DNA of 64,000 nucleotides from Leptolinea tardivitalis (lineage in GTDB: Bacteria > Chloroflexota > Anaerolineae > Anaerolineales > Anaerolineaceae): contig NZ_BBYA01000008.1 of the NCBI RefSeq assembly GCF_001050275.1, forward strand, positions 248,001-312,000, read 5' to 3'. Positions 1 to 64,000 of this stretch are shown here, one piece after another; position 1 is the stretch's first letter; each line of letters opens with the position of its first letter. The notes below the pieces were generated by a model that was given only the letters and a program-made list of their open reading frames with translations, was not told the DNA's origin and searched no databases. A program made the translations under genes and the position numbers.

Positions 1-1763
1 TAAGGCGTTACAATGCCATACCGGATGCTCAACTTCACGATCTGATCGACAGTTTCTCTATCAGACCCATCAAGTCGGATGCGATTCAATAAGGTTCCGA
101 TTTTTCGGGTTGCCCATAACCGGGGCAAACTGGACTCGGGGGAAAGATTTGAGGGGCTTTCTTCTGTAAATGTCACATTGAAATCATGCGATAGCATTTT
201 TTTATTGGATTTCCCGGTGAGATGGATAACAGCCGAACCTCCATTTTGGTATCGGCCTGTCAACACAAGTTGACTCCCCTGAAAAAGATCTGGTAATGAA
301 GAAGGGTAAATATCGTAGGTTTTTACTCCTGAAATTTCTACATGGATGTCTGTCAAAACAGGAGTGGAGATTTTTTCATAAAAACCAGAAAGTGATTGAT
401 CCAGGGCATCTCCGGGTTTGACATAGGTGCTGGCGCCATGATGATCCTGACTAAGGGTATCCAGTAGAAATGTATCCACATCGTAACCCACTCCGAAGGA
501 AAAGATACGAACATTCGATCGGTTTTTCCCTGAAAGATTCTCTAAAATTTGACGACTTTCCCTGACTCCAACTGTTGGCAAGCCATCGGTCAGGAAAAGC
601 AGATATGTTGGTCGTTCCGAATCAGATGCTTCGATTGATTCCAGCAAGGCACGGTTGATATCTGTGCTTCCGGCAGCACTTATCCGATTCAGCCATTGAA
701 TCGCTTCACTTGCTTCTGAAGCCGGTGATAAACCTGATGTAAAATGCTCCACACTGCTGCTGAAGGTGGAAAGATGAAAACGGTCGTTTTTCCCCAGGTG
801 GTCCAGCACATAGCTGGCAGCAGTTTTTGCCTGCTGAATTTTCTCTCCATCCATACTTCCAGACCGATCGATAACCAGAAGAATATCCTTGGCTACCTGT
901 TCCGTTTCGCTGTCAGGGCGGGGTGCCGCCAGCAAAAGGAAAAAGCCGTCAGGATCATTCACATCCCGCCCATCTCTATACGTGAAAAGATTCAAGGCCT
1001 CTTCATCACCATAGGAATAATACAGGGTAAAGTCTGAATCAGGCTTGAGATTGCCGGCTTCATAACTGGCTGTGGCTGAATTGAGAGCAGTTCGATGAAC
1101 ATCTACAGAATGGCTGGGTGAATAAATTGCTCCAATCGGATTCGGAGTATTTATCTCTACTGTAACTGATACTTTTTCCAATGGCTCTGCCGAGAATTTT
1201 TCGGTATTTAAAGGGTAAACATATTTCACAAGGCCATTATCTGCTGTTAATGCCTGGGTATACTCCAATTCCACCCGGCGTTCTTCACCGGAAGCAAATG
1301 GAAAAATCCTCGCCTGCAAGGCTCCTCGATCGGTGTATTCCAGCAAGGCTGGATCGCGCATGGAACGGATGATATCCAGGTATGTTCTACGGGCTTCTTC
1401 TGCTGAAAGTACTTTTCCTTCCACTGCCTGGCCGTCTATCCATAGTGTGAAGCTCTGAACAACCGCATCTTTTGGAAGTGGGAAAACATAGGTACCTTCT
1501 ACAGTAGAAGAAGACGTATTTCGAAAAATCTGGTCAACATGCGTTACAGCTAACTGACCTGAAATTTTGACAGTTACTGTGTGATTGATAACAGTCAGAG
1601 GACTGCTTGAAAGAGTAAAGACCGGTGGATGACAGGAGCCCGGATCACAGATCGGGGGTTCGGGTATGATGATTCCATCCGCCAATACCGGAATCGTTGA
1701 GGATATTAAAGTGAAGACTGCTAATGTAAAACTAAATATCCAGAGAGTACATTTCTTCATCAT
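1..1763 (-). CDS. VIT and VWA domain surface protein (C-terminus beyond window)
   Basis: Reading the minus strand gives an uninterrupted frame of 587 codons that runs off the left edge, so the C-terminus is missing. A signal peptide (MKKCTLWIFSFTLAVF onward, ending near ALADG-like residues) is followed by a VIT-like domain with the family pattern QIFRNTSS..EGTYVFPLPKDA and then a von Willebrand A domain whose metal site DRSGSM follows DILLVI; the last visible residues RYGIVTP are typical of the region after the VWA domain in this family. Two adjacent ATG codons start at 1763 and 1760; GGAGG lies just upstream and its spacing suits the second one better. The protein is likely exported and mediates adhesion or protein interaction; the ligand is unknown. 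Confidence 0.85.
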   Translation of the reverse strand, partial: MMKKCTLWIFSFTLAVFTLISSTIPVLADGIIIPEPPICDPGSCHPPVFTLSSSPLTVINHTVTVKISGQLAVTHVDQIFRNTSSSTVEGTYVFPLPKDAVVQSFTLWIDGQAVEGKVLSAEEARRTYLDIIRSMRDPALLEYTDRGALQARIFPFASGEERRVELEYTQALTADNGLVKYVYPLNTEKFSAEPLEKVSVTVEINTPNPIGAIYSPSHSVDVHRTALNSATASYEAGNLKPDSDFTLYYSYGDEEALNLFTYRDGRDVNDPDGFFLLLAAPRPDSETEQVAKDILLVIDRSGSMDGEKIQQAKTAASYVLDHLGKNDRFHLSTFSSSVEHFTSGLSPASEASEAIQWLNRISAAGSTDINRALLESIEASDSERPTYLLFLTDGLPTVGVRESRQILENLSGKNRSNVRIFSFGVGYDVDTFLLDTLSQDHHGASTYVKPGDALDQSLSGFYEKISTPVLTDIHVEISGVKTYDIYPSSLPDLFQGSQLVLTGRYQNGGSAVIHLTGKSNKKMLSHDFNVTFTEESPSNLSPESSLPRLWATRKIGTLLNRIRLDGSDRETVDQIVKLSIRYGIVTP

Positions 1764-1833
1764 ATCCTCCATCCGATAAAATGATCTTGTGTTCTATCGT
1801 ATGGACGATAATGGCACCGATATTGTTCCAATA

Positions 1834-3606
1834 TTACCGGTCAAAGAAAATAAGATTAGTCTGCTGTTCCCAGAGACGCCTGTACAACCCCTGAGTAATC
1901 AACAGGTCTGTATGTGTGCCGCGCTCTACGATTTTTCCATCATCTAAAACCAGAATTTCATCATAGAGATGCATTCCAGTTAATCGGTGAGTCGCAATAA
2001 TCTGAGCACAATTTGGCTGACACTGGAGCAGGAGATGAAGCAGCTTATCCTCTGATGCAAGGTCAAGGTTGGCAAATGGTTCGTCAGCCAGCAATAAGGG
2101 CCGATTGAGAAGAATGGTACGTGCCAGCAATAAACGCTGCCTTTCACCCCCACTCAATTGACTGCCATTGTCTCCCAGCCAGGTATCCAACCCATTCGGA
2201 AGAGAATTCAGCCAGGCGGTCAATCCTACTTCTTCCAATATGGATTGAAAATTTGGATTATATGAATTCGCAAGTTTTAGGTTCTCTTTTATTGATGTAG
2301 AAAACAGATAGGCATTTTGCGATAAGACACCAATCAGACCGCGTATAGAATATCCATCCAACTCACATGCATCTTTCCCATTCCAGAAAACCGTATCCGA
2401 TAAGACCGGGAGGTTATGTTGAATTATGTTGAGTAAGGTAGTTTTACCGCTTCCGCTTGGACCTACAATGGCGATTCGTTTCCCTGGCGTTATCTGCAGG
2501 GAGACGTCAAAAAGTGCCGGTTTTTGTGCTCCTGGATATGTAAAATTCAAATGCCGAATTGTCAGGTTGGAAAAATGGGTAATATTTTCCGGGTGAATCG
2601 GTTCTGGAATTGGCACAGGCCTGTCGGCCAGGTCGAACAACCGACGAGCTGCTGCCAGACTGGTTTCAATTTTAACTGTTGCAGAAGGGAGGAGATTAAT
2701 CGGTTCAAAACTGGCCAACGTAATTAATGCCAATACAGCCAACGACACTCCATCAATCTGGCCTGACCGGACAAGGGGAATCCCCAGATATAAGATTCCC
2801 ACCAGAGTCAGGTTTGAAATGAGAGTACCGGTTCCCAATGAAATTGAATACCAGATGGATAGGGAAAGACTGGCATCCTTTGCCTGCCGGGAACCCGTCT
2901 TAATCTTTTGAAGGTGCGCATCAACAGTATTCGCCATTAATATCTCTGCGGCACCGTCAATGGTCTCAACGGCTAATTCTGAAAGTCGAGTACGGGTTTG
3001 AATTCGGGCGCGAGACAGGCGGCTGGTGATAGAACGAATTTGTAACGATAAAACCAACCCAGTAAGGATCAATCCAATAGCCAACATTCCAGCCATTGAA
3101 ATTGAATATTGAAGAGTAAACAAACTGACCCCGGTAGTCACGATGGCTGCCGCAATGGGAGGCGCTATCCCGCGAACATAAAAATCTTCCAATGTTTCAA
3201 TATCCTGGACTGATCCTGCCAGAAGATTGCCTGATTTCAAATCTTCAACCCCACCGGGGACGAGAGGTTCAATTGCCCTGAAAAACCATCCACGCAGTTC
3301 TGATAATAATTTGAAATTGACGGAATGTGAAACCAGCCTCTCCAGATAGCGGAATACTCCCCGGGAGATTCCAAAGGTTCGAACACCTACTATTGCCACC
3401 TGAAGGACAGCTATGGAAGGCTGTAAGGCGGCTGTGGCAATCAAATAAGCAGAGGTACCCATCATTCCGATATTGGCTGCTGTGGTAGCCAGAGAAAGCA
3501 ACATAGACAGACTGATCTCTTTCCAATATGGCCGGGCAAATGACAATAACCGGCGGGACACTTCCGTTGAAATTGCAGCAGGATCAGCCAGATCCACGGC
3601 ATTCAT
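1834..3606 (-). CDS. cydC: Cysteine/glutathione ABC exporter subunit CydC
   Basis: A 590-residue half-transporter with an N-terminal six-helix membrane domain and a C-terminal ATPase: Walker A GPSGSGKTT near residue 381, signature LSGGERQR near 484, Walker B LLLADEP near 507 and switch His in IIATHR. CydDC exports cysteine and glutathione and is required for assembly of cytochrome bd oxidase. Its ATG overlaps the cydD stop by four bases (ATGA), so the two are translationally coupled and form the heterodimer expected of the family. The oxidase genes cydAB are present 15 kb away on the other strand, which supports the assignment over a generic ABC exporter. Which of the two subunits is C and which is D rests on gene order and general resemblance. 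Confidence 0.88.
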   Translation of the reverse strand: MNAVDLADPAAISTEVSRRLLSFARPYWKEISLSMLLSLATTAANIGMMGTSAYLIATAALQPSIAVLQVAIVGVRTFGISRGVFRYLERLVSHSVNFKLLSELRGWFFRAIEPLVPGGVEDLKSGNLLAGSVQDIETLEDFYVRGIAPPIAAAIVTTGVSLFTLQYSISMAGMLAIGLILTGLVLSLQIRSITSRLSRARIQTRTRLSELAVETIDGAAEILMANTVDAHLQKIKTGSRQAKDASLSLSIWYSISLGTGTLISNLTLVGILYLGIPLVRSGQIDGVSLAVLALITLASFEPINLLPSATVKIETSLAAARRLFDLADRPVPIPEPIHPENITHFSNLTIRHLNFTYPGAQKPALFDVSLQITPGKRIAIVGPSGSGKTTLLNIIQHNLPVLSDTVFWNGKDACELDGYSIRGLIGVLSQNAYLFSTSIKENLKLANSYNPNFQSILEEVGLTAWLNSLPNGLDTWLGDNGSQLSGGERQRLLLARTILLNRPLLLADEPFANLDLASEDKLLHLLLQCQPNCAQIIATHRLTGMHLYDEILVLDDGKIVERGTHTDLLITQGLYRRLWEQQTNLIFFDR

Positions 3607-5336
3607 AATTTCGATTCTCCGGCAAAAAGGGCGGCATATTGATGGTTTGACTGGAGTAGATCGTCATGTTTCCCTGAGCAGACGAGCTTCCCGGCTTGCA
3701 ACATTATCACACGGTCAGCCTGTCTGACAGTGTCCAGACGGTGGGCAATAATCAGACATGTCCGGTTATGCTTCAATTTTGATAAGGATTGTGTCAAATC
3801 AGTTTCAAGGAGGGCGTCAAGATGTGAGGTTGGTTCATCGAGAACCAGAATTGGTGCATTTTTCAAGAACGCTCTCGCCAATCCCAGCCGTTGCGCCTGA
3901 CCGCCGCTAAATCGAAAGGCATTTTCTCCTACTTGAGTATCCAATCCCTGCGGCAGATTCAGGATAAGATCATCAAGCCGGGCATCTCGTAAAGCCTCGA
4001 GCAGTTCTTTTTCGTCGGCTTCTGGTTGAACTAGTGAAAGGTTTTCTCGAATGGACGCATTGAATAGTGTGGGACGTTGGTCTAGCCAGGCGATCCCTGT
4101 GCGCCATTGATCAACGGAAAATTCCTGAATATTCTGGTTGTTGTAAAGAATTCTCCCTGATTGAGGTTCAATGAACCGAAGAAATAAAGATACAAGAGTA
4201 CTTTTTCCTGCTCCGTTTAGGCCGACAAGGGCTATAGTCTCCCCTGATTGAATGGAGAATGTTACATGACTGACAGCCTCATTATCACGGCCAGGGTAAA
4301 CAAATGAAACGTCTTCAAACTGAATGTCAAATGGGAGAGTAAAAAGAGAGGAAGTTTTTCTTATGGCGGCCGGCAATCGAGGTTCTGGTTCATCCAGAAT
4401 GGTGAATAATTGCCGGGCGGCACTGACTCCATTTCGCGAGGCATGAAATCGGGCTCCAAGTTGACGCAATGGCAGGTAGAACTCCGGGGCGATTACCAAT
4501 AAAAAGAACGCCTGCTGAAATTCTATCTGACCATACAAAAGCCGGATTCCGATTTCCACAGCGATAACCGCCACACTCAATGTGGCAGCCAGCTCGAGTA
4601 CCAGGGCAGAGAGAAATGAAATTCGCAATACATTCATGGTGGCAGACCGGTATCTTTCGCTGACAATATCCAATTGGACGGCGTGATCTTGAATGCGTCC
4701 AAGTTTCTTTAATTCCGCTATTCCACGGATGGAATCAAGGAAAAAGCCACTCATCTTGCTGAATGTTTGATACTGCCGATGAGTCAGGGTTTCGGTAGTT
4801 TTGCCGATCAAAATCATAAATATTGGAATTAATGGTGCGGTTAAAAGCAAAATGACAGCCGACAGAACGTCAATGGGAAAAACAACAGCCAGAATACCCA
4901 ACGGTAGTACGGCAGCGATCACCAGTTGAGGAAGATACTGACTAAAATATGCATCCAGAGTGTCTATGGCGCCTGTGAGAGTATATGAGAGACTACCAGC
5001 CTGTTGTTGGCTGATAAACGCCGGTCCAAGTTTTAAAACTTTGGCGGTCAATTTCTCACGGATATCTGCCCGGATATTTTCCGAAAGGATGGAAGCGCTG
5101 TATTCATTGGTAAAAACTGCGATTGCCCTGAAGATTACAATTGTTATTAGAAAAACGAGAAGGGGTGATACCTGTTCAAGATCGGCTTTTTCCAGATGTA
5201 CCCGGCTGATGATTTGAGATAAAAACCAGGCCTGTCCGATAACCAATCCACCTGTCAGAATGGCAGAGATGATAACGATGGTAAAGAGCAACGTATTGGA
5301 GATAGCCAGGCGGGTCAGGCGGCGTTGGATTGTCAT
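3603..5336 (-). CDS. cydD: Cysteine/glutathione ABC exporter subunit CydD
   Basis: A 577-residue ABC half-exporter: membrane domain over about residues 1-310, Walker A GLNGAGKST near 370, signature FSGGQAQR, Walker B ILVLDEPTSHLD and a switch His in LIIAHR. It pairs with the downstream, overlapping cydC. No Shine-Dalgarno sequence precedes the ATG; instead a good promoter (TTGACG, 17-base spacer, CACAAT) ends seven bases before it, so the mRNA may begin at the start codon itself. The gene follows closely after a perfect 19-bp terminator hairpin belonging to the upstream gene, so cydDC is its own transcription unit. The usual partner gene pair cydAB is not adjacent. Confidence 0.88.
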   Translation of the reverse strand: MTIQRRLTRLAISNTLLFTIVIISAILTGGLVIGQAWFLSQIISRVHLEKADLEQVSPLLVFLITIVIFRAIAVFTNEYSASILSENIRADIREKLTAKVLKLGPAFISQQQAGSLSYTLTGAIDTLDAYFSQYLPQLVIAAVLPLGILAVVFPIDVLSAVILLLTAPLIPIFMILIGKTTETLTHRQYQTFSKMSGFFLDSIRGIAELKKLGRIQDHAVQLDIVSERYRSATMNVLRISFLSALVLELAATLSVAVIAVEIGIRLLYGQIEFQQAFFLLVIAPEFYLPLRQLGARFHASRNGVSAARQLFTILDEPEPRLPAAIRKTSSLFTLPFDIQFEDVSFVYPGRDNEAVSHVTFSIQSGETIALVGLNGAGKSTLVSLFLRFIEPQSGRILYNNQNIQEFSVDQWRTGIAWLDQRPTLFNASIRENLSLVQPEADEKELLEALRDARLDDLILNLPQGLDTQVGENAFRFSGGQAQRLGLARAFLKNAPILVLDEPTSHLDALLETDLTQSLSKLKHNRTCLIIAHRLDTVRQADRVIMLQAGKLVCSGKHDDLLQSNHQYAALFAGESKL

Positions 5337-5343
5337 GTATTCT

Positions 5344-5372
5344 ATTGTGCCTGAGGCGAGCGACTACGTCAA
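5344..5372 (-). promoter_or_regulatory. Promoter of cydDC, apparently leaderless
   Basis: On the minus strand, TTGACG (5372-5367) and CACAAT (5349-5344) are separated by 17 bases. Only seven bases lie between the -10 element and the cydD ATG at 5336, so transcription is predicted to start at or within a base or two of the ATG. Confidence 0.6.
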
Positions 5373-5376
5373 CTCG

Positions 5377-5418
5377 ATGCAAAAGAAAAGCTCCTAAGAA
5401 GGAGCTTTTCTTTTGCAT
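5377..5418 (-). terminator. Rho-independent terminator of the secreted coiled-coil gene
   Basis: A perfect 19-bp inverted repeat (5377-5395 and 5400-5418) with a four-base loop; on the minus strand the 3' arm is rich in T (CTTTTCTTTT). It begins within the stop codon of the gene ending at 5418 and insulates it from the cydD promoter. Confidence 0.85.
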
Positions 5419-6029
5419 TAAGATGGATCTACCGTCGAAGTGGTTGTTGGTTTCGGATTGGCTTTCCGGTAATCCTGGCCAGCCGCACGCAAATTTTTAA
5501 GAGCCTCGCCCAGTATATCGCGGACTTCTTTATTGCCTTTCCGAATTTCTTCGACTGTGATCTTTGCCAGTGTTGAGTCTGTTACTTTATTGGTATCATC
5601 AAACCCCTGGTGTAGTTGGATCAGTTTGCCGGTGCGATCGTATACCAGTCTGGCCTTCCCCAGTTGAGCATTGAAATCTGATAGAGCCTTTTCCAATTCC
5701 GTAGTGTCTTTCCCATTTTCTTTTGCACGGGCAATTAATTCTGATATTTTCTCCGAAGCTTTATCCGCTTTGGAGATTAATTTCTCCTGTCTTTCATGAT
5801 TTTGCTTTTCGCGTTGGAAAATTAACCCTAATGCCACAGGGTGTTTTCCGGTATTATCGTTTTCTGGTGTAATTGGTTCTTCCGGTATGGCCGTGGTTTC
5901 CGGCGGAACTGAATCATCTGCCGGTGAACTGGCTTTTACCAGACTTGTCGGTTGAAGCCAGAATAATACAGTGGCCATTAGAATAACCAGTAAAAAATTG
6001 AAAACTCTTTTTCCATTAACCTGTTTCAT
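5418..6029 (-). CDS. Secreted or membrane-anchored coiled-coil protein, function unknown
   Basis: 203 residues. An N-terminal hydrophobic segment (about residues 10-27, followed by VKASS) looks like a signal peptide or anchor. Next comes a Pro/Glu/Thr-rich low-complexity stretch (about 35-60), then a charged, Lys/Glu/Ala-rich helical region (about 65-190) with a heptad-like pattern and no cysteines, and a Thr/Ser/Pro-rich tail. I do not recognise the family. GGAG lies five bases before the ATG. It is a single-gene unit between the leuS terminator and its own terminator. Extracellular or cell-wall location is inferred only from the N-terminus. Confidence 0.75.
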   Translation of the reverse strand: MKQVNGKRVFNFLLVILMATVLFWLQPTSLVKASSPADDSVPPETTAIPEEPITPENDNTGKHPVALGLIFQREKQNHERQEKLISKADKASEKISELIARAKENGKDTTELEKALSDFNAQLGKARLVYDRTGKLIQLHQGFDDTNKVTDSTLAKITVEEIRKGNKEVRDILGEALKNLRAAGQDYRKANPKPTTTSTVDPS

Positions 6030-6158
6030 ATAAACTCCGTTTCTCTATTAAAGTTAACGACATTGTAGAAACGGGGCGTCATACGAATATTTCAGCCATG
6101 TAATGAAAATGTAAAAAGCATCAAAATCGGATGAGACCAATCTATTTCCCTGAAATGA

Positions 6159-6186
6159 AAAGAGCCACCCAGGTGGGTGACTCTTT
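6159..6186 (-). terminator. Terminator after leuS
   Basis: Inverted repeat of about 13 bp (6159-6171 and 6174-6186, one non-Watson-Crick pair) lying 30-57 bases beyond the leuS stop and followed on the minus strand by a T-rich run (CTTTTCATTT). Confidence 0.7.
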
Positions 6187-6215
6187 ATCCTTATTTGGTA
6201 TAACAACCAGCGATT

Positions 6216-8672
6216 TTATCCAACAACATTAACCAGCCGGCCGGGTACATAAATCACCTGTTTGGGCTGGCGGCCATCAAGGGCACGTTGAACGGCCTCA
6301 TTGGCCAGTGCGGCAGCTTTGGCATCTGCCTCAGACACATTCACAGGCATAATCAAACGATCGCGTACTTTGCCATTCACCTGAATGACCAGTGTAATGG
6401 TTTCATCAGCCGCTGCCTGTTCATCTACGGTCGGCCATTTTTGGGTATGAATGGAGTATGGTTTGCCCAGGCGCGACCAGATTTCTTCAGAGATATGCGG
6501 TGCAACCGGTGCCAGCATGCGAAGATAGACATCCACCGCTTCATCCCAGGCTTTTGATGGGCCGGGATTTTCCTGGCGGAATTTCTGCATATCGTTTAAC
6601 AGCTCCATCAAACCGGAGACAATTGTGTTGAATTCAAAGTTTTCGAAATCGCGTGTAACGGAACGCAGTGTTTGATGAAGCCTGCGGCGCAGATTTTTCT
6701 CTGCTTCCACTGATGGAGACTTACCGGCAGATGGTTCCTGCATGATTGTCCACACACGGCGCAGCCAGCGGACTGTACCGTCAATACCCGTTTTGTTCCA
6801 GGGCGCACCCAGATCCCAACGGGCGAAGAACATCAGGTAGGCACGAACGGAATCTGCACCGTATGCTTTCACCAAATCATCAGGGGCAACCACGTTCCCG
6901 CGGCTCTTACTCATCTTTTCTGAATCTTCACCGAGCACAATACCCTGATTGCGCAGCGTAAGCATAGGTTCCGGCCCTTTCGCGATGCCCATATCACGCA
7001 GGGCTTTCTGGAAGAAGCGGGTATAGATGAGGTGCATGGTGGCATGTTCAATACCACCGGTATACACATCAACCGGAGCCCAGTAGTTGTATTCCGCCGG
7101 ATCAAAAGGACCTTTGTCATAATTCGGTGATAAATAACGCAGGTGATACCAGGAGGAGCACATAAAGGTATCCATGGTATCGGTTTCGCGTTCAGCCGGT
7201 CCTCCGCATTGCGGGCAGGTTGTTTTCTTCCAGGTAGGATGCAGTTTCAGAGGACTTTCGCCGGTTGGTTTCCACTCTACATCATCGGGCAGCAAAACAG
7301 GGAGTTGGTCATCTGGCACAGGGACAACGCCGCATTTATCGCAGAAGACCATGGGGATGGGAGCCCCCCAGTACCGTTGACGTGAGATTAACCAATCACG
7401 GATTCGATAGTTGGTGGTGGCATGGCCGGCTTTCTTTGCTTCCAGGAATGCGATAATTTTCTCCATCGCTTTGTTTTCTGGAGTGCCGGTCAATTCTCCA
7501 GAGTTGACCATACTGCCTTTGGCAGGAACAGCCGCCTCCATGGTGTCGGGGTCGATCACAGCTTCTCCGGCAGGTTGAATAACCACACGAATGGGTAAGT
7601 TGAATTTGCGGGCAAATTCAAAGTCACGCTGGTCATGTGCAGGAACGGCCATGATGGCGCCGGTACCGTATGTCATTAGCACATAATCGGCAATCCAGAC
7701 TGGAATTTTCTCTCCATTGACCGGATTAATGGCATAGCCTCCAGTGAAAACACCTGTTTTTTCCTTATCGGCGGCTTCCCGTTGAATATCCGATTGGCGG
7801 ATGGTTTCAGCCAGGTAGGCATCCACCTGTGATTTCTGGGTGGCTGAGGTCAATTTGGCGACAAGAGGATGTTCGGGAGCCAGAACCATGAAGGTAACAC
7901 CCCAAAGGGTATCCGGTCGGGTAGTGAAGACTTCCAGAGGATCACCCTGTTCGGTACGGAATGTCACCGAGGCACCTGAGGATTTACCGATCCAGTTGGT
8001 TTGCAGCGTTTTGACTCGTTCTGGCCAGTCAATGGTGCTGAAATCCAGCAATTCTTCGGCATAATTTGTAATCTTGAAAAACCATTGGTTAAGATCTTTC
8101 TTTATGACCGGCGTACCGCAGCGTTCACAATGACGGTCATCGCCCCAAACCTGTTCGCGGGCAAGGGTTGTATTGCAATTCGGACACCAGTCAACTGGAG
8201 AATGTTTGCGGTAAGCCAACCCATGTTTGTAAAGCTGGGTGAAGAACCATTGAGACCACTTGTAATATTTAGGGTCAGCGGAAATGGCTTCGCGCCGCCA
8301 GTCGAACATGCCCCCCATGCTTTTTAGCTGGAGGCGCATACGTTCAATATTGGCATAGGTCCATGTTTTTGGGTGTATGTTCTTTTTAATTGCAGCATTC
8401 TCAGCAGGCAGGCCGAAGGCGTCAAATCCCATCGGAAAGAGAACATTAAAACCGCGCATACGCATAAAACGTGCGCGGGCATCGGCAGGTGTCATGGCAT
8501 ACCAGTGACCGATATGTAGATCGCCAGACGGGTAGGGAAGCATCGTTAACGCATAGTGCTTGGGTTTGGATGTATCGATATCCGAATTGTATAAACCGTC
8601 TTTGTCCCAGCGCTGCTGCCAGCGGGGTTCGATCTCACCGGGGTCATATGTAGGGATTGAAGCCTGACTCAT
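6216..8672 (-). CDS. leuS: Leucyl-tRNA synthetase
   Basis: 818 residues, normal length for the bacterial enzyme, which charges tRNA-Leu with leucine. The HIGH signature appears as DLHIGH near residue 54 and KMSKS as SEKMSKSRGN near 587. The editing domain occupies roughly residues 220-410 with the family threonine-rich segment TTRPDTLWG and the motif GTGAIMAVPAHD. Two Cys-pair zinc-ribbon-like motifs (CPNC/CERC near 160-185, CDKC and CPQC near 440-485) are visible. The gene is preceded by a T-box leader whose specifier codon is a leucine codon, which independently confirms the amino acid specificity. Expression should rise when uncharged tRNA-Leu accumulates. Confidence 0.97.
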   Translation of the reverse strand: MSQASIPTYDPGEIEPRWQQRWDKDGLYNSDIDTSKPKHYALTMLPYPSGDLHIGHWYAMTPADARARFMRMRGFNVLFPMGFDAFGLPAENAAIKKNIHPKTWTYANIERMRLQLKSMGGMFDWRREAISADPKYYKWSQWFFTQLYKHGLAYRKHSPVDWCPNCNTTLAREQVWGDDRHCERCGTPVIKKDLNQWFFKITNYAEELLDFSTIDWPERVKTLQTNWIGKSSGASVTFRTEQGDPLEVFTTRPDTLWGVTFMVLAPEHPLVAKLTSATQKSQVDAYLAETIRQSDIQREAADKEKTGVFTGGYAINPVNGEKIPVWIADYVLMTYGTGAIMAVPAHDQRDFEFARKFNLPIRVVIQPAGEAVIDPDTMEAAVPAKGSMVNSGELTGTPENKAMEKIIAFLEAKKAGHATTNYRIRDWLISRQRYWGAPIPMVFCDKCGVVPVPDDQLPVLLPDDVEWKPTGESPLKLHPTWKKTTCPQCGGPAERETDTMDTFMCSSWYHLRYLSPNYDKGPFDPAEYNYWAPVDVYTGGIEHATMHLIYTRFFQKALRDMGIAKGPEPMLTLRNQGIVLGEDSEKMSKSRGNVVAPDDLVKAYGADSVRAYLMFFARWDLGAPWNKTGIDGTVRWLRRVWTIMQEPSAGKSPSVEAEKNLRRRLHQTLRSVTRDFENFEFNTIVSGLMELLNDMQKFRQENPGPSKAWDEAVDVYLRMLAPVAPHISEEIWSRLGKPYSIHTQKWPTVDEQAAADETITLVIQVNGKVRDRLIMPVNVSEADAKAAALANEAVQRALDGRQPKQVIYVPGRLVNVVG

Positions 8673-8698
8673 AAATCATCTCCAAATAGTAATTTAAA

Positions 8699-8938
8699 CA
8701 AAAAACCCTTCGCCATCAGGGGCGAAGGGACTTTCTCCGTGGTACCACCCTGCTTGCCCGGTAAACCAGGCCGCTTTGGGCGCTGTATCGGGCGTACCCG
8801 CCGCCAGCTTATGTATTCACCGCGGCTGCATACCAACGTTCGGTACGGCGGGCGAGTTCTGTCTCTTCGGTGTTCCGTAACACCTGCCGGTCTTTCACCT
8901 GTTGACCGGCTCTCTGACGGATGGCATACTACTCCCGC
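8699..8938 (-). ncRNA. T-box riboswitch leader of leuS (leucine specific)
   Basis: The leader carries the T-box core AGGGTGGTACCACG (8751-8738) followed by a terminator hairpin with a T run. At the 5' side a helix GCGGG (8938-8934) pairs with CCCGC (8852-8848); it is followed by AGTA, the specifier-loop S-turn sequence, and on the 3' side the loop reads GAA-CTC-G. CTC (8856-8854) is therefore the predicted specifier codon, a leucine codon. Stem I also holds a seven-bp hairpin GCCGGTC/GACCGGC (8910-8904 with 8892-8886) with an AGGTGA loop. The UGGU bulge fits a tRNA with discriminator A. Binding of uncharged tRNA-Leu(GAG) would stabilise the antiterminator. Confidence 0.92.
8700..8729 (-). terminator. 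T-box regulated terminator upstream of leuS
   Basis: Nine-bp hairpin CCCTTCGCC/GGCGAAGGG (8729-8721 with 8714-8706) followed by a run of six T on the minus strand. It is the mutually exclusive partner of the T-box antiterminator just upstream and lies about 27 bases before the leuS ATG. Confidence 0.9.
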
Positions 8939-8946
8939 AAAATGTG

Positions 8947-9019
8947 TGGACCCAGAGAGATTCGAACTCTCGGCCTTCTCAATGCCATTGAGACGCGCTC
9001 CCAACTGCGCTATGGGCCC
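8947..9019 (-). tRNA. tRNA-Ala(GGC)
   Basis: Cloverleaf folds cleanly: acceptor GGGCCCA/TGGGTCC with the G3-U70 pair that marks alanine tRNAs, D arm with GCGC stem, anticodon stem TCTCA/TGAGA with loop ATGGCAT giving anticodon GGC, and T loop TTCGAAT. Discriminator is A; CCA is not encoded. Its 3' end lies only eight bases before the first helix of the leuS T-box leader. Confidence 0.95.
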
Positions 9020-9059
9020 ATTCAATTGTTAATCTCTGTTTCTTTCGATCCCGTCCAAG

Positions 9060-9132
9060 TGGACCTGGAGGGATTCGAACCCTCGGCCTCTTCAGTGCGA
9101 TTGAAGCGCGCTCCCAACTGCGCTACAGGCCC
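9060..9132 (-). tRNA. tRNA-Ala(CGC)
   Basis: Acceptor GGGCCTG/CAGGTCC with G3-U70, anticodon stem CTTCA/TGAAG and loop ATCGCAC giving anticodon CGC; T arm GAGGG/CCCTC with loop TTCGAAT. Discriminator A, no encoded CCA. It is first in a probable tRNA-Ala, tRNA-Ala, T-box, leuS transcript, 40 bases ahead of the second tRNA. Confidence 0.95.
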
Positions 9133-9149
9133 GTTACCAGAGTGATTGC

Positions 9150-9178
9150 ATTTTACCTGAGGGGTAGGGTGTTGTCAA
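9150..9178 (-). promoter_or_regulatory. Promoter of the tRNA-Ala pair and probably leuS
   Basis: TTGACA (9178-9173), 17-base spacer, TAAAAT (9155-9150) on the minus strand, placing the transcript start about 10 bases before the first tRNA. I see no comparably good promoter between the tRNAs and the T-box leader. Confidence 0.8.
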
Positions 9179-9285
9179 GGGGCGTTTTAATTCGTCTCAA
9201 ACGATCTGTGATTCAGGTGGCTTTTTGAATGGAAATGATGACATCCTATCGATTCGATCAGGGATGATTATTATCTTTACATTCA

Positions 9286-9326
9286 AAAAGGACTGCCCAG
9301 AATTGTATTCAATGAGCAGTCCTTTT
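9286..9326. terminator. Orphan terminator-like hairpin
   Basis: Eleven-bp perfect stem AAAAGGACTGC/GCAGTCCTTTT (9286-9296 and 9316-9326) with a 19-base loop and T-rich flanks on both strands. No annotated gene ends here, so it may terminate a small RNA or simply stop read-through. Confidence 0.5.
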
Positions 9327-9563
9327 CTTACCGTCCCCTAACGGATGGAAGAATCATCAGTATGTTTTGGGAAGGAGTATTAAGTATTTCCCGATATAAC
9401 TCTTGCAATTTGGAGGAAAACCATAGTAATATTCAAACATTATGCGATCATTGTGAACGATCACAGTTGAATAAATGTTGGATTGTCGACACCTCTTTCT
9501 ATTTCAGTATAGTTAAATTTCAAAGAAAAAATTGCAAAAATTGTGCAAAAAATCGGCAAATTT

Positions 9564-11714
9564 ATGAATGATCCAACTGAATTACCCCGAAGTGTAATTA
9601 ATTATGATGGCGTTTATTCCTTATTGAAGAATTTAGATAATGACCCGGTATTGGAGAATTCAGCGTTTAAAAATTTGTCTCTGGTAAAAGTATGCCGGAG
9701 GAATAATCCTCTATTTTCAAACAGTCAGGCTATTCGACGGGTTTTTACAGATGTTTTGAATAATCTGGCTGCTGGATCTGAAAAGCATCAATTGTATGCC
9801 TATATATTGAAAGGACGGTTCTGGGATAATTACTCTATTGTTAAAATGACCACATCTGGCCGGTTGGATCAGATGGCTCCCAGAACGTTTTCCAATGAAC
9901 AAAAAAAGGCTATCACTTCGTTCTGTGAAACATTGACAGCTCTGGAACAACAGTGCATAAAAGATAATCCTGAATTGGATATGATCCAATCCGATGACAG
10001 TACTCGGGATAATTCTGATGTTCGCACTTTACAGAACACATCTGGATCAGATACTAAAACAATTGACCATAAAGGACGAAACCGATTATTCATCGCTATT
10101 TTTTCCCTGCTGGTAATTTTTTCATTGATAAACTGGTTTATTACACGTTCCACTAATTTGGATAAGGAAAATTTGTCTGTAGCTTCTCTGCCTGCAACCA
10201 GCACACCAGAAAAAGGAATCGGACAACAAGCATCTACTCCAGAATTGTTGACGGGCAATATTTGCAAAGAGAAGGCAGCGTATCCTGTAAATGTTGCCGA
10301 CAATCAATTTATTCGCAGCCAGGGGATCATTATTTTTAACAAAGATACCACTCCTGGAATTATTAATAATAAAGTCCGAACACTTCAATCTGTTACAAAA
10401 GGTGTCTGGCTGGGTTATTTCGGCACAGAAAAGGATCCTTCCAGCGGAGTTGGTTTTTATGACCGGGAGAATAAGAGACTTCTGGATTGCAGCCAGACCG
10501 GGATCACTGAGGGGGAAAACATCAACGATATTGAAATTGATCGGAAGGGAACTGTCTGGATCGGTATGGAAAAAGGGGGGATTGCCTCCTATAACGGATC
10601 TGTATGGCGACTTTATAAAACTGAGGATGGACTTCCATCAAATTGGATATATGGACTTTATGTAGATAACCAGAATAACATCTGGGCAGCCACGTACAAA
10701 GGAATTGCCCGATTTGATGGTGCCCGATGGAATTTAGTCTACTCAGTGGAAAACAATTCGCTTATCAACGACCGTACACACATAATTACGATGGACAGCA
10801 GCAGTAATATATGGGTTGGATATATCGAAAATGGTGTGAGTGTTTTCCACCCTTCCACAGGAAAATGGGAACATTTCACTCGTGAATCGGGTGACTTATC
10901 AGGGAATAAAATCAGGAATATTGTGGTCCAACCCGGTTCTTCAACCAGTGAGGATACTATCTGGATTGCGACGTTAGATAACGGAATAAGTCAATTTAGA
11001 TCTGGGAAATGGACATCTTTCACAGAAAAGAATGGCCTGCCATCCAACGAAATTCGAGATATTGCCCTTGATAAATATGACCGGTTATGGGCGGCCACAG
11101 ATAAAGGTGTTTATATCTACACCAATGGACGATGGAGCCAATATGACCGTGTAGATACTGTGTATCTGACTTTTGGTGTTGATTGCAAGGGAAAAGAGGG
11201 ATACTGTCTGAATGACGAAGAGGTTTTTACCGGCACATCCAATCTGGGGATCACACATTCCAGAATCCCGCTTCCTGATGAAGGACTGGATGTGTTAAGG
11301 GTATGCTTTATCACGACAGAAGACCATGAAGTATGTCCTGACCTGGTACGGGATGAAGCTCTTAATACGGTGATCGTCAATTATCCACAGCCATTGAAAC
11401 CGGGAGATAAATTTTTTATGAAGGCCGTTGTCTCCCCTCACAATCCATATAAGCTTCTGGAAAGCCGCGGCGATATGCTCATCCATGTTGATGCAGACAG
11501 CAGTTACTTATACGGGGCCTTTGAGAGGATTCCGGTGGCAGGGTCAATCGAATCTGGCCAGGAATTCGCTTTCATCGATACCAATAATCCATTTGTCGCT
11601 CCTGTTCCGGAAGGAAGTACCAGACAAACTTACTTCAGCACCTGGCGGGTATGGATGCAAACCCGGTTGATCGGTCCAAATATTCGTGTTTCATTTACTG
11701 TAGAAAAAGAGTAG
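9564..11714 (+). CDS. Membrane-anchored protein with HTH-like N-terminus and two-component-regulator-type propeller repeats
   Basis: 716 residues from the ATG at 9564; an in-frame GTG at 9543 would add seven. No Shine-Dalgarno sequence helps to decide. Residues about 1-135 form a helical cytoplasmic region with a pattern (LKGRFWDNYSIVKM ... ERTFSN-like, ITSFCETLTALEQQ) that I associate with winged-helix or HTH-like N-termini of Chloroflexota proteins. A single membrane helix (about 174-195) follows, then from about 280 to 525 repeats of the form ..DxxGxxWxGxxxGxxxYxGxxW, as in Reg_prop seven-bladed propellers. The last about 145 residues form a separate beta-rich domain. I infer an extracellular sensor or binding protein with a cytoplasmic adaptor; no enzyme motif is visible. 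Confidence 0.75.
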   Translation: MNDPTELPRSVINYDGVYSLLKNLDNDPVLENSAFKNLSLVKVCRRNNPLFSNSQAIRRVFTDVLNNLAAGSEKHQLYAYILKGRFWDNYSIVKMTTSGRLDQMAPRTFSNEQKKAITSFCETLTALEQQCIKDNPELDMIQSDDSTRDNSDVRTLQNTSGSDTKTIDHKGRNRLFIAIFSLLVIFSLINWFITRSTNLDKENLSVASLPATSTPEKGIGQQASTPELLTGNICKEKAAYPVNVADNQFIRSQGIIIFNKDTTPGIINNKVRTLQSVTKGVWLGYFGTEKDPSSGVGFYDRENKRLLDCSQTGITEGENINDIEIDRKGTVWIGMEKGGIASYNGSVWRLYKTEDGLPSNWIYGLYVDNQNNIWAATYKGIARFDGARWNLVYSVENNSLINDRTHIITMDSSSNIWVGYIENGVSVFHPSTGKWEHFTRESGDLSGNKIRNIVVQPGSSTSEDTIWIATLDNGISQFRSGKWTSFTEKNGLPSNEIRDIALDKYDRLWAATDKGVYIYTNGRWSQYDRVDTVYLTFGVDCKGKEGYCLNDEEVFTGTSNLGITHSRIPLPDEGLDVLRVCFITTEDHEVCPDLVRDEALNTVIVNYPQPLKPGDKFFMKAVVSPHNPYKLLESRGDMLIHVDADSSYLYGAFERIPVAGSIESGQEFAFIDTNNPFVAPVPEGSTRQTYFSTWRVWMQTRLIGPNIRVSFTVEKE

Positions 11715-11745
11715 TAATCTTACAATAATTTGCTTGGGATTTAAT

Positions 11746-11785
11746 CGGTTGACCAATCATATGAAAATTTTGGTCAACCGTTTTT
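11746..11785 (+). terminator. Terminator of the propeller gene
   Basis: Ten-bp stem CGGTTGACCA/TGGTCAACCG (11746-11755, 11771-11780) followed by TTTTTAT, 32 bases after the stop codon. Confidence 0.85.
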
Positions 11786-11913
11786 ATCCCTTCCATTCGA
11801 GGAACCTGCGTATAATTGTTTTGTTGCCTTTCAGGCGGCTCCTGTAGTTTGTATTATGGACATTACAGGTTTATCTTAACCAGACATTTTGTCTGAATCT
11901 TATTCGAGGGATA

Positions 11914-12573
11914 ATGTCGATCGAAGAACTTTGCAATGATGTATACAATATCGCCATGAGGCTGGTACCTGATGGATTGGCTCATGGTGCACAGGGAAAT
12001 ATCAGTGCGTGTGACCGGGCTTCTGGACTTGTGGCAGTTACTCCATCAGCCATTCCTTACCATGTGATGAAACCGGAAGATATCGTGGTAACAGATCTGT
12101 TTGGCAAGGTGGTAAAAGGCAAATGGACACCAACCACTGAAATTCGAATGCATACCATCTTTTACCGTGAAAGAAAAGATGTAAATGCTGTGGTGCATAC
12201 CCATGCCCCGTACGCATCAGTATTTTGTATCACTCATGAACAAATTCCCCCGGTACTCACTGAGGCAGCTTCCTGCCTGACAGGGCCTGTTCCTGTAGCG
12301 CCTTACCGTGCTCCTGGGTCAGTTGAACTGGCTCAGATTGTGTTTGAAACGATTGGTTCTGGTGTGGCGGTACTACTGGCCCAACACGGACTACTGACAG
12401 TCGGAACAACTCTTGCAGAAGCATACGACTCAACCCTTGCAGCCGAAAACACTGCCCGGCTGGTCATCTGGGCGCGTTCGATGGGATCAAAAGTCGTTAC
12501 ACTTGATCCTGAAACTCAAGCACAGGTACGTCAATCGTATATAACCTACTATCATCCTGTTGCCAATCAGTAA
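11914..12573 (+). CDS. Class II aldolase/adducin family protein
   Basis: 219 residues, the usual size for this zinc enzyme fold, which includes fuculose- and ribulose-phosphate aldolases/epimerases and methylthioribulose-1-phosphate dehydratase. Seen: the phosphate-binding glycine segment HGAQGNISA near residue 25, the zinc ligands in VVHTHAPYA near 90-95, a third histidine in LLAQHGLLTVG near 150, and a conserved acidic residue in AENTARL. GAGG precedes the ATG. It stands alone between two terminators, so context gives no substrate. A role in the MtnA/RuBisCO-like locus 40 kb away is possible in principle but unsupported by position. Confidence 0.85.
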   Translation: MSIEELCNDVYNIAMRLVPDGLAHGAQGNISACDRASGLVAVTPSAIPYHVMKPEDIVVTDLFGKVVKGKWTPTTEIRMHTIFYRERKDVNAVVHTHAPYASVFCITHEQIPPVLTEAASCLTGPVPVAPYRAPGSVELAQIVFETIGSGVAVLLAQHGLLTVGTTLAEAYDSTLAAENTARLVIWARSMGSKVVTLDPETQAQVRQSYITYYHPVANQ

Positions 12574-12629
12574 AGAACCAACAGAAATTGTAGTTTTTTA
12601 TCAGTTATTGAATAGTATGTTAATGTTAC

Positions 12630-12665
12630 AAGGGATTGGTCTTATTGAACCAATCCCTTTTTTGC
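12630..12665 (+). terminator. Terminator of the class II aldolase gene
   Basis: Eleven-bp stem AAGGGATTGGT/ACCAATCCCTT (12630-12640, 12649-12659) followed by TTTTTT. The 3' arm overlaps the last codons of the convergent LCP gene. Confidence 0.85.
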
Positions 12666-14075
12666 CCAGTCTTTTCCGATCATCAGGATGATGTCGGTTG
12701 TGGCATCTTGCTGATAATTTGCTTCTATCTGGTGTTCATCAATACCGAACATATCAACCAGATATTGCATCGTATAGACCATCCCTGTATAACTCTTTAG
12801 TTGTGTGACTGTGGAAGAAGCAGGGGACTCAAACACGGCAGTGATATTCAACCCTTTACTCCGCAGATAATCTGCGGTTTTTTCACCCAATCCTTCCACG
12901 CGGCTGGCATTACTGATTTCGATCCGGGCGCCTTCTTCTTTGAGTATTTTTTCCCAATCATCACCGTAGAGCTGCTTTCCTTCAGGGATACTGGTTGAAA
13001 AAATACGGTCGCGCAGTTCATGGATCTTGTCAGGATACGGAATGAGAATATCCAATCCATCAGGGGATTTGGCAAAACTTACCATGTGGGTATCGATTAC
13101 CCCTTTCTGGATATTTTCAGGAGGTATTTGTTCTGCCAGATATGCCAGGCGGATGATTTGATCCAGGGTCAAATCAGTGTGAACGCCTGATGATAATTTT
13201 TTGTAGAGTTCTGGGGCTTTGGCAACCAGGGTTGGCAGCATTTTTAGGTTAACTACCTGGTTGCGGATAGCCATGATGACTTCCTGCTGGCGTTGAGCCC
13301 GATCAAAATCATCAAATTGTGTATATCGGTTGCGGGCATAGGCCAGTGCAACGGCTCCACTTAATGTTTGAGTACCGGCTTCCAGAATGATGGTGTTACC
13401 CGGCCCGACGGGATCAACCTTTATAGGTGTTCTGATTTTCATATCCAGCCCGCCAAGTGCATCGATGAAATCTACAAAAGAATTGAAATCAATCTGAGCG
13501 TAGTAGTCAATGGGAACTCCCAGGAAATTTTCAACAGTCTCTTTTGCCAGTTGTGGCCCCCCACCGGGTAGTTTATAGCGTTCCCCGAGAAAATACGCTG
13601 TATTGATTTTGTAATAATCAAAGCCGGGAATAACTGTCCACATATCGCGGGGAATGGAGAGCATCCCGGCCGTTTTTGAGAGGGGATCAATAGTGACCAG
13701 AATCATAGAATCAGAGCGGGGGGTATCTCCTGCTTCCCAATCACGATAATCCAATCCTAACAGTAATACTGTAACCCGCCGCGAGCCCTTCCATTCTACG
13801 GGTGTCGGTTGAATACTGACAGAAGACATATCCAGGGCGGGATTGGCTACTCTGGTAGATATCGCATTCGGAGTAACCGGGTACTCGGTGAGCAATGGGT
13901 CTACTTCCAAAAGAGGTGAACCGGGTATACTGGTCAGACTCCAGGAGGCTGTAATTGAGCGAACAATCGTATATCCCATCATAGCCGCGGTAACGGTCAA
14001 GATCGCTATAACGATCTGGATGATTAATGTGAGGAAATCACGCCGCTTTTTGATTTTGACTGGTTTGGTTTCCAT
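12642..14075 (-). CDS. LytR-CpsA-Psr family cell-wall glycopolymer transferase
   Basis: 477 residues: short cytoplasmic tail rich in Lys/Arg, one membrane helix (about 16-38), a variable spacer, the LCP domain (about 98-255) with VLLLGLD, the arginine/aspartate motif TPRSDSMIL and the segment SIPRDMW, and a C-terminal LytR_C domain (about 385-470, beginning RIEISNAS). LCP enzymes attach undecaprenyl-linked polymers to peptidoglycan at the outer face of the membrane. A -10-like TAGAAT lies six bases before the ATG and no Shine-Dalgarno sequence is present, so translation may be leaderless. It points to a monoderm-type wall with secondary polymers. Confidence 0.9.
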   Translation of the reverse strand: METKPVKIKKRRDFLTLIIQIVIAILTVTAAMMGYTIVRSITASWSLTSIPGSPLLEVDPLLTEYPVTPNAISTRVANPALDMSSVSIQPTPVEWKGSRRVTVLLLGLDYRDWEAGDTPRSDSMILVTIDPLSKTAGMLSIPRDMWTVIPGFDYYKINTAYFLGERYKLPGGGPQLAKETVENFLGVPIDYYAQIDFNSFVDFIDALGGLDMKIRTPIKVDPVGPGNTIILEAGTQTLSGAVALAYARNRYTQFDDFDRAQRQQEVIMAIRNQVVNLKMLPTLVAKAPELYKKLSSGVHTDLTLDQIIRLAYLAEQIPPENIQKGVIDTHMVSFAKSPDGLDILIPYPDKIHELRDRIFSTSIPEGKQLYGDDWEKILKEEGARIEISNASRVEGLGEKTADYLRSKGLNITAVFESPASSTVTQLKSYTGMVYTMQYLVDMFGIDEHQIEANYQQDATTDIILMIGKDWAKKGLVQ

Positions 14076-14081
14076 ACAGGG

Positions 14082-14087
14082 ATTCTA
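14082..14087 (-). promoter_or_regulatory. Probable -10 element of the LCP gene
   Basis: TAGAAT on the minus strand, six bases from the ATG at 14075. I see no clear -35 match, so this is the weakest of the leaderless candidates in the window. Confidence 0.4.
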
Positions 14088-14115
14088 CCGCTTAAACAAA
14101 AAGGGATTTTGATAG

Positions 14116-14158
14116 AAAAAGATTCCACCTTATTCTGTGCCTAAGGAAAAAAGGAATC
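14116..14158 (-). terminator. Terminator-like hairpin ahead of the LCP gene
   Basis: Imperfect stem made of GATTCC/GGAATC (14121-14126, 14153-14158) and CCTTA/TAAGG (14128-14132, 14142-14146), followed on the minus strand by TTTTTC. It could end the transcript of the upstream prfA-prmC-eamA-tsaC cluster. Confidence 0.5.
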
Positions 14159-14314
14159 TGATTTGTAATGATTGTTACTGGACGACATTTAATACAAAGA
14201 AAAACCGGATGGCTAAAAACTGCCGGGTGGTAATTTATTGAAGTAAAACCATTGTCAATGCAACATCCAGAAGTTTTCGGAATTGTGATTTCATCAAGTC
14301 TTGATCCAAAATGT

Positions 14315-14341
14315 TGGGTCAGGAACTGGCATCCTGACCCA
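14315..14341 (-). terminator. Hairpin at the tsaC stop codon
   Basis: Perfect ten-bp stem TGGGTCAGGA/TCCTGACCCA (14315-14324, 14332-14341) that includes the tsaC stop codon; the minus-strand flank is only moderately T-rich (CATTTTGG), so termination here may be partial. Confidence 0.5.
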
Positions 14342-14951
14342 ATGCGGAAAATATCTCATCATCTGAAATGGCGCCATGTCGCAAGATGACCGGAGGTTCA
14401 ACACTGCAATCCACGATGGTGGAAGGTATCCCACCGGGAACCCTTCCACCATCCAGAATAAGATCAATCCGGCCGTCCAATTGCTGAAGAACATCTTCAG
14501 CAGTCAGTGTATTCGATTTACCGCTCAAATTGGCTGATGTAACTGCCAGTGGACCGCAGTGCTGCAAAACAGTGAGCACCGGGGTGTAATCTGGCATGCG
14601 TACGGCTACTGTTGGTCCGCTGGATAAGTTTTCCGGTAGACTTGCCAGACGGGGAATGATCAGAGTCAATCCACCCGGCCAGAATCGTTTTGCCAGTTTC
14701 TGCGCGTTGGCTGGAACTTCCAGGGCAACCTGATCTAATTGGTTGATATGGTTAACCAGAACCGGAATCGCTTTTTCCGTATCTCGTCCTTTAGCCTGGT
14801 AGATGCGGTCAATAGCAGTTGATGAATGGAGATTGGCTCCCAATCCGTAAACAGTGTCTGTTGGGAAAGCCACGAGTCCACCGGACTCAATGATGCGCAG
14901 GGCTTCTCGCAGCGAAGTAAATGAATCAATGGGAAGAACCCGGGTTTTCAT
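14319..14951 (-). CDS. tsaC: L-threonylcarbamoyladenylate synthase (Sua5/YciO/YrdC family)
   Basis: 210 residues. It makes threonylcarbamoyl-AMP from threonine, bicarbonate and ATP for the t6A37 modification of ANN-decoding tRNAs. Family pattern seen: GGLVAFPTDTVYGLGAN near residue 25-40, the KGR segment in QAKGRDTEKAIPVL, RFWPGGLTLII, VAVRMPDY and the TSANLSGKS motif. The ATG at 14951 has AAGGTG six bases upstream and is preferred over the GTG at 14960. The start lies inside the end of the preceding transporter gene, so the two are translationally coupled. It sits with prfA and prmC, as in many bacteria. Confidence 0.93.
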   Translation of the reverse strand: MKTRVLPIDSFTSLREALRIIESGGLVAFPTDTVYGLGANLHSSTAIDRIYQAKGRDTEKAIPVLVNHINQLDQVALEVPANAQKLAKRFWPGGLTLIIPRLASLPENLSSGPTVAVRMPDYTPVLTVLQHCGPLAVTSANLSGKSNTLTAEDVLQQLDGRIDLILDGGRVPGGIPSTIVDCSVEPPVILRHGAISDDEIFSALGQDASS

Positions 14952-15840
14952 GAAGTTCACCTTTAATAATCGATGGATTTTGCTGGGTGATCATTACACC
15001 AACAATGGCGATCAATCCTCCCAGCAATTGAATTAAGGAGACTGATTCACCGGTAAGAACCGAGAGGATCAGACCAATGATGGGTATCAAATTTATAAAC
15101 GGCGCAGCCAGAGAGGCTTCAACCGAATTCAATGCGAAATTCCAGAAAAAATAGGCCAGAGCTGATGCAACCAAACCAAGATAGGCCAGAGCCAACCAGG
15201 ATATTGGTGCCACAGATGGAAGTCCGCGGTTGATTAGCTCCCAGCCTAAAAACGGCAGCAGCCAGATTAAACCGGTGAAAAAACTTACTGTTGTGGTAAC
15301 AAGAGGATGAATATCTGCCGGAATTTTTCTGCTCTGGATGGTATACACAGCCCAGGCGATGACACTGCCAATAATTAGAAGATTGCCTGCCAGAGTGGAT
15401 TTCCCTGTGGAGGATGGTCCGCCGGAGACCAGCAATACCCCGATGATGGAGAGAGCTATACCAGCCATCCGCTGGCGGGAGATTTGTTCTTTTAGAAACA
15501 GAATGGAAAAAAAAGCAACGGCTGCCGGATTGGCTGCCTGAATCAAGGCGGCATTTGCTGCTGTGGTGCGTTCAAGTCCGGTATTAGAAAGCCCGAAATA
15601 CAACGCAACGCCGGTCAAACCAAAGAGTAGATAATCTTTCTGGAAAAGCATCTTCCATTGAAAACCGTGTTTGAAAGCTATGGGAGTAATAACAATCAAG
15701 GAGATGGCAAACCGAAGAAAAATGATCGTAAATGGACCGATCGAATCCATCAAGTGTTTTGTGATAACAAATGTTGAGCCCCAAATGGTTACAGAGCCGA
15801 TCAATGCCAGAATGCCAGGTTGCAGTTTTATTTGTTTCAT
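14926..15840 (-). CDS. EamA-family (DMT superfamily) membrane transporter
   Basis: 304 residues with ten predicted membrane helices in two homologous EamA halves (about 8-135 and 150-285); the motif WGSTFVITK in the first half and repeated small-residue helices are typical. These are drug/metabolite transporters, often exporters of amino acids, nucleosides or related compounds; the substrate cannot be told from sequence. The gene lies 21 bases after prmC and overlaps tsaC, so it is part of that operon although it has no obvious link to translation. Confidence 0.88.
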   Translation of the reverse strand: MKQIKLQPGILALIGSVTIWGSTFVITKHLMDSIGPFTIIFLRFAISLIVITPIAFKHGFQWKMLFQKDYLLFGLTGVALYFGLSNTGLERTTAANAALIQAANPAAVAFFSILFLKEQISRQRMAGIALSIIGVLLVSGGPSSTGKSTLAGNLLIIGSVIAWAVYTIQSRKIPADIHPLVTTTVSFFTGLIWLLPFLGWELINRGLPSVAPISWLALAYLGLVASALAYFFWNFALNSVEASLAAPFINLIPIIGLILSVLTGESVSLIQLLGGLIAIVGVMITQQNPSIIKGELHENPGSSH

Positions 15841-15861
15841 GATCAGTAATTACCCGGGTTG

Positions 15862-16731
15862 CTAAATTTGAACGGAAACCAACCTGGGGAGGTCAGCCAG
15901 ATCTTTATGCATGGTGACTTGAGCCGTTGGAAAGTATTTTCGCACCAGTGAGGGCGCAGATTCTCCCTGTGAGGCTTCGATTTCCAGAAGGATCAATCCA
16001 CCCGGTCGAAGGTAAGATTGCGATTGTTGGAGCAATTTCTCTATGAGCCGCAAACCATCGATACCCCCATCCAGTGCGAGCAAGGGTTCAAACCGGGCTG
16101 CCGGCAGGTCGGATAATGTATCGGATGGAATATAAGGCAGGTTGGCGCAAATCAAGTCGTATCTGCCAGGTGAATTGGAAAGCAAATCACCGGATAATAC
16201 ATGAATTTGATGGACGACATGATGTTTTTTAGCATTGTGGATAGTCATATCAATTGCCAGTGGATCAACATCAATAGCGTCTATTTGCATGTCATGGATT
16301 TCGGCTGCCAATGTCACAGCAATACAACCCGTTCCACAGCCAACATCCACCGCCAAACGTCTGTCAGGATGATTGTGAAGCCAATCAAAAGCCTGCTCGA
16401 TGAGCAATTCTGTTTCAGGGCGGGGGACTAACAGGCCGGGGCGGACGTCAAAATTGCGACCATAAAATTCCCGTTCTCCTGATAAATATGCAAATGGATA
16501 ACCTTCTATAAGTTGTTGAAGACATGAATCCATCCGAGATTCTTCCGATGCAGAAAGTTCAATCTCAGGATGGGAAATTATCCATGATCTGGATTTTTGC
16601 AGAACAAAAGCACCAACCATCTGTGCTTCAATACCAGGTTGGTTGGTTACTGGCTCCAGCAAATGCCGGGCATTAATCAGCCAGTCTGCCAGCGTCTTAC
16701 TCGGCTGTGGCAGCCAGTCGTTCTGTTTCAT
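15862..16731 (-). CDS. prmC: Peptide-chain-release-factor glutamine N5-methyltransferase
   Basis: 289 residues from the ATG at 16731, which lies inside the end of prfA; the frame is open further upstream but those residues do not look like the family. PrmC methylates the glutamine of the GGQ motif of release factors using S-adenosylmethionine. Helical N-terminal domain about 1-95; SAM-binding motif AVDVGCGTGCIAVTLA near 128. The family's catalytic (D/N)PPY motif reads NLPY here (in ICANLPYIPSD, near residue 193). The overlap with prfA fits the common prfA-prmC pairing and strongly supports the function despite the variant motif. Confidence 0.92.
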   Translation of the reverse strand: MKQNDWLPQPSKTLADWLINARHLLEPVTNQPGIEAQMVGAFVLQKSRSWIISHPEIELSASEESRMDSCLQQLIEGYPFAYLSGEREFYGRNFDVRPGLLVPRPETELLIEQAFDWLHNHPDRRLAVDVGCGTGCIAVTLAAEIHDMQIDAIDVDPLAIDMTIHNAKKHHVVHQIHVLSGDLLSNSPGRYDLICANLPYIPSDTLSDLPAARFEPLLALDGGIDGLRLIEKLLQQSQSYLRPGGLILLEIEASQGESAPSLVRKYFPTAQVTMHKDLADLPRLVSVQI

Positions 16732-17758
16732 CGCGCATTGATAGTTCATCAATAAAGATATCCAACTCACCATCCAGCACACCGACGATATTGAATGATG
16801 AAACATTGATCCGGTGGTCTGTAATACGCGATTGCGGGAAGTTATAGGTACGGATCTTTTCGGAACGTTCACCCGTGCCAACCTGTGAACGGCGGTCAGC
16901 CTCCAGATTCGATATCCTTTTCTGTTCTTCAATTTCATACAGGCGGGCGCGCAGAATGCTCATGGCTCGCAGCTTGTTCTGCAATTGCGATCGTTCATCC
17001 TGACAGGCTACAACAATGCCAGATGGGAAATGAGTGATCCGGACGGCTGTTGAGTTTTTCTGCACATTCTGACCGCCGGCACCGGCGGATTTGTAAACAT
17101 CAATTTTGATATCTGATTCAGGGATTTGAATATCTACGTCTTCCACTTCGGCCAGTACAGCCACGGTTACGGTGGAGGTATGAATTCGTCCAGATGATTC
17201 CGTTGTAGGTACGCGTTGCACACGGTGTACACCAGATTCCCATTTAAGCCGTGAGAAGGCGCCTTTTCCCTTCACCATAAAGATGATTTCTTTGAAGCCG
17301 CCAATACCGGTTTCGTTCTGAGACATAACCTCAACTGACCAGTTCTTACGTTCCGCATAACGGGTGTACATACGGACTAATTCAGCCGCAAACAGGGCAG
17401 CTTCATCGCCGCCGGTACCTGCACGGATTTCGACAATTACATTGCGTTCATCGCGCGGGTCTTTGGGTAGCAATAGAGATTTCAGCTCTTTTTCAATAGA
17501 TTCTATTTTCGGAACCAGTTCCTCAAGATCTGATTCTGCCAGAGCACGCATCTCTTCATCATCGGTCTGGAGAAGCATTTCGGCTTCTTCTTTTTGTTGT
17601 ATTGATTGGCGGTATTCGCGAGTCTTCAGCACAATTGGCTCAATTTCTGCGCGTTCTTTCGCCAGTTCTGCGGCACGCTGATAATCTTCCCCAGTTTCTT
17701 CCAGCAGATGATTGATTTCGTTATAGCGTTCTTCAATTCCCAGTAATTTTTCGAGCAT
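16697..17758 (-). CDS. prfA: Peptide chain release factor 1
   Basis: 353 residues, normal for RF1, which terminates translation at UAG and UAA. The catalytic GGQ motif is in SAGAGGQNVQKNSTAVRITH; the domain 2 recognition tripeptide appears as PTT in RVPTTESSGRIHT, fitting the PxT motif of RF1 rather than the SPF motif of RF2. The ATG at 17758 has AAAGGG at good spacing and is preferred over the upstream ATG at 17773. It heads the prfA-prmC-eamA-tsaC operon and overlaps prmC by 35 bases. Confidence 0.95.
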   Translation of the reverse strand: MLEKLLGIEERYNEINHLLEETGEDYQRAAELAKERAEIEPIVLKTREYRQSIQQKEEAEMLLQTDDEEMRALAESDLEELVPKIESIEKELKSLLLPKDPRDERNVIVEIRAGTGGDEAALFAAELVRMYTRYAERKNWSVEVMSQNETGIGGFKEIIFMVKGKGAFSRLKWESGVHRVQRVPTTESSGRIHTSTVTVAVLAEVEDVDIQIPESDIKIDVYKSAGAGGQNVQKNSTAVRITHFPSGIVVACQDERSQLQNKLRAMSILRARLYEIEEQKRISNLEADRRSQVGTGERSEKIRTYNFPQSRITDHRINVSSFNIVGVLDGELDIFIDELSMRDETERLAATAE

Positions 17759-17815
17759 ATTACCCTTTTCCATTGATCGAAAGCGATTATACCACCGGGG
17801 ATCAGGAACTAAATA

Positions 17816-17845
17816 TTGACAAAAGTAGTAAATGTTTACTATACT
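17816..17845 (+). promoter_or_regulatory. Promoter of the rrf2-cydAB operon
   Basis: TTGACA (17816-17821) and TATACT (17840-17845) with an 18-base spacer, about 21 bases before the regulator's ATG. A 16-bp palindrome fills most of the spacer. Confidence 0.75.
17826..17841. promoter_or_regulatory. Palindromic operator candidate between -35 and -10
   Basis: TAGTAAATGTTTACTA is a perfect 16-bp palindrome lying between the -35 and -10 elements of the rrf2-cydAB promoter and overlapping the first two bases of the -10. A protein bound here would block RNA polymerase. The natural candidate is the Rrf2-type protein encoded directly downstream (autorepression). Confidence 0.6.
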
Positions 17846-17866
17846 AGTACGTGAAAGATATCACAT

Positions 17867-18289
17867 ATGATCCGGATAAATCGAGAAACCGACTACAGTT
17901 TTCGAGTGATACTTGCTCTGGCCAGGGCAGGGGAAAATACGCGTCTGCCAACATCTCAGATTCAAAAAGATATGCATATTCCTCCTTCCTTTCTACACAG
18001 GATAATTGCGCTGCTTGGCCGCAGCCAAATTATCCGGACTTTTCCCGGGCGGGAAGGCGGGGTTCAATTGGCTCGCCCGGCTGCCGATATAACCCTGTTG
18101 GATGTTTTTGAAGCGGTGGAAGGTCCGATCCAATTATCCGTCTGTTTTACCGGTGAGAATGACTGTCCATTGGATACTCCTTGCCCGGTTCAGAAGTGTC
18201 TGCGGCAAGTTCAAAAAGCCATAATCAAAGAACTGAGCTCTGTGCATTTTGATCGTTTTAAACCGGAAACGGATTTAACCCTGCCATAA
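17867..18289 (+). CDS. Rrf2-family regulator with iron-sulfur-type cysteines
   Basis: 140 residues. N-terminal winged helix with the Rrf2 opening RETDYSFRVILALA and the recognition region QIQKDMHIPPSFLHRIIALLGRSQIIRTFPGREGG-type pattern. Four cysteines lie in a short loop near residues 91-109 (C-x6-C-x5-C-x4-C); three such cysteines bind a [2Fe-2S] or [4Fe-4S] cluster in IscR, NsrR and RsrR. It is separated from cydA by only 32 bases with no terminator, so it is probably co-transcribed with and regulates the oxidase genes in response to oxygen, NO or redox state. The signal and targets are inferred. No strong Shine-Dalgarno sequence precedes the ATG. Confidence 0.88.
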   Translation: MIRINRETDYSFRVILALARAGENTRLPTSQIQKDMHIPPSFLHRIIALLGRSQIIRTFPGREGGVQLARPAADITLLDVFEAVEGPIQLSVCFTGENDCPLDTPCPVQKCLRQVQKAIIKELSSVHFDRFKPETDLTLP

Positions 18290-18321
18290 TCAATTCCATT
18301 TTTGTGAATGAGGAGAGCAAT

Positions 18322-19707
18322 ATGACTGTATTGACACTCTCGCAACTGCAATTTGCTGCCACAACCGTCTACCATTTTTTCTTTGTCCCATTAACTCTGG
18401 GACTCTCCGTACTGGTAGCCATCATGGAAACACTTTATGTTACCAGGGGAGATGAAATTTACCGGCGTATGACGAAATTTTGGGGAAAATTATTCCTCAT
18501 TAATTTCGCCATGGGTGTGGTCACCGGCATTGTCATGGAGTTCCAATTTGGAATGAATTGGGCGAATTATGCCCGCTTTGTCGGTGACATTTTTGGCGCG
18601 CCATTGGCCATCGAAGCTCTGCTGGCTTTCTTCCTTGAATCCACTTTTCTCGGATTATGGATTTTTGGTTGGGATAAGCTCTCAAAGAGATTGCATGCCG
18701 CAACCATCTGGCTGGTGGCCATTGGCAGCAACCTGTCTGCCTTGTGGATCTTGATCGCCAATTCATTTATGCAGCATCCGGTCGGGTTTGAGTTAGAAGG
18801 ATCGCGTGCCATTATGAAAGATTTTGGTGCCTTGCTGACCAACCCATATGTCTGGCATCAGTTTCCCCACACAGTTCTGGGTGGATTTTCCACCGGAGCA
18901 TTTTTCGTTCTTGGCATCAGTGCCTACCATTTGATCCGCAAGCATGAAGAAGATTTCTTTAAACGATCATTCAAGCTGGCGGCCATATTTGGAACGGTTG
19001 CCATACTTCTCACCGTTCTCGTAGGACACAGTCAGACACAGTATATTATTCGAAACCAACCGATGAAAATTGCGGCAGCCGAAGCCCTTTGGAATACAGA
19101 AAATCCGGCCTCATTTTCTCTGCTTTCCATACCCAATGAAAAAGCGAGAGAAGATTATTTTTCCTATCGTATTCCCGGTGTCTTAAGCTTTCTGGCTTAT
19201 AACCAATTCAGCGGTGAAGTTAAGGGCATCAAGGATTTGCAGGCTGAATACGAACAGAAATATGGCCCCGGAGACTATGTTCCTTCTGTGCTAACCGCTT
19301 ACTGGACATTCCGGGGCATGGTTGGGGCAGGGGCATTAATGGTTATATTGGCTCTATATGGACTGCTTGTGGCATTTAACAGAAAGCCACTGGGTGAAAA
19401 ACGATTACTTGCCCTCTTTCCATTCTTTATCGCCCTTCCCTACATTGCCAATACCACCGGATGGCTTCTCACTGAAACCGGACGTCAACCCTGGGCGGTT
19501 TTTGGTGTCTTGAAAACGGCAGATGCCGTGTCGCCAAATCTGACCGTTGGTGTGGTGTTGACCAGTCTGATCGTCTTTACCCTTTTATACGGTGCATTGA
19601 TGGTAGCCGATGTTTTCCTGCTTGCCCGATTTGCGAAAGCAGGTCCTGTCAACCCGTCTGAAGTGACGAATACGGTTTCCAATTCAGAAGAAGCCTTCTG
19701 GGGATAG
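18322..19707 (+). CDS. cydA: Cytochrome bd quinol oxidase subunit I
   Basis: 461 residues from the ATG at 18322, which has AGGAG at good spacing (a GTG at 18304 is in frame but poorer). Cytochrome bd reduces oxygen to water with quinol electrons at the membrane. Visible: the N-terminal heme-ligand histidine in TTVYHFFFVPL, the second histidine in the WHQFPHTVLGGF helix region, the GRQPW motif in LLTETGRQPWAVFG that carries the region around the third heme site, and a short Q-loop region. About nine membrane helices are expected. It is followed by cydB ten bases later. A small CydX/CydS-type gene was not seen. Confidence 0.96.
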   Translation: MTVLTLSQLQFAATTVYHFFFVPLTLGLSVLVAIMETLYVTRGDEIYRRMTKFWGKLFLINFAMGVVTGIVMEFQFGMNWANYARFVGDIFGAPLAIEALLAFFLESTFLGLWIFGWDKLSKRLHAATIWLVAIGSNLSALWILIANSFMQHPVGFELEGSRAIMKDFGALLTNPYVWHQFPHTVLGGFSTGAFFVLGISAYHLIRKHEEDFFKRSFKLAAIFGTVAILLTVLVGHSQTQYIIRNQPMKIAAAEALWNTENPASFSLLSIPNEKAREDYFSYRIPGVLSFLAYNQFSGEVKGIKDLQAEYEQKYGPGDYVPSVLTAYWTFRGMVGAGALMVILALYGLLVAFNRKPLGEKRLLALFPFFIALPYIANTTGWLLTETGRQPWAVFGVLKTADAVSPNLTVGVVLTSLIVFTLLYGALMVADVFLLARFAKAGPVNPSEVTNTVSNSEEAFWG

Positions 19708-19717
19708 GAGAAATACC

Positions 19718-20734
19718 ATGAGCCTGAATATCATCTGGTTTGTTTTGATCGGCATCCTGTTTACAGGATACTTCATTCTGGAAGGTTTTGATCTCGGTGT
19801 GGGGATTCTTCATCCGTTTGTAGCAAAAACAGATACAGAGCGCCGGATGGTCATTAACACTATTGGCCCCCACTGGGATGGGAATGAGGTCTGGTTGATT
19901 ACCGCCGGTGGAGCCATGTTTGCTGCTTTTCCCAACTGGTATGCCACATTGTTCTCTGGATTCTACTTGCCGTTGTTTCTGATGTTGGTCGGGTTGATCC
20001 TGCGCGGAGTGGCATTGGAGTTTCGAAGTAAGAACCCAAATCCGAGATGGCGGGCCTTGTGGGATTGGTCTCTTTTTGCCGGTAGTCTGATTCCGGCTTT
20101 GCTCTGGGGAGTGGCTTTCGCCAACTTTCTGCGCGGTGTTCCGGTGGATGCATTTCAGAATTATGTGGGCGGTTTCTGGAATTTGTTGAATCCTTACGCC
20201 CTGTTTGCCGGATTATTGACCACGACCGGATTCACTTTGCAGGGAAGCCTGTTTCTTTTGCTTAAGACCGAAGGGGTTGTTTATGAACGGGTCAAGTCTC
20301 TAACATTCAAGATATGGATGCCAGTGGTGGTTCTGCTGGGAGGTGTAATTTTATTATCGAATTACGAAACAGATCTTTTGACGAAAGAAGGAATCACCAC
20401 AGGTATTATTCCTGTACTGTCCGTTCTGACCTTGCTCGCTGCCGGGTTCTTTATCTACAAAAAGCAGTATGCCCAGGGATTTATTTTGAACTCCCTGACC
20501 ATCCTTCTTGTAACCGTCCTCGTTTTTATGGGATTGTTCCCGCGTGTGCTGGTTTCAAGTCTGAACCCGGATTGGAGCCTGACGATCTTTAACGCTTCTT
20601 CCAGCCCGTATACACTGCAGGTGATGTCCATCATTGCGTTGATTTTTGTCCCCATCGTGTTGATCTATCAGGGGTGGACATACTGGGTGTTCCGCAAAAG
20701 GATATCCGACGACCCCAAAAAGATGGTTTATTGA
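19718..20734 (+). CDS. cydB: Cytochrome bd quinol oxidase subunit II
   Basis: 338 residues, eight or so membrane helices. The N-terminal pattern FTGYFILEGFDLGVGILHPF and NTIGPHWDGNEVWLITAGGAMFAAFP are hallmarks of CydB. It completes the oxidase with cydA, starting ten bases after the cydA stop, with GGAG before the ATG. Two terminator hairpins follow. The assembly exporter genes cydDC lie separately at 1.8-5.3 kb with their own promoter. Confidence 0.96.
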   Translation: MSLNIIWFVLIGILFTGYFILEGFDLGVGILHPFVAKTDTERRMVINTIGPHWDGNEVWLITAGGAMFAAFPNWYATLFSGFYLPLFLMLVGLILRGVALEFRSKNPNPRWRALWDWSLFAGSLIPALLWGVAFANFLRGVPVDAFQNYVGGFWNLLNPYALFAGLLTTTGFTLQGSLFLLLKTEGVVYERVKSLTFKIWMPVVVLLGGVILLSNYETDLLTKEGITTGIIPVLSVLTLLAAGFFIYKKQYAQGFILNSLTILLVTVLVFMGLFPRVLVSSLNPDWSLTIFNASSSPYTLQVMSIIALIFVPIVLIYQGWTYWVFRKRISDDPKKMVY

Positions 20735-20791
20735 ACGAAAACGAGGTCGGCTCAGACGACAATACTTGTTTTTCCATTTCCTACTTTAATA

Positions 20792-20839
20792 AAAAATTGA
20801 CGAATATTAGGTGTTAGCCCTGATTATTCGTCAATTTTT
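20792..20839 (+). terminator. Terminator of rrf2-cydAB
   Basis: Perfect 15-bp stem (20792-20806 and 20825-20839) with an 18-base loop and a T-rich 3' end, 57 bases after cydB. Confidence 0.8.
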
Positions 20840-20860
20840 GTACGTTACTTCCTACTTTAA

Positions 20861-20905
20861 GCCGCCTCAAAAGTCATTTGTTGTCCTTTGAGACGGCCTC
20901 TTTTT
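20861..20905. terminator. Second hairpin between cydB and proC
   Basis: Stem GCCGCCTCAAAG-like pairing with CTTTGAGACGGC (one mismatch) followed by CTCTTTTT on the plus strand. It backs up the cydAB terminator; a 12-base repeat TTCCTACTTTAA precedes this hairpin (20849-20860) and the first one (20778-20789). Confidence 0.65.
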
Positions 20906-20910
20906 AGGGA

Positions 20911-21750
20911 TTATTTTTCTGGCGCTTCGCTGTTTTTCCCTTTACCCAGGGCTTTTGATTTTTCATAGGCTGCCCAGACGGCGCGGCTGATGGCAGTTCG
21001 GAAGCCAGCTTTTTCAAGATAGTACAGGGCTTCAGCAGAAGTGCCACCCGGTGAGGTCACCTGATTGCGAAGGTGGGCAGGGTGGGCTTTGGCACCCAGG
21101 AAGAAATCAACCGAACCACGCAGGGTTTGTGCGACCAGCTGTTCGGAAATTCGGCGGGGGAAACCGAGATGCACGCCGGCGTCAATCATGGCCTCCATAA
21201 ACAGGAATACATAGGCAGGGCCGGTACCGGAAAGAGCTGTGGCCATATCCAGATATTCTTCTTCATCGGCAAAAACTTCCTGACCGAGTGCGGTCAAAAT
21301 GCTGCGGGCAAGGTCAATCTGATCCTGGCGAACGGCTGGTGAAGCCACCCAGACTGTAATTCCCTCTCCAATCTGGGCAGGGGTGTTGGGCATGGCACGG
21401 ATCACCGCCGGATGCAACAGTCCATTACTCACGGCAGAAATGGATGCGCCCGCCACTATGGATAGAACAACAGCACCTGTAGGAATTTTCCCTTTGAGAG
21501 CGGTGTAAACGCTTTCGATTCGCTGGGGCTTGACAGAAAGGATGACCACATCTGCCCCTTCTATCGCCCGGAGGTTGTCTGTGAAAGGTTTGATCCCATA
21601 CAAGTCATGCAACTCATTGACCCGCTCGTCTCGAATGTCTGCAGCACAGATTTGATCGGCTGTGGTCACTTTTTGCCGGAGGATACCGGCGATCATAGCT
21701 TCTGCCATTACACCTGATCCGATGATTGCGATGGTGGGATTTGCTTTCAT
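20911..21750 (-). CDS. proC: Pyrroline-5-carboxylate reductase
   Basis: 279 residues. It reduces 1-pyrroline-5-carboxylate to proline with NAD(P)H. N-terminal nucleotide-binding motif IAIIGSGVMAEAMIAGIL, then VILSVKPQ, the AMPNTPAQIGEG segment, and the C-terminal signature TSPGGTSAEALYYLE are all typical. GAGGAG precedes the ATG. It lies 27 bases downstream of the methyltransferase gene and probably shares its transcript. A Lys-rich tail of about 12 residues ends the protein. Confidence 0.95.
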   Translation of the reverse strand: MKANPTIAIIGSGVMAEAMIAGILRQKVTTADQICAADIRDERVNELHDLYGIKPFTDNLRAIEGADVVILSVKPQRIESVYTALKGKIPTGAVVLSIVAGASISAVSNGLLHPAVIRAMPNTPAQIGEGITVWVASPAVRQDQIDLARSILTALGQEVFADEEEYLDMATALSGTGPAYVFLFMEAMIDAGVHLGFPRRISEQLVAQTLRGSVDFFLGAKAHPAHLRNQVTSPGGTSAEALYYLEKAGFRTAISRAVWAAYEKSKALGKGKNSEAPEK

Positions 21751-21777
21751 AGAGGCTCCTCTTGCGACGAAAGATGA

Positions 21778-22692
21778 TTATTCAATCTCAACAGGCTGGT
21801 TGCTCCACAGAGAAAAGACGGCTGTACTGAGGAGACGACCACCTGCTTCTTCTTTTAAAGCCAGCTCTCCGGATGTAATAGATCCGCCCAGACCATCCAT
21901 TATCTGGTCCAATGATTGAGCCAATGTGATGGATGAAGCTTTGACGGCATAAGCTGTAAGTGCAACAAACACTGGTTCAGGTGTAAGGGACTCACGGCAG
22001 GCTTGTAAGAGTTCAGGAAGCAATTTATAGAACTCCCAGACTTCCCCCTTTGGACCGCGTCCGAATTTCGGTGGATCCAGAATCAGGCCGTCAAATTTCT
22101 CTTCCCGTCTGGCCTGGCGGTGGATAAATTTGATAGCATCGTCCACAATCCAGCGGATAGGACGGTCTGACAGGTTGGACAGGTCCTGATTCTGATGAGC
22201 CCAGGTAATTGCTTTCCGAGAAGCGTCTACATGGGTGACCGATGCCCCGGCTTTTGCGGCCGCAATTGTGGCCAGACCGGTGTACCCGAAGAGATTAAGC
22301 ACTTTAAGGGGCCTGGGGCTCTTTTTAATCAGTTGGGTGATCCAATCCCATTGAACTGCCTGTTCAGGAAATAGGCCGATATGACGTGAACCACTTAACT
22401 GAACTTTGAAAAAGAGGTCACGATATTGAAGGTTCCATTCTGAAGGCAGATAACGACGGATATTCCAATGTCCGCCATTTTCTTCGGCGGAGGGGAGAAA
22501 TTCTGCCGCTGCTTTTTGCCATTCACTATCTGGTAAAGTCGGTTTCCAAACAGCCTCTGCTTCAGGCCGGATTAGAACATAAGAACCGCATCGTTCCAGT
22601 TTTCGCCCGCTTCCAGAATCAAGCAGGGCATAATCGTCCCAATGTTTGGGAAAACAAATATTGACAACAGGGATAAAGGTATTTTTTTTCAC
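21778..22692 (-). CDS. RlmI/RlmK-like class I SAM-dependent methyltransferase
   Basis: 304 residues from the GTG at 22692; an ATG 20 codons earlier is in frame but lies within the predicted promoter, and the family usually begins near the segment HWDDYALLDSG seen here. SAM-binding motif VLNLFGYTGLATIAAA with VTHVDAS and the catalytic-type motif DPPKFGRG place it with the 23S rRNA cytosine methyltransferase-like group (YccW/RlmI C-terminal domain), but the N-terminal PUA domain of RlmI is absent, so the substrate is uncertain. Promoter TTGCCC, 17 bases, GATAAT ends six bases before the GTG: probably leaderless. Confidence 0.8.
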   Translation of the reverse strand: MKKNTFIPVVNICFPKHWDDYALLDSGSGRKLERCGSYVLIRPEAEAVWKPTLPDSEWQKAAAEFLPSAEENGGHWNIRRYLPSEWNLQYRDLFFKVQLSGSRHIGLFPEQAVQWDWITQLIKKSPRPLKVLNLFGYTGLATIAAAKAGASVTHVDASRKAITWAHQNQDLSNLSDRPIRWIVDDAIKFIHRQARREEKFDGLILDPPKFGRGPKGEVWEFYKLLPELLQACRESLTPEPVFVALTAYAVKASSITLAQSLDQIMDGLGGSITSGELALKEEAGGRLLSTAVFSLWSNQPVEIE

Positions 22693-22698
22693 AAGGCA

Positions 22699-22727
22699 AT
22701 TATCCCACAGGTAAAGCCGGCGGGCAA
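22699..22727 (-). promoter_or_regulatory. Promoter of the methyltransferase-proC unit
   Basis: Minus strand TTGCCC (22727-22722), 17-base spacer, GATAAT (22704-22699), six bases from the GTG start at 22692. Confidence 0.5.
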
Positions 22728-22806
22728 AAGAAATTTTGATATTTATGAGCATCTTGATACCCGGCGGTATAATGCAGTGATTATTTTTAATAAAGGGATA
22801 AATACA

Positions 22807-23967
22807 ATGCCAAAGAGTTTTGACCGGGTGATTGACCGCAGAAATTCCGATAGTATCAAATGGAACCTTTACGACAATGATGTGCTCCCTATGTGGGTTG
22901 CCGATATGGATTTTGCCTCCCCGGTTCCTGTTATTCAGGCATTACAGAATCGAATCGAACATGGTGTTTTTGGTTATGCTGGTGATCCAACGGCACTGCG
23001 GAAAGTAATTGTTGAACGATTTGATGAAAAATATCACTGGACGATATGTCCGGAGGATATCGTTTTTACACCAGGAGTAGTTGTGGGATTCAATATTGCG
23101 GCACATTCTATCAGTATGCCGAATGGAGAAATATTGATCCAACCACCGGTTTATCCGCCGTTTTTCAAAACCGGATCTTACGCTGGATTAAAGACGGTTG
23201 AAAACGCCCTGATACAGGATGAAACAGGCCGATATGGAATAGATTTTCAAGACTTCGAAAATAAAGTCACAGATAATACACGCATGTTTCTTTTGTGCAA
23301 CCCGCATAATCCAGTTGGACGCGTTTTCAAACGCGAAGAACTGGAGCAGATGGCGGAAATTTGTCTGCGGAAGAACGTCTTGATTTGCTCTGACGAGATT
23401 CACGGCGATCTGATTTTCCCGGGGCATCAACATCTCCCAATTGCATCCATTAATCCAGACATCGCCATGAAGTCAATCACCTTGATGGCTCCCAGTAAAA
23501 CTTTCAATATTGCCGGATTGGATTGTTCTTTTGCTGTAATTCCGAATAAGGAAATCCGCGAACAATATTTGAAAGCCATGAAAGGAATTACTGGAAATAC
23601 CAATATGTTAGGTATTACCGCTGCATTGGCTGCTTACCAGAATGGAAATCCCTGGTTGGAAGATTTGCTGGTCTATTTACAGGAAAACCGAGATTTCTTA
23701 AAGAGAACCCTCGATAGAGAAATGCCGCTAATCCGTATGAATCCCCCTGAAGGAACCTACCTGGCCTGGTTGGATTGCCGGCAATTGGGATTATCAGAAA
23801 ATCCGTATGATTTCTTTTTAAAAAAAGCCCGCATTGCTTTCAATAGCGGTGACGCTTTTGGTACAGGCGGAAAAGGCTTCGTTCGGATGAATTTTGGATG
23901 TACCAAAGCCCTCCTGAACGAAGCCCTCGAACGGATGAAAACAGCCCTTGAGAATATTTCTGCCTAG
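22807..23967 (+). CDS. MalY/PatB-type PLP-dependent C-S lyase/aminotransferase
   Basis: 386 residues from the ATG at 22807 (AAAGGG upstream). The opening FDRVIDRRNSDSIKW..YDNDVLPMWVADMDF is characteristic of the PatB/MalY cystathionine beta-lyase-like subgroup of fold-type I PLP enzymes. The Schiff-base lysine is in APSKTFNIAGL near residue 232; other hallmarks are NPHNPVGRVF, SDEIHGDL and the C-terminal arginine in KGFVRMNFGC. Probable reaction: cleavage of cystathionine or cysteine to homocysteine/H2S, pyruvate and ammonia. The gene is divergent from the methyltransferase and ends in a CTAG overlap with the next, convergent gene. Confidence 0.9.
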   Translation: MPKSFDRVIDRRNSDSIKWNLYDNDVLPMWVADMDFASPVPVIQALQNRIEHGVFGYAGDPTALRKVIVERFDEKYHWTICPEDIVFTPGVVVGFNIAAHSISMPNGEILIQPPVYPPFFKTGSYAGLKTVENALIQDETGRYGIDFQDFENKVTDNTRMFLLCNPHNPVGRVFKREELEQMAEICLRKNVLICSDEIHGDLIFPGHQHLPIASINPDIAMKSITLMAPSKTFNIAGLDCSFAVIPNKEIREQYLKAMKGITGNTNMLGITAALAAYQNGNPWLEDLLVYLQENRDFLKRTLDREMPLIRMNPPEGTYLAWLDCRQLGLSENPYDFFLKKARIAFNSGDAFGTGGKGFVRMNFGCTKALLNEALERMKTALENISA

Positions 23968-24185
23968 AAGATTGATTTCAACGTCAACAGGAACCCGATG
24001 ACCATTAATGGTATACCGACGATGGCCCCAACAACGGTTACGGTAAGAATAATTCCTGCAATCATCAAGACGAGTCCGAGAACTACTCCGATCAATCTTC
24101 CAGTCAAGAGGAAGATGAATTCAATCAACTTCCAGATGGCATAGAACGGCCACAACAAAAATGGAACATGTTTTGATTCAGACAT
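23964..24185 (-). CDS. Small two-helix membrane protein, function unknown
   Basis: 73 residues from the ATG at 24185, which has a perfect GGAGG five bases upstream; the longer frame is not credible. Two hydrophobic segments, about residues 10-40 and 41-70, separated by a short polar turn, dominate the sequence. I do not recognise the family. Its stop codon overlaps that of the convergent aminotransferase gene in the palindrome CTAG. Confidence 0.75.
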   Translation of the reverse strand: MSESKHVPFLLWPFYAIWKLIEFIFLLTGRLIGVVLGLVLMIAGIILTVTVVGAIVGIPLMVIGFLLTLKSIF

Positions 24186-24252
24186 AATTGCCTCCACTAT
24201 AACGATATACGGAGGAATATGAAGATGGTTGCAAAAGAGGATGTTTTTCCTC

Positions 24253-24261
24253 TGGTAGAAT
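24253..24261 (+). promoter_or_regulatory. Extended -10 promoter of the YdcF-like gene
   Basis: TGGTAGAAT is an extended -10 element (TG, one base, TAGAAT) ending six bases before the ATG at 24268. A small inverted repeat AGAGGA/TCCTCT lies just upstream (around 24236-24254). There is no Shine-Dalgarno sequence. Confidence 0.5.
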
Positions 24262-24267
24262 CGAAAT

Positions 24268-24891
24268 ATGGACGCAAATTCAAAGAAACGTGCAATCAGC
24301 CGCACTGGTTGTTTTGTTTTATTAATAGTACTTCCTTGCCTGGCCGTTTTGCTCCTCACAGCAATGGGCGGATTACTGGTAGTGGCCGATCCGTTGAAAC
24401 GGGCAGATGCCATCGTGATCCTGAGCGGCGGTCAGGTAAACCGGATTCAAGAAGCCATACAATTATATGAAGAAAAATATGCTGATACGGTCATTCTAAC
24501 AGAAACGGGTGCGGTGATAAAAAGTTATAACACTCAGTATTCAAAGGAACAGCGGTTGATTTTACTGGATGCCGGGATTCCTCCAACTGCCATCTTGATC
24601 ACTCCACGAAAGGCAGCGAGCACTCTGGACGAAGCCAATGATGTAAAAGCATTGATTGCAGATAAGAATATCCATGATCTAATCATTGTGACTGATCCTT
24701 ACCATACGTTCCGTACACGTTTGATCTGGAAAGAGGTCTTTTCGGGTAGTGGTATTAATCTCATTGTTCGGCCTGCACGGGGTAGTTGGTACCGGTCAAC
24801 CACCTGGTTTCTTTCTGCCAAGGGATGGGAATATACCTTAAATGAGTATGCCAAGTTATTAGGATTTATCGTTTTACATAAACTGGATTAA
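24268..24891 (+). CDS. YdcF/SanA/ElyC-type DUF218 membrane protein
   Basis: 207 residues: one N-terminal membrane helix (about 11-35) then the DUF218 domain with ADAIVILSGGQ, a conserved region RIQEAIQLYEE, LTETG, and SxTLDEA with IIVTDPYHTFR. Family members in enterobacteria affect envelope integrity and polysaccharide precursor handling; the catalytic activity is not established. The domain would lie outside the membrane. Single-gene unit with predicted leaderless start and a strong shared terminator. Confidence 0.88.
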   Translation: MDANSKKRAISRTGCFVLLIVLPCLAVLLLTAMGGLLVVADPLKRADAIVILSGGQVNRIQEAIQLYEEKYADTVILTETGAVIKSYNTQYSKEQRLILLDAGIPPTAILITPRKAASTLDEANDVKALIADKNIHDLIIVTDPYHTFRTRLIWKEVFSGSGINLIVRPARGSWYRSTTWFLSAKGWEYTLNEYAKLLGFIVLHKLD

Positions 24892-24893
24892 GA

Positions 24894-24929
24894 AAAAATC
24901 GCCCGTTTCGAACAAAACGGGCGATTTTT
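24894..24929. terminator. Bidirectional terminator between the YdcF-like gene and the cold-shock gene
   Basis: Perfect 15-bp stem (24894-24908, 24915-24929) with A run on one side and T run on the other, so it serves both convergent genes. Confidence 0.9.
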
Positions 24930-24947
24930 GGATTTCAATGCAAAATT

Positions 24948-25160
24948 TCAGGAAAGTGGAATTACATTGGCTGCCTGCAGGCCTTTCGGTCCCTGCTCGA
25001 CAGAGAACTCAACCTTTTGTCCTTCTTTCAAACGGCGATAGCCTTCCATTTCAACGGCGGAGAAATGCACAAAAACATCTTCTCCATCTTCGCGGCCAAT
25101 GAAACCATAGCCTTTCGTGGCATTGAACCACTTGACGGTCCCCATTAAACGATCTGACAT
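24948..25160 (-). CDS. Cold-shock domain protein
   Basis: 70 residues from the ATG at 25160 (GGAG eight bases upstream); the longer frame adds residues foreign to the family. RNP1 is [16 protein letters not shown] and RNP2 is DVFVHFSAV, both intact, so it should bind single-stranded RNA/DNA and act as an RNA chaperone. It has its own promoter and an approximately 90-base leader that contains a hairpin followed by a T run, which suggests regulation within the leader. Confidence 0.95.
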
Positions 25161-25192
25161 TCTTAAATCTCCATACGGTGGTGATTTTGGCA

Positions 25193-25235
25193 AGAAAAAT
25201 CCACTGACAGAGCAACAGAATCAAAAAGTCAGTGG
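25193..25235 (-). promoter_or_regulatory. Terminator-like hairpin in the cold-shock gene leader
   Basis: On the minus strand CCACTGAC (25235-25228) and GTCAGTGG (25208-25201) form an eight-bp stem followed directly by ATTTTTCTT, about 33-40 bases before the cold-shock ATG. It lies downstream of the predicted transcript start, so it may act as an attenuator or as a temperature-sensitive structure. Confidence 0.55.
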
Positions 25236-25256
25236 GTCTTTTCTTTACCAATGGCA

Positions 25257-25285
25257 AGGGTATCACGACTTAAAAAGCATGTCAA
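25257..25285 (-). promoter_or_regulatory. Promoter of the cold-shock gene
   Basis: Minus strand TTGACA (25285-25280), 17-base spacer, TACCCT (25262-25257). The -35 is perfect, the -10 weak. Confidence 0.5.
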
Positions 25286-25392
25286 GTTGATTGAATCGCA
25301 AGGAATAAAAAGAACTTTGTAAATTCCGGGGAAATAATCGCTTCTGTTTTTTACTATCTTTTGATGGATGGAATGGAAAAAAGGGAAAATAA

Positions 25393-25421
25393 TTGGAGTA
25401 AAATCGTACCATTCATAGTAT
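25393..25421 (+). promoter_or_regulatory. Promoter of the L,D-transpeptidase gene
   Basis: TTGGAG (25393-25398), 17-base spacer, TAGTAT (25416-25421). It lies inside the longer open frame and so supports the start at 25436, which has AGAGG four bases upstream. Confidence 0.55.
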
Positions 25422-25435
25422 ACGAAAGAGGTTTT

Positions 25436-26599
25436 ATGCGTCGAGTTTTTTATGCCTTGAGTCTGGTTCTCGTTCTTTTTTCCAGCTCTGGAATATCACC
25501 GGTAAAAGCCAGGCAAAAAGAGACAATCACCCGGGCAGATTTTTCTGGCGATGTGATTTGCTTACCGGGAGTCTACCTTACTACACCCGATTCATGTCTG
25601 CCTGTCGGTCCATCGTCTGTATTAACTCAGATGGCAAAAGATGGCGTGGTTTATCCCATTCCGTCTCTCCCCGTAAGCAAGCCTCCAATATCGCTCAATG
25701 ACGTTCCTTATAAATATGCCAAAATCACCAGTCCAAGTGCTCCACTCTACGGTTCACCTGCACAGGGGGATGCTCGTGCGGCGACCTATTTTTTGAAAGG
25801 TGCCACACGATATATATCTTATTCGACATTTACCGAGACTGATCTTGGCCGTTACTTTCTCTCGAGTTCTGGCCTGTGGGTAGATGGCGGTGATCTTGCC
25901 CGGGCTGCGCCTCCGGTTTTTCAGGGCGTTGTGGTTCATGGAACACCGAAGACTCAATTTGGTTGGATTTTGACCAACGGGAAACCACGAACAGAACCTG
26001 ACTTCAGTGCTCCTGAAGTTAAGCGTGAACTAACCCCTGGTGAATTTTATGCCATTTCTGGGACGAAAAAGGTCGGCGATACTCTCTGGGTGATGATTGG
26101 GCTGGGTGAGTGGATTGAAGACCGGATTATCGGACGGGTTATCCCCACAACTGTTACACCTAAAGGTGTAGACAACGGGCGTTGGATTGATATCAACCTG
26201 GAAGAACAATCATTATCTGTATATGAAAATTCTCGCATGGTTTTTGCCACGCTGGTTTCTACTGGAACAAAGCCATTTTATACCAGACCAGGTTTGTTTA
26301 AGATCTACGAGAAAAAAGAAAAAGAAACTATGAGTGGTGACTTTTCGGGTGATAAATCTGGATATTATTATCTTGAAGATGTTCCCTGGACCATGTATTT
26401 TGACAGACTTCGGGCATTGCACGGCGCCTACTGGCATGCCCGATTTGGCTATGATGCTTCCCATGGATGCGTGAATTTATCACTCGGAGATTCTCACTGG
26501 TTATATGATTGGGCAAAGACAGGTGATTATGTCTACGTATACGATCCATCAGGTCAAACACCGACAGATCCAAAATTCTATACGGATGGCGGAGCATAA
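25436..26599 (+). CDS. Exported L,D-transpeptidase (YkuD domain)
   Basis: 387 residues. A signal peptide (MRRVFYALSLVLVLFSS onward, cut near VKA) is followed by about 230 residues that resemble SH3-like wall-binding modules (segments beginning YAKITSPSAPLYGSP and FGWILTNGKPRTEP), then the YkuD catalytic domain from about residue 240 with the active-site motif HGxxWH..ASHGCVN near 330-346, where the cysteine is the nucleophile. It should form 3-3 cross-links in peptidoglycan or attach proteins to it, outside the membrane. Monocistronic, with its own promoter and a bidirectional terminator. Confidence 0.92.
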   Translation: MRRVFYALSLVLVLFSSSGISPVKARQKETITRADFSGDVICLPGVYLTTPDSCLPVGPSSVLTQMAKDGVVYPIPSLPVSKPPISLNDVPYKYAKITSPSAPLYGSPAQGDARAATYFLKGATRYISYSTFTETDLGRYFLSSSGLWVDGGDLARAAPPVFQGVVVHGTPKTQFGWILTNGKPRTEPDFSAPEVKRELTPGEFYAISGTKKVGDTLWVMIGLGEWIEDRIIGRVIPTTVTPKGVDNGRWIDINLEEQSLSVYENSRMVFATLVSTGTKPFYTRPGLFKIYEKKEKETMSGDFSGDKSGYYYLEDVPWTMYFDRLRALHGAYWHARFGYDASHGCVNLSLGDSHWLYDWAKTGDYVYVYDPSGQTPTDPKFYTDGGA

Positions 26600-26614
26600 T
26601 CCATAACACGAAAA

Positions 26615-26646
26615 AAGACGGTGGGAAAGAAAAAACCCACCGTCTT
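26615..26646. terminator. Bidirectional terminator, L,D-transpeptidase and secreted protein
   Basis: Eleven-bp stem AAGACGGTGGG/CCCACCGTCTT (26615-26625, 26636-26646); T run on the minus strand (TCTTTTTTC), weaker on plus. It touches the stop codon of the convergent gene. Confidence 0.8.
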
Positions 26647-27493
26647 ATTTTGTCAATGTGACTTTTTCACTCCACATCAGTACTGTGCCGGTGATGAGAG
26701 TGCTGCTTTCCTGGCGAATACGTATGGTTACAGGTGTATCTGTTCCTGTTTTATACGGGAGCTTGACCTGAATAGGGATATAAGCTGTTTGGTCTGCGGG
26801 AAATTTAACGGAAACGAGTTTTGACGCCAGAGTATTCCAGTCCTTTGCCAGGACTTCCACAACAACAGGAGTCTCATTGATTGGTTTGATCTTTGCCTTG
26901 ACAAAAAGATCAGTCCCGGGAACTGTTGAACCTGATACTGGTTGTTCGATGATAAACCGGGGATTCACAGGAGCATCACCATTGGTTTCAGAACCTTTAA
27001 CAACCAGCAATGTTAGTTCAATGGAAGAAACGAAAATAGTTTTTCCTTTTGAGTCTTCCAGAACGACCTGCAGTCGGGCTGGTTCATCATTGCGAACTTC
27101 AAAGGGGATTTCCTGTTCAATTAAGAGTGTTTTATTGGAATACTCTTTGTAATCCAATAACTTTCGGAAAATGAGACGGTTGTCATGACCAATCAACTCA
27201 AGCCGGACCAGACCGTCTTCACCCGGGTGAGTTAAAAGTTTTAATTTCAACGGAGAAACCAGCCGGGCATGATTTCCGGGTTGCAGGATTACCGGCTCCC
27301 CGGATTCAGGAATGGATATCCCAGAAACCGAGGATGGGGTGGCAGTCATGTGTACGGATGAATCTGCCTGTACTATTGAGGTGCATTCAAGGGAGTAAAC
27401 TGCCAAACCCAGAAGCATGAGAATCAGAAGAACCGGGCGGTAATACCGCCCCGCCCGGTTTGCATTTGATTTGAAAAAACGAATTTTGATCAA
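26645..27493 (-). CDS. Secreted protein with Ig-like domains, function unknown
   Basis: 282 residues. N-terminal basic region and membrane helix (about 18-36) followed by a Ser/Thr-rich stretch. Two beta-rich segments follow (about 65-165 and 180-282); the second opens with IEQPVSGSTVPGTD, as in Gmad2-type or other bacterial Ig-like domains. No catalytic motif. Its ATG overlaps the stop of the M32 carboxypeptidase gene by four bases (ATGA), so the two are translationally coupled, although one protein is exported and the other looks cytoplasmic. I do not recognise a specific family. Confidence 0.75.
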   Translation of the reverse strand: MIKIRFFKSNANRAGRYYRPVLLILMLLGLAVYSLECTSIVQADSSVHMTATPSSVSGISIPESGEPVILQPGNHARLVSPLKLKLLTHPGEDGLVRLELIGHDNRLIFRKLLDYKEYSNKTLLIEQEIPFEVRNDEPARLQVVLEDSKGKTIFVSSIELTLLVVKGSETNGDAPVNPRFIIEQPVSGSTVPGTDLFVKAKIKPINETPVVVEVLAKDWNTLASKLVSVKFPADQTAYIPIQVKLPYKTGTDTPVTIRIRQESSTLITGTVLMWSEKVTLTK

Positions 27494-28992
27494 GAATAAA
27501 CTTCCTTGAATTTTGCTTCAAGATACTTTAGGTATGGATGCGGATCAATGGGTGAACCGGTTACCTTCTGTACCAATTCCTGGGTTTCAAATTTAGCGCC
27601 GTGGACATGAATGTTTTTTCGCAGCCAGGATAATAAGACTTCAAATTTTCCTTGCGCAATCAAATCATCCAAATCTGGGATATCTTTCTTTACTGCTTCC
27701 CAGACTTGAGCCGAAATTACGTTACCCAAAGCATAGGTTGGGAAGTAACCAATCAATCCGCCTGCCCAATGGATATCCTGCAAAATGCCGTGAGCATCAT
27801 CAGCCGGTACAACCCCAAGGTATTCCTTCATGCGGTCACGCCAGATTTCCGGCAAGTCTCGAACTTCAATTTTCCCTTCCAACAGGGCTATTTCCATTTC
27901 GAGACGCAGCATGATATGCAGATTATAGGTGGCTTCGTCTGATTCTGTACGGATTAATGAAGGCTCAACTCGATTAATGCCTTTATAGAAGGCATCTAAT
28001 GATACATTCCCCAACTGGCTCGGGAAGAGAGATTGCAGTCGTGGATAGTAGAATGTCCAGAAACTTTTCGAACGTCCAACCAGATTTTCCCACATACGGG
28101 ATTGAGATTCATGGACGGCCATTGACGCACCTGTTGCCAACGGTGTACGGAAGAATGCAGGACTGAATCCCTGTTCATACAGGGCATGTCCGCCTTCATG
28201 GATCGTGCTGAACAAGGCCGAAGCCAGATTGTCTGGGATTAGCCGTGTTGTGATGCGTACGTCTCCCATTCCGAAAGTGGTTGTGAATGGATGCGCTGAG
28301 TTATCCTGCCGGCCCTTATTCCAATCAAATCCCATTCTGGAAACGACTTCGACGCCAAAATCCCATTGGACGTTTTCCGGGTAGAAAAGTCGGAGGAAAC
28401 TGGCATCCACTTGAGGGCGGGAAGCGATCTCCTTTATCAGGGCCACCTGTTCTTTGCGAAGAATGGCAAAGATTTTTAATACATCAGCCGTCTTGAGACC
28501 AGGCTCAAATTCATCCAACATGGGATCATAAATATGCTCATACGGCTGAAAGAAGGATGCGTACTCGCGCCGCAGGTCAATGATCCTCTCAAGGAATGGT
28601 TGGAATCTTTTAAAATCGGATGTTCCTTTTGCCTGTTCCCACATTTCCTGGCCAATAGCCGTGGCTTCAGCAAAGCTGGCCACCCAATCAGCCGGGATGC
28701 GGATTCGCCGGTCAACTTCACGACGGGTCACTTTAATCAAACGTGCTTCATCGGAGTCTTCCGGCCAGCCGGCTGCCTGCGCTTCACATATAGACAGACA
28801 TTTTTGCAGCTCTTCTGAAGTGATTTTTAGATGCATGATCCGCGAGATGGTTGCCATGGCACTGCCACGTTCTTCGGCTCCACCTGTGGGCATATAGGTT
28901 TGCTGGTCCCATCCTAAAACCGCCAGTGTGGAATTAAGATCGTAGATTTCGCCCAGTAATACTTTGAGTTGGTTGATCGAATTGTCTGTCAT
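27490..28992 (-). CDS. M32 family metallocarboxypeptidase (Taq type)
   Basis: 500 residues, the usual length. This cytosolic zinc enzyme removes C-terminal residues, with broad specificity. The zinc motif is HEGGH (in FSTIHEGGHALYEQG, residues about 266-270), with the third ligand expected in the ESQSRMWEN segment; the DVRITTR and HIMLRLEMEIAL motifs are also typical of M32. It starts three bases after the hydroxyacid dehydrogenase gene and is followed by an overlapping gene, forming a three-gene operon. Confidence 0.95.
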   Translation of the reverse strand: MTDNSINQLKVLLGEIYDLNSTLAVLGWDQQTYMPTGGAEERGSAMATISRIMHLKITSEELQKCLSICEAQAAGWPEDSDEARLIKVTRREVDRRIRIPADWVASFAEATAIGQEMWEQAKGTSDFKRFQPFLERIIDLRREYASFFQPYEHIYDPMLDEFEPGLKTADVLKIFAILRKEQVALIKEIASRPQVDASFLRLFYPENVQWDFGVEVVSRMGFDWNKGRQDNSAHPFTTTFGMGDVRITTRLIPDNLASALFSTIHEGGHALYEQGFSPAFFRTPLATGASMAVHESQSRMWENLVGRSKSFWTFYYPRLQSLFPSQLGNVSLDAFYKGINRVEPSLIRTESDEATYNLHIMLRLEMEIALLEGKIEVRDLPEIWRDRMKEYLGVVPADDAHGILQDIHWAGGLIGYFPTYALGNVISAQVWEAVKKDIPDLDDLIAQGKFEVLLSWLRKNIHVHGAKFETQELVQKVTGSPIDPHPYLKYLEAKFKEVYS

Positions 28993-28995
28993 AGT

Positions 28996-29934
28996 TTATG
29001 CCACACGCCATCGGAGAGATTCCCCATTGAGTGCGGCGAGAACTTCAGAGGCGATATCAGCCGCGGCACGTGCCTGCGCTTCAACAGTTTGAGCACCGAT
29101 ATGCGGTGTAGCGACCACATGTGGATGCGATGCCAGAGCACTTTCACCCGGAGGTTCCGTGGCAAAAACATCGAGACCTGCCGCGGCAACCTTGCCAGAA
29201 TTTAATGCTTCAAGGAGGGCTGCTTCGTCAACAACACCACCGCGGGCGGCGCAAATAATGCGAACGCCATCCTTCATCCTGGCTATGGCGGCCGCATTGA
29301 TAATGCCGCGCGTTTCGTTGGTCAGCGGGGTGTGAATGGTGATGAAATCAGCGCTGGCCAGCAGTTTATCAAAGGAGACCGGATCTCCACCGCGGGCACG
29401 GATTTCATCGTCACTGAGTTGTGGATCGAAGGCAATAATCTTCATTCCCATGGCGGCGGCGCGTTGGGCTGTGGCAGCACCAATACGGCCAAAACCAATT
29501 ACACCCAGGGTCTTCCCATTCAATTCAACACCTTCGAGTTCTTTTTTGAGCCATTTTGTGTTCTTCATTCCGGCATCTGCCCGGGGGATTTCACGAGAAA
29601 CGGCAAACATCAATCCGATGGTCAGTTCTGCCACGGCCAATGTTGTCGCCAGTGGAGAATTTACCACAATAACATTATGACTTTTAGCCGCAGACAGATC
29701 AATGTTATCAACCCCGACACCGGCACGGCCAACCACTTTTAGTTTATTCCCCGCATCAAACACGGCCGGGATAACCTTGGTTCTTCCCCGAACGATGATG
29801 GCATCGTAGTCTCCTGCTACCTTAAGCAGGTCATCGGCCGTAATACCCGGCTGATCAGTCACCTCTGCCTTCGCGCGTAAAATCTCTTTCCCATTTTCTT
29901 CCAAACCGTCTGTTAACAGCACTTTCCAGGTCAT
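28996..29934 (-). CDS. serA: D-3-phosphoglycerate dehydrogenase-like 2-hydroxyacid dehydrogenase
   Basis: 312 residues, the short form without a C-terminal ACT regulatory domain. NAD-binding motif VIGFGRIGAATAQRA near 145; catalytic triad residues in RIICAARGGVVDE (Arg), ATEPPGES (Glu region) and TPHIGAQT (His). The N-terminal AIIVRGRTKV and VGRAGVGVDNID segments match phosphoglycerate dehydrogenases, so oxidation of 3-phosphoglycerate in serine synthesis is the likely reaction, but related hydroxyacid substrates are possible. A very strong GAGGAGGAGG precedes the ATG. First gene of an operon with the M32 peptidase and a secreted protein. Confidence 0.85.
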   Translation of the reverse strand: MTWKVLLTDGLEENGKEILRAKAEVTDQPGITADDLLKVAGDYDAIIVRGRTKVIPAVFDAGNKLKVVGRAGVGVDNIDLSAAKSHNVIVVNSPLATTLAVAELTIGLMFAVSREIPRADAGMKNTKWLKKELEGVELNGKTLGVIGFGRIGAATAQRAAAMGMKIIAFDPQLSDDEIRARGGDPVSFDKLLASADFITIHTPLTNETRGIINAAAIARMKDGVRIICAARGGVVDEAALLEALNSGKVAAAGLDVFATEPPGESALASHPHVVATPHIGAQTVEAQARAAADIASEVLAALNGESLRWRVA

Positions 29935-30001
29935 GGACGAACCTCCTCCTCGCGAAATTTGTATGTGTTTTTTAATACGGCAATTCTACACCAAGTCATC
30001 G

Positions 30002-30027
30002 CGAGAATCCTGTTCTCGATGTACAAT
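30002..30027 (+). promoter_or_regulatory. Dyad and -10 element before the cysteine-rich protein
   Basis: Inverted repeat CGAGAA/TTCTCG (30002-30007, 30013-30018) sits immediately upstream of TACAAT (30022-30027), which ends seven bases before the ATG at 30035. No Shine-Dalgarno sequence; -35 unclear. Confidence 0.4.
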
Positions 30028-30034
30028 CACGGGC

Positions 30035-30607
30035 ATGAAAAAACTGGAAATCAATCCGCGCATGCTTGAAGCGGAGCTTATGACTCGATGCAAACTACAT
30101 ACATGTCACGCAGCCTGCTGTATTTATGGCGTTTGGATAGATTCACAGGAAGTCAGGGAGATTCTTGAAAATGTATCGATAATCCAGCCGGAAATGCCGA
30201 CGAAATGGAGGCAGCCAGAAACGTGGTTTGATGACCGGGAGGATACGGATGAATTTTCCCCTTCCGGTAAAGTGTTTCACAGCCGGGTTGTGGACGCTCC
30301 CAGACATTACGGAGGGACCGCCTGTGTATTTTTGCGTTCTGACCATAAGTGCGCGCTGCAAACTGCTTCACAAAAAGATGGCAGACATCCCTGGGCATTG
30401 AAACCGTTTTATTGTGTTTTACATCCCCTTGATCTCGACGAAAAAGGCCGGATCACATTGGATGATGCCGGCCTGTTATTGGATGAACCAGGTTCCTGTT
30501 TGCGCCCTTCGCCCGAGAAAATACCTCTTCTGGTTACATTTGAACCTGAATTAAGGTATTTTTTGGGCGATCAGGAATATGAAAAACTTCTCTTACTCGT
30601 GCCGTAA
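30035..30607 (+). CDS. Cysteine-rich putative metal-binding protein (DUF3109/YkgJ-like)
   Basis: 190 residues from the ATG at 30035. Cysteines are arranged as CKLHTC..ACC near residues 13-22, then C near 91, C near 102, and C near 122, with nearby histidines; this resembles the DUF3109 and YkgJ families thought to coordinate zinc or an iron-sulfur cluster. The product is predicted cytoplasmic and its function is unknown. Its last 15 bases overlap the end of the convergent permease gene. The family assignment is from general resemblance only. Confidence 0.75.
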   Translation: MKKLEINPRMLEAELMTRCKLHTCHAACCIYGVWIDSQEVREILENVSIIQPEMPTKWRQPETWFDDREDTDEFSPSGKVFHSRVVDAPRHYGGTACVFLRSDHKCALQTASQKDGRHPWALKPFYCVLHPLDLDEKGRITLDDAGLLLDEPGSCLRPSPEKIPLLVTFEPELRYFLGDQEYEKLLLLVP

Positions 30608-31819
30608 CGCCTCAACTGGCTGCAAATTGGATGCGCGGTTTGCCGGATAAATTCCAAAGAATAAACCGACAGCCGTGGAAAACATGGTAGCCAGGAGAAT
30701 GGCGTTTACCCCAACTTTTGGCGTAAATGCCGTGCCAGAAGCGGCGGCTACTTTCCCAACAATAAAGGCAATCAACCATCCAAGGATAATACCAATAAGA
30801 CCTCCAAAGAGGCTCAGCAGGGCGGATTCCACGAGGAATTGAAGCAAGATATCCCCCTTACGGGCACCAAGAGCTTTCCTAAGGCCAATTTCACGGGTAC
30901 GCTCTGTGACGGAAACAAGCATGATATTCATAATCCCGATACCACCCACCAGCAGTGAAATTGCGGCGATACCTCCTAAAAATATTGTTAAAACATTGGT
31001 GATAGAACTCACCATGCTAACGGCAGATTGCTGGGAAATAACCTGAAAGTCATCAGAACCAACCGGAGTTCGGTGCCGGGTACGTAGAATATTGGATATT
31101 TCTTCCGTTGCTTTATTAACTGTTTCAGCAGAAGATGCCTGAGCCACAATCATATCAACTGCATTTTGCTGCCGCCTGACCATCCGTGCCTGAGCTGTTG
31201 TGAAGGGAATCATAACCAGATTATCCTGGCTGCCGAAAGAACCGCCTCCTTTGGGTTTCAAAACACCTACAATCCGGAATGGCTGGCCCTCAATCCGGAT
31301 TGTTTCTCCAACGAGGCCTTCGCGACGGTTAAAGAGTTTGTCAGCCACATCGACACCCAGTACGGCCACCGATGCCTGTCCAAGGATATGTTCTTCTGTG
31401 ATTCCTTCCCCTTCCTGGTATTCGTAATTACTAACTTTGATATATCCGGGAGTGACACCATCGATCGAGGTATTGGTTTTTTCACTACCGTAGGTTACCT
31501 GACGGCGGTTCGAAAGAACCGGTTCAGCTACCAGAACCGATGGCGCGAGATTTTCATCCACCAATGCAGCCGCATCCATTTGGGTCAATGGTTTAGGATT
31601 TCGAATTTCTGCCTGTGGATTACCAGGGGCAATAAAAATCAAATTCGTTCCAAGACCACTGATCGTTCCTGTGATATACGATTGCGCACCTTCACCAATG
31701 GCCAGCATGGCAATAACTGCCGCCACACCGATTACAATTCCGAGAATGGTAAGGCCGGATCGCATTTTATTTGCGCTGAGTGTTTCCAGCGCTTCGAGTA
31801 ATGATTCTATAATATTCAT
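30593..31819 (-). CDS. MacB-type ABC transporter permease (FtsX fold)
   Basis: 408 residues: one N-terminal membrane helix (KMRSGLTILGIVIGVAAVIAML near 17-40), a large periplasm-side MacB_PCD domain (about 45-260), and three C-terminal helices with the FtsX signature GGIGIMNIMLVSVTERTREIG. The DNA around the start reads TGATG, so its ATG overlaps the ATPase stop. Together with the ATPase and adaptor it would form a mechanotransmission pump exporting a peptide, antibiotic or lipid-like substrate. It ends overlapping the convergent gene. Confidence 0.93.
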   Translation of the reverse strand: MNIIESLLEALETLSANKMRSGLTILGIVIGVAAVIAMLAIGEGAQSYITGTISGLGTNLIFIAPGNPQAEIRNPKPLTQMDAAALVDENLAPSVLVAEPVLSNRRQVTYGSEKTNTSIDGVTPGYIKVSNYEYQEGEGITEEHILGQASVAVLGVDVADKLFNRREGLVGETIRIEGQPFRIVGVLKPKGGGSFGSQDNLVMIPFTTAQARMVRRQQNAVDMIVAQASSAETVNKATEEISNILRTRHRTPVGSDDFQVISQQSAVSMVSSITNVLTIFLGGIAAISLLVGGIGIMNIMLVSVTERTREIGLRKALGARKGDILLQFLVESALLSLFGGLIGIILGWLIAFIVGKVAAASGTAFTPKVGVNAILLATMFSTAVGLFFGIYPANRASNLQPVEALRHE

Positions 31820-32514
31820 CAGTTCTCCACGATCAAACCATCTTTCACGCGAATGATCCGTTGAGTCTGGTCGCCTACCCAGGGATCATGTGTAACGATA
31901 ATTACCGTGGCACCTTTTTCTTTATTCAGGTTCAAGAGTAATTCCATAATTTCTTTACCTGATTTTGAATCCAGATTGCCTGTGGGTTCATCCGCCATAA
32001 TGATGGCTGGATTATTGACAAGGGCGCGGGCAATTGCCACACGCTGCTGCTGTCCACCTGAAAGCTCAAATGGCTTGTGATGTAATCGGTGACCCAACCC
32101 AACAGTCTCCAGGGCTTTTTTTGCCATTTCGGAACGATTTGATTTTATTCCGGCATACCGTAAGGGCAATTCCACATTTGTCATAGCTGTTGCCCGACTT
32201 AAAAGGTTGAAACTCTGGAAGATAAACCCCACCTTTTTATTACGGATAAGCGCCAATTGGTCATCGTTCAAGTTGGAGACTTTTTCACCATCGAGATAAT
32301 ATTCGCCCCCCGTGGGGCGATCAAGGCAGCCAAGGATATTCATCAGAGTGGATTTACCAGAGCCGGATGGACCCATAATGGCTACGATTTCTCCGCGGTT
32401 TACGGTAATTGAAACGCCGTTCAATGCCCGAACTTCCACTTCACCCATCTGATAAATCTTTGTGATTTCGTTAGTGAGTATTACTTGATCAGTCATATCT
32501 TTTGCCTGAGTCAA
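31819..32514 (-). CDS. MacB/LolD-type ABC transporter ATPase
   Basis: 231 residues, MacB/LolD ATPase type. Walker A MGPSGSGKSTLMN near 48, the family marker LGCLDRPTxGxYYLDG, signature LSGGQQQRVAIARAL, Walker B IIMADEPTGNLDSKSG and switch His in VIIVTHD are all intact. The TTG at 32514 directly follows the stop of the upstream adaptor gene; an ATG six codons later is an alternative start. It energises the FtsX-type permease encoded next. Confidence 0.95.
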   Translation of the reverse strand: MTQAKDMTDQVILTNEITKIYQMGEVEVRALNGVSITVNRGEIVAIMGPSGSGKSTLMNILGCLDRPTGGEYYLDGEKVSNLNDDQLALIRNKKVGFIFQSFNLLSRATAMTNVELPLRYAGIKSNRSEMAKKALETVGLGHRLHHKPFELSGGQQQRVAIARALVNNPAIIMADEPTGNLDSKSGKEIMELLLNLNKEKGATVIIVTHDPWVGDQTQRIIRVKDGLIVEN

Positions 32515-33924
32515 TTAATTATTCCCTCGTCCAAACATAGTTGCTGTTGGAGGGTTAAGAATAATCAAATCGCCTTCTTTTATATCACCCGATAATAACT
32601 CGCTGTTGGTTTCTGAACCGGCACCAATGGTGATATTGACTGGGGTAGGGACATTGTTTTTCAAAACATAAACCACGCGTTTTCCATCTTTAAGTCTGAC
32701 AGCTCGATTTGGAACGAGAAGGACGTCGTCAAGCTGATTGACAACCAGATTTACCGCTGAAGTCATTCCGGGTTTAACCGCCTCATCGGCATCTGTAATT
32801 TCAACCGTCACAGTGAAGTTAACAACACCTTGAACAGACGTACCTACTTCACCAACATCTGTCACTTTCCCGTTGTATGTTTTGTCCGGAATGGCATCAA
32901 AGGTTAATGTGGCATTCTGTCCAACTTTAACCCGGTTAATATCCACCTCAGTAATATCAATATCGGCATATAGGTGGGAAAGATCGTCGATACGGAAACC
33001 GGTGGAGGTCATAGAAACCTGATCGCCAACTTTTGATTCAACATCGGTAATTGTGCCGCCAAAGGGAGCAGAGATATATGCCATTTTTAGTGTGGCTTCT
33101 GTGGCAGCTACTCTGGCTTTGGCGGCTTCGATATCTTCTGGATCAGGTCCATTTTTTAACCGATCGTATTCACGCTGGGCATCTTTGACTTTTGCTTCTG
33201 CCAGGGCAAGATTGGCATCTATTTCTGCCTGCTCCAGTTCATCAGGGTAAGACTTGGCGTAATTGTAGTTAGCCAGAGCTGTATCCCGTTTTTGTAAAGC
33301 AGCAGAATACCTGGCTACAGCGGCTGCCCTGGTTGGATTGTCTTCTGCCATGTATTTAGTACCTTCATAATCTGGCTCTACATCTTCCAGAGCTTCTTTT
33401 GCCAGAATGTAATTCGCATAGGCTGCGTCAATCACACTCTTATCTGCCTTGGTGAACTTTTTACTTTCACGTTTATCCTTAGCGTCATCTAATGCCTTCT
33501 GTGCTGCAGCCAGAGTTTGTTCGGCTTGAGAAGAAGCAAGGCTGGATTTTTCCAAATTTTCCAGATCGCGTTTGGCTGTGACCAACTCCGCCTGGGCAAG
33601 GATGATTTGCTGGGAAAGGGATGTTTGAGAAAGCTCCGCCAGTCGGGCATCTTTGACCACATTGTCACCGACTTTAACCAAGACGGACCCTACAGTACCA
33701 CTGGTTTGCCAGTTTAAGACGGCAGTTTGTTTGGCTCTAACCGTTCCGGTTGCACCAACAGTTGCTGTTAATGATCCTTTTGACAGAGGCGATGTTTGAT
33801 ACATCGAATTTACGGCCGATGAATTCTTGCCAACAATCTGAAGAACTACGACAGCTACAACCGCAACCAAAATTACAACGGCAGGAATCCAGATGATCTT
33901 CTTTGAAAAGATTTTTTTGAACAT
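32515..33924 (-). CDS. Membrane-fusion (HlyD/MacA) adaptor protein
   Basis: 469 residues from the ATG at 33924 with AAGGAG six bases upstream. N-terminal membrane helix (about 9-32), then a barrel-sandwich (lipoyl-like) half TVGATGTVRAKQTAVLNWQTSGTVG, a long Ala/Lys/Glu-rich coiled-coil hairpin (about 95-260), the second half AYISAPFGGTITDVESKVGDQV, and C-terminal beta-barrel domains. The order matches MacA-type periplasmic adaptors. In an organism without an outer membrane it would sit on the outer face of the cytoplasmic membrane. It ends directly before the ATPase gene. Confidence 0.92.
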   Translation of the reverse strand: MFKKIFSKKIIWIPAVVILVAVVAVVVLQIVGKNSSAVNSMYQTSPLSKGSLTATVGATGTVRAKQTAVLNWQTSGTVGSVLVKVGDNVVKDARLAELSQTSLSQQIILAQAELVTAKRDLENLEKSSLASSQAEQTLAAAQKALDDAKDKRESKKFTKADKSVIDAAYANYILAKEALEDVEPDYEGTKYMAEDNPTRAAAVARYSAALQKRDTALANYNYAKSYPDELEQAEIDANLALAEAKVKDAQREYDRLKNGPDPEDIEAAKARVAATEATLKMAYISAPFGGTITDVESKVGDQVSMTSTGFRIDDLSHLYADIDITEVDINRVKVGQNATLTFDAIPDKTYNGKVTDVGEVGTSVQGVVNFTVTVEITDADEAVKPGMTSAVNLVVNQLDDVLLVPNRAVRLKDGKRVVYVLKNNVPTPVNITIGAGSETNSELLSGDIKEGDLIILNPPTATMFGRGNN

Positions 33925-33934
33925 TGCTTTCTCC

Positions 33935-35929
33935 TTAACTTCCCGGATTAACTTCAACCAGCGCCGCACGGATAACCATTCGCCACAGATACTTACCGCT
34001 GGCTTCATCAAAACCCTGACAGGTTATCAAGGTCAGCCAGCTTCCTTCTTCATGGCGGAAGGCGCTGCGGTCATCCGGTGATACGCGTTCAACAGAGCGA
34101 ACGCGGTATGTATAAATATTTCCCCAGGCTTTTACTTCAATGGGGTCATCATATTTCAAACTCGATAAGTTGGCGAAAGGTCCCGGTTTCCCATTGGGTA
34201 GGGACACGTGAGCTGTAATGACCGAGTTCCCTTCATAGGTTGGAAATGCAGTACCCTGTAAATATCCAGCCTGGTTCCAAAGCCAGGTGAGGTCCCAGCC
34301 TTTGTTATTGGGCAACACGCCCACGATATCAGTCTGAACATTCAAATTGGGTATAGCCAGTTTAACACTGCCGATATCTTGATATTGACTTTCTTTCGGC
34401 TGCGGGTTTATTTTCGTTACCCGGTTGGGGGCAAATCCAGTGGATGGCATGTAGAAACTGCCATCCAATTTCCAGATTTCAGATCCCAGGTGACCGTCAT
34501 CGGCGCTAAAGTACAGAGTCCGATCAAGAGCGGCAAAACTGTGAGGGTTGGATGTATGCCACCCACTGTAGATATCCGCTACTCTGACGGTTGTGTATTC
34601 TTCGTAAGGAGGTTCGCTCATATACAATTCGCGGCCGTAAGTTCCATCGTCAGCCGTGAAGAACAGTGTGGTTCCGATGGCAGTCAATTGACGGGGATCA
34701 GATGCATTTTTCCCGGGATTAATATCTGCCACAATGTTGGTGTGGTCATCATCGTAAGGAGGCACACTCTTCCATAATTCTGTTCCTGCAATCCCCTCAT
34801 TGGCTGTAAAGAATAAGGTAGTGCCCACGGGGGTAAGGTTGCGGGGATTGGAACTCCCGAAATCCTTAAAAATATCATCGACGATGAACGTTGTGGTGGG
34901 ATCATACGGCGGTTTGGAGATGTATAACTCGTTGCCGCTGTATCCAATATTGCCTGAAAAGAAAACATACGAACCGATGGATGTAATCCAATCCGGTTTG
35001 GTATCGTTAATGGTGTATGTCATCAACGTTTTAGGTTCATCACCGGCGATATCGGTAACACGAACAGCACCATTATATGGAGGCTCTAGTTTATAAAGTT
35101 CGTTACCTGACTCGCCATCGTTTCCGGAAAAGAATATGGTGTTTTCCACAACGGTCAGATCATAGATTTCTGCATCTCCATTGCGGGCAATATTCGTTGT
35201 TTTGATGGCTGTATCCGGCGAGTATTGGGGATCGCTGCGCCAAATCTCAACGCTGGATGAATCGTTGGCAATGTAGAATAACATCCAACCTATTCGGGTT
35301 AATTCACGTGGATTGGATCCGTGGGCCCCATGCCAGATATCTGCCACCAGTTCTATTGACTGATACGGCGGTGATGTTTTGAAGATCTCCCGTCCATGAA
35401 TGCCGTCATCGGCTGAAAAGAAGACGGCATTGCCAATCATGACAAAATCTTTTGGATCCGAATCACCATTCTGATTTAAGTCAGCCACGCGGTGGGTGGA
35501 GGATCGATCATACGGAGGTTCGGAAATCCAGAGTTCCCGGCCGGCAATATCTTCCGCACTGAAGAATACAAGATTGCCAAAAGCAGTAATATTTTCGATA
35601 TTTGAGCTAAGGTAGCCTGGGTTAATATCGCTTACCAATTCTGACCGAGTGTAAGGCGAAGGAAGTTTCCATAATTCACGCCCCGTGTTTCCATCATTCG
35701 CGCAAAAAAACAGGGTGGTTCCGGCAAAAGTCAACCCCTCAGGGTTTGAACCGGGTGTACCAGCGCGCAAATCCTGTATGTTGGATGGCGGGGTATCGCT
35801 GTCTTTGACACCAAGGTTGACGGCATCAGCCCTCTGTGCTGGAAGACAAAATGCCGCTAAGGAGGCTATTAAAAGACCGCCTGAAATAATTCTCACGATA
35901 CTACTGGATATCTTCTGAGGCGTTTGCAT
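33935..35929 (-). CDS. Propeller-repeat protein with C-terminal sortase domain
   Basis: 664 residues. A signal sequence (about 1-36) precedes some ten repeats of about 45 residues with the form ..GTTLFFTADDGxxGxELWxxxPPY..TxxVxDIxPGxxxSxPxxLT, a known secreted propeller-like repeat (residues about 45-510). The last 140 residues are a sortase: catalytic His574 in VITAHVSLPNGKPGPF, Cys637 in LTLITCQGF and Arg650 in KYLWRMVIR. Sortases join or cleave proteins at a sorting signal; a fusion to this repeat is unusual. The gene sits between two adaptor genes, overlapping the upstream stop (TAATG). Confidence 0.88.
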   Translation of the reverse strand: MQTPQKISSSIVRIISGGLLIASLAAFCLPAQRADAVNLGVKDSDTPPSNIQDLRAGTPGSNPEGLTFAGTTLFFCANDGNTGRELWKLPSPYTRSELVSDINPGYLSSNIENITAFGNLVFFSAEDIAGRELWISEPPYDRSSTHRVADLNQNGDSDPKDFVMIGNAVFFSADDGIHGREIFKTSPPYQSIELVADIWHGAHGSNPRELTRIGWMLFYIANDSSSVEIWRSDPQYSPDTAIKTTNIARNGDAEIYDLTVVENTIFFSGNDGESGNELYKLEPPYNGAVRVTDIAGDEPKTLMTYTINDTKPDWITSIGSYVFFSGNIGYSGNELYISKPPYDPTTTFIVDDIFKDFGSSNPRNLTPVGTTLFFTANEGIAGTELWKSVPPYDDDHTNIVADINPGKNASDPRQLTAIGTTLFFTADDGTYGRELYMSEPPYEEYTTVRVADIYSGWHTSNPHSFAALDRTLYFSADDGHLGSEIWKLDGSFYMPSTGFAPNRVTKINPQPKESQYQDIGSVKLAIPNLNVQTDIVGVLPNNKGWDLTWLWNQAGYLQGTAFPTYEGNSVITAHVSLPNGKPGPFANLSSLKYDDPIEVKAWGNIYTYRVRSVERVSPDDRSAFRHEEGSWLTLITCQGFDEASGKYLWRMVIRAALVEVNPGS

Positions 35930-37326
35930 TATTTGCCTGATCCCGGAGTTGGAATTAAATTGGGATTGGTCACAACCATATCCCCTTCTTTAATATCACC
36001 TGATTTCAATTCACTGAACTCCTCTGAAACCAGCCCCAGTTCAACAGGTATTGTTTGTATGGAATTATTCCGCACTACATATACAGACCTACTGGAGCCT
36101 GTTTTGAAGATGGCTTTGTTGGGAATTACCAGAACATTTTCCGCTCTTTTTTCTTCTATGGAAGCGGCGGCGGTCATGCCGGGTTTTATCGCTGTATCAA
36201 AATTTTTCAATTCGCAGGTGACAGTGTAGTACATGATTTCTTGATCCAACTTGCCCACTGTGCTGATATCGGTAACAACACCTTCATACGTTTTGTCACC
36301 GATAGCATCAAAGACAAAAGAGACTCTCTTGCCTACCTGAACTTTATTAATATCCACTTCTGATATGGATATTTTTAGATACATGTGTGAATAGTCAATC
36401 AGTTTCAAAACCGGTTGACCTGGTTTCACCAGATCACCTGTGAGCTGATTTAGATCGGAAACCGTGCCATTAATCGGAGCGACAATTTTTGTCTTGTCGA
36501 TCTGGGTTTTGAGAGAATCAACCGTAGCTTTGGCAGATGTAATATCATCTGGATCGGGGTTGTCTTTTACTTTCTCCCATTCGCGTCGGGCATCAGCCAG
36601 TTTTGATTCAGCAACTTTAAGATCGGCATCAGCCAGACGGACATCTTCTGGAAGTGGTTTGCTTTGAGCCCATTGGTAATTCCATAGAGCCCAATCATAT
36701 GATTTCTGCGCAGATGATAGAGCCATTGCCGCCTGTGCTCTTGTTAAATCATCTTCCGGGCGGTCTTGTACATAAGAATAAAATGTTTTGGCCGATTCAA
36801 GATTTGACTTGGCTTGCAGATAGGAGGCTTGAGCTACCTCGAGGTTAGTATCTGACGTATTGCGTTGATTTTTTAATTCCCGTGCTTTTTTCGCGTTGTC
36901 ATACGAAATTTCAGCCTGCGAAAGATTTTCTTTTGCCTGTGTTCGTTTGACATCGGATACATTCAATAATTCGAGGGCGCGTTCCGCTGCCGGCAATTTC
37001 TGCATAGCCTGTAGAATGGAACCATCCAATGATTCTGGATCTAATTCGAGAAGAACATCACCAGACTTAACCTGATCTTTTTCCTTAACATTCACTTTGC
37101 CAACAGTTCCATTGGTTTGCCAGCTTAATGTAACGATCTGGTTGGGCTCCACTCGACCTGTCGCACCGATTTTGGTGATAATTGTTCCACGACCAATCGG
37201 TTGAGTAGATAATTGCGATGGCAAACCTGGCTGGCGGGAATACACCAGAAAATAGTAAGCTCCTCCGGCAACAAGCAGCAAGAGCAGGACAACAACGATG
37301 GCAATCCTCTTAATATTAAATTTCAC
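35929..37326 (-). CDS. Second membrane-fusion (HlyD/MacA-type) adaptor protein
   Basis: 465 residues, start GTG at 37326. Membrane helix about 7-29; barrel-sandwich motif IGATGRVEPNQIVTLSWQTNGTVG; coiled-coil hairpin about 100-255; second half KIVAPINGTVSDLNQLTGDLVKPGQP; then beta-barrel domains. It is about as long as, and clearly paralogous to, the downstream adaptor in the same operon. First gene of the five-gene minus-strand operon adaptor, sortase fusion, adaptor, ATPase, permease. A 19-bp dyad lies in its upstream region. Confidence 0.92.
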   Translation of the reverse strand: MKFNIKRIAIVVVLLLLLVAGGAYYFLVYSRQPGLPSQLSTQPIGRGTIITKIGATGRVEPNQIVTLSWQTNGTVGKVNVKEKDQVKSGDVLLELDPESLDGSILQAMQKLPAAERALELLNVSDVKRTQAKENLSQAEISYDNAKKARELKNQRNTSDTNLEVAQASYLQAKSNLESAKTFYSYVQDRPEDDLTRAQAAMALSSAQKSYDWALWNYQWAQSKPLPEDVRLADADLKVAESKLADARREWEKVKDNPDPDDITSAKATVDSLKTQIDKTKIVAPINGTVSDLNQLTGDLVKPGQPVLKLIDYSHMYLKISISEVDINKVQVGKRVSFVFDAIGDKTYEGVVTDISTVGKLDQEIMYYTVTCELKNFDTAIKPGMTAAASIEEKRAENVLVIPNKAIFKTGSSRSVYVVRNNSIQTIPVELGLVSEEFSELKSGDIKEGDMVVTNPNLIPTPGSGK

Positions 37327-37341
37327 GTATGTTTTTCCCTA

Positions 37342-37360
37342 CGGAAATATTAAATTTCCG
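37342..37360. promoter_or_regulatory. 19-bp dyad between the pump operon and the divergent metallopeptidase
   Basis: CGGAAAT-ATTAA-ATTTCCG is a perfect seven-bp inverted repeat in the 106-base divergent intergenic region, 16 bases before the adaptor start. Candidate operator for an unlinked regulator. Confidence 0.5.
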
Positions 37361-37432
37361 CCTTTTTTGATATGAAGCATCCGGATTGATTCTTGTTGAA
37401 ACTATTATAATCATAACGAAATTGAGGCCTTT

Positions 37433-38767
37433 GTGAATAAGAAGTACTTACAAAACTTTTACAATCAATACAAAGTTTTTGATTTCCTTCATACTATACG
37501 TCAATGCGGCATAATCAGTTTCTGGATATTCTTATCTGTCCTATTTACGACCTCTTCATCACTCCTTGTTCAGGAATATCCCGGCAAAGTACGTCAGTAT
37601 ACCCATACAATTGAATTTGATTATGTCAACTGGACATTTGATGCGTTCTGGCAGAAGTTCCTGCAGTCTTCTATTCGACTGGAAGATTATCTGCCTGAAA
37701 AACAACCTTCAGGTATCGTCAGAGAATACCTTCGCTCGGTACGTCAAATTTCCCAACTGGAGTCACAGATCAATGTGATCTATGCTGATCCAAAAATTAC
37801 CGATAAGGTAGCCGCTGCAAAGTCATACCAGCTTCAATTGGATCAGTTTAATGCGTATAAGAAACAATTGGCACCATATGCAGAATCCACCCTGCAATCA
37901 CAGATCAGCACAATCCTTAGTGAAAATGGCTTGACTCTGATCGGTCAGCCCATTCCGCCGGTGCTTTACCATTCCACTCCGCTGCCTATGGCTTTAATTG
38001 TCTCTCCGCGAAACAAGATTCAACAGGATGCCAATATCTCACTCCTTGCGGATATGACGGCCGGTGATATGGCAGCTCTCGAAGATGAGGTTATGAAAAA
38101 TCTGAATGTCTCTGCCCTGGTGGTACCGATCGGTGGCGTAGGCATTTATCCTACCATGGTCATGTCAACGTCTGATCTTTCTTTTTTGGCTGAGACTGTG
38201 GCGCACGAATGGACACATAACTTCTTAACCCTGCGTCCATTAGGAATAAATTATGAAACAAATTCCGATCTGCGCACAATCAATGAGACCACAGCTTCGA
38301 TCGTTGGCACAGAAATAGGTAAACAGGTGCTTAAGCGATATTACCCTGATCTTCTGCCTCCTGAATCCGAAATCTCAACGCAAGATACTACATCTGACAC
38401 GTCAAATCCTCAGGCAACTGAACCAGAGCCGTTCAATTTCAGACGTGAGATGCACACCACCAGAGTCCAGGTGGATAAATTGCTGGCTGAGAATAAAATC
38501 GATGCAGCCGAAACATACATGGAACAACGCAGACAATTCTTCTGGGACAACGGTTATATGATAAGAAGGTTGAACCAGGCTTATTTTGCTTTTTATGGTG
38601 CTTATGCTGATACGCCAGGTGGTGCAGCAGGGACAGACCCGGTGGGACCGATGGTTCGTGCTCTTCGCAAGCAAAGCAGTTCACTCGCTGCATTTTTAAA
38701 CCAAATTTCCATGGTCACCAGCTTTGACCAGCTTACCCGGATGGTTGATAATCCCCCGGCCGGATAA
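37433..38767 (+). CDS. Membrane-anchored HExxH metallopeptidase
   Basis: 444 residues from a GTG with GAGG upstream. One N-terminal membrane helix (about 24-46); a largely helical region; the zinc motif HEWTH (about 258-262) in LAETVAHEWTHNF, followed some 25 residues later by NETTASIVGTEIG, whose Glu would be the third ligand as in gluzincins; a low-complexity acidic Thr/Ser segment near 300-325; and a helical C-terminus. Probably an extracellular or membrane-surface protease. I do not recognise the family by name. It is divergent from the pump operon and its stop is two bases from that of the convergent fmdB-like gene. Confidence 0.8.
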   Translation: MNKKYLQNFYNQYKVFDFLHTIRQCGIISFWIFLSVLFTTSSSLLVQEYPGKVRQYTHTIEFDYVNWTFDAFWQKFLQSSIRLEDYLPEKQPSGIVREYLRSVRQISQLESQINVIYADPKITDKVAAAKSYQLQLDQFNAYKKQLAPYAESTLQSQISTILSENGLTLIGQPIPPVLYHSTPLPMALIVSPRNKIQQDANISLLADMTAGDMAALEDEVMKNLNVSALVVPIGGVGIYPTMVMSTSDLSFLAETVAHEWTHNFLTLRPLGINYETNSDLRTINETTASIVGTEIGKQVLKRYYPDLLPPESEISTQDTTSDTSNPQATEPEPFNFRREMHTTRVQVDKLLAENKIDAAETYMEQRRQFFWDNGYMIRRLNQAYFAFYGAYADTPGGAAGTDPVGPMVRALRKQSSSLAAFLNQISMVTSFDQLTRMVDNPPAG

Positions 38768-38769
38768 AT

Positions 38770-39180
38770 TTAGAAATCCAAATCATCGGCGACAGATGAG
38801 TTTCCGGCTCCTTCCGAAAAATTATCTGCCAAATCGGGCATGGCGCTATCGATCTGTTCCGGCGATTGACCGTGATCAAGCCGATCTACCACTTCATCGA
38901 ATTCAGCGGGCATTTCTTCACCAAGTTCTGAACGCATCTGCCGCATCATGGCTCCCAAAGCCTGTGGATCATCATCAATTGAATTTAAACGGGTTGGATC
39001 TGCCAGACTTTGCATTCGATCAGAAGCATTTCGCGCAATACGAATCCGGCCAATCTTACGTCTGATATTGGAACTACCGCAATGCTGACACCTGATCACA
39101 GCGCTATCATATTCACTGTAGGATAATGAGACTTCAAATCGCTTTCGACAATCAAGACAAATGAAATCATAAGATGGCAT
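38770..39180 (-). CDS. FmdB-type zinc-ribbon protein
   Basis: 136 residues. The first 50 form the FmdB/CxxC_CxxC_SSSS zinc ribbon: YDFICLDCRKRFEV and CQHCGSSNIRRKIG. The remainder is acidic and low in complexity (Glu/Asp/Gln-rich). Such proteins are putative regulators of unknown function. AGGAG precedes the ATG. It is divergent from gmk. Confidence 0.9.
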   Translation of the reverse strand: MPSYDFICLDCRKRFEVSLSYSEYDSAVIRCQHCGSSNIRRKIGRIRIARNASDRMQSLADPTRLNSIDDDPQALGAMMRQMRSELGEEMPAEFDEVVDRLDHGQSPEQIDSAMPDLADNFSEGAGNSSVADDLDF

Positions 39181-39346
39181 ACGAAGCTCCTAACGTTCGG
39201 ATGACATTATAAATGCCAATCCGCTACAATACTACTATAAGAAATTTCTTCATTTTCAGCGCAACTTTGTTCACGATATGATGAGGAGTTCATTCACATT
39301 ACTGGCGTTATAATCCTGATCTATTGTTTCCCCAAGGAGAACCTGA

Positions 39347-39994
39347 ATGGAATCAGACGCAACTTCATCTGCATTAGCCAATATTCGATTTGATGTGTTG
39401 CAGCCATCACCCTTATTAATTGTAATATCTGGTCCTTCGGGTGTTGGTAAGGATGCCGTGTTGAATGAAATGAAAGCCCGATTGCTGCCTTTCCATTTTG
39501 TGGTGACCACAACCAGCCGCAAACCCCGTCCCGGAGAAGTGGAAGGAGTTGACTACAATTTTGTCGATCTGGCAGACTTTGAATCCATGATTGCGAACAA
39601 TGAATTAATTGAATATGCTTTGGTTTATCAAGATTACAAAGGGATTCCCCGTAATCAGGTAACCCGAGCGCTGCAAAGTGGTAAAGATGTGGTGATGCGG
39701 TTGGATGTACAGGGTGCCAGGAAGATCCGCGATTTATTCCCTGAGGCGGTTTTGATATTTCTTGTTCCAGCCGATGCAAAGGAGTGGTACCAGCGTCTTA
39801 TTGACAGGAAAACTGAAACGCCTGAAAGTTTAAAGATCCGGATCGAAACTGCCCTGGGTGAACTCAATCAGTTGGATTTATTCGATTATGTGGTGGTGAA
39901 TGCGCATAACCGGCTGCAAAAAGCTGTTGATGATATTGAAGCCATTATCAAGGTTGAACATTCACGTACGAAACCTCGAAAGATCAATATATGA
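39347..39994 (+). CDS. gmk: Guanylate kinase
   Basis: 215 residues. It phosphorylates GMP to GDP. P-loop ISGPSGVGKDAVLNEM near residue 30 (the usual Ser/Thr after GK is Asp-Ala here), GMP-binding segment TTTSRKPRPGEVEGVDYNFV, the region with IEYALVYQDYKGIP, and LDVQGARKIRDLFPEA are typical. AAGGAG precedes the ATG at seven bases. The rhomboid gene overlaps its stop by four bases. Confidence 0.95.
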   Translation: MESDATSSALANIRFDVLQPSPLLIVISGPSGVGKDAVLNEMKARLLPFHFVVTTTSRKPRPGEVEGVDYNFVDLADFESMIANNELIEYALVYQDYKGIPRNQVTRALQSGKDVVMRLDVQGARKIRDLFPEAVLIFLVPADAKEWYQRLIDRKTETPESLKIRIETALGELNQLDLFDYVVVNAHNRLQKAVDDIEAIIKVEHSRTKPRKINI

Positions 39995-40791
39995 CCATGG
40001 AAAATCCTGAAAATTCACAGAACCCGACCGGGAATTCATCTCAGATTAGTGGTTCACCGGTTCCTTCTGATCAAATTCCTTCAGCCAGGGTATCCATTCA
40101 ACTGGAGACCAAGAAGCCGTTGGTCACCTACATTCTGGTGGGAATTACCTCAGCCTTTTTTCTTTTGCAAGTAGCCAGCGGATATATTCTCGGATTTGAT
40201 TTATTGGCTGCATTGGGAGCTAAGGTTAATGAGGCGATCAAAGCGGGGCAAATCTGGCGGTTGATTACACCCTTATTGTTACACGGAAGTTTTGCCCATA
40301 TCTTTTTTAATATGTACGCCCTGGTTACGATTGGCCGTGATATTGAAATGTTCTACGGGCATAAGCGATACCTGGTGCTCTATCTGGTCAGTGGATTTGC
40401 AGGAAATGTATTCTCTTTTCTCATCACACAAAGTCCATCATACGGTGCATCCACGGCCATATTTGGATTAATCGCCGCCCAGGGAGTTTTTATTTTTCAG
40501 AACAGGAAATTTTTCCGTAATTCAAAAGCAATGTTGACGAATACTGCGGTGGTTATAGGGATCAACCTGTTTATTGTGGGAATGATCCCCAATATTGATA
40601 ATTTCGGTCACCTGGGGGGCTTGCTGGGTGGAACCGCGTTTGCCTGGCTGGCGGGCCCGATCTGGGGACCACACGGCTTATTTCCTGAAATCGTCATCTC
40701 TGATTCTCGTGATAAAAGCCGCACACTCCCGGTTACGTTGGGAGTGTGCTCTTTATTTGCTCTGGGTGCTGCGTTGAAAATATTCCTGTAG
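39991..40791 (+). CDS. Rhomboid-family intramembrane serine protease
   Basis: 266 residues. A hydrophilic Ser/Pro-rich N-terminus (about 45 residues) precedes six or seven membrane helices. Catalytic dyad: Ser154 in YGASTAIFGL and His near 207 in FGHLGGLLGG; the N-terminal-side motif HGSFAHIFFNMYAL carries the conserved His and Asn of the oxyanion site. It cleaves transmembrane segments of substrate proteins. Its ATGA start overlaps gmk, so translation is coupled. A strong hairpin lies within its final codons. Confidence 0.95.
   Translation: MTMENPENSQNPTGNSSQISGSPVPSDQIPSARVSIQLETKKPLVTYILVGITSAFFLLQVASGYILGFDLLAALGAKVNEAIKAGQIWRLITPLLLHGSFAHIFFNMYALVTIGRDIEMFYGHKRYLVLYLVSGFAGNVFSFLITQSPSYGASTAIFGLIAAQGVFIFQNRKFFRNSKAMLTNTAVVIGINLFIVGMIPNIDNFGHLGGLLGGTAFAWLAGPIWGPHGLFPEIVISDSRDKSRTLPVTLGVCSLFALGAALKIFL
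40717..40749 (-). terminator. Terminator of the M23 surface protein gene, inside the rhomboid gene
   Basis: Perfect ten-bp stem GCACACTCCC/GGGAGTGTGC (40721-40730, 40740-40749). Read on the minus strand it lies 43 bases past the stop of the M23 gene and is followed by GGCTTTTATC, so it can end that transcript while lying in the coding sequence of the convergent rhomboid gene. Confidence 0.6.
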
Positions 40792-40792
40792 C

Positions 40793-43700
40793 TCAGGAAC
40801 CGGTCGCAGAATTGCGTATGCGGCTGGCCAGTTTTAATAGGGCTGTCAATAATGGGATCAAGATAGCCCCGCATACCACAGGTATGGGCGAAAAAGGTTC
40901 TGCTTGATCGTAGCAGATATTATAAATAGACCTTGTTCCGGCTAGGTTATCATTGGCCGCTTTTACATGCAGGTAATACGTGGCGCTGGTTTCGGGCTGG
41001 TAATTCAATGTGGTAATTGAATTCAAAGTTTCGGGAGAGATTTCATCCGTCACGGCCTGGCCGGCAAGATTAAAGACCTGGAGGGTAACACCGGCGGCCA
41101 ATTCCTGGGGAACAGCTTTGAATGTATACGTTTTCCCACCCTGTAAAAGCATGCTGGTCCAATCTTCATCTTTGAATCCGCACAGGTTATGAAGCTGGCA
41201 ATTCCCTGAAGTTAGTGATGGCGAATTGGTGGGAACGTTATCCTTAGGTTCATATTTATCGGGGATGCACTCCTTTTCAACCGTTGTTTTTACCTGAGGT
41301 TCTTCCGGAAATTCTTCAGCACCTGATTCTGTTATGGCCCGAATCCGGAAGCTGTAAGTGGCACCGTTGGTGGCAAAAAAGCTGGTTTCTCGGGCATTAC
41401 CCGGCAGAGGTTCTGCCCAGGCCTGCCAACCACCGTTGTTCACCTGATATTGAAGCTCAAAGTGATCAATTTTGACTTTAGAAACAGCTGTCCATTTGAG
41501 GTTGATGAGAGTGCTTCCGTATTCATTGGGGAGAGCATCCAGATGCGTTACTGGAGTTGTGCCGTCGCCAGCCAGAATAACGGCTGCACTGTCAGTGTGG
41601 TTACCCGCCTGGTCAAATGCACGGGCAAATACTGCCGCTCCCTGTAATTTGCCTGTGTAATCGGCCGGGATTGTTCCTATCCAACCGTCTTTCGCGGAAT
41701 CATCCACAGCCACACGATCTGCTTTTTCAACGGGTACTCCGGCTGGTTGAACATAAAACTCTACCCGACTTGCCGGCTTATCGCCATCTGCCGCTTCTGC
41801 TGAAAGGGCAATGGGTAGAGCCAGGCTTATTGATCCATCGGCCGGAGTGATTAATTTGATGGATGGCGCGGTTGTATCCTGAATCAAGGAGAGTTGGTAG
41901 TCGAGATAAGGGACTACTACTTTGGTATTTGCACTGGCTGATACTTTAAGGAGGTATTGTCCGGCTCCGGGCAGGTTGGCTGTCAATTGAGCGGTGCTGC
42001 CGCTAACTTTGGCATCGGCCAGAGTTGTTTTTCCATCGGAACTGATCAAAGATAGCGCTGGCTGCCAGTTTGTTGCTGTTGATGTGATATTCAGTGTGGC
42101 ATTGAATGCCTGTTTATTATCACTGGTGAATGTAAAGTAATCAACATCACCAGCCGGGCAAATCTGCCCACTGGCATTCTTCCCAACCGCTATTGATTGG
42201 GCGTTTTCTGGAGAATCGTCATTGGCAAATTCCTGACATACTTTGGATGGATTATCACTGATTCGCACTGCGGTGATCGCCCAGCCAAGTCCGGTGTTGT
42301 ACATTGAATCAATGGTATCGAAATGGAAGCGGAAGCGAACATTCTTGCCAACATAGGCAGAAAGATCAATGGGTTTGCTTTCCAGCAGACTGGTTCGATC
42401 AGAACTGCCTGAGATTTTTTGCAGATCCTGGAATGGTCCACCATCAACAGAAATTTGGAGAATTCGCTGATCCCATATCTCACCTGATGATTCTGTAACA
42501 GATACATATCGGAAGGAGAATTGTTGGCCTTTATATCCGATATGGATTAATGGTGAAGTCAGATCGCCCGAAGCGCGCGAATCACCCTTACTGTATTCAT
42601 TATCGGTTCCGAAAATCCACCCGGTTTGACTCTCGGTTCCAACTTTGAAACTGTTCCGGGTCCACAAACCGGTGCCAGCCCAACCAGCTGCATCTTTGTA
42701 GAAACCCACTTCATAGGGTGATGTTATGGGTGTCAGGGTTTCAGTCTTTCCTTCTTTGATGATGAACTTTCCGGATGCTGATTTTTCACCGGCACTGTTA
42801 CGGGCAGACGCCGTCCAGTCATAATTACCAGGTTTCAATGTGCCCAACGAGAAGGATACAGATGGTTGCCAGTTTTGAACGGCATTGAATCCATCGGGTC
42901 CAGTAACAGATGCACGATATTCCACTGCACCTGGAACCGGCTGCCAACTTAAGACGATGGAGTCGGAGGATGTAGCATCACCACCATTCGGTCCTGAGAC
43001 TGGATTCAATACTGGCTCAGACGGTGCAGACAATACACTGACCAATTTCAATGATGAGACACGATTGGCTCCAACAATCTGGGTATCCAGATTTTCAGAA
43101 GAAGATGTCAATGACTGACTTCTTCCAGAGAAATCGACGCCATCATATAGGATAGCGCTGACGCCACCACCCAGTTGGATGGATTCAAGGTTGTTATCTC
43201 CAAAATCAACCAGCGAATTGATATCTGAGATATCACCTATATCAATAACCTTGCAGAATCCCTGGAAATTGGCGTTGTTATACAGGGCAGCCTGGTTGGC
43301 TGCTGGTGAACAGGCAGGGGGTAATACAGGGCAGGTGAATTTCTTGCGTATGGGTATATCCCCAATGGGTGTGATTGTTTTATTCCCGCCGTTATCCCAG
43401 ATATTAATACCTACAGATAATGGACCATCCGGGACGCCTGCGGCACAAAGATCTACGTCTGTCACAAAAGCCGAATCAGTGATTGGATCACCTGCTGCCC
43501 GCCATTGTCCGTCATATTTCACCATAGGCTGAATACGTGCCACCCCAGATTCATCTGATCCATAACCGCTCAAGGTTACAGTCTGGCTGGTGACGAGTGT
43601 GTTGGCAGCCGGAGCATTCAAAACACCTGTTGGCGGTTTGGAATCACCATTGTTCGATGTATATTTATCACCGGGCATGCATTGACTACCATACGTTGGA

Positions 43701-44713
43701 AAGGCCTTTGCTTCTGCGCATGTACGCGGCCGACCGCCATTAACAGAGACATCTTCAAACACGATGTCGACCGAATTTCCCCAGTAGGACGTGGAATTGG
43801 CATGTACATGAAAATGAAGATGCGGTCCAGAACTATACCCGGTGTTGTCTACATTTCCTATATACTGGCCCTGATTTACCCATGTGCCTTTTACACGAAG
43901 CGCCTCTGGAATGGAATTCTGGGAAAGATGGAAGTAGACCTGATAGGTCACAGGAGAGGTTGAATCATCTTCAAGTATGATGTAGTTGGCATTTTCGTGG
44001 TTGTTATCAGGAAATTTCCAGACGGCATATTTTACACGGCCGCCTTTGGCAGCCAGAATGGGGAAGTTCCCGCCGTCGGCAAAATCGAAAGCATACATGC
44101 AGGATGATGGACAGGATTTATAGGTCAAGACATGTCCGATACTGCCTGTGAGAAATTTGGTAACACCCTTCTTCCAGGGAAGGCGATACCCGCGCAGAGG
44201 AGCGGCTTTCGTTAAGGCCTGTGGAGCCGACATGTATTGTGCCTTGGTTTCAGCGTCAATCATAGACTCGGGGATATCCTTCAACAGATTGTTAAAGCCA
44301 TCATCTGCCTGAACGGTGACCGTCCAGTTATTTTCTTTTGTCTTTTGTGCAATTGCCAGGCCTGGTTCTGCTGGAATTAATGTATCGGTATCTTTATCAT
44401 ATAAAGCCAGCCACAGCAGCGCGGTGTTCTTGTCTTCCGTGTAAGAGACTTGGGTGATCCCAACCCGGTACATCAGGTAAGATAAAACTTCTGGATGACG
44501 CTTCAGCGCTTCTTGAAGTGCCTGGTCAAGTTGGGCTGTGGCCATGTCTTTGGGTTGGGAATATTTCGGAAATACCATTGAGGCATCAGGCTCGGCAAAG
44601 AAAATCTGATAAGCCAGAATGGCCGATCCTGCAGCAAGGATAAGAAAAATCCCGATTAACACCGGGAGCAGCCAACGGGGAAAGTTGGATCCTTTTCGAT
44701 TAAATTGGTTCAT
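40793..44713 (-). CDS. Large membrane-anchored M23 peptidase with crystallin, FN3, Ig-like and PPC domains
   Basis: 1306 residues. N-terminal membrane helix (about 13-36); an LGFP-free helical spacer; M23 endopeptidase domain (about 190-310) with zinc ligands in YAFDFADGG (near 207) and PHLHFHV (near 300); Ig-like region; a beta/gamma-crystallin-like repeat pair (about 470-560: ALYNNANFQGFCK and AILYDGVDFSGRSQSL); FN3 domain (about 570-655); a MAM/immune-inhibitor-like jelly roll (about 665-855); PPC domain (about 860-960); Ig-like, FN3 and a second PPC; final membrane helix near 1275-1297. It is likely a cell-surface peptidoglycan hydrolase or adhesin. Single-gene unit. Confidence 0.85.
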   Translation of the reverse strand: MNQFNRKGSNFPRWLLPVLIGIFLILAAGSAILAYQIFFAEPDASMVFPKYSQPKDMATAQLDQALQEALKRHPEVLSYLMYRVGITQVSYTEDKNTALLWLALYDKDTDTLIPAEPGLAIAQKTKENNWTVTVQADDGFNNLLKDIPESMIDAETKAQYMSAPQALTKAAPLRGYRLPWKKGVTKFLTGSIGHVLTYKSCPSSCMYAFDFADGGNFPILAAKGGRVKYAVWKFPDNNHENANYIILEDDSTSPVTYQVYFHLSQNSIPEALRVKGTWVNQGQYIGNVDNTGYSSGPHLHFHVHANSTSYWGNSVDIVFEDVSVNGGRPRTCAEAKAFPTYGSQCMPGDKYTSNNGDSKPPTGVLNAPAANTLVTSQTVTLSGYGSDESGVARIQPMVKYDGQWRAAGDPITDSAFVTDVDLCAAGVPDGPLSVGINIWDNGGNKTITPIGDIPIRKKFTCPVLPPACSPAANQAALYNNANFQGFCKVIDIGDISDINSLVDFGDNNLESIQLGGGVSAILYDGVDFSGRSQSLTSSSENLDTQIVGANRVSSLKLVSVLSAPSEPVLNPVSGPNGGDATSSDSIVLSWQPVPGAVEYRASVTGPDGFNAVQNWQPSVSFSLGTLKPGNYDWTASARNSAGEKSASGKFIIKEGKTETLTPITSPYEVGFYKDAAGWAGTGLWTRNSFKVGTESQTGWIFGTDNEYSKGDSRASGDLTSPLIHIGYKGQQFSFRYVSVTESSGEIWDQRILQISVDGGPFQDLQKISGSSDRTSLLESKPIDLSAYVGKNVRFRFHFDTIDSMYNTGLGWAITAVRISDNPSKVCQEFANDDSPENAQSIAVGKNASGQICPAGDVDYFTFTSDNKQAFNATLNITSTATNWQPALSLISSDGKTTLADAKVSGSTAQLTANLPGAGQYLLKVSASANTKVVVPYLDYQLSLIQDTTAPSIKLITPADGSISLALPIALSAEAADGDKPASRVEFYVQPAGVPVEKADRVAVDDSAKDGWIGTIPADYTGKLQGAAVFARAFDQAGNHTDSAAVILAGDGTTPVTHLDALPNEYGSTLINLKWTAVSKVKIDHFELQYQVNNGGWQAWAEPLPGNARETSFFATNGATYSFRIRAITESGAEEFPEEPQVKTTVEKECIPDKYEPKDNVPTNSPSLTSGNCQLHNLCGFKDEDWTSMLLQGGKTYTFKAVPQELAAGVTLQVFNLAGQAVTDEISPETLNSITTLNYQPETSATYYLHVKAANDNLAGTRSIYNICYDQAEPFSPIPVVCGAILIPLLTALLKLASRIRNSATGS

Positions 44714-44916
44714 TTAAGTCACCGTTTTTAAACGTAGAGTCAGATGAAACGGTGCAACTTACAGGCCAGTGATTTTTCTTCTCCGATAATCTGAATGACA
44801 AGATTTATAGTAAATTAACCCTAATTCAACAAAACTTGATATATGATTCTGTTATTAATAGAATCAGTTCGTTTTTCTTATGTAAATTTTTCACTGAAAC
44901 AAGGAATTCTTAAAAC

Positions 44917-46146
44917 GTGTCTGATTTGCTTGTGGGACGTCAACCGATTTTCAACCGGAACAAGGAGGTGATTGGCTATGAACTTCTATATCGCAGCAGC
45001 CAAAATGAATCATCGGTTAATGTTTCAAATGGTGATTACGCCACTACTCAGGTATTATTAAATACATTTTCAGAAATCGGTCTGGATAATATCGTTGGAT
45101 CAGGCTTCGCTTTTATTAATTTCACCCGGAATTTTCTTGTAGGAAAATACCCCATTCACCTTCCACCTGAACGGATTGTGGTGGAAGTACTGGAAGATAT
45201 CACCCTGGACAAGCAATTGCTTGATTCACTGCAGGGACTAAAAATCTCCGGTTTTCAAATTGCACTGGATGATGTTATCACAATAGACAGGGTCATTCCT
45301 GCATTACGCTGCGGTCTTGTCAATGTCATTAAAGTTGACCTGATGGGAATGAAACGGGTATTGCTGCCAGATATGGTCAATACACTCAAGCAACACGGAA
45401 TGTTATTGCTGGCAGAAAAAGTAGAAACATTAGAAGACTATGACCTGTGCTACCGATTGGGTTTTGACTTTTTCCAGGGGTATTACCTGTGCAAACCCAA
45501 TATTGTCAAAGGGCGGCGCATGGATTCCTCACGTCTTGTCGTCATGCGGCTTCTGGCTCAGGTGACGGATCCCAAGGCAGATTTTAAAAACCTCGAGACT
45601 CTGATATCTCAAGATGTGGGATTGACGTACAAGTTACTGAAACTGGTCAATTCGGGATATTACTCTCTCTCCACCACAGTCAATTCCATCCGGCAGGCTA
45701 TATCACTTATTGGATTGAGTCAGCTTCGAGGCTGGATGATGCTCATCCTGATGTCAACCGTTGACGATAAACCCCATGAACTGACGTCTATTGCTCTGCA
45801 GCGGGCAAAAATGTGCGAAATGATCGGAAAAGCGCTGGGAGAATCTCAGGCGGAATCCTATTTTCTTACGGGGCTGTTTTCAGTGTTGGATGCCATAATG
45901 GATTTACCCATGCATGAAGTCGTTTCCAGTATCCATCTGGCTGACGACGTTGTCGCCGCTCTGATCAAGCATGAGGGAAAAATTGGTTGTTCATTGAAAA
46001 CAGTGTTGGCCATCGAACAAGGGGAGTGGGAGAAAGTGTTGGAATGCGGTATTCAACCAGAAAGACTACGTTCTATTTATTTCGATTCCATTAAATGGGC
46101 AAACATTCTGACCAATGAAGTATATGAATCAAACCTTCCCAATTAG
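44917..46146 (+). CDS. EAL-HDOD signalling protein (YuxH type)
   Basis: 409 residues from GTG. N-terminal EAL-type domain (about 1-205) beginning VGRQPIFNRNKEVIGYELLYRS; the catalytic EAL motif itself is replaced by ELL and the metal-ligand residues look reduced (EVLEDITLDKQL, ALDDVITI, KVDLMGM, LAEKVET), as in the YuxH subgroup, so c-di-GMP hydrolysis is doubtful and binding more likely. C-terminal HDOD domain (about 205-390) with ISQDVGLTYKLLKLVNS. AAGGA precedes the start at longer than usual spacing. Convergent with the esterase gene. Confidence 0.92.
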   Translation: MSDLLVGRQPIFNRNKEVIGYELLYRSSQNESSVNVSNGDYATTQVLLNTFSEIGLDNIVGSGFAFINFTRNFLVGKYPIHLPPERIVVEVLEDITLDKQLLDSLQGLKISGFQIALDDVITIDRVIPALRCGLVNVIKVDLMGMKRVLLPDMVNTLKQHGMLLLAEKVETLEDYDLCYRLGFDFFQGYYLCKPNIVKGRRMDSSRLVVMRLLAQVTDPKADFKNLETLISQDVGLTYKLLKLVNSGYYSLSTTVNSIRQAISLIGLSQLRGWMMLILMSTVDDKPHELTSIALQRAKMCEMIGKALGESQAESYFLTGLFSVLDAIMDLPMHEVVSSIHLADDVVAALIKHEGKIGCSLKTVLAIEQGEWEKVLECGIQPERLRSIYFDSIKWANILTNEVYESNLPN

Positions 46147-46154
46147 GAACTGAA

Positions 46155-47135
46155 TTATTTCAATTGCTGCTCAAAGAACGCCGCAATTTTGTCAAAAACA
46201 CTGTCAAGCGGCGGTTCAATAGGTTCATCTTTAACAGGTATGAAATTGTGATCAGCATTTTTTACGGTAAGAAATTCCACGCTGTTTCCCTTTAATTTCA
46301 TAGCATCATACAACCATATTGACTGTTGATATGGGACTACCTGATCAACATCTCCATGGACAATTAACATAGGCGGAGCCGATGGTGCCACATAAGTTAA
46401 CGGACTGGCTTTTTTCAAAACAGGATCATCAACAGACCGGGCTCGAAACACTTTCTGCATGATATCGGTTGAATCATCAACAAAAATTTTCGTATTATCC
46501 GTAATCCCGTAAATATCCACTACAGCCTGAACGCGACTGGATTGTTGGGCATATTCTGGTGTGTCCCACTCAGTAACGGAAGTTGCCATTCCCACCAATA
46601 ACGCCAGGTGCCCTCCGGCACTGTCGCCAAAAACGCCGATCTTTTCTGGATCAATGTTGAATTTCATGGCGTTTTCCCGTAAATAGCGAACGGCACAGCG
46701 GGCATCTTCGATCATGGCCGGGAAGGGATGTTCAGGCGCAAGCCTGTAGTTAATGGAAACCGTGAAAATCCCTTTATCCTGCAATTTCTTCATCAGAGGG
46801 AAAAACAATTCGGAGTCTTTGTCACATTCCAACCAGGCGCCCCCATGAATGTAAATTACCGCCGGGGTGGGATGATCAGATGACGTGATCGGATGATATA
46901 TATCCAGTTTTTGTGGAATTCCTTCCGGTGTGCAATATGTAATATCCCTTTCGATGGATCCTGACTTGGAAGCGGGATTTAACTGAGTTGGAGTAACAGG
47001 CATGGTTGGTTTTCCTTGTAAATCAAAAACGGTTGATTGGATTATCGTGGTTCGGGTCGGATTTACAGAACATGCAGAAAGCAATATCAGTAAGATGTAA
47101 TAGAACCCGGCATGGGTGAATTTTACAGCTTTCAT
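46155..47135 (-). CDS. Lipoprotein alpha/beta-hydrolase (BD-FAE/HSL-like esterase)
   Basis: 326 residues. Lipobox LLSAC at Cys22 predicts a lipid-anchored exported enzyme. The hydrolase fold shows the oxyanion motif IYIHGGAW, nucleophile elbow GVFGDSAGGH, and the acid/base in HGDVDQVVPY and NADHNF. Such enzymes cleave short-chain esters, including acetyl or feruloyl groups on polysaccharides. No clear Shine-Dalgarno sequence is seen. It lies 83 bases after purA, with a terminator in between, so it probably has its own promoter. Confidence 0.9.
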   Translation of the reverse strand: MKAVKFTHAGFYYILLILLSACSVNPTRTTIIQSTVFDLQGKPTMPVTPTQLNPASKSGSIERDITYCTPEGIPQKLDIYHPITSSDHPTPAVIYIHGGAWLECDKDSELFFPLMKKLQDKGIFTVSINYRLAPEHPFPAMIEDARCAVRYLRENAMKFNIDPEKIGVFGDSAGGHLALLVGMATSVTEWDTPEYAQQSSRVQAVVDIYGITDNTKIFVDDSTDIMQKVFRARSVDDPVLKKASPLTYVAPSAPPMLIVHGDVDQVVPYQQSIWLYDAMKLKGNSVEFLTVKNADHNFIPVKDEPIEPPLDSVFDKIAAFFEQQLK

Positions 47136-47170
47136 TATATTCGACTGAAAATGCAGGATATTCTGGAAAT

Positions 47171-47200
47171 CAAAACCGCTGCCTTGATTTCGACAGCGGT
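47171..47200 (-). terminator. Terminator of hpt-purA
   Basis: Seven-bp stem ACCGCTG/CAGCGGT (47175-47181, 47194-47200) followed on the minus strand by TTTTGATTT; 19 bases after the purA stop. Confidence 0.6.
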
Positions 47201-47218
47201 CTAACCATAAAGAATGTT

Positions 47219-48517
47219 CTAATCGAGATGGATAATCTGATCTCTTTCAGGACCAACCGAGACCAGACTGACTTGAACGCCACTCAATTCCTGTAAACGG
47301 TGGATATACGCCTGGGCGTTTTGGGGTAAATCCTTCCATTTACGAATTCCAGTCAAATCTTCCGTCCAACCGGGAAGCGTTTCATAGACGGGTCTGGCTT
47401 TCGCTAATTGCTCTGCACTGAGACCTACCGGCAGGGTTTCGTATCCCATACCGTTCAATTGGTACGAAGTGCAAATTTTGATTTCTGGAAGGCCAGATAA
47501 GATATCCATTTTGGTAATACACAATTCGTTAACACCATTAATCGCCACCGTATATTTCAATAATACGGCGTCGAACCAACCAACCCGGCGAGGACGACCT
47601 GTTGTAGTGCCAAACTCATCCCAAGGATTTGCCCCGGTGCCGCGCAGACGTTCGGCCATTTCACCGGAGAGCTCGGTTGGGAAGGGTCCTGACCCCACTC
47701 GTGTCTGGAAGGCTTTGGTGATGCCAATAATCCGGTCAACTGGCATGATCCCCAGACCGAGACCGCTAAAAACACCGGTCGCGGTGGTGCAGGAACTGGT
47801 AACGTATGGATACGTCCCGAAATCCAGGTCCAAGAGAGAACCTTGAGCACCTTCTGCCAGTACCTGATCACCGCTGCGAAGAGTGTCATGAAGCAGTTGG
47901 GAATAATCCTGAATATAAGGAGCGATTTTGCTGGCTTCAGCAACCCATTCAGCGGTCATTGCTTCAATATCCAGAGGCTCTTTTTCATACATTCGCTGGA
48001 GTTGAATATCCACTTCACGGAAATGCTCTTTGACACGAATGCGAAATGCCTCGGGATCCAGAATTTCTCCGGCACGCAGCCCACGGCGGGCGGCTTTGTC
48101 AATATACGCCGGACCAATCCCCCGGCCTGTGGTGCCGATGGCACCCTTACCACGGGCGGCATCTTGAGCCTGATCAAGCAGGCGGTGAGCCGGAGTAATC
48201 AGATGTGCCAGCGGTGATATGTAAAGCCGGCGCGGTGAAATTTCGATGCCGCTTTTCTTGAGGGTATCCATTTCTGAAAGCAGGGTGAGGGGATTGATCA
48301 CCATCCCGCTTCCAAGAATTCCAATGGTATGGGAATGAACAATACCGGAAGGGATCAGATGAAGTTTGAACGTCTTTGTCCCGACGGTAACGGTGTGACC
48401 GGCGTTGTCACCTCCGTTATACCGGCAGACCAGGGCTGCATCGGCCGATAGCAGATCGACGACACGACCTTTGCCTTCATCGCCCCATTGTGTACCCACA
48501 GCAATATGGATAGGCAT
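47219..48517 (-). CDS. purA: Adenylosuccinate synthetase
   Basis: 432 residues, normal length. It joins IMP and aspartate with GTP in AMP synthesis. Signatures: GTQWGDEGKGRVVD at the N-terminus, YNGGDNAGHTV with the catalytic His, GIGPAYIDKAARRGLR, EGAQGSLLDLDFGTYPYVTSS and TTTGRPRRVGWFD. AGGAG precedes the ATG. It starts 12 bases after hpt, grouping purine synthesis and salvage. Confidence 0.97.
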   Translation of the reverse strand: MPIHIAVGTQWGDEGKGRVVDLLSADAALVCRYNGGDNAGHTVTVGTKTFKLHLIPSGIVHSHTIGILGSGMVINPLTLLSEMDTLKKSGIEISPRRLYISPLAHLITPAHRLLDQAQDAARGKGAIGTTGRGIGPAYIDKAARRGLRAGEILDPEAFRIRVKEHFREVDIQLQRMYEKEPLDIEAMTAEWVAEASKIAPYIQDYSQLLHDTLRSGDQVLAEGAQGSLLDLDFGTYPYVTSSCTTATGVFSGLGLGIMPVDRIIGITKAFQTRVGSGPFPTELSGEMAERLRGTGANPWDEFGTTTGRPRRVGWFDAVLLKYTVAINGVNELCITKMDILSGLPEIKICTSYQLNGMGYETLPVGLSAEQLAKARPVYETLPGWTEDLTGIRKWKDLPQNAQAYIHRLQELSGVQVSLVSVGPERDQIIHLD

Positions 48518-48529
48518 GGCAGACTCCTG

Positions 48530-49102
48530 TTACTTATGTTTACTCTTCTCGTATTTCTTCGGATCAACTGAAGCGATATAAGGGAGATTGCGCCCTTTTT
48601 CATCTATATCCAATCCGTAACCCACCACAAAGACATCGGGGATGGAAAAACCCAGATAGTCAATAGGCACATCCACTTTATGGCGTTCTACTTTATCGAG
48701 CAGAGCGCATATTTTTAAACTGCGGGGATTACGGTCAAGCAGTAACTTGCGGACAGTGTTGATGGTGAATCCGGTATCCACAATATCATCAATCAAGATG
48801 ACATCCCAACCGGAAATGTTGGTCTTATGGTCAGAATCGATACGGACGAAACCATTGGTTTCTGAACCCGAATAGGAAGAAACAGACATGAAGTCCATGG
48901 TGAGTGGCATTTGAACTTTACGCATCAGGTCTGTGATAAAAACAACACTTCCGCGCAGGAGGCCCAATAAAAGAAGCTTCTCAGAATCACGATAATCGTT
49001 ATGGATCTGGTTGGCAATAAAAGAAATTCGTTTTTCGATTTCTTCCGGCGTAAAGAGAACCTTGCCAATAAAGTCATATGGAAAATCAAACTCGGAAGAC
49101 AT
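48530..49102 (-). CDS. hpt: Hypoxanthine phosphoribosyltransferase
   Basis: 190 residues. Transfers phosphoribose from PRPP to hypoxanthine (and guanine). PRPP-binding motif VILIDDIVDTGFTI near 110-122; LLGLLRGSVVFITDLMRK and the flexible-loop SSYSG segment are typical; the C-terminal VVGYGLDIDEKGRNLPYI carries the purine-binding aspartate. GGAG precedes the ATG. Co-transcribed with purA. Confidence 0.95.
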   Translation of the reverse strand: MSSEFDFPYDFIGKVLFTPEEIEKRISFIANQIHNDYRDSEKLLLLGLLRGSVVFITDLMRKVQMPLTMDFMSVSSYSGSETNGFVRIDSDHKTNISGWDVILIDDIVDTGFTINTVRKLLLDRNPRSLKICALLDKVERHKVDVPIDYLGFSIPDVFVVGYGLDIDEKGRNLPYIASVDPKKYEKSKHK

Positions 49103-49309
49103 TAAGTCCGCTCCAATTCAAGAGATGATCAAAAAACAAACCTATGATACAGCATTTTTATAAAAACGCGGCTGATTGGTTCGTTTTCTCTCTCTATAGT
49201 TTTATGAATATGATTATGAAAGGTCAGGGAATGAGAAAGGTAAGAACAACCTGTTAAAACAGGGCCGAAATGATATTGACAGGAATTCAATTCAAATTGA
49301 TTAGTGAAT

Positions 49310-49339
49310 AAAAAAGTACAATTCTAATCAGAATTGTAC
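49310..49339 (-). terminator. Terminator of tRNA-Val
   Basis: Perfect ten-bp stem GTACAATTCT/AGAATTGTAC (49316-49325, 49330-49339) followed on the minus strand by TTTTTTATTC, 14 bases past the tRNA end. Confidence 0.9.
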
Positions 49340-49352
49340 GAAGAGAGAAGTG

Positions 49353-49426
49353 TGGGCGGAACAGGACTCGAACCTGCGACCACATCGGTGTAAGCGATGT
49401 GCTCTAACCAACTGAGCTACCCGCCC
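49353..49426 (-). tRNA. tRNA-Val(UAC)
   Basis: Acceptor GGGCGGG/TCCGCCC, D arm with GCTC stem, anticodon stem CATCG/CGATG with loop CTTACAC giving anticodon UAC, T loop TTCGAGT; discriminator A, CCA not encoded. A TATAAT lies about ten bases upstream of its 5' end. Confidence 0.95.
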
Positions 49427-49489
49427 GGGAGTTCCTATTATACACCAGGGAATGATTATTTTCCTATATTTTTTCAAATATTTTTGAAA

Positions 49490-49515
49490 ACAGGGATGCC
49501 TTCGGGCATCCCTGT
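49490..49515 (-). terminator. Terminator of the mtnA-RLP-yjbQ-HAD gene set
   Basis: Eleven-bp stem ACAGGGATGCC/GGCATCCCTGT with a four-base loop, followed on the minus strand by TTTTCAAAA; six bases past the HAD-like gene's stop. Confidence 0.8.
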
Positions 49516-49520
49516 GAGCG

Positions 49521-50183
49521 TTAAATATTTGTTCTCGCCCCGGCTTTGGGATGGTAAATATCCTCATCGGTTTTCCATATTCCCTGGAGAGCCAGATCGA
49601 TTTTGAGCCTACGCGGGTATACGAAAGCCGTAGAGACCAATCCAAGTTTATGAAGGGCTACCGCCCGCATCTGGCGAGGGTCGATCAGAATACATTCGTC
49701 TATGTTGCGACCGGCTGCCTTCGGGATGGAATAGGCAATATCGGGTAGCATACGATTTAATTTGAATGGTGTTGTGAATATCAACCGGTTGGCAGGGAAA
49801 GAATTTTCGAGTTGCCAGCGTTTGATGAGACTATGGAACCAGGTTTCAGGGAGGTCAACAATCACACGGGTATCATTATCAGAGACGACATGCGTATAGA
49901 TATCGTGCAACGGTTTGTTCAGATTCGCCTGGTGGATGATTTCACTCTCAAGGTGATCTACAGTTAGGTTCACCTGGCAAAGTTCAACGGCTTTCTGGCA
50001 GAATTCATCTGAGGTCAACTTTCCTACAGACAGATCATCTTGAATAAACTGGATTTTTTCCTGCAAAGTTACTCTGGCAGCACCGGAAAGATCGGGACGC
50101 AAAATTTTCAATACAAGAGATGAGACGGTTTCGGTAAAAGCGCCGTCAAACCAGAAGAATACGGTTTCAAATTTTTTTGGCAT
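49521..50183 (-). CDS. HAD-superfamily-like protein with degenerate motif
   Basis: 220 residues. The layout resembles a Rossmannoid HAD hydrolase: an N-terminal strand FFWFDGAFTETVSSL where phosphatases have DxDGTL, a helical cap (about 25-95), a strand/helix VIVDLPETWFHSLI near 110, and a C-terminal ECILIDPRQMRAVALHKLG strand where the metal-binding acidic pair would be. Only one Asp remains in motif I, so normal phosphatase activity is doubtful. It starts one base after the yjbQ stop and is last in the operon. In methionine salvage a HAD phosphatase (MtnX) follows a RuBisCO-like enolase, a parallel that is suggestive only. Confidence 0.65.
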   Translation of the reverse strand: MPKKFETVFFWFDGAFTETVSSLVLKILRPDLSGAARVTLQEKIQFIQDDLSVGKLTSDEFCQKAVELCQVNLTVDHLESEIIHQANLNKPLHDIYTHVVSDNDTRVIVDLPETWFHSLIKRWQLENSFPANRLIFTTPFKLNRMLPDIAYSIPKAAGRNIDECILIDPRQMRAVALHKLGLVSTAFVYPRRLKIDLALQGIWKTDEDIYHPKAGARTNI

Positions 50184-50184
50184 T

Positions 50185-50604
50185 CTACTCTCCCATCACC
50201 TGTAAAACGATATACCGGGGGAGTCCTTCCGGCTGGCCGTTGGTTACCATGATTTCCTGATGGGTTCCAAGAACCATGGAGCCATCATGAATGGGAACAA
50301 CAATGGAGGTTGGCATAAAGGCAGCCCGTACATGAGCCGAACCATTGAAATCTAATTCTCGCCGGTGGTGAAGATATTTTCCATCTGAAGGGGCCATGGC
50401 TTCCAGAGCTCTTTCGATATCCGCAATGATGCCGGACTCATGTTCACCAATAAATATGGACCCGGTTGTGTGTTTGTAGAAACCGGTCAACTGGCCTTCT
50501 TTTACACCGGTTTCGGTCACAAAATCAGTCACCAGATGGGTGATGTTCTGAAGAGAAAAGCCGGGCCCCGGTGAAATTTCAAGCGTTTTTGTAAAGAAGT
50601 TCAT
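50185..50604 (-). CDS. yjbQ: YjbQ/UPF0047 family protein
   Basis: 139 residues, typical length. Family pattern seen: FTKTLEISPGPGFSLQNIT, GFYKHTTGSIFIGEHESG, YLHHRRELDFNGSAHVRAAFMPTSIVVPIHDGSMVLGTHQEIM. The conserved His/Glu/Asp residues form a metal-containing site; some members show weak thiamine-phosphate synthase activity, but the true role is open. It lies between the RuBisCO-like gene (22 bases upstream) and the HAD-like gene (1 base), so it is likely part of the same pathway operon. Confidence 0.92.
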   Translation of the reverse strand: MNFFTKTLEISPGPGFSLQNITHLVTDFVTETGVKEGQLTGFYKHTTGSIFIGEHESGIIADIERALEAMAPSDGKYLHHRRELDFNGSAHVRAAFMPTSIVVPIHDGSMVLGTHQEIMVTNGQPEGLPRYIVLQVMGE

Positions 50605-50626
50605 GGATGCACCTTTTAATTAATTC

Positions 50627-51766
50627 TCAAGATTCAAGAGATTCAAGAAAATTGTGGCTGTTGGCAATCAAATCGGGGCCGGCCTTATGCAAGCCGCCGC
50701 CCATCAAATAGATCATTTCATTGTCGTACACCTGTTTCATGTCAGGGACATTTTTCATCGTAATACCACCCCCGGCTACCGGGAAAATTGGTTTGATGTT
50801 GTACATCGGGTCTGCAGTGCCTTTTACAACTGACAGGCAATCTTCTTTTGTGCTGGCGAACCGGCTGCCAAAATTGATAAAGATGCTCATATCCGATCCC
50901 GCCAGACGGGCAATCTGCCCAAACCAGGTGTATGGTGAAAAACCTGCTGTGGGACTGACAACATAAGATCCAGAAAAGGAAGGATGGGTCATAATGGGTA
51001 AACCCAGTGAATCATCTTCTGACAACATGCGAACGGCATCCCAACCGGTATGAGCAGGGAGAACCATCAATCCGCCGCAGCCTACCTTTTTCGCGAAATG
51101 GGCATTTTCTAATAATTCGTCGGCACGGCCGGTAATATTGGGGAGAAAAATGCTTTTCCGGCCGGTTTCTTTATTGGCCTTTTCGATAGCTTCCTGGTTG
51201 TATTGAACCCGTTCCCTGAATTTAGAAAACGGCTGGTTGGAAATGCCATGGTCGTCTTTGATGATATCAATCCCACCTTTGGCAACCTGATAGCCCATTT
51301 CTGCCAGTTCTTTGTAACTCAACCCCATTGGTTTCAAGGCTGTACTTAATAATGGACGGTGGGGAACTCCCAGAATTTTGCGCAATCCTTCCCGTCCAAA
51401 ACGTGGACCGGAAAATTTGGCGGCCAGTGAAGGTGTGAGGTTAATTCGTTCCACCCGAATATTGGGCATCAAGCTGATGTTTCCCAACACAACATTTAAT
51501 AATTGGGCGATTGTGAAGGCAGTAATTTCCACTGCATAACTGATGGTGACATGGAAGTGATTTTCTCCCACCTGTTTGACATCTTCAACTTTGCCAACCA
51601 CCTGATCTTTGATTTCTCCTTCTGGCAGTAATTCGTATGGGAATTCGATGGTATCTTCTACGATGATGGCCGTGGTCATCTGATCGATTTCGGTACGAGT
51701 GCCAAAAAGGCTGTATTCGACTGTAAACCGATCACCTGATAAATGCAATTCCTGGTTTCCTTGCAT
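50627..51766 (-). CDS. RuBisCO-like protein (form IV)
   Basis: 379 residues with the RuBisCO large-subunit N-terminal and barrel domains. Substrate-loop residues partly kept: Lys in STALKPMGLS, the glycine-rich phosphate sites in FPVAGGGI and LMGGGLHKAGPD. The metal-site motif KDDE is KDDH here (Lys170-Asp171-Asp172-His173), loop 6 has no GKLEG-type lysine motif (NFGSRFAST instead), and the Ser of the SGG phosphate site is Gly. Carboxylase activity is therefore unlikely; related proteins act as enolase, isomerase or decarboxylase in methionine salvage, MTA-isoprenoid or apionate routes. AAGGAG precedes the ATG. Which reaction it performs is unknown. Confidence 0.9.
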   Translation of the reverse strand: MQGNQELHLSGDRFTVEYSLFGTRTEIDQMTTAIIVEDTIEFPYELLPEGEIKDQVVGKVEDVKQVGENHFHVTISYAVEITAFTIAQLLNVVLGNISLMPNIRVERINLTPSLAAKFSGPRFGREGLRKILGVPHRPLLSTALKPMGLSYKELAEMGYQVAKGGIDIIKDDHGISNQPFSKFRERVQYNQEAIEKANKETGRKSIFLPNITGRADELLENAHFAKKVGCGGLMVLPAHTGWDAVRMLSEDDSLGLPIMTHPSFSGSYVVSPTAGFSPYTWFGQIARLAGSDMSIFINFGSRFASTKEDCLSVVKGTADPMYNIKPIFPVAGGGITMKNVPDMKQVYDNEMIYLMGGGLHKAGPDLIANSHNFLESLES

Positions 51767-51995
51767 AATAAATTCTCCTTATGGGCTTGTAAGCCAGAAG
51801 TTGATAAATAGCTGGATCTATGTCTTTACCAATAAAACTAATTTTGACCTTGCTCAGAAAACAATGAATAAATAAAGTACCTATAAGAATCGTTCTCAAT
51901 AGATTCTTTGAATGTGGATATTTTTGCTATAGGAGAAGCTCCTTTCAAGATGAATGTATGGATAAATGCATCGAAAACTTATTGATGCGTTTGGG
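51767..51995 (-). other. Gap between the SorC-type regulator and the RuBisCO-like gene
   Basis: 229 AT-rich bases holding the Shine-Dalgarno site of the RuBisCO-like gene and several short dyads such as AGAACGATTCT (around 51889-51899). A promoter is likely but I cannot pick one confidently; no gene is seen. Confidence 0.5.
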
Positions 51996-52976
51996 TTAAG
52001 ACAATTCTAAAATTTCGGCCGCCGTATGTTCGTCTGTGATCAGCACGTTAAAATAACGAGCTTTTAAAGCTGCATGGATAGTCTTCACTTTTTCTTTACC
52101 GCCAGCTACCAGCACGCCCAGGTGAACTTTTTGAAGAGCTTCGAGCGATATGGATATGATTAATTCGTCATAGGGAACTTTTACCGGATTTCCGTCGATA
52201 TCAACGAAATGCCCCAGAATATCACCCACTGCGCCATTCTCAGAGAGATATCTAAGGGTCTCTTCCTGTAGACTTTTATTTTCATAAAGCAGGGCACCCG
52301 TATCTACTCCACCACAGCTCTGGAAAAGAATATCGCAATGATGGGCTTTTTCGAAAACCTGATTAAGAATGGGTTCAGATAATATGATCTCGTAAGCTTG
52401 TTTGCTTGAAACAACGGATGGTGCCAGTAAACGATATGCCCGCCCACCACAAATCTCAGCCATTTGTGACGTGATGTTCAATGAAATCATAGCAGACGAC
52501 GGTCCAGTAACTCCACCGATAATGTCGGTGAAATCACACGCGATCTTCCGTTTTGGACGGAAGTATTCAGGCATATAGTAAAGCGTACGGCTTAAGCCCA
52601 TCCCGATCGTCAAACCCGATTCCAGACGAGGTACAAGCCATTCACTGGCTCCTTTAGCCAACAAACGCAATTGCGATTGGCGTTGTTCCACACTCATCAC
52701 AACTTTGACATCTTTCAGGTTGTATTTATTCGACAGTGCAGATTCAAGTTCGAGGAGGCTGTTATTTTCGGATTGAATACTGATTTGTACCAATCCTTTT
52801 TCACGGGCTCGCTTTAGATATCGGGTAATTTTGATTCGAGACACATTCAAACGGTCAGCAATTTCTGCCTGGGTAAGGTCTTCCATGTAATATAGCCAGG
52901 CAATTCTGACCAGCAACTGGTCTTCACCAGATTGGTCAAACGAGGTAGATCTGTGGGTGTAATTGTTCATTGCCAT
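51996..52976 (-). CDS. SorC-family sugar-sensing transcription regulator
   Basis: 326 residues. N-terminal helix-turn-helix (about 20-60): RIAWLYYMEDLTQAEIADRLNVSRIKITRYL, then the SorC sugar-binding domain (about 65-320), related to glucosamine-6-phosphate deaminases, with GLSRTLYYM and the segment VDIIGG-like DIIGGVTGPSSAM. Such proteins bind a phosphorylated sugar and control the adjacent catabolic genes. The gene lies between mtnA (28 bases upstream) and the RuBisCO-like gene, so it most likely controls this locus; the effector is unknown. ATG at 52976 with GAGG upstream; an ATG two codons later is an alternative. Confidence 0.92.
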   Translation of the reverse strand: MAMNNYTHRSTSFDQSGEDQLLVRIAWLYYMEDLTQAEIADRLNVSRIKITRYLKRAREKGLVQISIQSENNSLLELESALSNKYNLKDVKVVMSVEQRQSQLRLLAKGASEWLVPRLESGLTIGMGLSRTLYYMPEYFRPKRKIACDFTDIIGGVTGPSSAMISLNITSQMAEICGGRAYRLLAPSVVSSKQAYEIILSEPILNQVFEKAHHCDILFQSCGGVDTGALLYENKSLQEETLRYLSENGAVGDILGHFVDIDGNPVKVPYDELIISISLEALQKVHLGVLVAGGKEKVKTIHAALKARYFNVLITDEHTAAEILELS

Positions 52977-53004
52977 GGCATATTTTCCTCGTTATTAAAA
53001 TCCA

Positions 53005-54093
53005 TCAGATTTTTTTACCTGATAACTTTTTATTAAAAATATCTTTCAGTGATGTGGTAAAGGGGGGCTGTGCAATGCCATATTCAGTAATAATGGCTGT
53101 GATGTTTGCATTTTCTGTCACATCAAAAGCCGGATTAAATACTTTTATCCCCTGCGGCGCCATTCGCTGAGCATACCATTTTTCTGTAATTTCCTCTGCC
53201 GGGCGTTGCTCAATATGAATATCTCTGCCCGTCTGACAATTCATGTCGATTGTAGAAGTAGGTGCGCAGACATAAAATGGAATGCCATAATAATGAGCCA
53301 GGATGGCTACACCGGATGTGCCAATTTTGTTGGCGGTATCACCATTGGCTGCTACACGATCACAGCCAACAAAGACGGCATTGACCCAACCATTTGACAT
53401 AACCGTTGCTGCCATGTTGTCACAGATGAGAGTGGCATCTATTCCAGCCCGGTTAAGTTCGTATGCCGTAAGACGGGCGCCCTGTAACAGTGGACGGGTT
53501 TCGTCTACAAAGACCTTAAAGTTGTATCCCTGTTCTTGCCCCAGATACATCGGAGCGGTGGCTGTTCCATATTTCACCGTAGCCAGTTGCCCTGCATTGC
53601 AATGAGTCAATAATCCCATTCCGGGTTTTAAAAGCGAGAGCCCATATTCACCAATAGCCCGGCAGGTATGAATATCTTCTGCCTTGATATCGTGTGCTTC
53701 CTGCAATAACGCGGTTTTGATTTTTTCCACTGAGGCAGATGCGTTCTTCATAAGGCAGGTTTCCATCCGGTCCAGAGCCCAAAACAGGTTTACAGCCGTT
53801 GGGCGGGATGAAGCCAGGTATTTTTTGACTTTAGAGAACTCAGCAAAAAACGCATCAAAATCTGTTGCGGAGCTTTGCTTAATTCCGAGATACAAACCAT
53901 ATGCAGCCGCTATACCGATAGCCGGTGCACCACGTACCTGTAAATCGTATATAGCCTGCCAAATTTCCGCCATCGTTTTTAGGCTGAGATAGACGACTTT
54001 GTTTGGTAAAAGTGTCTGATCAATGATCACCAGCGCATTCTTTTGATCATCCAATTCAACGGTTTCAAAATTCAATGATTGTAATGTATCCAT
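53005..54093 (-). CDS. mtnA: MtnA-type aldose-1-phosphate isomerase
   Basis: 362 residues from the ATG at 54093; a GTG further upstream (54144) overlaps the dyad and is less likely. MtnA converts 5-methylthioribose-1-phosphate to the ribulose form; relatives act on 5-deoxyribose-1-phosphate or, in archaea, ribose-1,5-bisphosphate. The active-site Cys164 (LLTHCNAGQLATVKYG) and Asp244 (VGCDRVAANGD) are present, as are VRGAPAIG, DETRPLLQGARLTAYEL and PFYVCAPTSTID. The THCNAG motif fits the MtnA type. No MtnK, MtnB or MtnD gene is adjacent, so the substrate may be another aldose-1-phosphate. Confidence 0.88.
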   Translation of the reverse strand: MDTLQSLNFETVELDDQKNALVIIDQTLLPNKVVYLSLKTMAEIWQAIYDLQVRGAPAIGIAAAYGLYLGIKQSSATDFDAFFAEFSKVKKYLASSRPTAVNLFWALDRMETCLMKNASASVEKIKTALLQEAHDIKAEDIHTCRAIGEYGLSLLKPGMGLLTHCNAGQLATVKYGTATAPMYLGQEQGYNFKVFVDETRPLLQGARLTAYELNRAGIDATLICDNMAATVMSNGWVNAVFVGCDRVAANGDTANKIGTSGVAILAHYYGIPFYVCAPTSTIDMNCQTGRDIHIEQRPAEEITEKWYAQRMAPQGIKVFNPAFDVTENANITAIITEYGIAQPPFTTSLKDIFNKKLSGKKI

Positions 54094-54134
54094 GAAAATT
54101 TCCGACGGAATAAGAGTTTTGTTTAAAAATGAAC

Positions 54135-54165
54135 TTATGTACACATATTGAGCATTTGTACATAA
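54135..54165. promoter_or_regulatory. Operator-like dyad upstream of mtnA
   Basis: TTATGTACA (54135-54143) and TGTACATAA (54157-54165) form a perfect nine-bp inverted repeat with a 13-base spacer, centre-to-centre 22 bp. The left part belongs to TGAACTTATGTACAC (54130-54144), a near copy of which precedes the solute-binding protein gene. Confidence 0.65.
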
Positions 54166-54378
54166 TAAGGGGTTTGTCTAAAGGTAACAAGTGACATTTA
54201 GCACTGTATTATGTATATAACTTTACTCCTGAAAGACTTTTTCGAAAATAGTTGGACTTTTAGATATATACAAAAAATGAAACCAAAGGCTTTTGAAATG
54301 ATTACATGCAAAATAACAAAATTAGAGAAAGAAAAAATACGAGTTTCTATTTGCATATAAAAAATATTACATTCGTAA

Positions 54379-54406
54379 TTGACAAAGTGATCAAAATCCC
54401 TATAAT
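54379..54406 (+). promoter_or_regulatory. Promoter of the DeoR-type regulator
   Basis: TTGACA (54379-54384), 16-base spacer, TATAAT (54401-54406): both hexamers perfect. The transcript leader would be about 95 bases. Confidence 0.8.
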
Positions 54407-54437
54407 CTAAAAATAGTGTTATGAAAGAAAGTTAAAT

Positions 54438-54453
54438 GCTTACGTAAGTAAGC
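54438..54453 (+). promoter_or_regulatory. Palindrome in the regulator leader
   Basis: GCTTAC-GTAA-GTAAGC, a six-bp inverted repeat with a four-base centre (CTTACGTAAG within it is itself palindromic), about 25-40 bases after the predicted transcript start. Operator for autoregulation, or an RNA hairpin. Confidence 0.45.
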
Positions 54454-54506
54454 TGAGATACAGATTAGCGATATATATCCCTGAAAACATTACTGGAAAA
54501 AAATTC

Positions 54507-55283
54507 ATGCGCAGTCTGGAAAACAACACTGAAGTACGGCGAACATCACTCGTAAGTTACGTCCTTGAGCGCGGATATGTATCTGTCCAGGATTTGAGTG
54601 ATCACTTCAATGTTTCCAAGGTGACAATTCGGGGAGATCTTACGGCTCTTGAAGAAGCCGGCGCCATTAAGCGGCAACATGGTGGAGCCACAATTCCAAA
54701 AGATGACCTGCCAGGAACGATTGCCTTTCAGGCCAGGGCGCGAATTGACCAGGAACAAAAACAACGGATTGGTGACCTGGCTGCCACACTGGTTCATGAT
54801 GGCGACTCGATCATGATTGATTCGTCAACAACGGGTTTGTACCTGGCACGAGCTCTTAAGAACAAAAAAGACCTGAAGGTGGTTACCAACGGAATTAACA
54901 CCTCTCTTGAATTATTGAAATCTTCCCATTCCGTTATCATGGTTGGAGGGATGATCAATGATCGTACATATGGAACCGTAGGACGCCTGGGACGAAACAC
55001 GTTATCTGAGATTCGGATAGGTAAGGCGTTTCTGGGCGCCAAAGGTGTGAGCATTCGCGACGGCCTGACAGATACAAATTTGTTGGAAGTTGAATTAAAA
55101 CAGGCTGTTATTGAAGTTTCCTCGCAACTGATAGCCATCGTAGATTCGTCCAAGTTCTCAACTATGGGAATTTCATCTTTTGCTCCAATTGAAAAAGTGT
55201 CAATTATTGTTACAGATTCGGGAGTGCCTATGGTTGAAAAAGCAAAGTTTGAAGACCTGGGAATTCAGGTGTTGGTGGCCTGA
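54507..55283 (+). CDS. DeoR-family transcription regulator
   Basis: 258 residues. N-terminal DeoR helix-turn-helix (about 10-60): LVSYVLERGYVSVQDLSDHFNVSKVTIRGDLTALE, followed by GAIKRQHGGA, and a C-terminal DeoRC sensor domain (about 75-235) with MIDSSTTGLYLARAL and FLGAKGVSIRDGLTDTNLLEVELKQA. DeoR repressors respond to phosphorylated sugars. It stands directly ahead of the transporter and kinase genes and is the likely local repressor. No strong Shine-Dalgarno sequence (GGAAAAAAA only). Confidence 0.93.
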   Translation: MRSLENNTEVRRTSLVSYVLERGYVSVQDLSDHFNVSKVTIRGDLTALEEAGAIKRQHGGATIPKDDLPGTIAFQARARIDQEQKQRIGDLAATLVHDGDSIMIDSSTTGLYLARALKNKKDLKVVTNGINTSLELLKSSHSVIMVGGMINDRTYGTVGRLGRNTLSEIRIGKAFLGAKGVSIRDGLTDTNLLEVELKQAVIEVSSQLIAIVDSSKFSTMGISSFAPIEKVSIIVTDSGVPMVEKAKFEDLGIQVLVA

Positions 55284-55352
55284 TTCGGCTGATTTTTTTC
55301 CCAAACTGGCTGTGTCACAAAAAAGTACCTGATAGTAAGTGATTAATATCAC

Positions 55353-55381
55353 TTGAAGAACGATTTTTTTACCTGTATTAT
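55353..55381 (+). promoter_or_regulatory. Promoter of the transporter operon
   Basis: TTGAAG (55353-55358), 17-base spacer, TATTAT (55376-55381), predicted start near 55388. Confidence 0.6.
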
Positions 55382-55398
55382 GAACTTTAGCACACCGA

Positions 55399-55414
55399 GT
55401 GAACAAATGTACAC
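55399..55414. promoter_or_regulatory. Operator-like palindrome downstream of the transporter promoter
   Basis: GTGAACAAATGTACAC is a 16-bp dyad (GTG, ACA, TGT, CAC symmetric). It starts about 12 bases after the predicted transcript start, a roadblock position, and shares 13 of 15 bases with the element before mtnA. Confidence 0.6.
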
Positions 55415-55591
55415 TCCAGACATTGTTTTCTGCTCTATGTGTTTTCCGAGGTCCTTTTACTGGTAGTGCATTACCCTCGATAAGCAAAAATACTGGTTTT
55501 CAGGAGGTAGGAAGAGTAAGAGATAAAAAATTGTTTACTGTAATTTTCATCGCCCTAGTAATTCCACAACCATTACACAAGAAGGAGTCCC

Positions 55592-57166
55592 ATGAACAAG
55601 CAAAATTTGTTCAAAATTGCTGGTTTGATTATGGTGTTTTCCATGTTATTGACAGCCTGTGGAACACCAGCCACCCCTGCACCTGCCGCTGCTGAACCTG
55701 CTAAAGCGGTAGAACCGACCAAAGCTCCTGAAGCTGCTGCTCCTGCTGAAGCGGCAAAACCGACCGAAGCTGCAGCTGCTGAAGCAGCGCCTGCCGCCGC
55801 CGATCATCCGTTGAAGGGACAGAAAATTGAGATGTCCATCCTCGGTATCGGTGGATGGGTTCCCTCCCGCCTGGGCGTGGACATGTCTCCTCTCTTCGCC
55901 GAATATGCGAAGAAAAACTACGGTTACGATGTAACCTTTACCTTCCAGGAAGCCCCCTTCTCAGATCTGTTCCAGAAGGCCAACGCCTCCCTGCTCACTA
56001 AGTCACAGGAATACAACATCATCATCTCTGACTCACAGTGGCTGGGCGCATTCGCGGAAGAAAAAGCCATCGTTAACATCAGCGACCTGATCAAAACTAA
56101 TCCTGAATTCGATGTCAAATGGGTCAGCCCGGTTGTAGCCGATGCCTACCAGGTATATCCTGATGGCTCTGGCATCAAATGGGGTCTCCCAGAAGAAGGT
56201 GATGTTGTCGTTCTGTACGTTCGGCAAGATATGTTCAGCGATCCAAAGAATATTGCCGATTACAAAGCCAAATACAATGCCGATCTGCCCCAGACCTTTG
56301 AAGACTGGGAAAAGGTTGACATGGATACCTTCAAGAACATCTCTGAATTCTTCACTCGCAAGGATCAGGGCCTGTATGGAACCGCTTATCAATACAGCAA
56401 GGTCTATGACTTCATGACCATGTTCTTGTATCCGTTCATGTTCTCCACCGGTGGTGATATCTGGGATCCCAAAGATGGCAAGATCTTCGGTATTCTGAAC
56501 AGCGATATCAATGCCAAAGCCATGGAAGCCAACCGTGAAATGCTGAAATACCAACCGGAAGGCGCCCTGCAGTATGACATTGCCGCTATCGTTGATGCCT
56601 TTACACAGGGTAAAGTTGCCACAGCTTTCCAGTGGGCTGCTGAAGGCTCTGCCATGATCCCCGATGCTCTTAAGGGTAAAGTTCTGGTTGTTCCCCCACC
56701 TGCTTTCAAACAGGCTGATGGCTCTCTGAAACGCGTTTACTCCGTTGGTGGACAGCCGTGGGTTATCAATGCCTACAATGATGACGCCCACATGCGCGTA
56801 GCACTTGACTTCTTGAAGTGGTGGTACTTACCCGAAACCCAGCTTGAATATGCCAAACGCGGCGGCAACCCCACCGATGCAGCTACCGTCAATGCTGCTG
56901 GTTTCGAAGATATTCAACCCTGGTTCAAAGCCTACAAGTACATGATGACCTCAGAACACACTCGTGACTTCTGGCACGAACCGACCTACTCCACCATGCT
57001 CTCCACCCAGCAGGAAGGCTTCACCGCCTATGCTTCTGGTCAGGTTAACGATGCGAAGAACACCCTCGATTGGATTGCCTGCGAACAGCAGAAAATCCAG
57101 TTCGAAGCTGGCCGCACCAAGATCGAACCCGATGCTTCCTGCAAGAATATCAAACTCGACAAATAG
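55592..57166 (+). CDS. ABC transporter solute-binding lipoprotein
   Basis: 524 residues. Lipobox LLTAC (Cys23) then a long Ala/Pro/Glu linker (about 25-70) and a two-lobe family 1-type binding domain of about 450 residues. AAGGAG precedes the ATG. Codons end in C far more often than in neighbouring genes, as expected of a highly expressed protein. It heads the importer genes; a 13-bp hairpin after its stop would protect the upstream mRNA. The large size and the companion genes resemble the binding protein of rhizobial glycerol importers (GlpV); the ligand is not evident from the sequence. Confidence 0.93.
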   Translation: MNKQNLFKIAGLIMVFSMLLTACGTPATPAPAAAEPAKAVEPTKAPEAAAPAEAAKPTEAAAAEAAPAAADHPLKGQKIEMSILGIGGWVPSRLGVDMSPLFAEYAKKNYGYDVTFTFQEAPFSDLFQKANASLLTKSQEYNIIISDSQWLGAFAEEKAIVNISDLIKTNPEFDVKWVSPVVADAYQVYPDGSGIKWGLPEEGDVVVLYVRQDMFSDPKNIADYKAKYNADLPQTFEDWEKVDMDTFKNISEFFTRKDQGLYGTAYQYSKVYDFMTMFLYPFMFSTGGDIWDPKDGKIFGILNSDINAKAMEANREMLKYQPEGALQYDIAAIVDAFTQGKVATAFQWAAEGSAMIPDALKGKVLVVPPPAFKQADGSLKRVYSVGGQPWVINAYNDDAHMRVALDFLKWWYLPETQLEYAKRGGNPTDAATVNAAGFEDIQPWFKAYKYMMTSEHTRDFWHEPTYSTMLSTQQEGFTAYASGQVNDAKNTLDWIACEQQKIQFEAGRTKIEPDASCKNIKLDK

Positions 57167-57197
57167 TTTCTCCTTTTATTGGTAGTTCTCGCAACAC

Positions 57198-57229
57198 CGC
57201 CTGGCAGATGGCCCTACATCTGCCAGGCG
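57198..57229 (+). promoter_or_regulatory. Intercistronic hairpin after the binding-protein gene
   Basis: Perfect 13-bp stem CGCCTGGCAGATG/CATCTGCCAGGCG with a six-base loop and no T run. It probably stabilises the binding-protein mRNA relative to the permease genes rather than ending transcription completely. Confidence 0.7.
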
Positions 57230-57382
57230 CAACAAAACAAACGCCGGTGACTTCCAAAGTATTAACGATGCTTTTTTGTTCTTTCATACTCCGTTCTTTT
57301 CATCGTTATTCATATTGATTCTTCTGGCCTCGAATATTCCGGGAAAAACCCGTGCAAAAGACCTTGTAATAGGAGGATTGTG

Positions 57383-58333
57383 GTGGAAAACGTTAGCGCC
57401 CTGCAGCGTACCGCTGGTAAAAAGCCCTGGCATAAAAAGCTAATGGACGGTTTTGATAATTCAAATCTGTTCCCTTATTGCTTGATCATTCCTGTTTTAT
57501 TGTTCTTCATAATCTGGAACCTGATCCCTACACTCTGGATGATCGGGATGAGCTTCTACAATTACGCCTTCACTACCGGCGCTCCTGAGAAGTTCAATGG
57601 CATTAGCAATCTGATAGATATCATGAACAACGATACCGTTTGGGGGAACCTGGGAAGAACTTTTACCTGGGTTTTGGCTACAACCGGTATTGAAACCGTA
57701 CTTGGAATTTTATTGGCTTTCCTTTTCTGGAACAGCGCCAAACTGCCCGGCCGACGTCTGGCTTTGACCTTACTGTTCACCCCCATGCTGATTGCCCCGG
57801 CTTCAGTCGGTGCTTTCTTCAAACTGCTTTACGAACCCGATTTTGGTGTAATTAATTATCTGCTGTCACTTTTCGGTATTGCAAAAATCAACTTCCTGGG
57901 TGATCTGAAATGGGCATTCCCTGCCGTTACTCTTGTGGATGTATGGATGTGGACGCCCTTCATGATCTTGATCACACTGGCAGCCCTGGGTTCCGTTCCG
58001 AAAGCAGAACTGGAAGCGGCTGAAATTGACCGCCTTCCCTGGACAAAGCGTCTGGTCCATATTATTTGGCCATATGGCAAGTTCGTTCTCATGCTTGGTA
58101 TCCTGCTGCGGACGATCGATTCTTTCAAAACGATGGATTTGATCTTCATGTTGACCCGCGGCGGTCCCGGCAACACAACGGAACTTGTAGCCATTGGGTT
58201 GTATCGAAAGGCATTTGAAGGCTTTACGATGGGTTGGTCTTCTACCCTCGCCGTAATCCTGCTCTTTATTGCCATTGCTTTCACGTCCGTTTACCTATAC
58301 ATCTTGAACCTCAGCAATGCTGAGAAGGAGTAG
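57383..58333 (+). CDS. ABC sugar/polyol transporter permease, first
   Basis: 316 residues with six membrane helices. Start chosen at the GTG at 57383, six bases after AGGAGG; a GTG three bases earlier is too close. The EAA-like cytoplasmic loop is ELEAAEIDRLPWTKRLVHIIWP (read in part). It is of the MalF/UgpA kind and would pair with the next gene's product in the membrane. Confidence 0.93.
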   Translation: MENVSALQRTAGKKPWHKKLMDGFDNSNLFPYCLIIPVLLFFIIWNLIPTLWMIGMSFYNYAFTTGAPEKFNGISNLIDIMNNDTVWGNLGRTFTWVLATTGIETVLGILLAFLFWNSAKLPGRRLALTLLFTPMLIAPASVGAFFKLLYEPDFGVINYLLSLFGIAKINFLGDLKWAFPAVTLVDVWMWTPFMILITLAALGSVPKAELEAAEIDRLPWTKRLVHIIWPYGKFVLMLGILLRTIDSFKTMDLIFMLTRGGPGNTTELVAIGLYRKAFEGFTMGWSSTLAVILLFIAIAFTSVYLYILNLSNAEKE

Positions 58334-58339
58334 ACAGAG

Positions 58340-59170
58340 ATGCATAAAGGATTCAAAACTACTCTGTATCACATCATTCTATGGATTGTGGCGCTTATTT
58401 TCTTTGCTCCAGTTTTCTGGATCATACTCTCAGCGTTCAAAACCAAAGACCAAATTCTGTCCATTCCACCGAAATGGTTTTTTACACCCACATTGGCAAA
58501 CTTTGTAGACCTGTTCACCCGCCCGAATGTTGGTACGTATATTCGTAACAGTCTATTGATTTCTGCCATTGCCGTTTTGATTGCCCTGGTGGTGTCATTC
58601 CTGGCGGCGTATGCATTTTCACGTTTCAAGTTGAAGAGCACCAGCCTGATTATGTTTTTCCTGCTCTCCATTCGTATGGTACCGGCTGCCGCCTCTGTAA
58701 TCCCTGTTTTTCTTATGTATGTGGCACTCGGATGGAAAGATACGTATCCTGGTATGACCCTTTTCTATGCCATGTTCAGTATTCCTTTCTCTGTCTGGAT
58801 TCTGAAAGGATTTGTGGATGGAGTATCTGAACGTTTTGATGAAACCGGTCTTGTGAATGGTGGATCCCGTCTTCATGTTCTGTTTGATGTTGTACTTCCA
58901 CAGGTACGTCCGGGCCTTGTGGCGGCATTCATTTTCAACATGGTCTTTGTCTGGAATGAATACATGTTCAACTACATTATTGGTGGAAAAACAACCACTA
59001 CTGTGCCGGTTGCATTGGTCACCTGGATGTTGAATCAGGGTGGAGTAGACTGGACGTTCATGGCATCACTGACTGTGGTCTTCATGATCCCGCCTATTCT
59101 GGCTGTTTACTTCTTCCAGAAGTACCTGTTAATCGGTATGACATTCGGAACCGTGAGAGGTGAAATATGA
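58340..59170 (+). CDS. ABC sugar/polyol transporter permease, second
   Basis: 276 residues, six membrane helices, MalG/UgpE kind, starting six bases after the first permease. The EAA loop reads DETGLVNGGSRLHVLFDVVLP (partly degenerate at its start). AAGGAG lies upstream of the ATG. Its stop overlaps the next gene by four bases. Confidence 0.93.
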   Translation: MHKGFKTTLYHIILWIVALIFFAPVFWIILSAFKTKDQILSIPPKWFFTPTLANFVDLFTRPNVGTYIRNSLLISAIAVLIALVVSFLAAYAFSRFKLKSTSLIMFFLLSIRMVPAAASVIPVFLMYVALGWKDTYPGMTLFYAMFSIPFSVWILKGFVDGVSERFDETGLVNGGSRLHVLFDVVLPQVRPGLVAAFIFNMVFVWNEYMFNYIIGGKTTTTVPVALVTWMLNQGGVDWTFMASLTVVFMIPPILAVYFFQKYLLIGMTFGTVRGEI

Positions 59171-59460
59171 ACCAACCGGTTAAGAAACCGTTTGCCTTTC
59201 GCTTTCAAACTGTCTTGATCGTTGTTTTGTTGATCAGCCTTGTTTTGATCGGGCAGCAATTCAGCAAAACGATCTATCAGATAGGACTGGTATTGTTGAT
59301 CGTCTCAACCTTTTTGCAGATCGGCGCCAGTAATATTGACCCCAAAGCAGATTTCAAAGGTTCGATGAAAGTAATGGGTATTGCCATGTCGATCGTTGTA
59401 GTTGTTTTTACGGCAGGCATCTTGTTGGTCCCTTATTTCCTCGATCTCGGGAAGAGGTGA
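59167..59460 (+). CDS. Small membrane protein of the importer operon (GlpU-like position)
   Basis: 97 residues with three hydrophobic segments (about 13-30, 35-53 and 68-92). The ATGA start overlaps the permease stop and AGGTG lies upstream, so synthesis is coupled to the permease. Rhizobial two-ATPase glycerol importers carry a small membrane protein (GlpU, DUF2160) in the same operon; whether this is a homologue cannot be judged by eye. Possible role: accessory subunit of the permease pair. Confidence 0.8.
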   Translation: MNQPVKKPFAFRFQTVLIVVLLISLVLIGQQFSKTIYQIGLVLLIVSTFLQIGASNIDPKADFKGSMKVMGIAMSIVVVVFTAGILLVPYFLDLGKR

Positions 59461-59464
59461 TATT

Positions 59465-60562
59465 GTGAATTCTGTAGAATTTAAAAACATCTCCAAGGTA
59501 TACGGTAAACAGACCTTATTAAAGGAAACAAGTTTTGCCGTTGAAGCTGGAACCTTTACTGTTATTTTTGGCGCTCCGGGATGCGGTAAATCGGTCATCC
59601 TTCGGCTGCTTACCGGGCTCGAAAAACCCACCAGCGGAGAGGTCTTCTTGCGAGGCGAAAATGCAACAAGTCTTTCAGCCGGAGACCGCAATATCGGTTA
59701 TATCCCGCAGTCATTTGCTCTCTATCCTCATTACAAAGTACGCGACAATATCGGGTATCCCCTGAAATTGATCGGCGCTCCGAAATCAGAAATTGACGAT
59801 GTGGTTGCCCGCACAGCTGAGTTATTGAGAATTACCCGACTACTCGATAAATACCCGAACCAGCTTTCTGGTGGTGAGAAACAGCGTGTGGCCATCGCCC
59901 GCGGCATCGCCAAAAAGACCGACATTTTTATCTTTGATGACCCTCTGACAGGTCTGGATTTTAAACTGCGTGAACAATTATTCGACGATTTGCGTTCCAT
60001 GCAGGAAACATTGAAAGCAACTTTCATCTATACCACGTCTGATCCTCTTGAAGCTTTAATGCTCGCCGAGAAGATCCACGTGTTGGATGATGGTAAGGTT
60101 ATTGAAGCCGGTAATATTGAAACTGTTTACCACCAGCCTCAGCATTTGAGAACTGCTTTGTTGCTTGGATTCCCCAAAATAAACACCTTTGATGGAACAT
60201 TAGAAAAAGACAGTAAATCAATCATTTGCAAGACCAAATTGTTCTCATTCCCGGTGGATCTCAATCAGAGTGAGAAATCGGACAACGACCAGGTTGTTGT
60301 GGCAGTCAGACCTCAGTATCTGAAACTGAATGAAAAACCTTCGGGCAAATCTATCTTTATTAATGCAAACATCACGTTAGCCGAAGATCTGGGCGGCGAG
60401 ATGGTCATTCATATGGATGCCGACGGTGTTTATCTGCTGGGTGTGGAAAGGCATGACAGCTTCTCGCAGCAGGAAGGTGCTGTTGAGATTGGTGTTGCCA
60501 ATCAAAATCTCATGGTGTTCGATGCAAAAACCTCCCGGCGCATCGGCCAAGGAGCAAATTAA
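59465..60562 (+). CDS. ABC importer ATPase with degenerate Walker B and switch motifs
   Basis: 365 residues from a GTG (GAGGTG upstream), four bases after the previous gene. Walker A FGAPGCGKSV near 36-44 and signature LSGGEKQR near 134 are intact. Walker B reads IFIFDDP, so the catalytic Glu is Asp, and the switch region reads TTSDPLEAL where MalK-type ATPases have THDQxEA, so the His is missing. C-terminal regulatory OB-like domain (about 235-365). It is expected to pair with the next gene's product; alone it should hydrolyse ATP poorly. Sequence type resembles GlpS of two-ATPase glycerol importers. Confidence 0.92.
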   Translation: MNSVEFKNISKVYGKQTLLKETSFAVEAGTFTVIFGAPGCGKSVILRLLTGLEKPTSGEVFLRGENATSLSAGDRNIGYIPQSFALYPHYKVRDNIGYPLKLIGAPKSEIDDVVARTAELLRITRLLDKYPNQLSGGEKQRVAIARGIAKKTDIFIFDDPLTGLDFKLREQLFDDLRSMQETLKATFIYTTSDPLEALMLAEKIHVLDDGKVIEAGNIETVYHQPQHLRTALLLGFPKINTFDGTLEKDSKSIICKTKLFSFPVDLNQSEKSDNDQVVVAVRPQYLKLNEKPSGKSIFINANITLAEDLGGEMVIHMDADGVYLLGVERHDSFSQQEGAVEIGVANQNLMVFDAKTSRRIGQGAN

Positions 60563-60564
60563 CC

Positions 60565-61656
60565 ATGTCTGATATTCGAATTGAGAAACTGCGTAAAGAA
60601 TACGGTCAGACTGTTGCTGTAAATGATGTCACAATTACGTTTCCTTCTGGGTCCGTTACCTGTCTTCTGGGTCCTTCCGGTTGTGGAAAAACCACGCTTT
60701 TAAGAATGATTGCCGGCCTTGAAGATGTTACTTCTGGTGAAATCTATTTTGGTGATCAAAAAGTGACAGATCTGGCCCCCAGCAAACGGAATATTGGTAT
60801 GGTATTCCAGTATCCGGTAGTTTACCGGGGGATCACCGTATATGAAAACATCGAATTACCCCTGCTTCAAGAGAAATTATCTGATCAGGAACGCCGAAAA
60901 CGCGTCATGGATGTAGTGGAAACACTGGGGTTGCAGAGCAGTATCAATAAAGATATTACCAAACTGGATAATGGAACACGCCAGAAAGTGGCTGTAGCAC
61001 GTACTGTCGCCCGCCAACCACAGATCATCTTGTTCGATGAACCGATCACCAACGTGGACGTGGCATCCAAAGATCAGTTGAAACAGGCTCTGAAAGATTT
61101 GACCCGCATGCTCAAACAAACCATCGTATATGTAACCCACGATCAGACGGAAGCCATGACTCTGGCAGACCAAATCGCATTGATGAAAGATGGTGTAGTG
61201 GTTCAACGGGATGCTCCCCGTTCTCTTTATAATCAGCCAAACGATGTATTTGGCGGCTGGTTCCTGGGAAATCCGGGTATGAACTTCTTTGATCTCTCTG
61301 CAAAAACGAACGGGCATGGAACTGAAATCCAAACAGGCCTGTTCAGCCGGCCGCTCATGATCGAAGGTCTGGAAAAAGATTCCAATATTAAACTGGGAAT
61401 TCGTCCAGAACAGGTGAAAGTAAGTGGAAAAAAGAACGACAGAATGGTGCAGGGTACTATCCTGCGGAAATCCATAGTTGTCGGCGGACAATACCTGGTA
61501 ACAATCAAATCTTGCGATCAAACATTTAAAGCCAAAGTTGAGCCGGAGACTGGATATGCCCTTAAAGATGAAGTCTGGTTTGAGATTCCTCTAAAAGACA
61601 TCATAATTTTCGGACCCGACGGTCACCGGTTGGATGTAAAGACATCATTGGCTTGA
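60565..61656 (+). CDS. ABC importer ATPase with degenerate signature motif
   Basis: 363 residues. Walker A LGPSGCGKTTLLR near 35-44, Walker B IILFDEP near 154 and switch VYVTHDQTEAM near 188-196 are canonical, but the LSGGQ signature is replaced by LDNGTRQ near 133-139. The C-terminal domain is of the MalK/UgpC type (about 235-363). It complements the preceding ATPase: its ATP site faces the other subunit's intact LSGGE. AAGGAG lies ten bases before the ATG. It resembles GlpT of two-ATPase glycerol importers. Confidence 0.92.
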   Translation: MSDIRIEKLRKEYGQTVAVNDVTITFPSGSVTCLLGPSGCGKTTLLRMIAGLEDVTSGEIYFGDQKVTDLAPSKRNIGMVFQYPVVYRGITVYENIELPLLQEKLSDQERRKRVMDVVETLGLQSSINKDITKLDNGTRQKVAVARTVARQPQIILFDEPITNVDVASKDQLKQALKDLTRMLKQTIVYVTHDQTEAMTLADQIALMKDGVVVQRDAPRSLYNQPNDVFGGWFLGNPGMNFFDLSAKTNGHGTEIQTGLFSRPLMIEGLEKDSNIKLGIRPEQVKVSGKKNDRMVQGTILRKSIVVGGQYLVTIKSCDQTFKAKVEPETGYALKDEVWFEIPLKDIIIFGPDGHRLDVKTSLA

Positions 61657-61693
61657 TCAATCTACTGAAAATCTCTGTAAAAGGAGCATAACA

Positions 61694-62659
61694 ATGGCAA
61701 AAGTAGTCAGCTTGGGAATTCATATCATTGATATTTTAGGTCGTCCGGTTACCGGCATTCCTGCAGGCCAGAATCTGGCCTTGTTGGAAGAGATCCGCAT
61801 CACAGTAGCCGGAACGGCTGCTGGTACCAGTGTAGATATGGCCAAATTGGGACTGGATGTTGTTGCCATGGGAGCCATCGGAGAAGATGAACTGGGCAAT
61901 TTCATGATTACAACGATGAATCGCTATGGTATTGATACATCCTGCCTGGTGCGGAAACATGGAGTACAAACATCGTCCACAATGCTCCCGATTCGCCCCA
62001 ACGGCGAGCGTCCGGCCTTGCATGTAGTGGGTGCCAACGGCGAATTGACATTGGATGACATCAATTGGGATGTGATTGCATCTGCCCAATTCTTGCATAT
62101 GGGTGGTTCATCTCTGCTCCCCAAGATCGATGGCGAACCCACCGCTAAAATTTTGAAATTTGCCAAAGAGCATAATGTTGTCACCACATTTGACCAGGTG
62201 GCTATTGCCCGTCCTGATCTTCTGGATATCATCGTTCCATGCATGCCATACACCGATTATTTTATGCCTGGTTTCGAAGAAGCTCAGATGATGTGCGGCT
62301 TGAAAGACCGGAAGGATGTCATCAAATTCTTCCTGGATAAAGGCGCAAAACACACCGTCTTTAAGATGGGTGGAGCCGGTTCCAGTATTGCCTGGTATGA
62401 CAAGAATGGCCATATCGAAGAGATTCGATTACCGATCCTTAAAGCCAATGTGGTAGATTCCACCGGCTGCGGTGACTCCTACTGTGCCGGCTTTATCAAA
62501 GGGCTCTCCCTGGGTTGGGACCTGGAAAAATGCGGCATGCTCGGAAGTGCCTGCGGCGCCCTGGTCATCACAGGATTGGGTTCAGATGCCGGAATCAAAG
62601 ATTTCGACAGCACTGTCAAATTCATGAATACGGCGGAAAAATTACCGTTACACGATTAA
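61694..62659 (+). CDS. PfkB-family carbohydrate kinase
   Basis: 321 residues. Ribokinase fold with the N-terminal TAAGTSVDMAKLGLDVVAMGAIGEDELG segment and the C-terminal signature VDSTGCGDSYCAGF near 253-266, where Asp near 259-260 is the catalytic base; the usual GAGD is GCGD. Strong AAGGAG precedes the ATG. It lies between the importer and DhaK, so it probably phosphorylates the imported sugar or polyol derivative or an intermediate. The exact substrate cannot be read from sequence. Confidence 0.93.
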   Translation: MAKVVSLGIHIIDILGRPVTGIPAGQNLALLEEIRITVAGTAAGTSVDMAKLGLDVVAMGAIGEDELGNFMITTMNRYGIDTSCLVRKHGVQTSSTMLPIRPNGERPALHVVGANGELTLDDINWDVIASAQFLHMGGSSLLPKIDGEPTAKILKFAKEHNVVTTFDQVAIARPDLLDIIVPCMPYTDYFMPGFEEAQMMCGLKDRKDVIKFFLDKGAKHTVFKMGGAGSSIAWYDKNGHIEEIRLPILKANVVDSTGCGDSYCAGFIKGLSLGWDLEKCGMLGSACGALVITGLGSDAGIKDFDSTVKFMNTAEKLPLHD

Positions 62660-62673
62660 TGGTAGGATGGGTG

Positions 62674-62704
62674 AAAAGCCGCGGTTCCCTAAGCCGCGGC
62701 TTTT
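62674..62704 (+). terminator. Hairpin between the PfkB kinase and dhaK
   Basis: Eleven-bp stem AAAAGCCGCGG/CCGCGGCTTTT (62674-62684, 62694-62704) with a short T run; it could partially terminate transcription ahead of dhaK. Confidence 0.6.
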
Positions 62705-62751
62705 CCGAATTTAATAATGACAAACCCAAATTTTATTAAAGGAAGAGACAA

Positions 62752-63747
62752 ATGAAAAAATTCATCAATGATCCCTTCAATCTTGTAGATGAAATGTTGG
62801 ATGGTTTTCTGGCTGTTCATAAAAAGAAGATCCGAAAGCTGGAAGATGTGCGCTCCATAGCTCGCACCGATGCCCCGGTTGCGGGGAAAGTTGGGATTGT
62901 CAGCGGTGGAGGCTCAGGCCATAAACCGGCGTTCATTGGCTTTTGTGGAGAAGGCATGCTGGATGCCGTAGCCGTTGGAGAAATTTTTACTTCACCTCCT
63001 CCACTGGCCTGTTACGAAGCTGTCAAAGCTGCCAACGGTGGAAAGGGTGTTTTGATTCTGCTGGGGAATTATGCCGGTGATGTGATGAACTTCCAGATGT
63101 CTGCTGATCTCAGCGCGGCAGATGGAATCGAAGTAGAGCAGGTGATCCTGACGGACGATGTGGCTTCTGCTCCTAAAGGACAGGAAAACCGGCGTCGTGG
63201 CGTTTCGGGTGCTTTCCTATGCTGGAAAGTGGCTGGGGCCAAAGCGGCAGCTGGGGGCAGCCTGGCAGAATGTAAAGAAGTTGTTGAACGGGTCAATGCC
63301 AATACCCGCACCATCGGTGTGGCTCTTTCACCCTGTACGGTTCCAGCCAAAGGTTCCCCCACATTCGTGCTGGCTGATGATGAGATGGAATACGGCGTAG
63401 GTCACCACGGTGAACCAGGAACGGAACGGATCAAAATGATGTCTCTGGATGATACTGTCCAGAAGATGATGAATGAGATTCTTGTGGACCTCCCATTTAC
63501 AAAAGGTGACAATGTCGCGGTTGTGATCAATGGATTGGGATCAACGCCGCAGATTGAGCTGTACGCTGCTTTCCGAAAAGTAAAGAGTATTCTCGATACG
63601 GAAAAAATAAACATTGAGAATGCCTATGTGGGAGAATTCTTTACCGGGTTGGAAATGGCTGGATTCTCCATCACATTATCGAAACTGGATCCAGAGATCA
63701 AATCTTTGTTAGACGCCCCGGCCAGTACGCCCTGTTATACATGCTAG
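62752..63747 (+). CDS. dhaK: Dihydroxyacetone kinase subunit DhaK
   Basis: 331 residues, about 25 shorter than Escherichia coli DhaK. The substrate forms a hemiaminal with a histidine in the GHHGEPG motif (the second His, about 219); the catalytic Asp is in GNYAGDVMNF near 105-112; SGGGSGHKPAFIGF near 50 binds the ligand. AAGGAAG precedes the ATG. With DhaL it would phosphorylate dihydroxyacetone or another short ketose such as erythrulose. The phosphate donor (ATP or a PTS-linked DhaM) cannot be told from the window. Confidence 0.95.
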   Translation: MKKFINDPFNLVDEMLDGFLAVHKKKIRKLEDVRSIARTDAPVAGKVGIVSGGGSGHKPAFIGFCGEGMLDAVAVGEIFTSPPPLACYEAVKAANGGKGVLILLGNYAGDVMNFQMSADLSAADGIEVEQVILTDDVASAPKGQENRRRGVSGAFLCWKVAGAKAAAGGSLAECKEVVERVNANTRTIGVALSPCTVPAKGSPTFVLADDEMEYGVGHHGEPGTERIKMMSLDDTVQKMMNEILVDLPFTKGDNVAVVINGLGSTPQIELYAAFRKVKSILDTEKINIENAYVGEFFTGLEMAGFSITLSKLDPEIKSLLDAPASTPCYTC

Positions 63748-63757
63748 GAGTGAAATG

Positions 63758-64000
63758 ATGTCTGAATCAATCAGCAACAAACAGATGTACCATATCGTCG
63801 AAACCATCTGCGATACCATTGAAGAACAACAACAATATCTTTCTGATCTGGATGGCGAACTTGGCGATGGCGATCATGGTGTTAATATGGCCAAGTGTTT
63901 TCGAGAGGTCCGCAAGAAAGTGGAACCCGTTGCGGATAAGGATTGTGGAACCATATTAAAAACCGTTGGAATGTATGTCATGAACTCAGTGGGCGGAGCC
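63758..64000 (+). CDS. dhaL: Dihydroxyacetone kinase subunit DhaL (partial, runs off window)
   Basis: 81 codons visible, open to the right edge. The nucleotide/magnesium-binding motif SDLDGELGDGDHGVNM near residues 26-41 is the DhaL signature. GGAG lies seven bases before the ATG at 63758; an ATG at 63755 is too close. It starts ten bases after dhaK, so the two-subunit kinase is encoded together. Whether DhaM follows cannot be seen. Confidence 0.92.
   Translation, partial: MSESISNKQMYHIVETICDTIEEQQQYLSDLDGELGDGDHGVNMAKCFREVRKKVEPVADKDCGTILKTVGMYVMNSVGGA

Follow-up and report, generated by a model that had tools for sequence, protein, structure and literature searches.

A candidate SorC-type tandem operator shared by two promoters at a RuBisCO-like protein locus of Leptolinea tardivitalis

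Do two divergently placed gene sets, one around a RuBisCO-like protein (RLP) and one for a transporter with associated kinases, answer to the same regulator? The question arises in a 64-kb stretch of the Leptolinea tardivitalis genome (hereafter the window), where a sequence-only reading pointed to a similar 15-base element upstream of mtnA, at the head of the minus-strand RLP operon, and upstream of the binding-protein gene that heads the plus-strand transporter operon. It proposed that a common regulator, probably the DeoR or the SorC protein encoded there, links the two sets. We examined the element itself, its distribution with each of the two regulators in related genomes, and its occurrence at RLP loci more widely. 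The features of the locus are collected in Table 1.

Table 1. Predicted sites and genes of the locus, in window coordinates
Feature	Position	Strand	Details
220-aa protein	49521..50183	-	kept beside yjbQ in L029 and G064
YjbQ family protein	50185..50604	-	TIGR00149
RuBisCO-like protein (RLP)	50627..51766	-	PF00016; 229 bp after sorC
SorC-family regulator, proposed reader of both operators	51996..52976	-	PF04198 191.6 bits, residues 71-324
mtnA-type isomerase, first gene of minus-strand operon	53005..54093	-	TIGR00512 435 bits (cut-off 279)
mtnA-sorC-RLP operon tandem operator (putative)	54130..54162	-	dyads 54130-54143 TGAACTTATGTACA 13/14 and 54149-54162 TGAGCATTTGTACA 13/14, 19 bp
Predicted mtnA promoter	54162..54190	-	TTGTTA, 17, TATTAT; 9/12 consensus match
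Second shared element GTGCTAAATGTCAC	54191..54204	-	CRP-like dyad, center ~-42 from predicted start
DeoR/GlpR-family regulator, AgaR-like	54507..55283	+	PF08220 65 bits, PF00455 157 bits
Second shared element GTGATTAATATCAC	55339..55352	+	28 nt to first dyad, as at mtnA
Predicted transporter-operon promoter	55353..55381	+	TTGAAG, 17, TATTAT; 9/12 consensus match
Transporter operon tandem operator (putative)	55381..55413	+	dyads 55381-55394 TGAACTTTAGCACA 11/14 and 55400-55413 TGAACAAATGTACA 14/14, 19 bp
Extracellular solute-binding protein, first gene of transporter operon	55592..57166	+	PF01547
Two ABC permeases	57380..59170 (57380-58333, 58340-59170)	+	PF00528
Two UgpC/MalK-type ABC ATPases	59402..61656	+	
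PfkB-family sugar kinase	61694..62659	+	PF00294
DhaK	62752..63747	+	PF02733

The window SorC has the composition of its family, an N-terminal HTH (several HTH models match residues 24-72) followed by a Sugar-bind domain (PF04198), and its best match of solved structure is Bacillus subtilis DeoR (8r7y), full-length, with an E-value of 2.8e-36. The RLP falls below cut-off for the mtnW, type III RuBisCO and OiaX models, and the 220-aa protein is tentatively called HAD. In the transporter operon the first ATPase probably starts downstream of the listed TTG, and beyond the window the same strand continues with DhaL, a PRK02399-type protein and one more ORF. The DeoR/GlpR-family gene has its own promoter with a 12/12 consensus match (54379-54406). 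A palindrome in its leader, GCTTACGTAAGTAAGC (54438-54453), which was flagged as terminator-like for the minus strand as well, is possibly this protein's own operator; as a DeoR operator linking the two operons it was rejected, there being no second copy in the window at up to three mismatches. Elsewhere in the same genome (G000:C8:643958-646108; L028, L192, L197) a second RLP (49%) is followed directly by an MtnA-like gene (34%), and this locus contains no tandem scoring at least 20 in 19.9 kb.

A putative tandem operator at two promoters

Both 15-mers are in place, TGAACTTATGTACAC at 54130-54144 and TGAACAAATGTACAC at 55400-55414, with 13 of 15 positions identical. Also present as described are the perfect 9-bp inverted repeat before mtnA (TTATGTACA, 54135-54143, and TGTACATAA, 54157-54165), which sits within a longer 12-bp pair (92%), and the 16-bp dyad GTGAACAAATGTACAC (55399-55414), in which six of eight pairs are complementary by eye. 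The 13/15 match alone is at chance level, since it was reached in 122 of 300 dinucleotide shuffles of both intergenic regions (413 and 308 bp). A single box is not striking either: at up to one mismatch it has 17 matches in the organism's whole genome, against 11 for the reversed control. The alignment behind that match had crossed boxes: in plus-strand order, the left-hand box at one promoter was matched to the right-hand box at the other; in register, 54129-54162 aligns with 55380-55413 at 25 of 34 positions, a value reached by one of 300 shuffles.

The unit at each promoter consists of two 14-bp dyads of consensus TGWACAWWTGTWCA placed 19 bp apart (54130-54162; 55381-55413). Every position was scored against TGWACAWWTGTWCA, with a maximum of 14 per dyad and 28 per tandem. 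The tandems total 26/28 on the mtnA side and 25/28 on the transporter side, and the runner-up among all pairs spaced 14 to 44 in the 64 kb scores 23; none of 400 shuffles of its own region reached the score at either promoter. Because none of 10 further boxes in the same genome (at up to one mismatch) has a 19-bp partner box above 8/14, the own-genome regulon is, by this partner-box criterion, predicted to be the two window promoters. Judged from its sequence, the shared element makes up one half of a tandem operator, which we regard as a real regulatory site of the known SorC type in a new place. One regulator common to both gene sets is thereby supported, through a larger and better defined site than was first described.

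The two putative operators stand in the same register to their promoters: in each case the final T of the predicted -10 TATTAT is the opening T of the first dyad, and TATTA or TATAA lies immediately 5' of the dyad in 9 of 28 aligned sites. The promoter predictions are weak, being consensus matches only, with eight promoter-like sites in a region where 4.5 would be expected. An Rfam scan of 49000-64000 for RNA elements gave a tRNA and nothing else. The mtnA operator is bordered on both sides by a 19-nt direct repeat (84%; 54109-54127 and 54164-54182), which was dismissed as a link between the operons, no further copy being found at fewer than three mismatches.

Distribution of the operator and of its candidate readers

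The sequence-only reading had proposed a motif scan at orthologous intergenic regions, and the outcome of that scan was split in a way that fits SorC: upstream of mtnA the motif is absent from two same-genus genomes that have no close SorC and present in one that has it. The latter, G064 (about 90% complete), encodes a SorC 86% identical to the window SorC within an operon headed by genes for an RbsB-like binding protein, an RbsA-like ATPase and a permease; mtnK (TIGR01767, 430 bits), mtnA, a further binding-protein gene, sorC, RLP, yjbQ and the 220-aa ORF follow. Since sorC lies in the middle of this operon, a site was expected before the transporter genes, and a tandem was found there at the operon head (TGAACATTTGTTCACAACCTGTTCTTTTGTACA, 26/28), the contig's sole tandem scoring at least 20 (the next best in 13.7 kb scores 19, and the first 12 kb reach at most 20). 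In G065 and G066, also of the same genus, mtnA is 75 and 77% identical and the SorC relatives are weak (E 1.3e-40 and 6.8e-42); no tandem was found in 19.9 kb of each, the best pairs scoring 19 and 20. No box at up to two mismatches occurs in G066, nor in 21 kb of L029, a Leptolinea MAG locus (mtnA 75%, RLP 77%). Because L029 and G066 carry mtnA and have no box, the site goes with SorC and not with mtnA, and conservation with mtnA as such was rejected. Neither of the window's two operons contains mtnK; a PfkB kinase (61694-62659) is found where G064 has mtnK (L170 8094-9326).

Both predicted promoters have a second element in common, GTGNTWAATRTCAC, near -42 as counted from a predicted, unmapped start. 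AGTGNTWAATRTCACTTG is found in both window promoters and in that of G064, with an identical distance of 28 nt to the first dyad; the copies in the genus are those of Table 1 and one in L194, upstream of 2495. The best three-way 17-mer is identical at 14 of 17 positions, which none of 2000 shuffles matched. At up to two mismatches this 17-mer has six matches in the own genome (control, one), of which the best two are the window promoters; another, C10:481002, adjoins a TTG-16-TATAAT promoter of an unrelated gene. The element looks like a class II CRP-type site, which would have a GTGA-type dyad centered near -41.5. Proteins with HTH_Crp_2 are present, and the one examined (233 aa, L229) carries HRVTVTKA, unlike the recognition helix of Escherichia coli CRP with its RETVGR.

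Across the family we defined a close SorC group of 15 loci (E up to 1.4e-60, window included), beyond which lie many weaker paralogs. The operator lies at the promoter of the regulator's own or a linked operon in 13 of these 15 loci as a 19-bp tandem of at least 21/28 (12 of 14 without the window), and in 12 of 15 at 22/28 or more (11 of 14 without the window). In most of them the tandem stands immediately before sorC and outscores all others in about 20 kb, and tandems at other spacings are almost absent. For 13 of 16 tested promoter regions the score was reached by none of 400 shuffles, and for G120 by one of 400; the regions were chosen by us as operon promoters, and for the 13 other loci are the region upstream of sorC itself. 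A 19-bp tandem is absent from two loci with close SorC, G101 C10 and G108, where 160 and 87 of 400 shuffles reach the scores; in both, strong pairs spaced 17, 18 or 20 bp occur at other places in the locus, which we read as a putative spacing variant. Among more distant SorC loci a tandem of at least 22 occurs in 2 of the 17 examined; a distant SorC locus, L208, has a 19-bp tandem of 24, and 19-bp tandems are also found in L154 and L168.

Two further observations concern SorC neighborhoods. A DhaK relative (34-37%) lies about 6-7 kb from sorC in 10 of 16 of them (L171-L177, L179, L180, L182), comparable to the DhaK of the window's transporter operon; in L171 an epimerase and an ascorbate-type PTS subunit accompany it. 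In another SorC clade a long inverted repeat of a different kind, TATACTTTTGT...ACAAAAGTATA, adjoins the gene (L155 2575-2607, L160 2572-2604), perhaps as that clade's own operator.

The DeoR/GlpR-family protein is distributed differently. At E ≤ 1e-50 it is found in 1 of 147 family genomes, the window's own; weaker relatives (35-44%) occur in 43 of 301 phylum genomes at E ≤ 1e-40, own included. G064, which has both tandem and SorC, gave no DeoR match at E ≤ 1e-50, an absence that its completeness of about 90% makes less than absolute. The tandem occurs without this DeoR in G064 and at the promoters of 12 further genomes or loci, so DeoR does not occur everywhere that the site does. Of the two regulators originally offered, SorC is therefore retained, its close orthologs being tracked by a tandem that resembles a solved SorC-family operator, and DeoR was rejected as reader of the shared site on its phylogenetic distribution. 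Orthologs of the window binding protein were found neither in the other three genomes of the genus nor in 399 other phylum genomes (E ≤ 1e-80). The transporter side of the two-operon link rests on one genome.

The tandem at RLP loci more widely

A set of 80 RLP loci was to serve as plain background for the tandem, and failed as such: tandems at 18 bp proved enriched there. Sites scoring 22 or more number 17 at this spacing and 0-7 at any other, and the 7 found at 26 bp partly coincide with the 18-bp ones. By tblastn a SorC was found in six of the 80 loci. The tandem is present in five of these six (the sixth is a 3.7-kb contig), compared with 6 of the 74 others. Tandems of 18 bp occur, with another SorC clade, at RLP operons of other phyla. 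The tandems of L045 (19 bp) and L065 (18 bp) lie immediately before an operon of transketolase-N, transketolase-C, RLP and SorC; in L084 the tandem is one gene further upstream of such an operon; and in L037 it precedes transketolase-RLP, microcompartment-type genes and an ABC set. Gene names in these loci and in L050 were read by eye from the sequence. L037 (tandems at 3531, 3630, 3767 and 7954) and L050 (1486, 1590, 3675 and 7942) come from two Anaerolineaceae and combine the RLP with a split transketolase and microcompartment-type genes; each locus has four 18-bp tandems, apparently at three promoters.

We searched for the L084 SorC in 19 genomes, covering 20 of the 80 RLP loci (11 with site, L049, L029 and 7 without). 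Six of the 19 genomes match at E ≤ 1e-80, each with an 18-bp site. L030, L048, L107 and L073 have a site and no L084-type SorC at this threshold; L107 is adjoined by another SorC, and the L073 site (score 22) is probably due to chance. Of the seven loci without site, four are in genomes without a match at E ≤ 1e-20 and three in genomes with weaker matches.

A tree was built from 43 SorC proteins, and the window SorC belongs there to a 15-row group (support 99), 14 of whose rows are labeled 19 bp, and the 18-bp rows form a separate group, except L107. The spacing labels change six times on the tree, compared with a mean of 18.6 for shuffled labels, and none of 200 shuffles was as low. Labels were set by us before the tree was built, with L208 and L210 kept as "none" despite 19-bp pairs of 24 and 22; rows L148 and L162 are in the wrong frame and have absurd branches, and G101 C10 is absent from the tree. 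We propose, tentatively and with somewhat less than even confidence, that SorC control through a tandem TGAACA-type operator is an old, recurrent partner of RLPs in Chloroflexota, Acidobacteriota, Spirochaetota and Bacillota, at RLP operons that often include a split transketolase, with SorC encoded in the operon or elsewhere in the genome and with two spacings (18 and 19 bp) that follow two SorC clades. If so, SorC would have as its ligand a sugar phosphate that is particular to the RLP step, and the extent of the regulon would mark out the genes of the RLP pathway, here with the PfkB-DhaKL transporter set replacing mtnK.

Proposed control and comparison with known systems

Very probably, SorC reads both tandems and acts as joint repressor of its own mtnA operon and of the transporter operon. 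A SorC tetramer (a dimer of dimers) would place one DNA-binding dimer on each dyad and, without ligand, cover both promoters from -10 to about +26, blocking transcription of the mtnA-sorC-RLP-yjbQ-220 aa operon and of the transporter-PfkB-DhaKL operon. A phosphorylated sugar of the pathway would free SorC, so that uptake and breakdown would be induced together. Since the SorC of G064 appears to govern an mtnK-mtnA operon, a phosphate of the methylthioribose or 5-deoxyribose type, or else what the RLP step produces, is the probable ligand. A candidate activator, possibly CRP/FNR-like, may act on the second element near -42, which we suggest more weakly than repression by SorC.

Three other explanations were weighed. 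Similarity by chance between two AT-rich intergenic regions would account for the 15-mer pair, so readily matched by shuffles, and for single boxes barely above the genome control; the tandem, however, exceeds its shuffles, and the window consensus finds sites at promoters of independent SorC orthologs, which leaves chance a next to negligible probability. We consider it very unlikely that the DeoR/GlpR-family protein reads the shared element and controls both sides. Its gene is located between both operators, and MtnR, which represses the E. coli 5'-deoxypentose operon, is annotated as DeoR-family in the part of the source consulted (PMC12632272). Yet none of the 146 other family genomes, the tandem-bearing G064 (about 90% complete) included, has a match to this DeoR at E ≤ 1e-50, and the tandem stands at sorC promoters in genomes without such a DeoR, these loci having been taken for their SorC.

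The remaining explanation accepts that SorC binds both sites and holds that the one on the transporter side is accessory, or a leftover that arrived with the gene set, without true co-regulation. That the left dyad of this operator is weak (11/14) and that the transporter set is confined to one genome in the searches made would both suit it. The -10 register and the distance to the second element are the same as at mtnA and in G064, however, and fit a maintained promoter; we judge a leftover or accessory site very unlikely, if slightly less so than reading by DeoR.

Joint repression by SorC would supply one regulator and an exact operator for the gene set around an RLP, and would join to it a distant-looking transporter and kinase set. 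Shared control would in turn be evidence that the transporter, the PfkB kinase, DhaKL, MtnA and the RLP share one substrate, a reading that makes the RLP pathway testable, and the operator consensus with its 18/19-bp spacing rule could be used to search for additional RLP regulon members. A literature search found no paper joining SorC with methylthioribose, and, among the matches listed for RLP with SorC, transketolase or microcompartment, none on such control.

Control of mtnA is known from E. coli, where the mtnK-mtnA-ald2 operon has the repressor MtnR and a CRP site near the -35 (PMC12632272), a layout like the one proposed for the window's mtnA operon. The system differs in its repressor, MtnR being of annotated DeoR family and without a defined operator in the consulted part of that source, and in that no RLP is involved.

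The proposed operator is closest to those of SorC-family repressors, which, in the portion of PMC11229326 drawn on for this comparison, bind as tetramers to two half-operators. B. subtilis CggR, of another subclass, has a 45-bp operator that heads its own operon and whose two dyads, by our own count on the printed sequence, are about 20 bp apart, as in the window; it differs in its GGGAC half-sites, its winged-helix domain and the position of the operator, +32 to +77 downstream of the start (PMC11229326). In B. subtilis DeoR, R34 and R39 contact bases (PMC11229326), and we place them in an SR....R pattern of that protein (SRPTVSR). The window SorC keeps this pattern in its recognition region as SRIKITR, with the mapping onto R34/R39 being our own; a pattern-based listing of HTH regions missed 12 of 31 rows, and more rows do not have it.

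B. subtilis DeoR differs from the window system in its effector, deoxyribose-5-phosphate, and in its target genes (PMC11229326). Its operator overlaps the promoter from -60 to -21, whereas the window sites lie over the -10 and the predicted start, and its dyads are 22 bp apart, compared with 19 bp in the window. The DNA-binding domains of a single tetramer occupy its two half-operators, with half-site TTGAACA / TGTTCAA, one dimer of domains on each (PMC11229326). Scored with the window consensus, the two dyads of this operator reach 12/14 and 13/14, and the build is the same: two dyads about two helical turns apart, as the SorC family has them and as both window sites have them at 19 bp.
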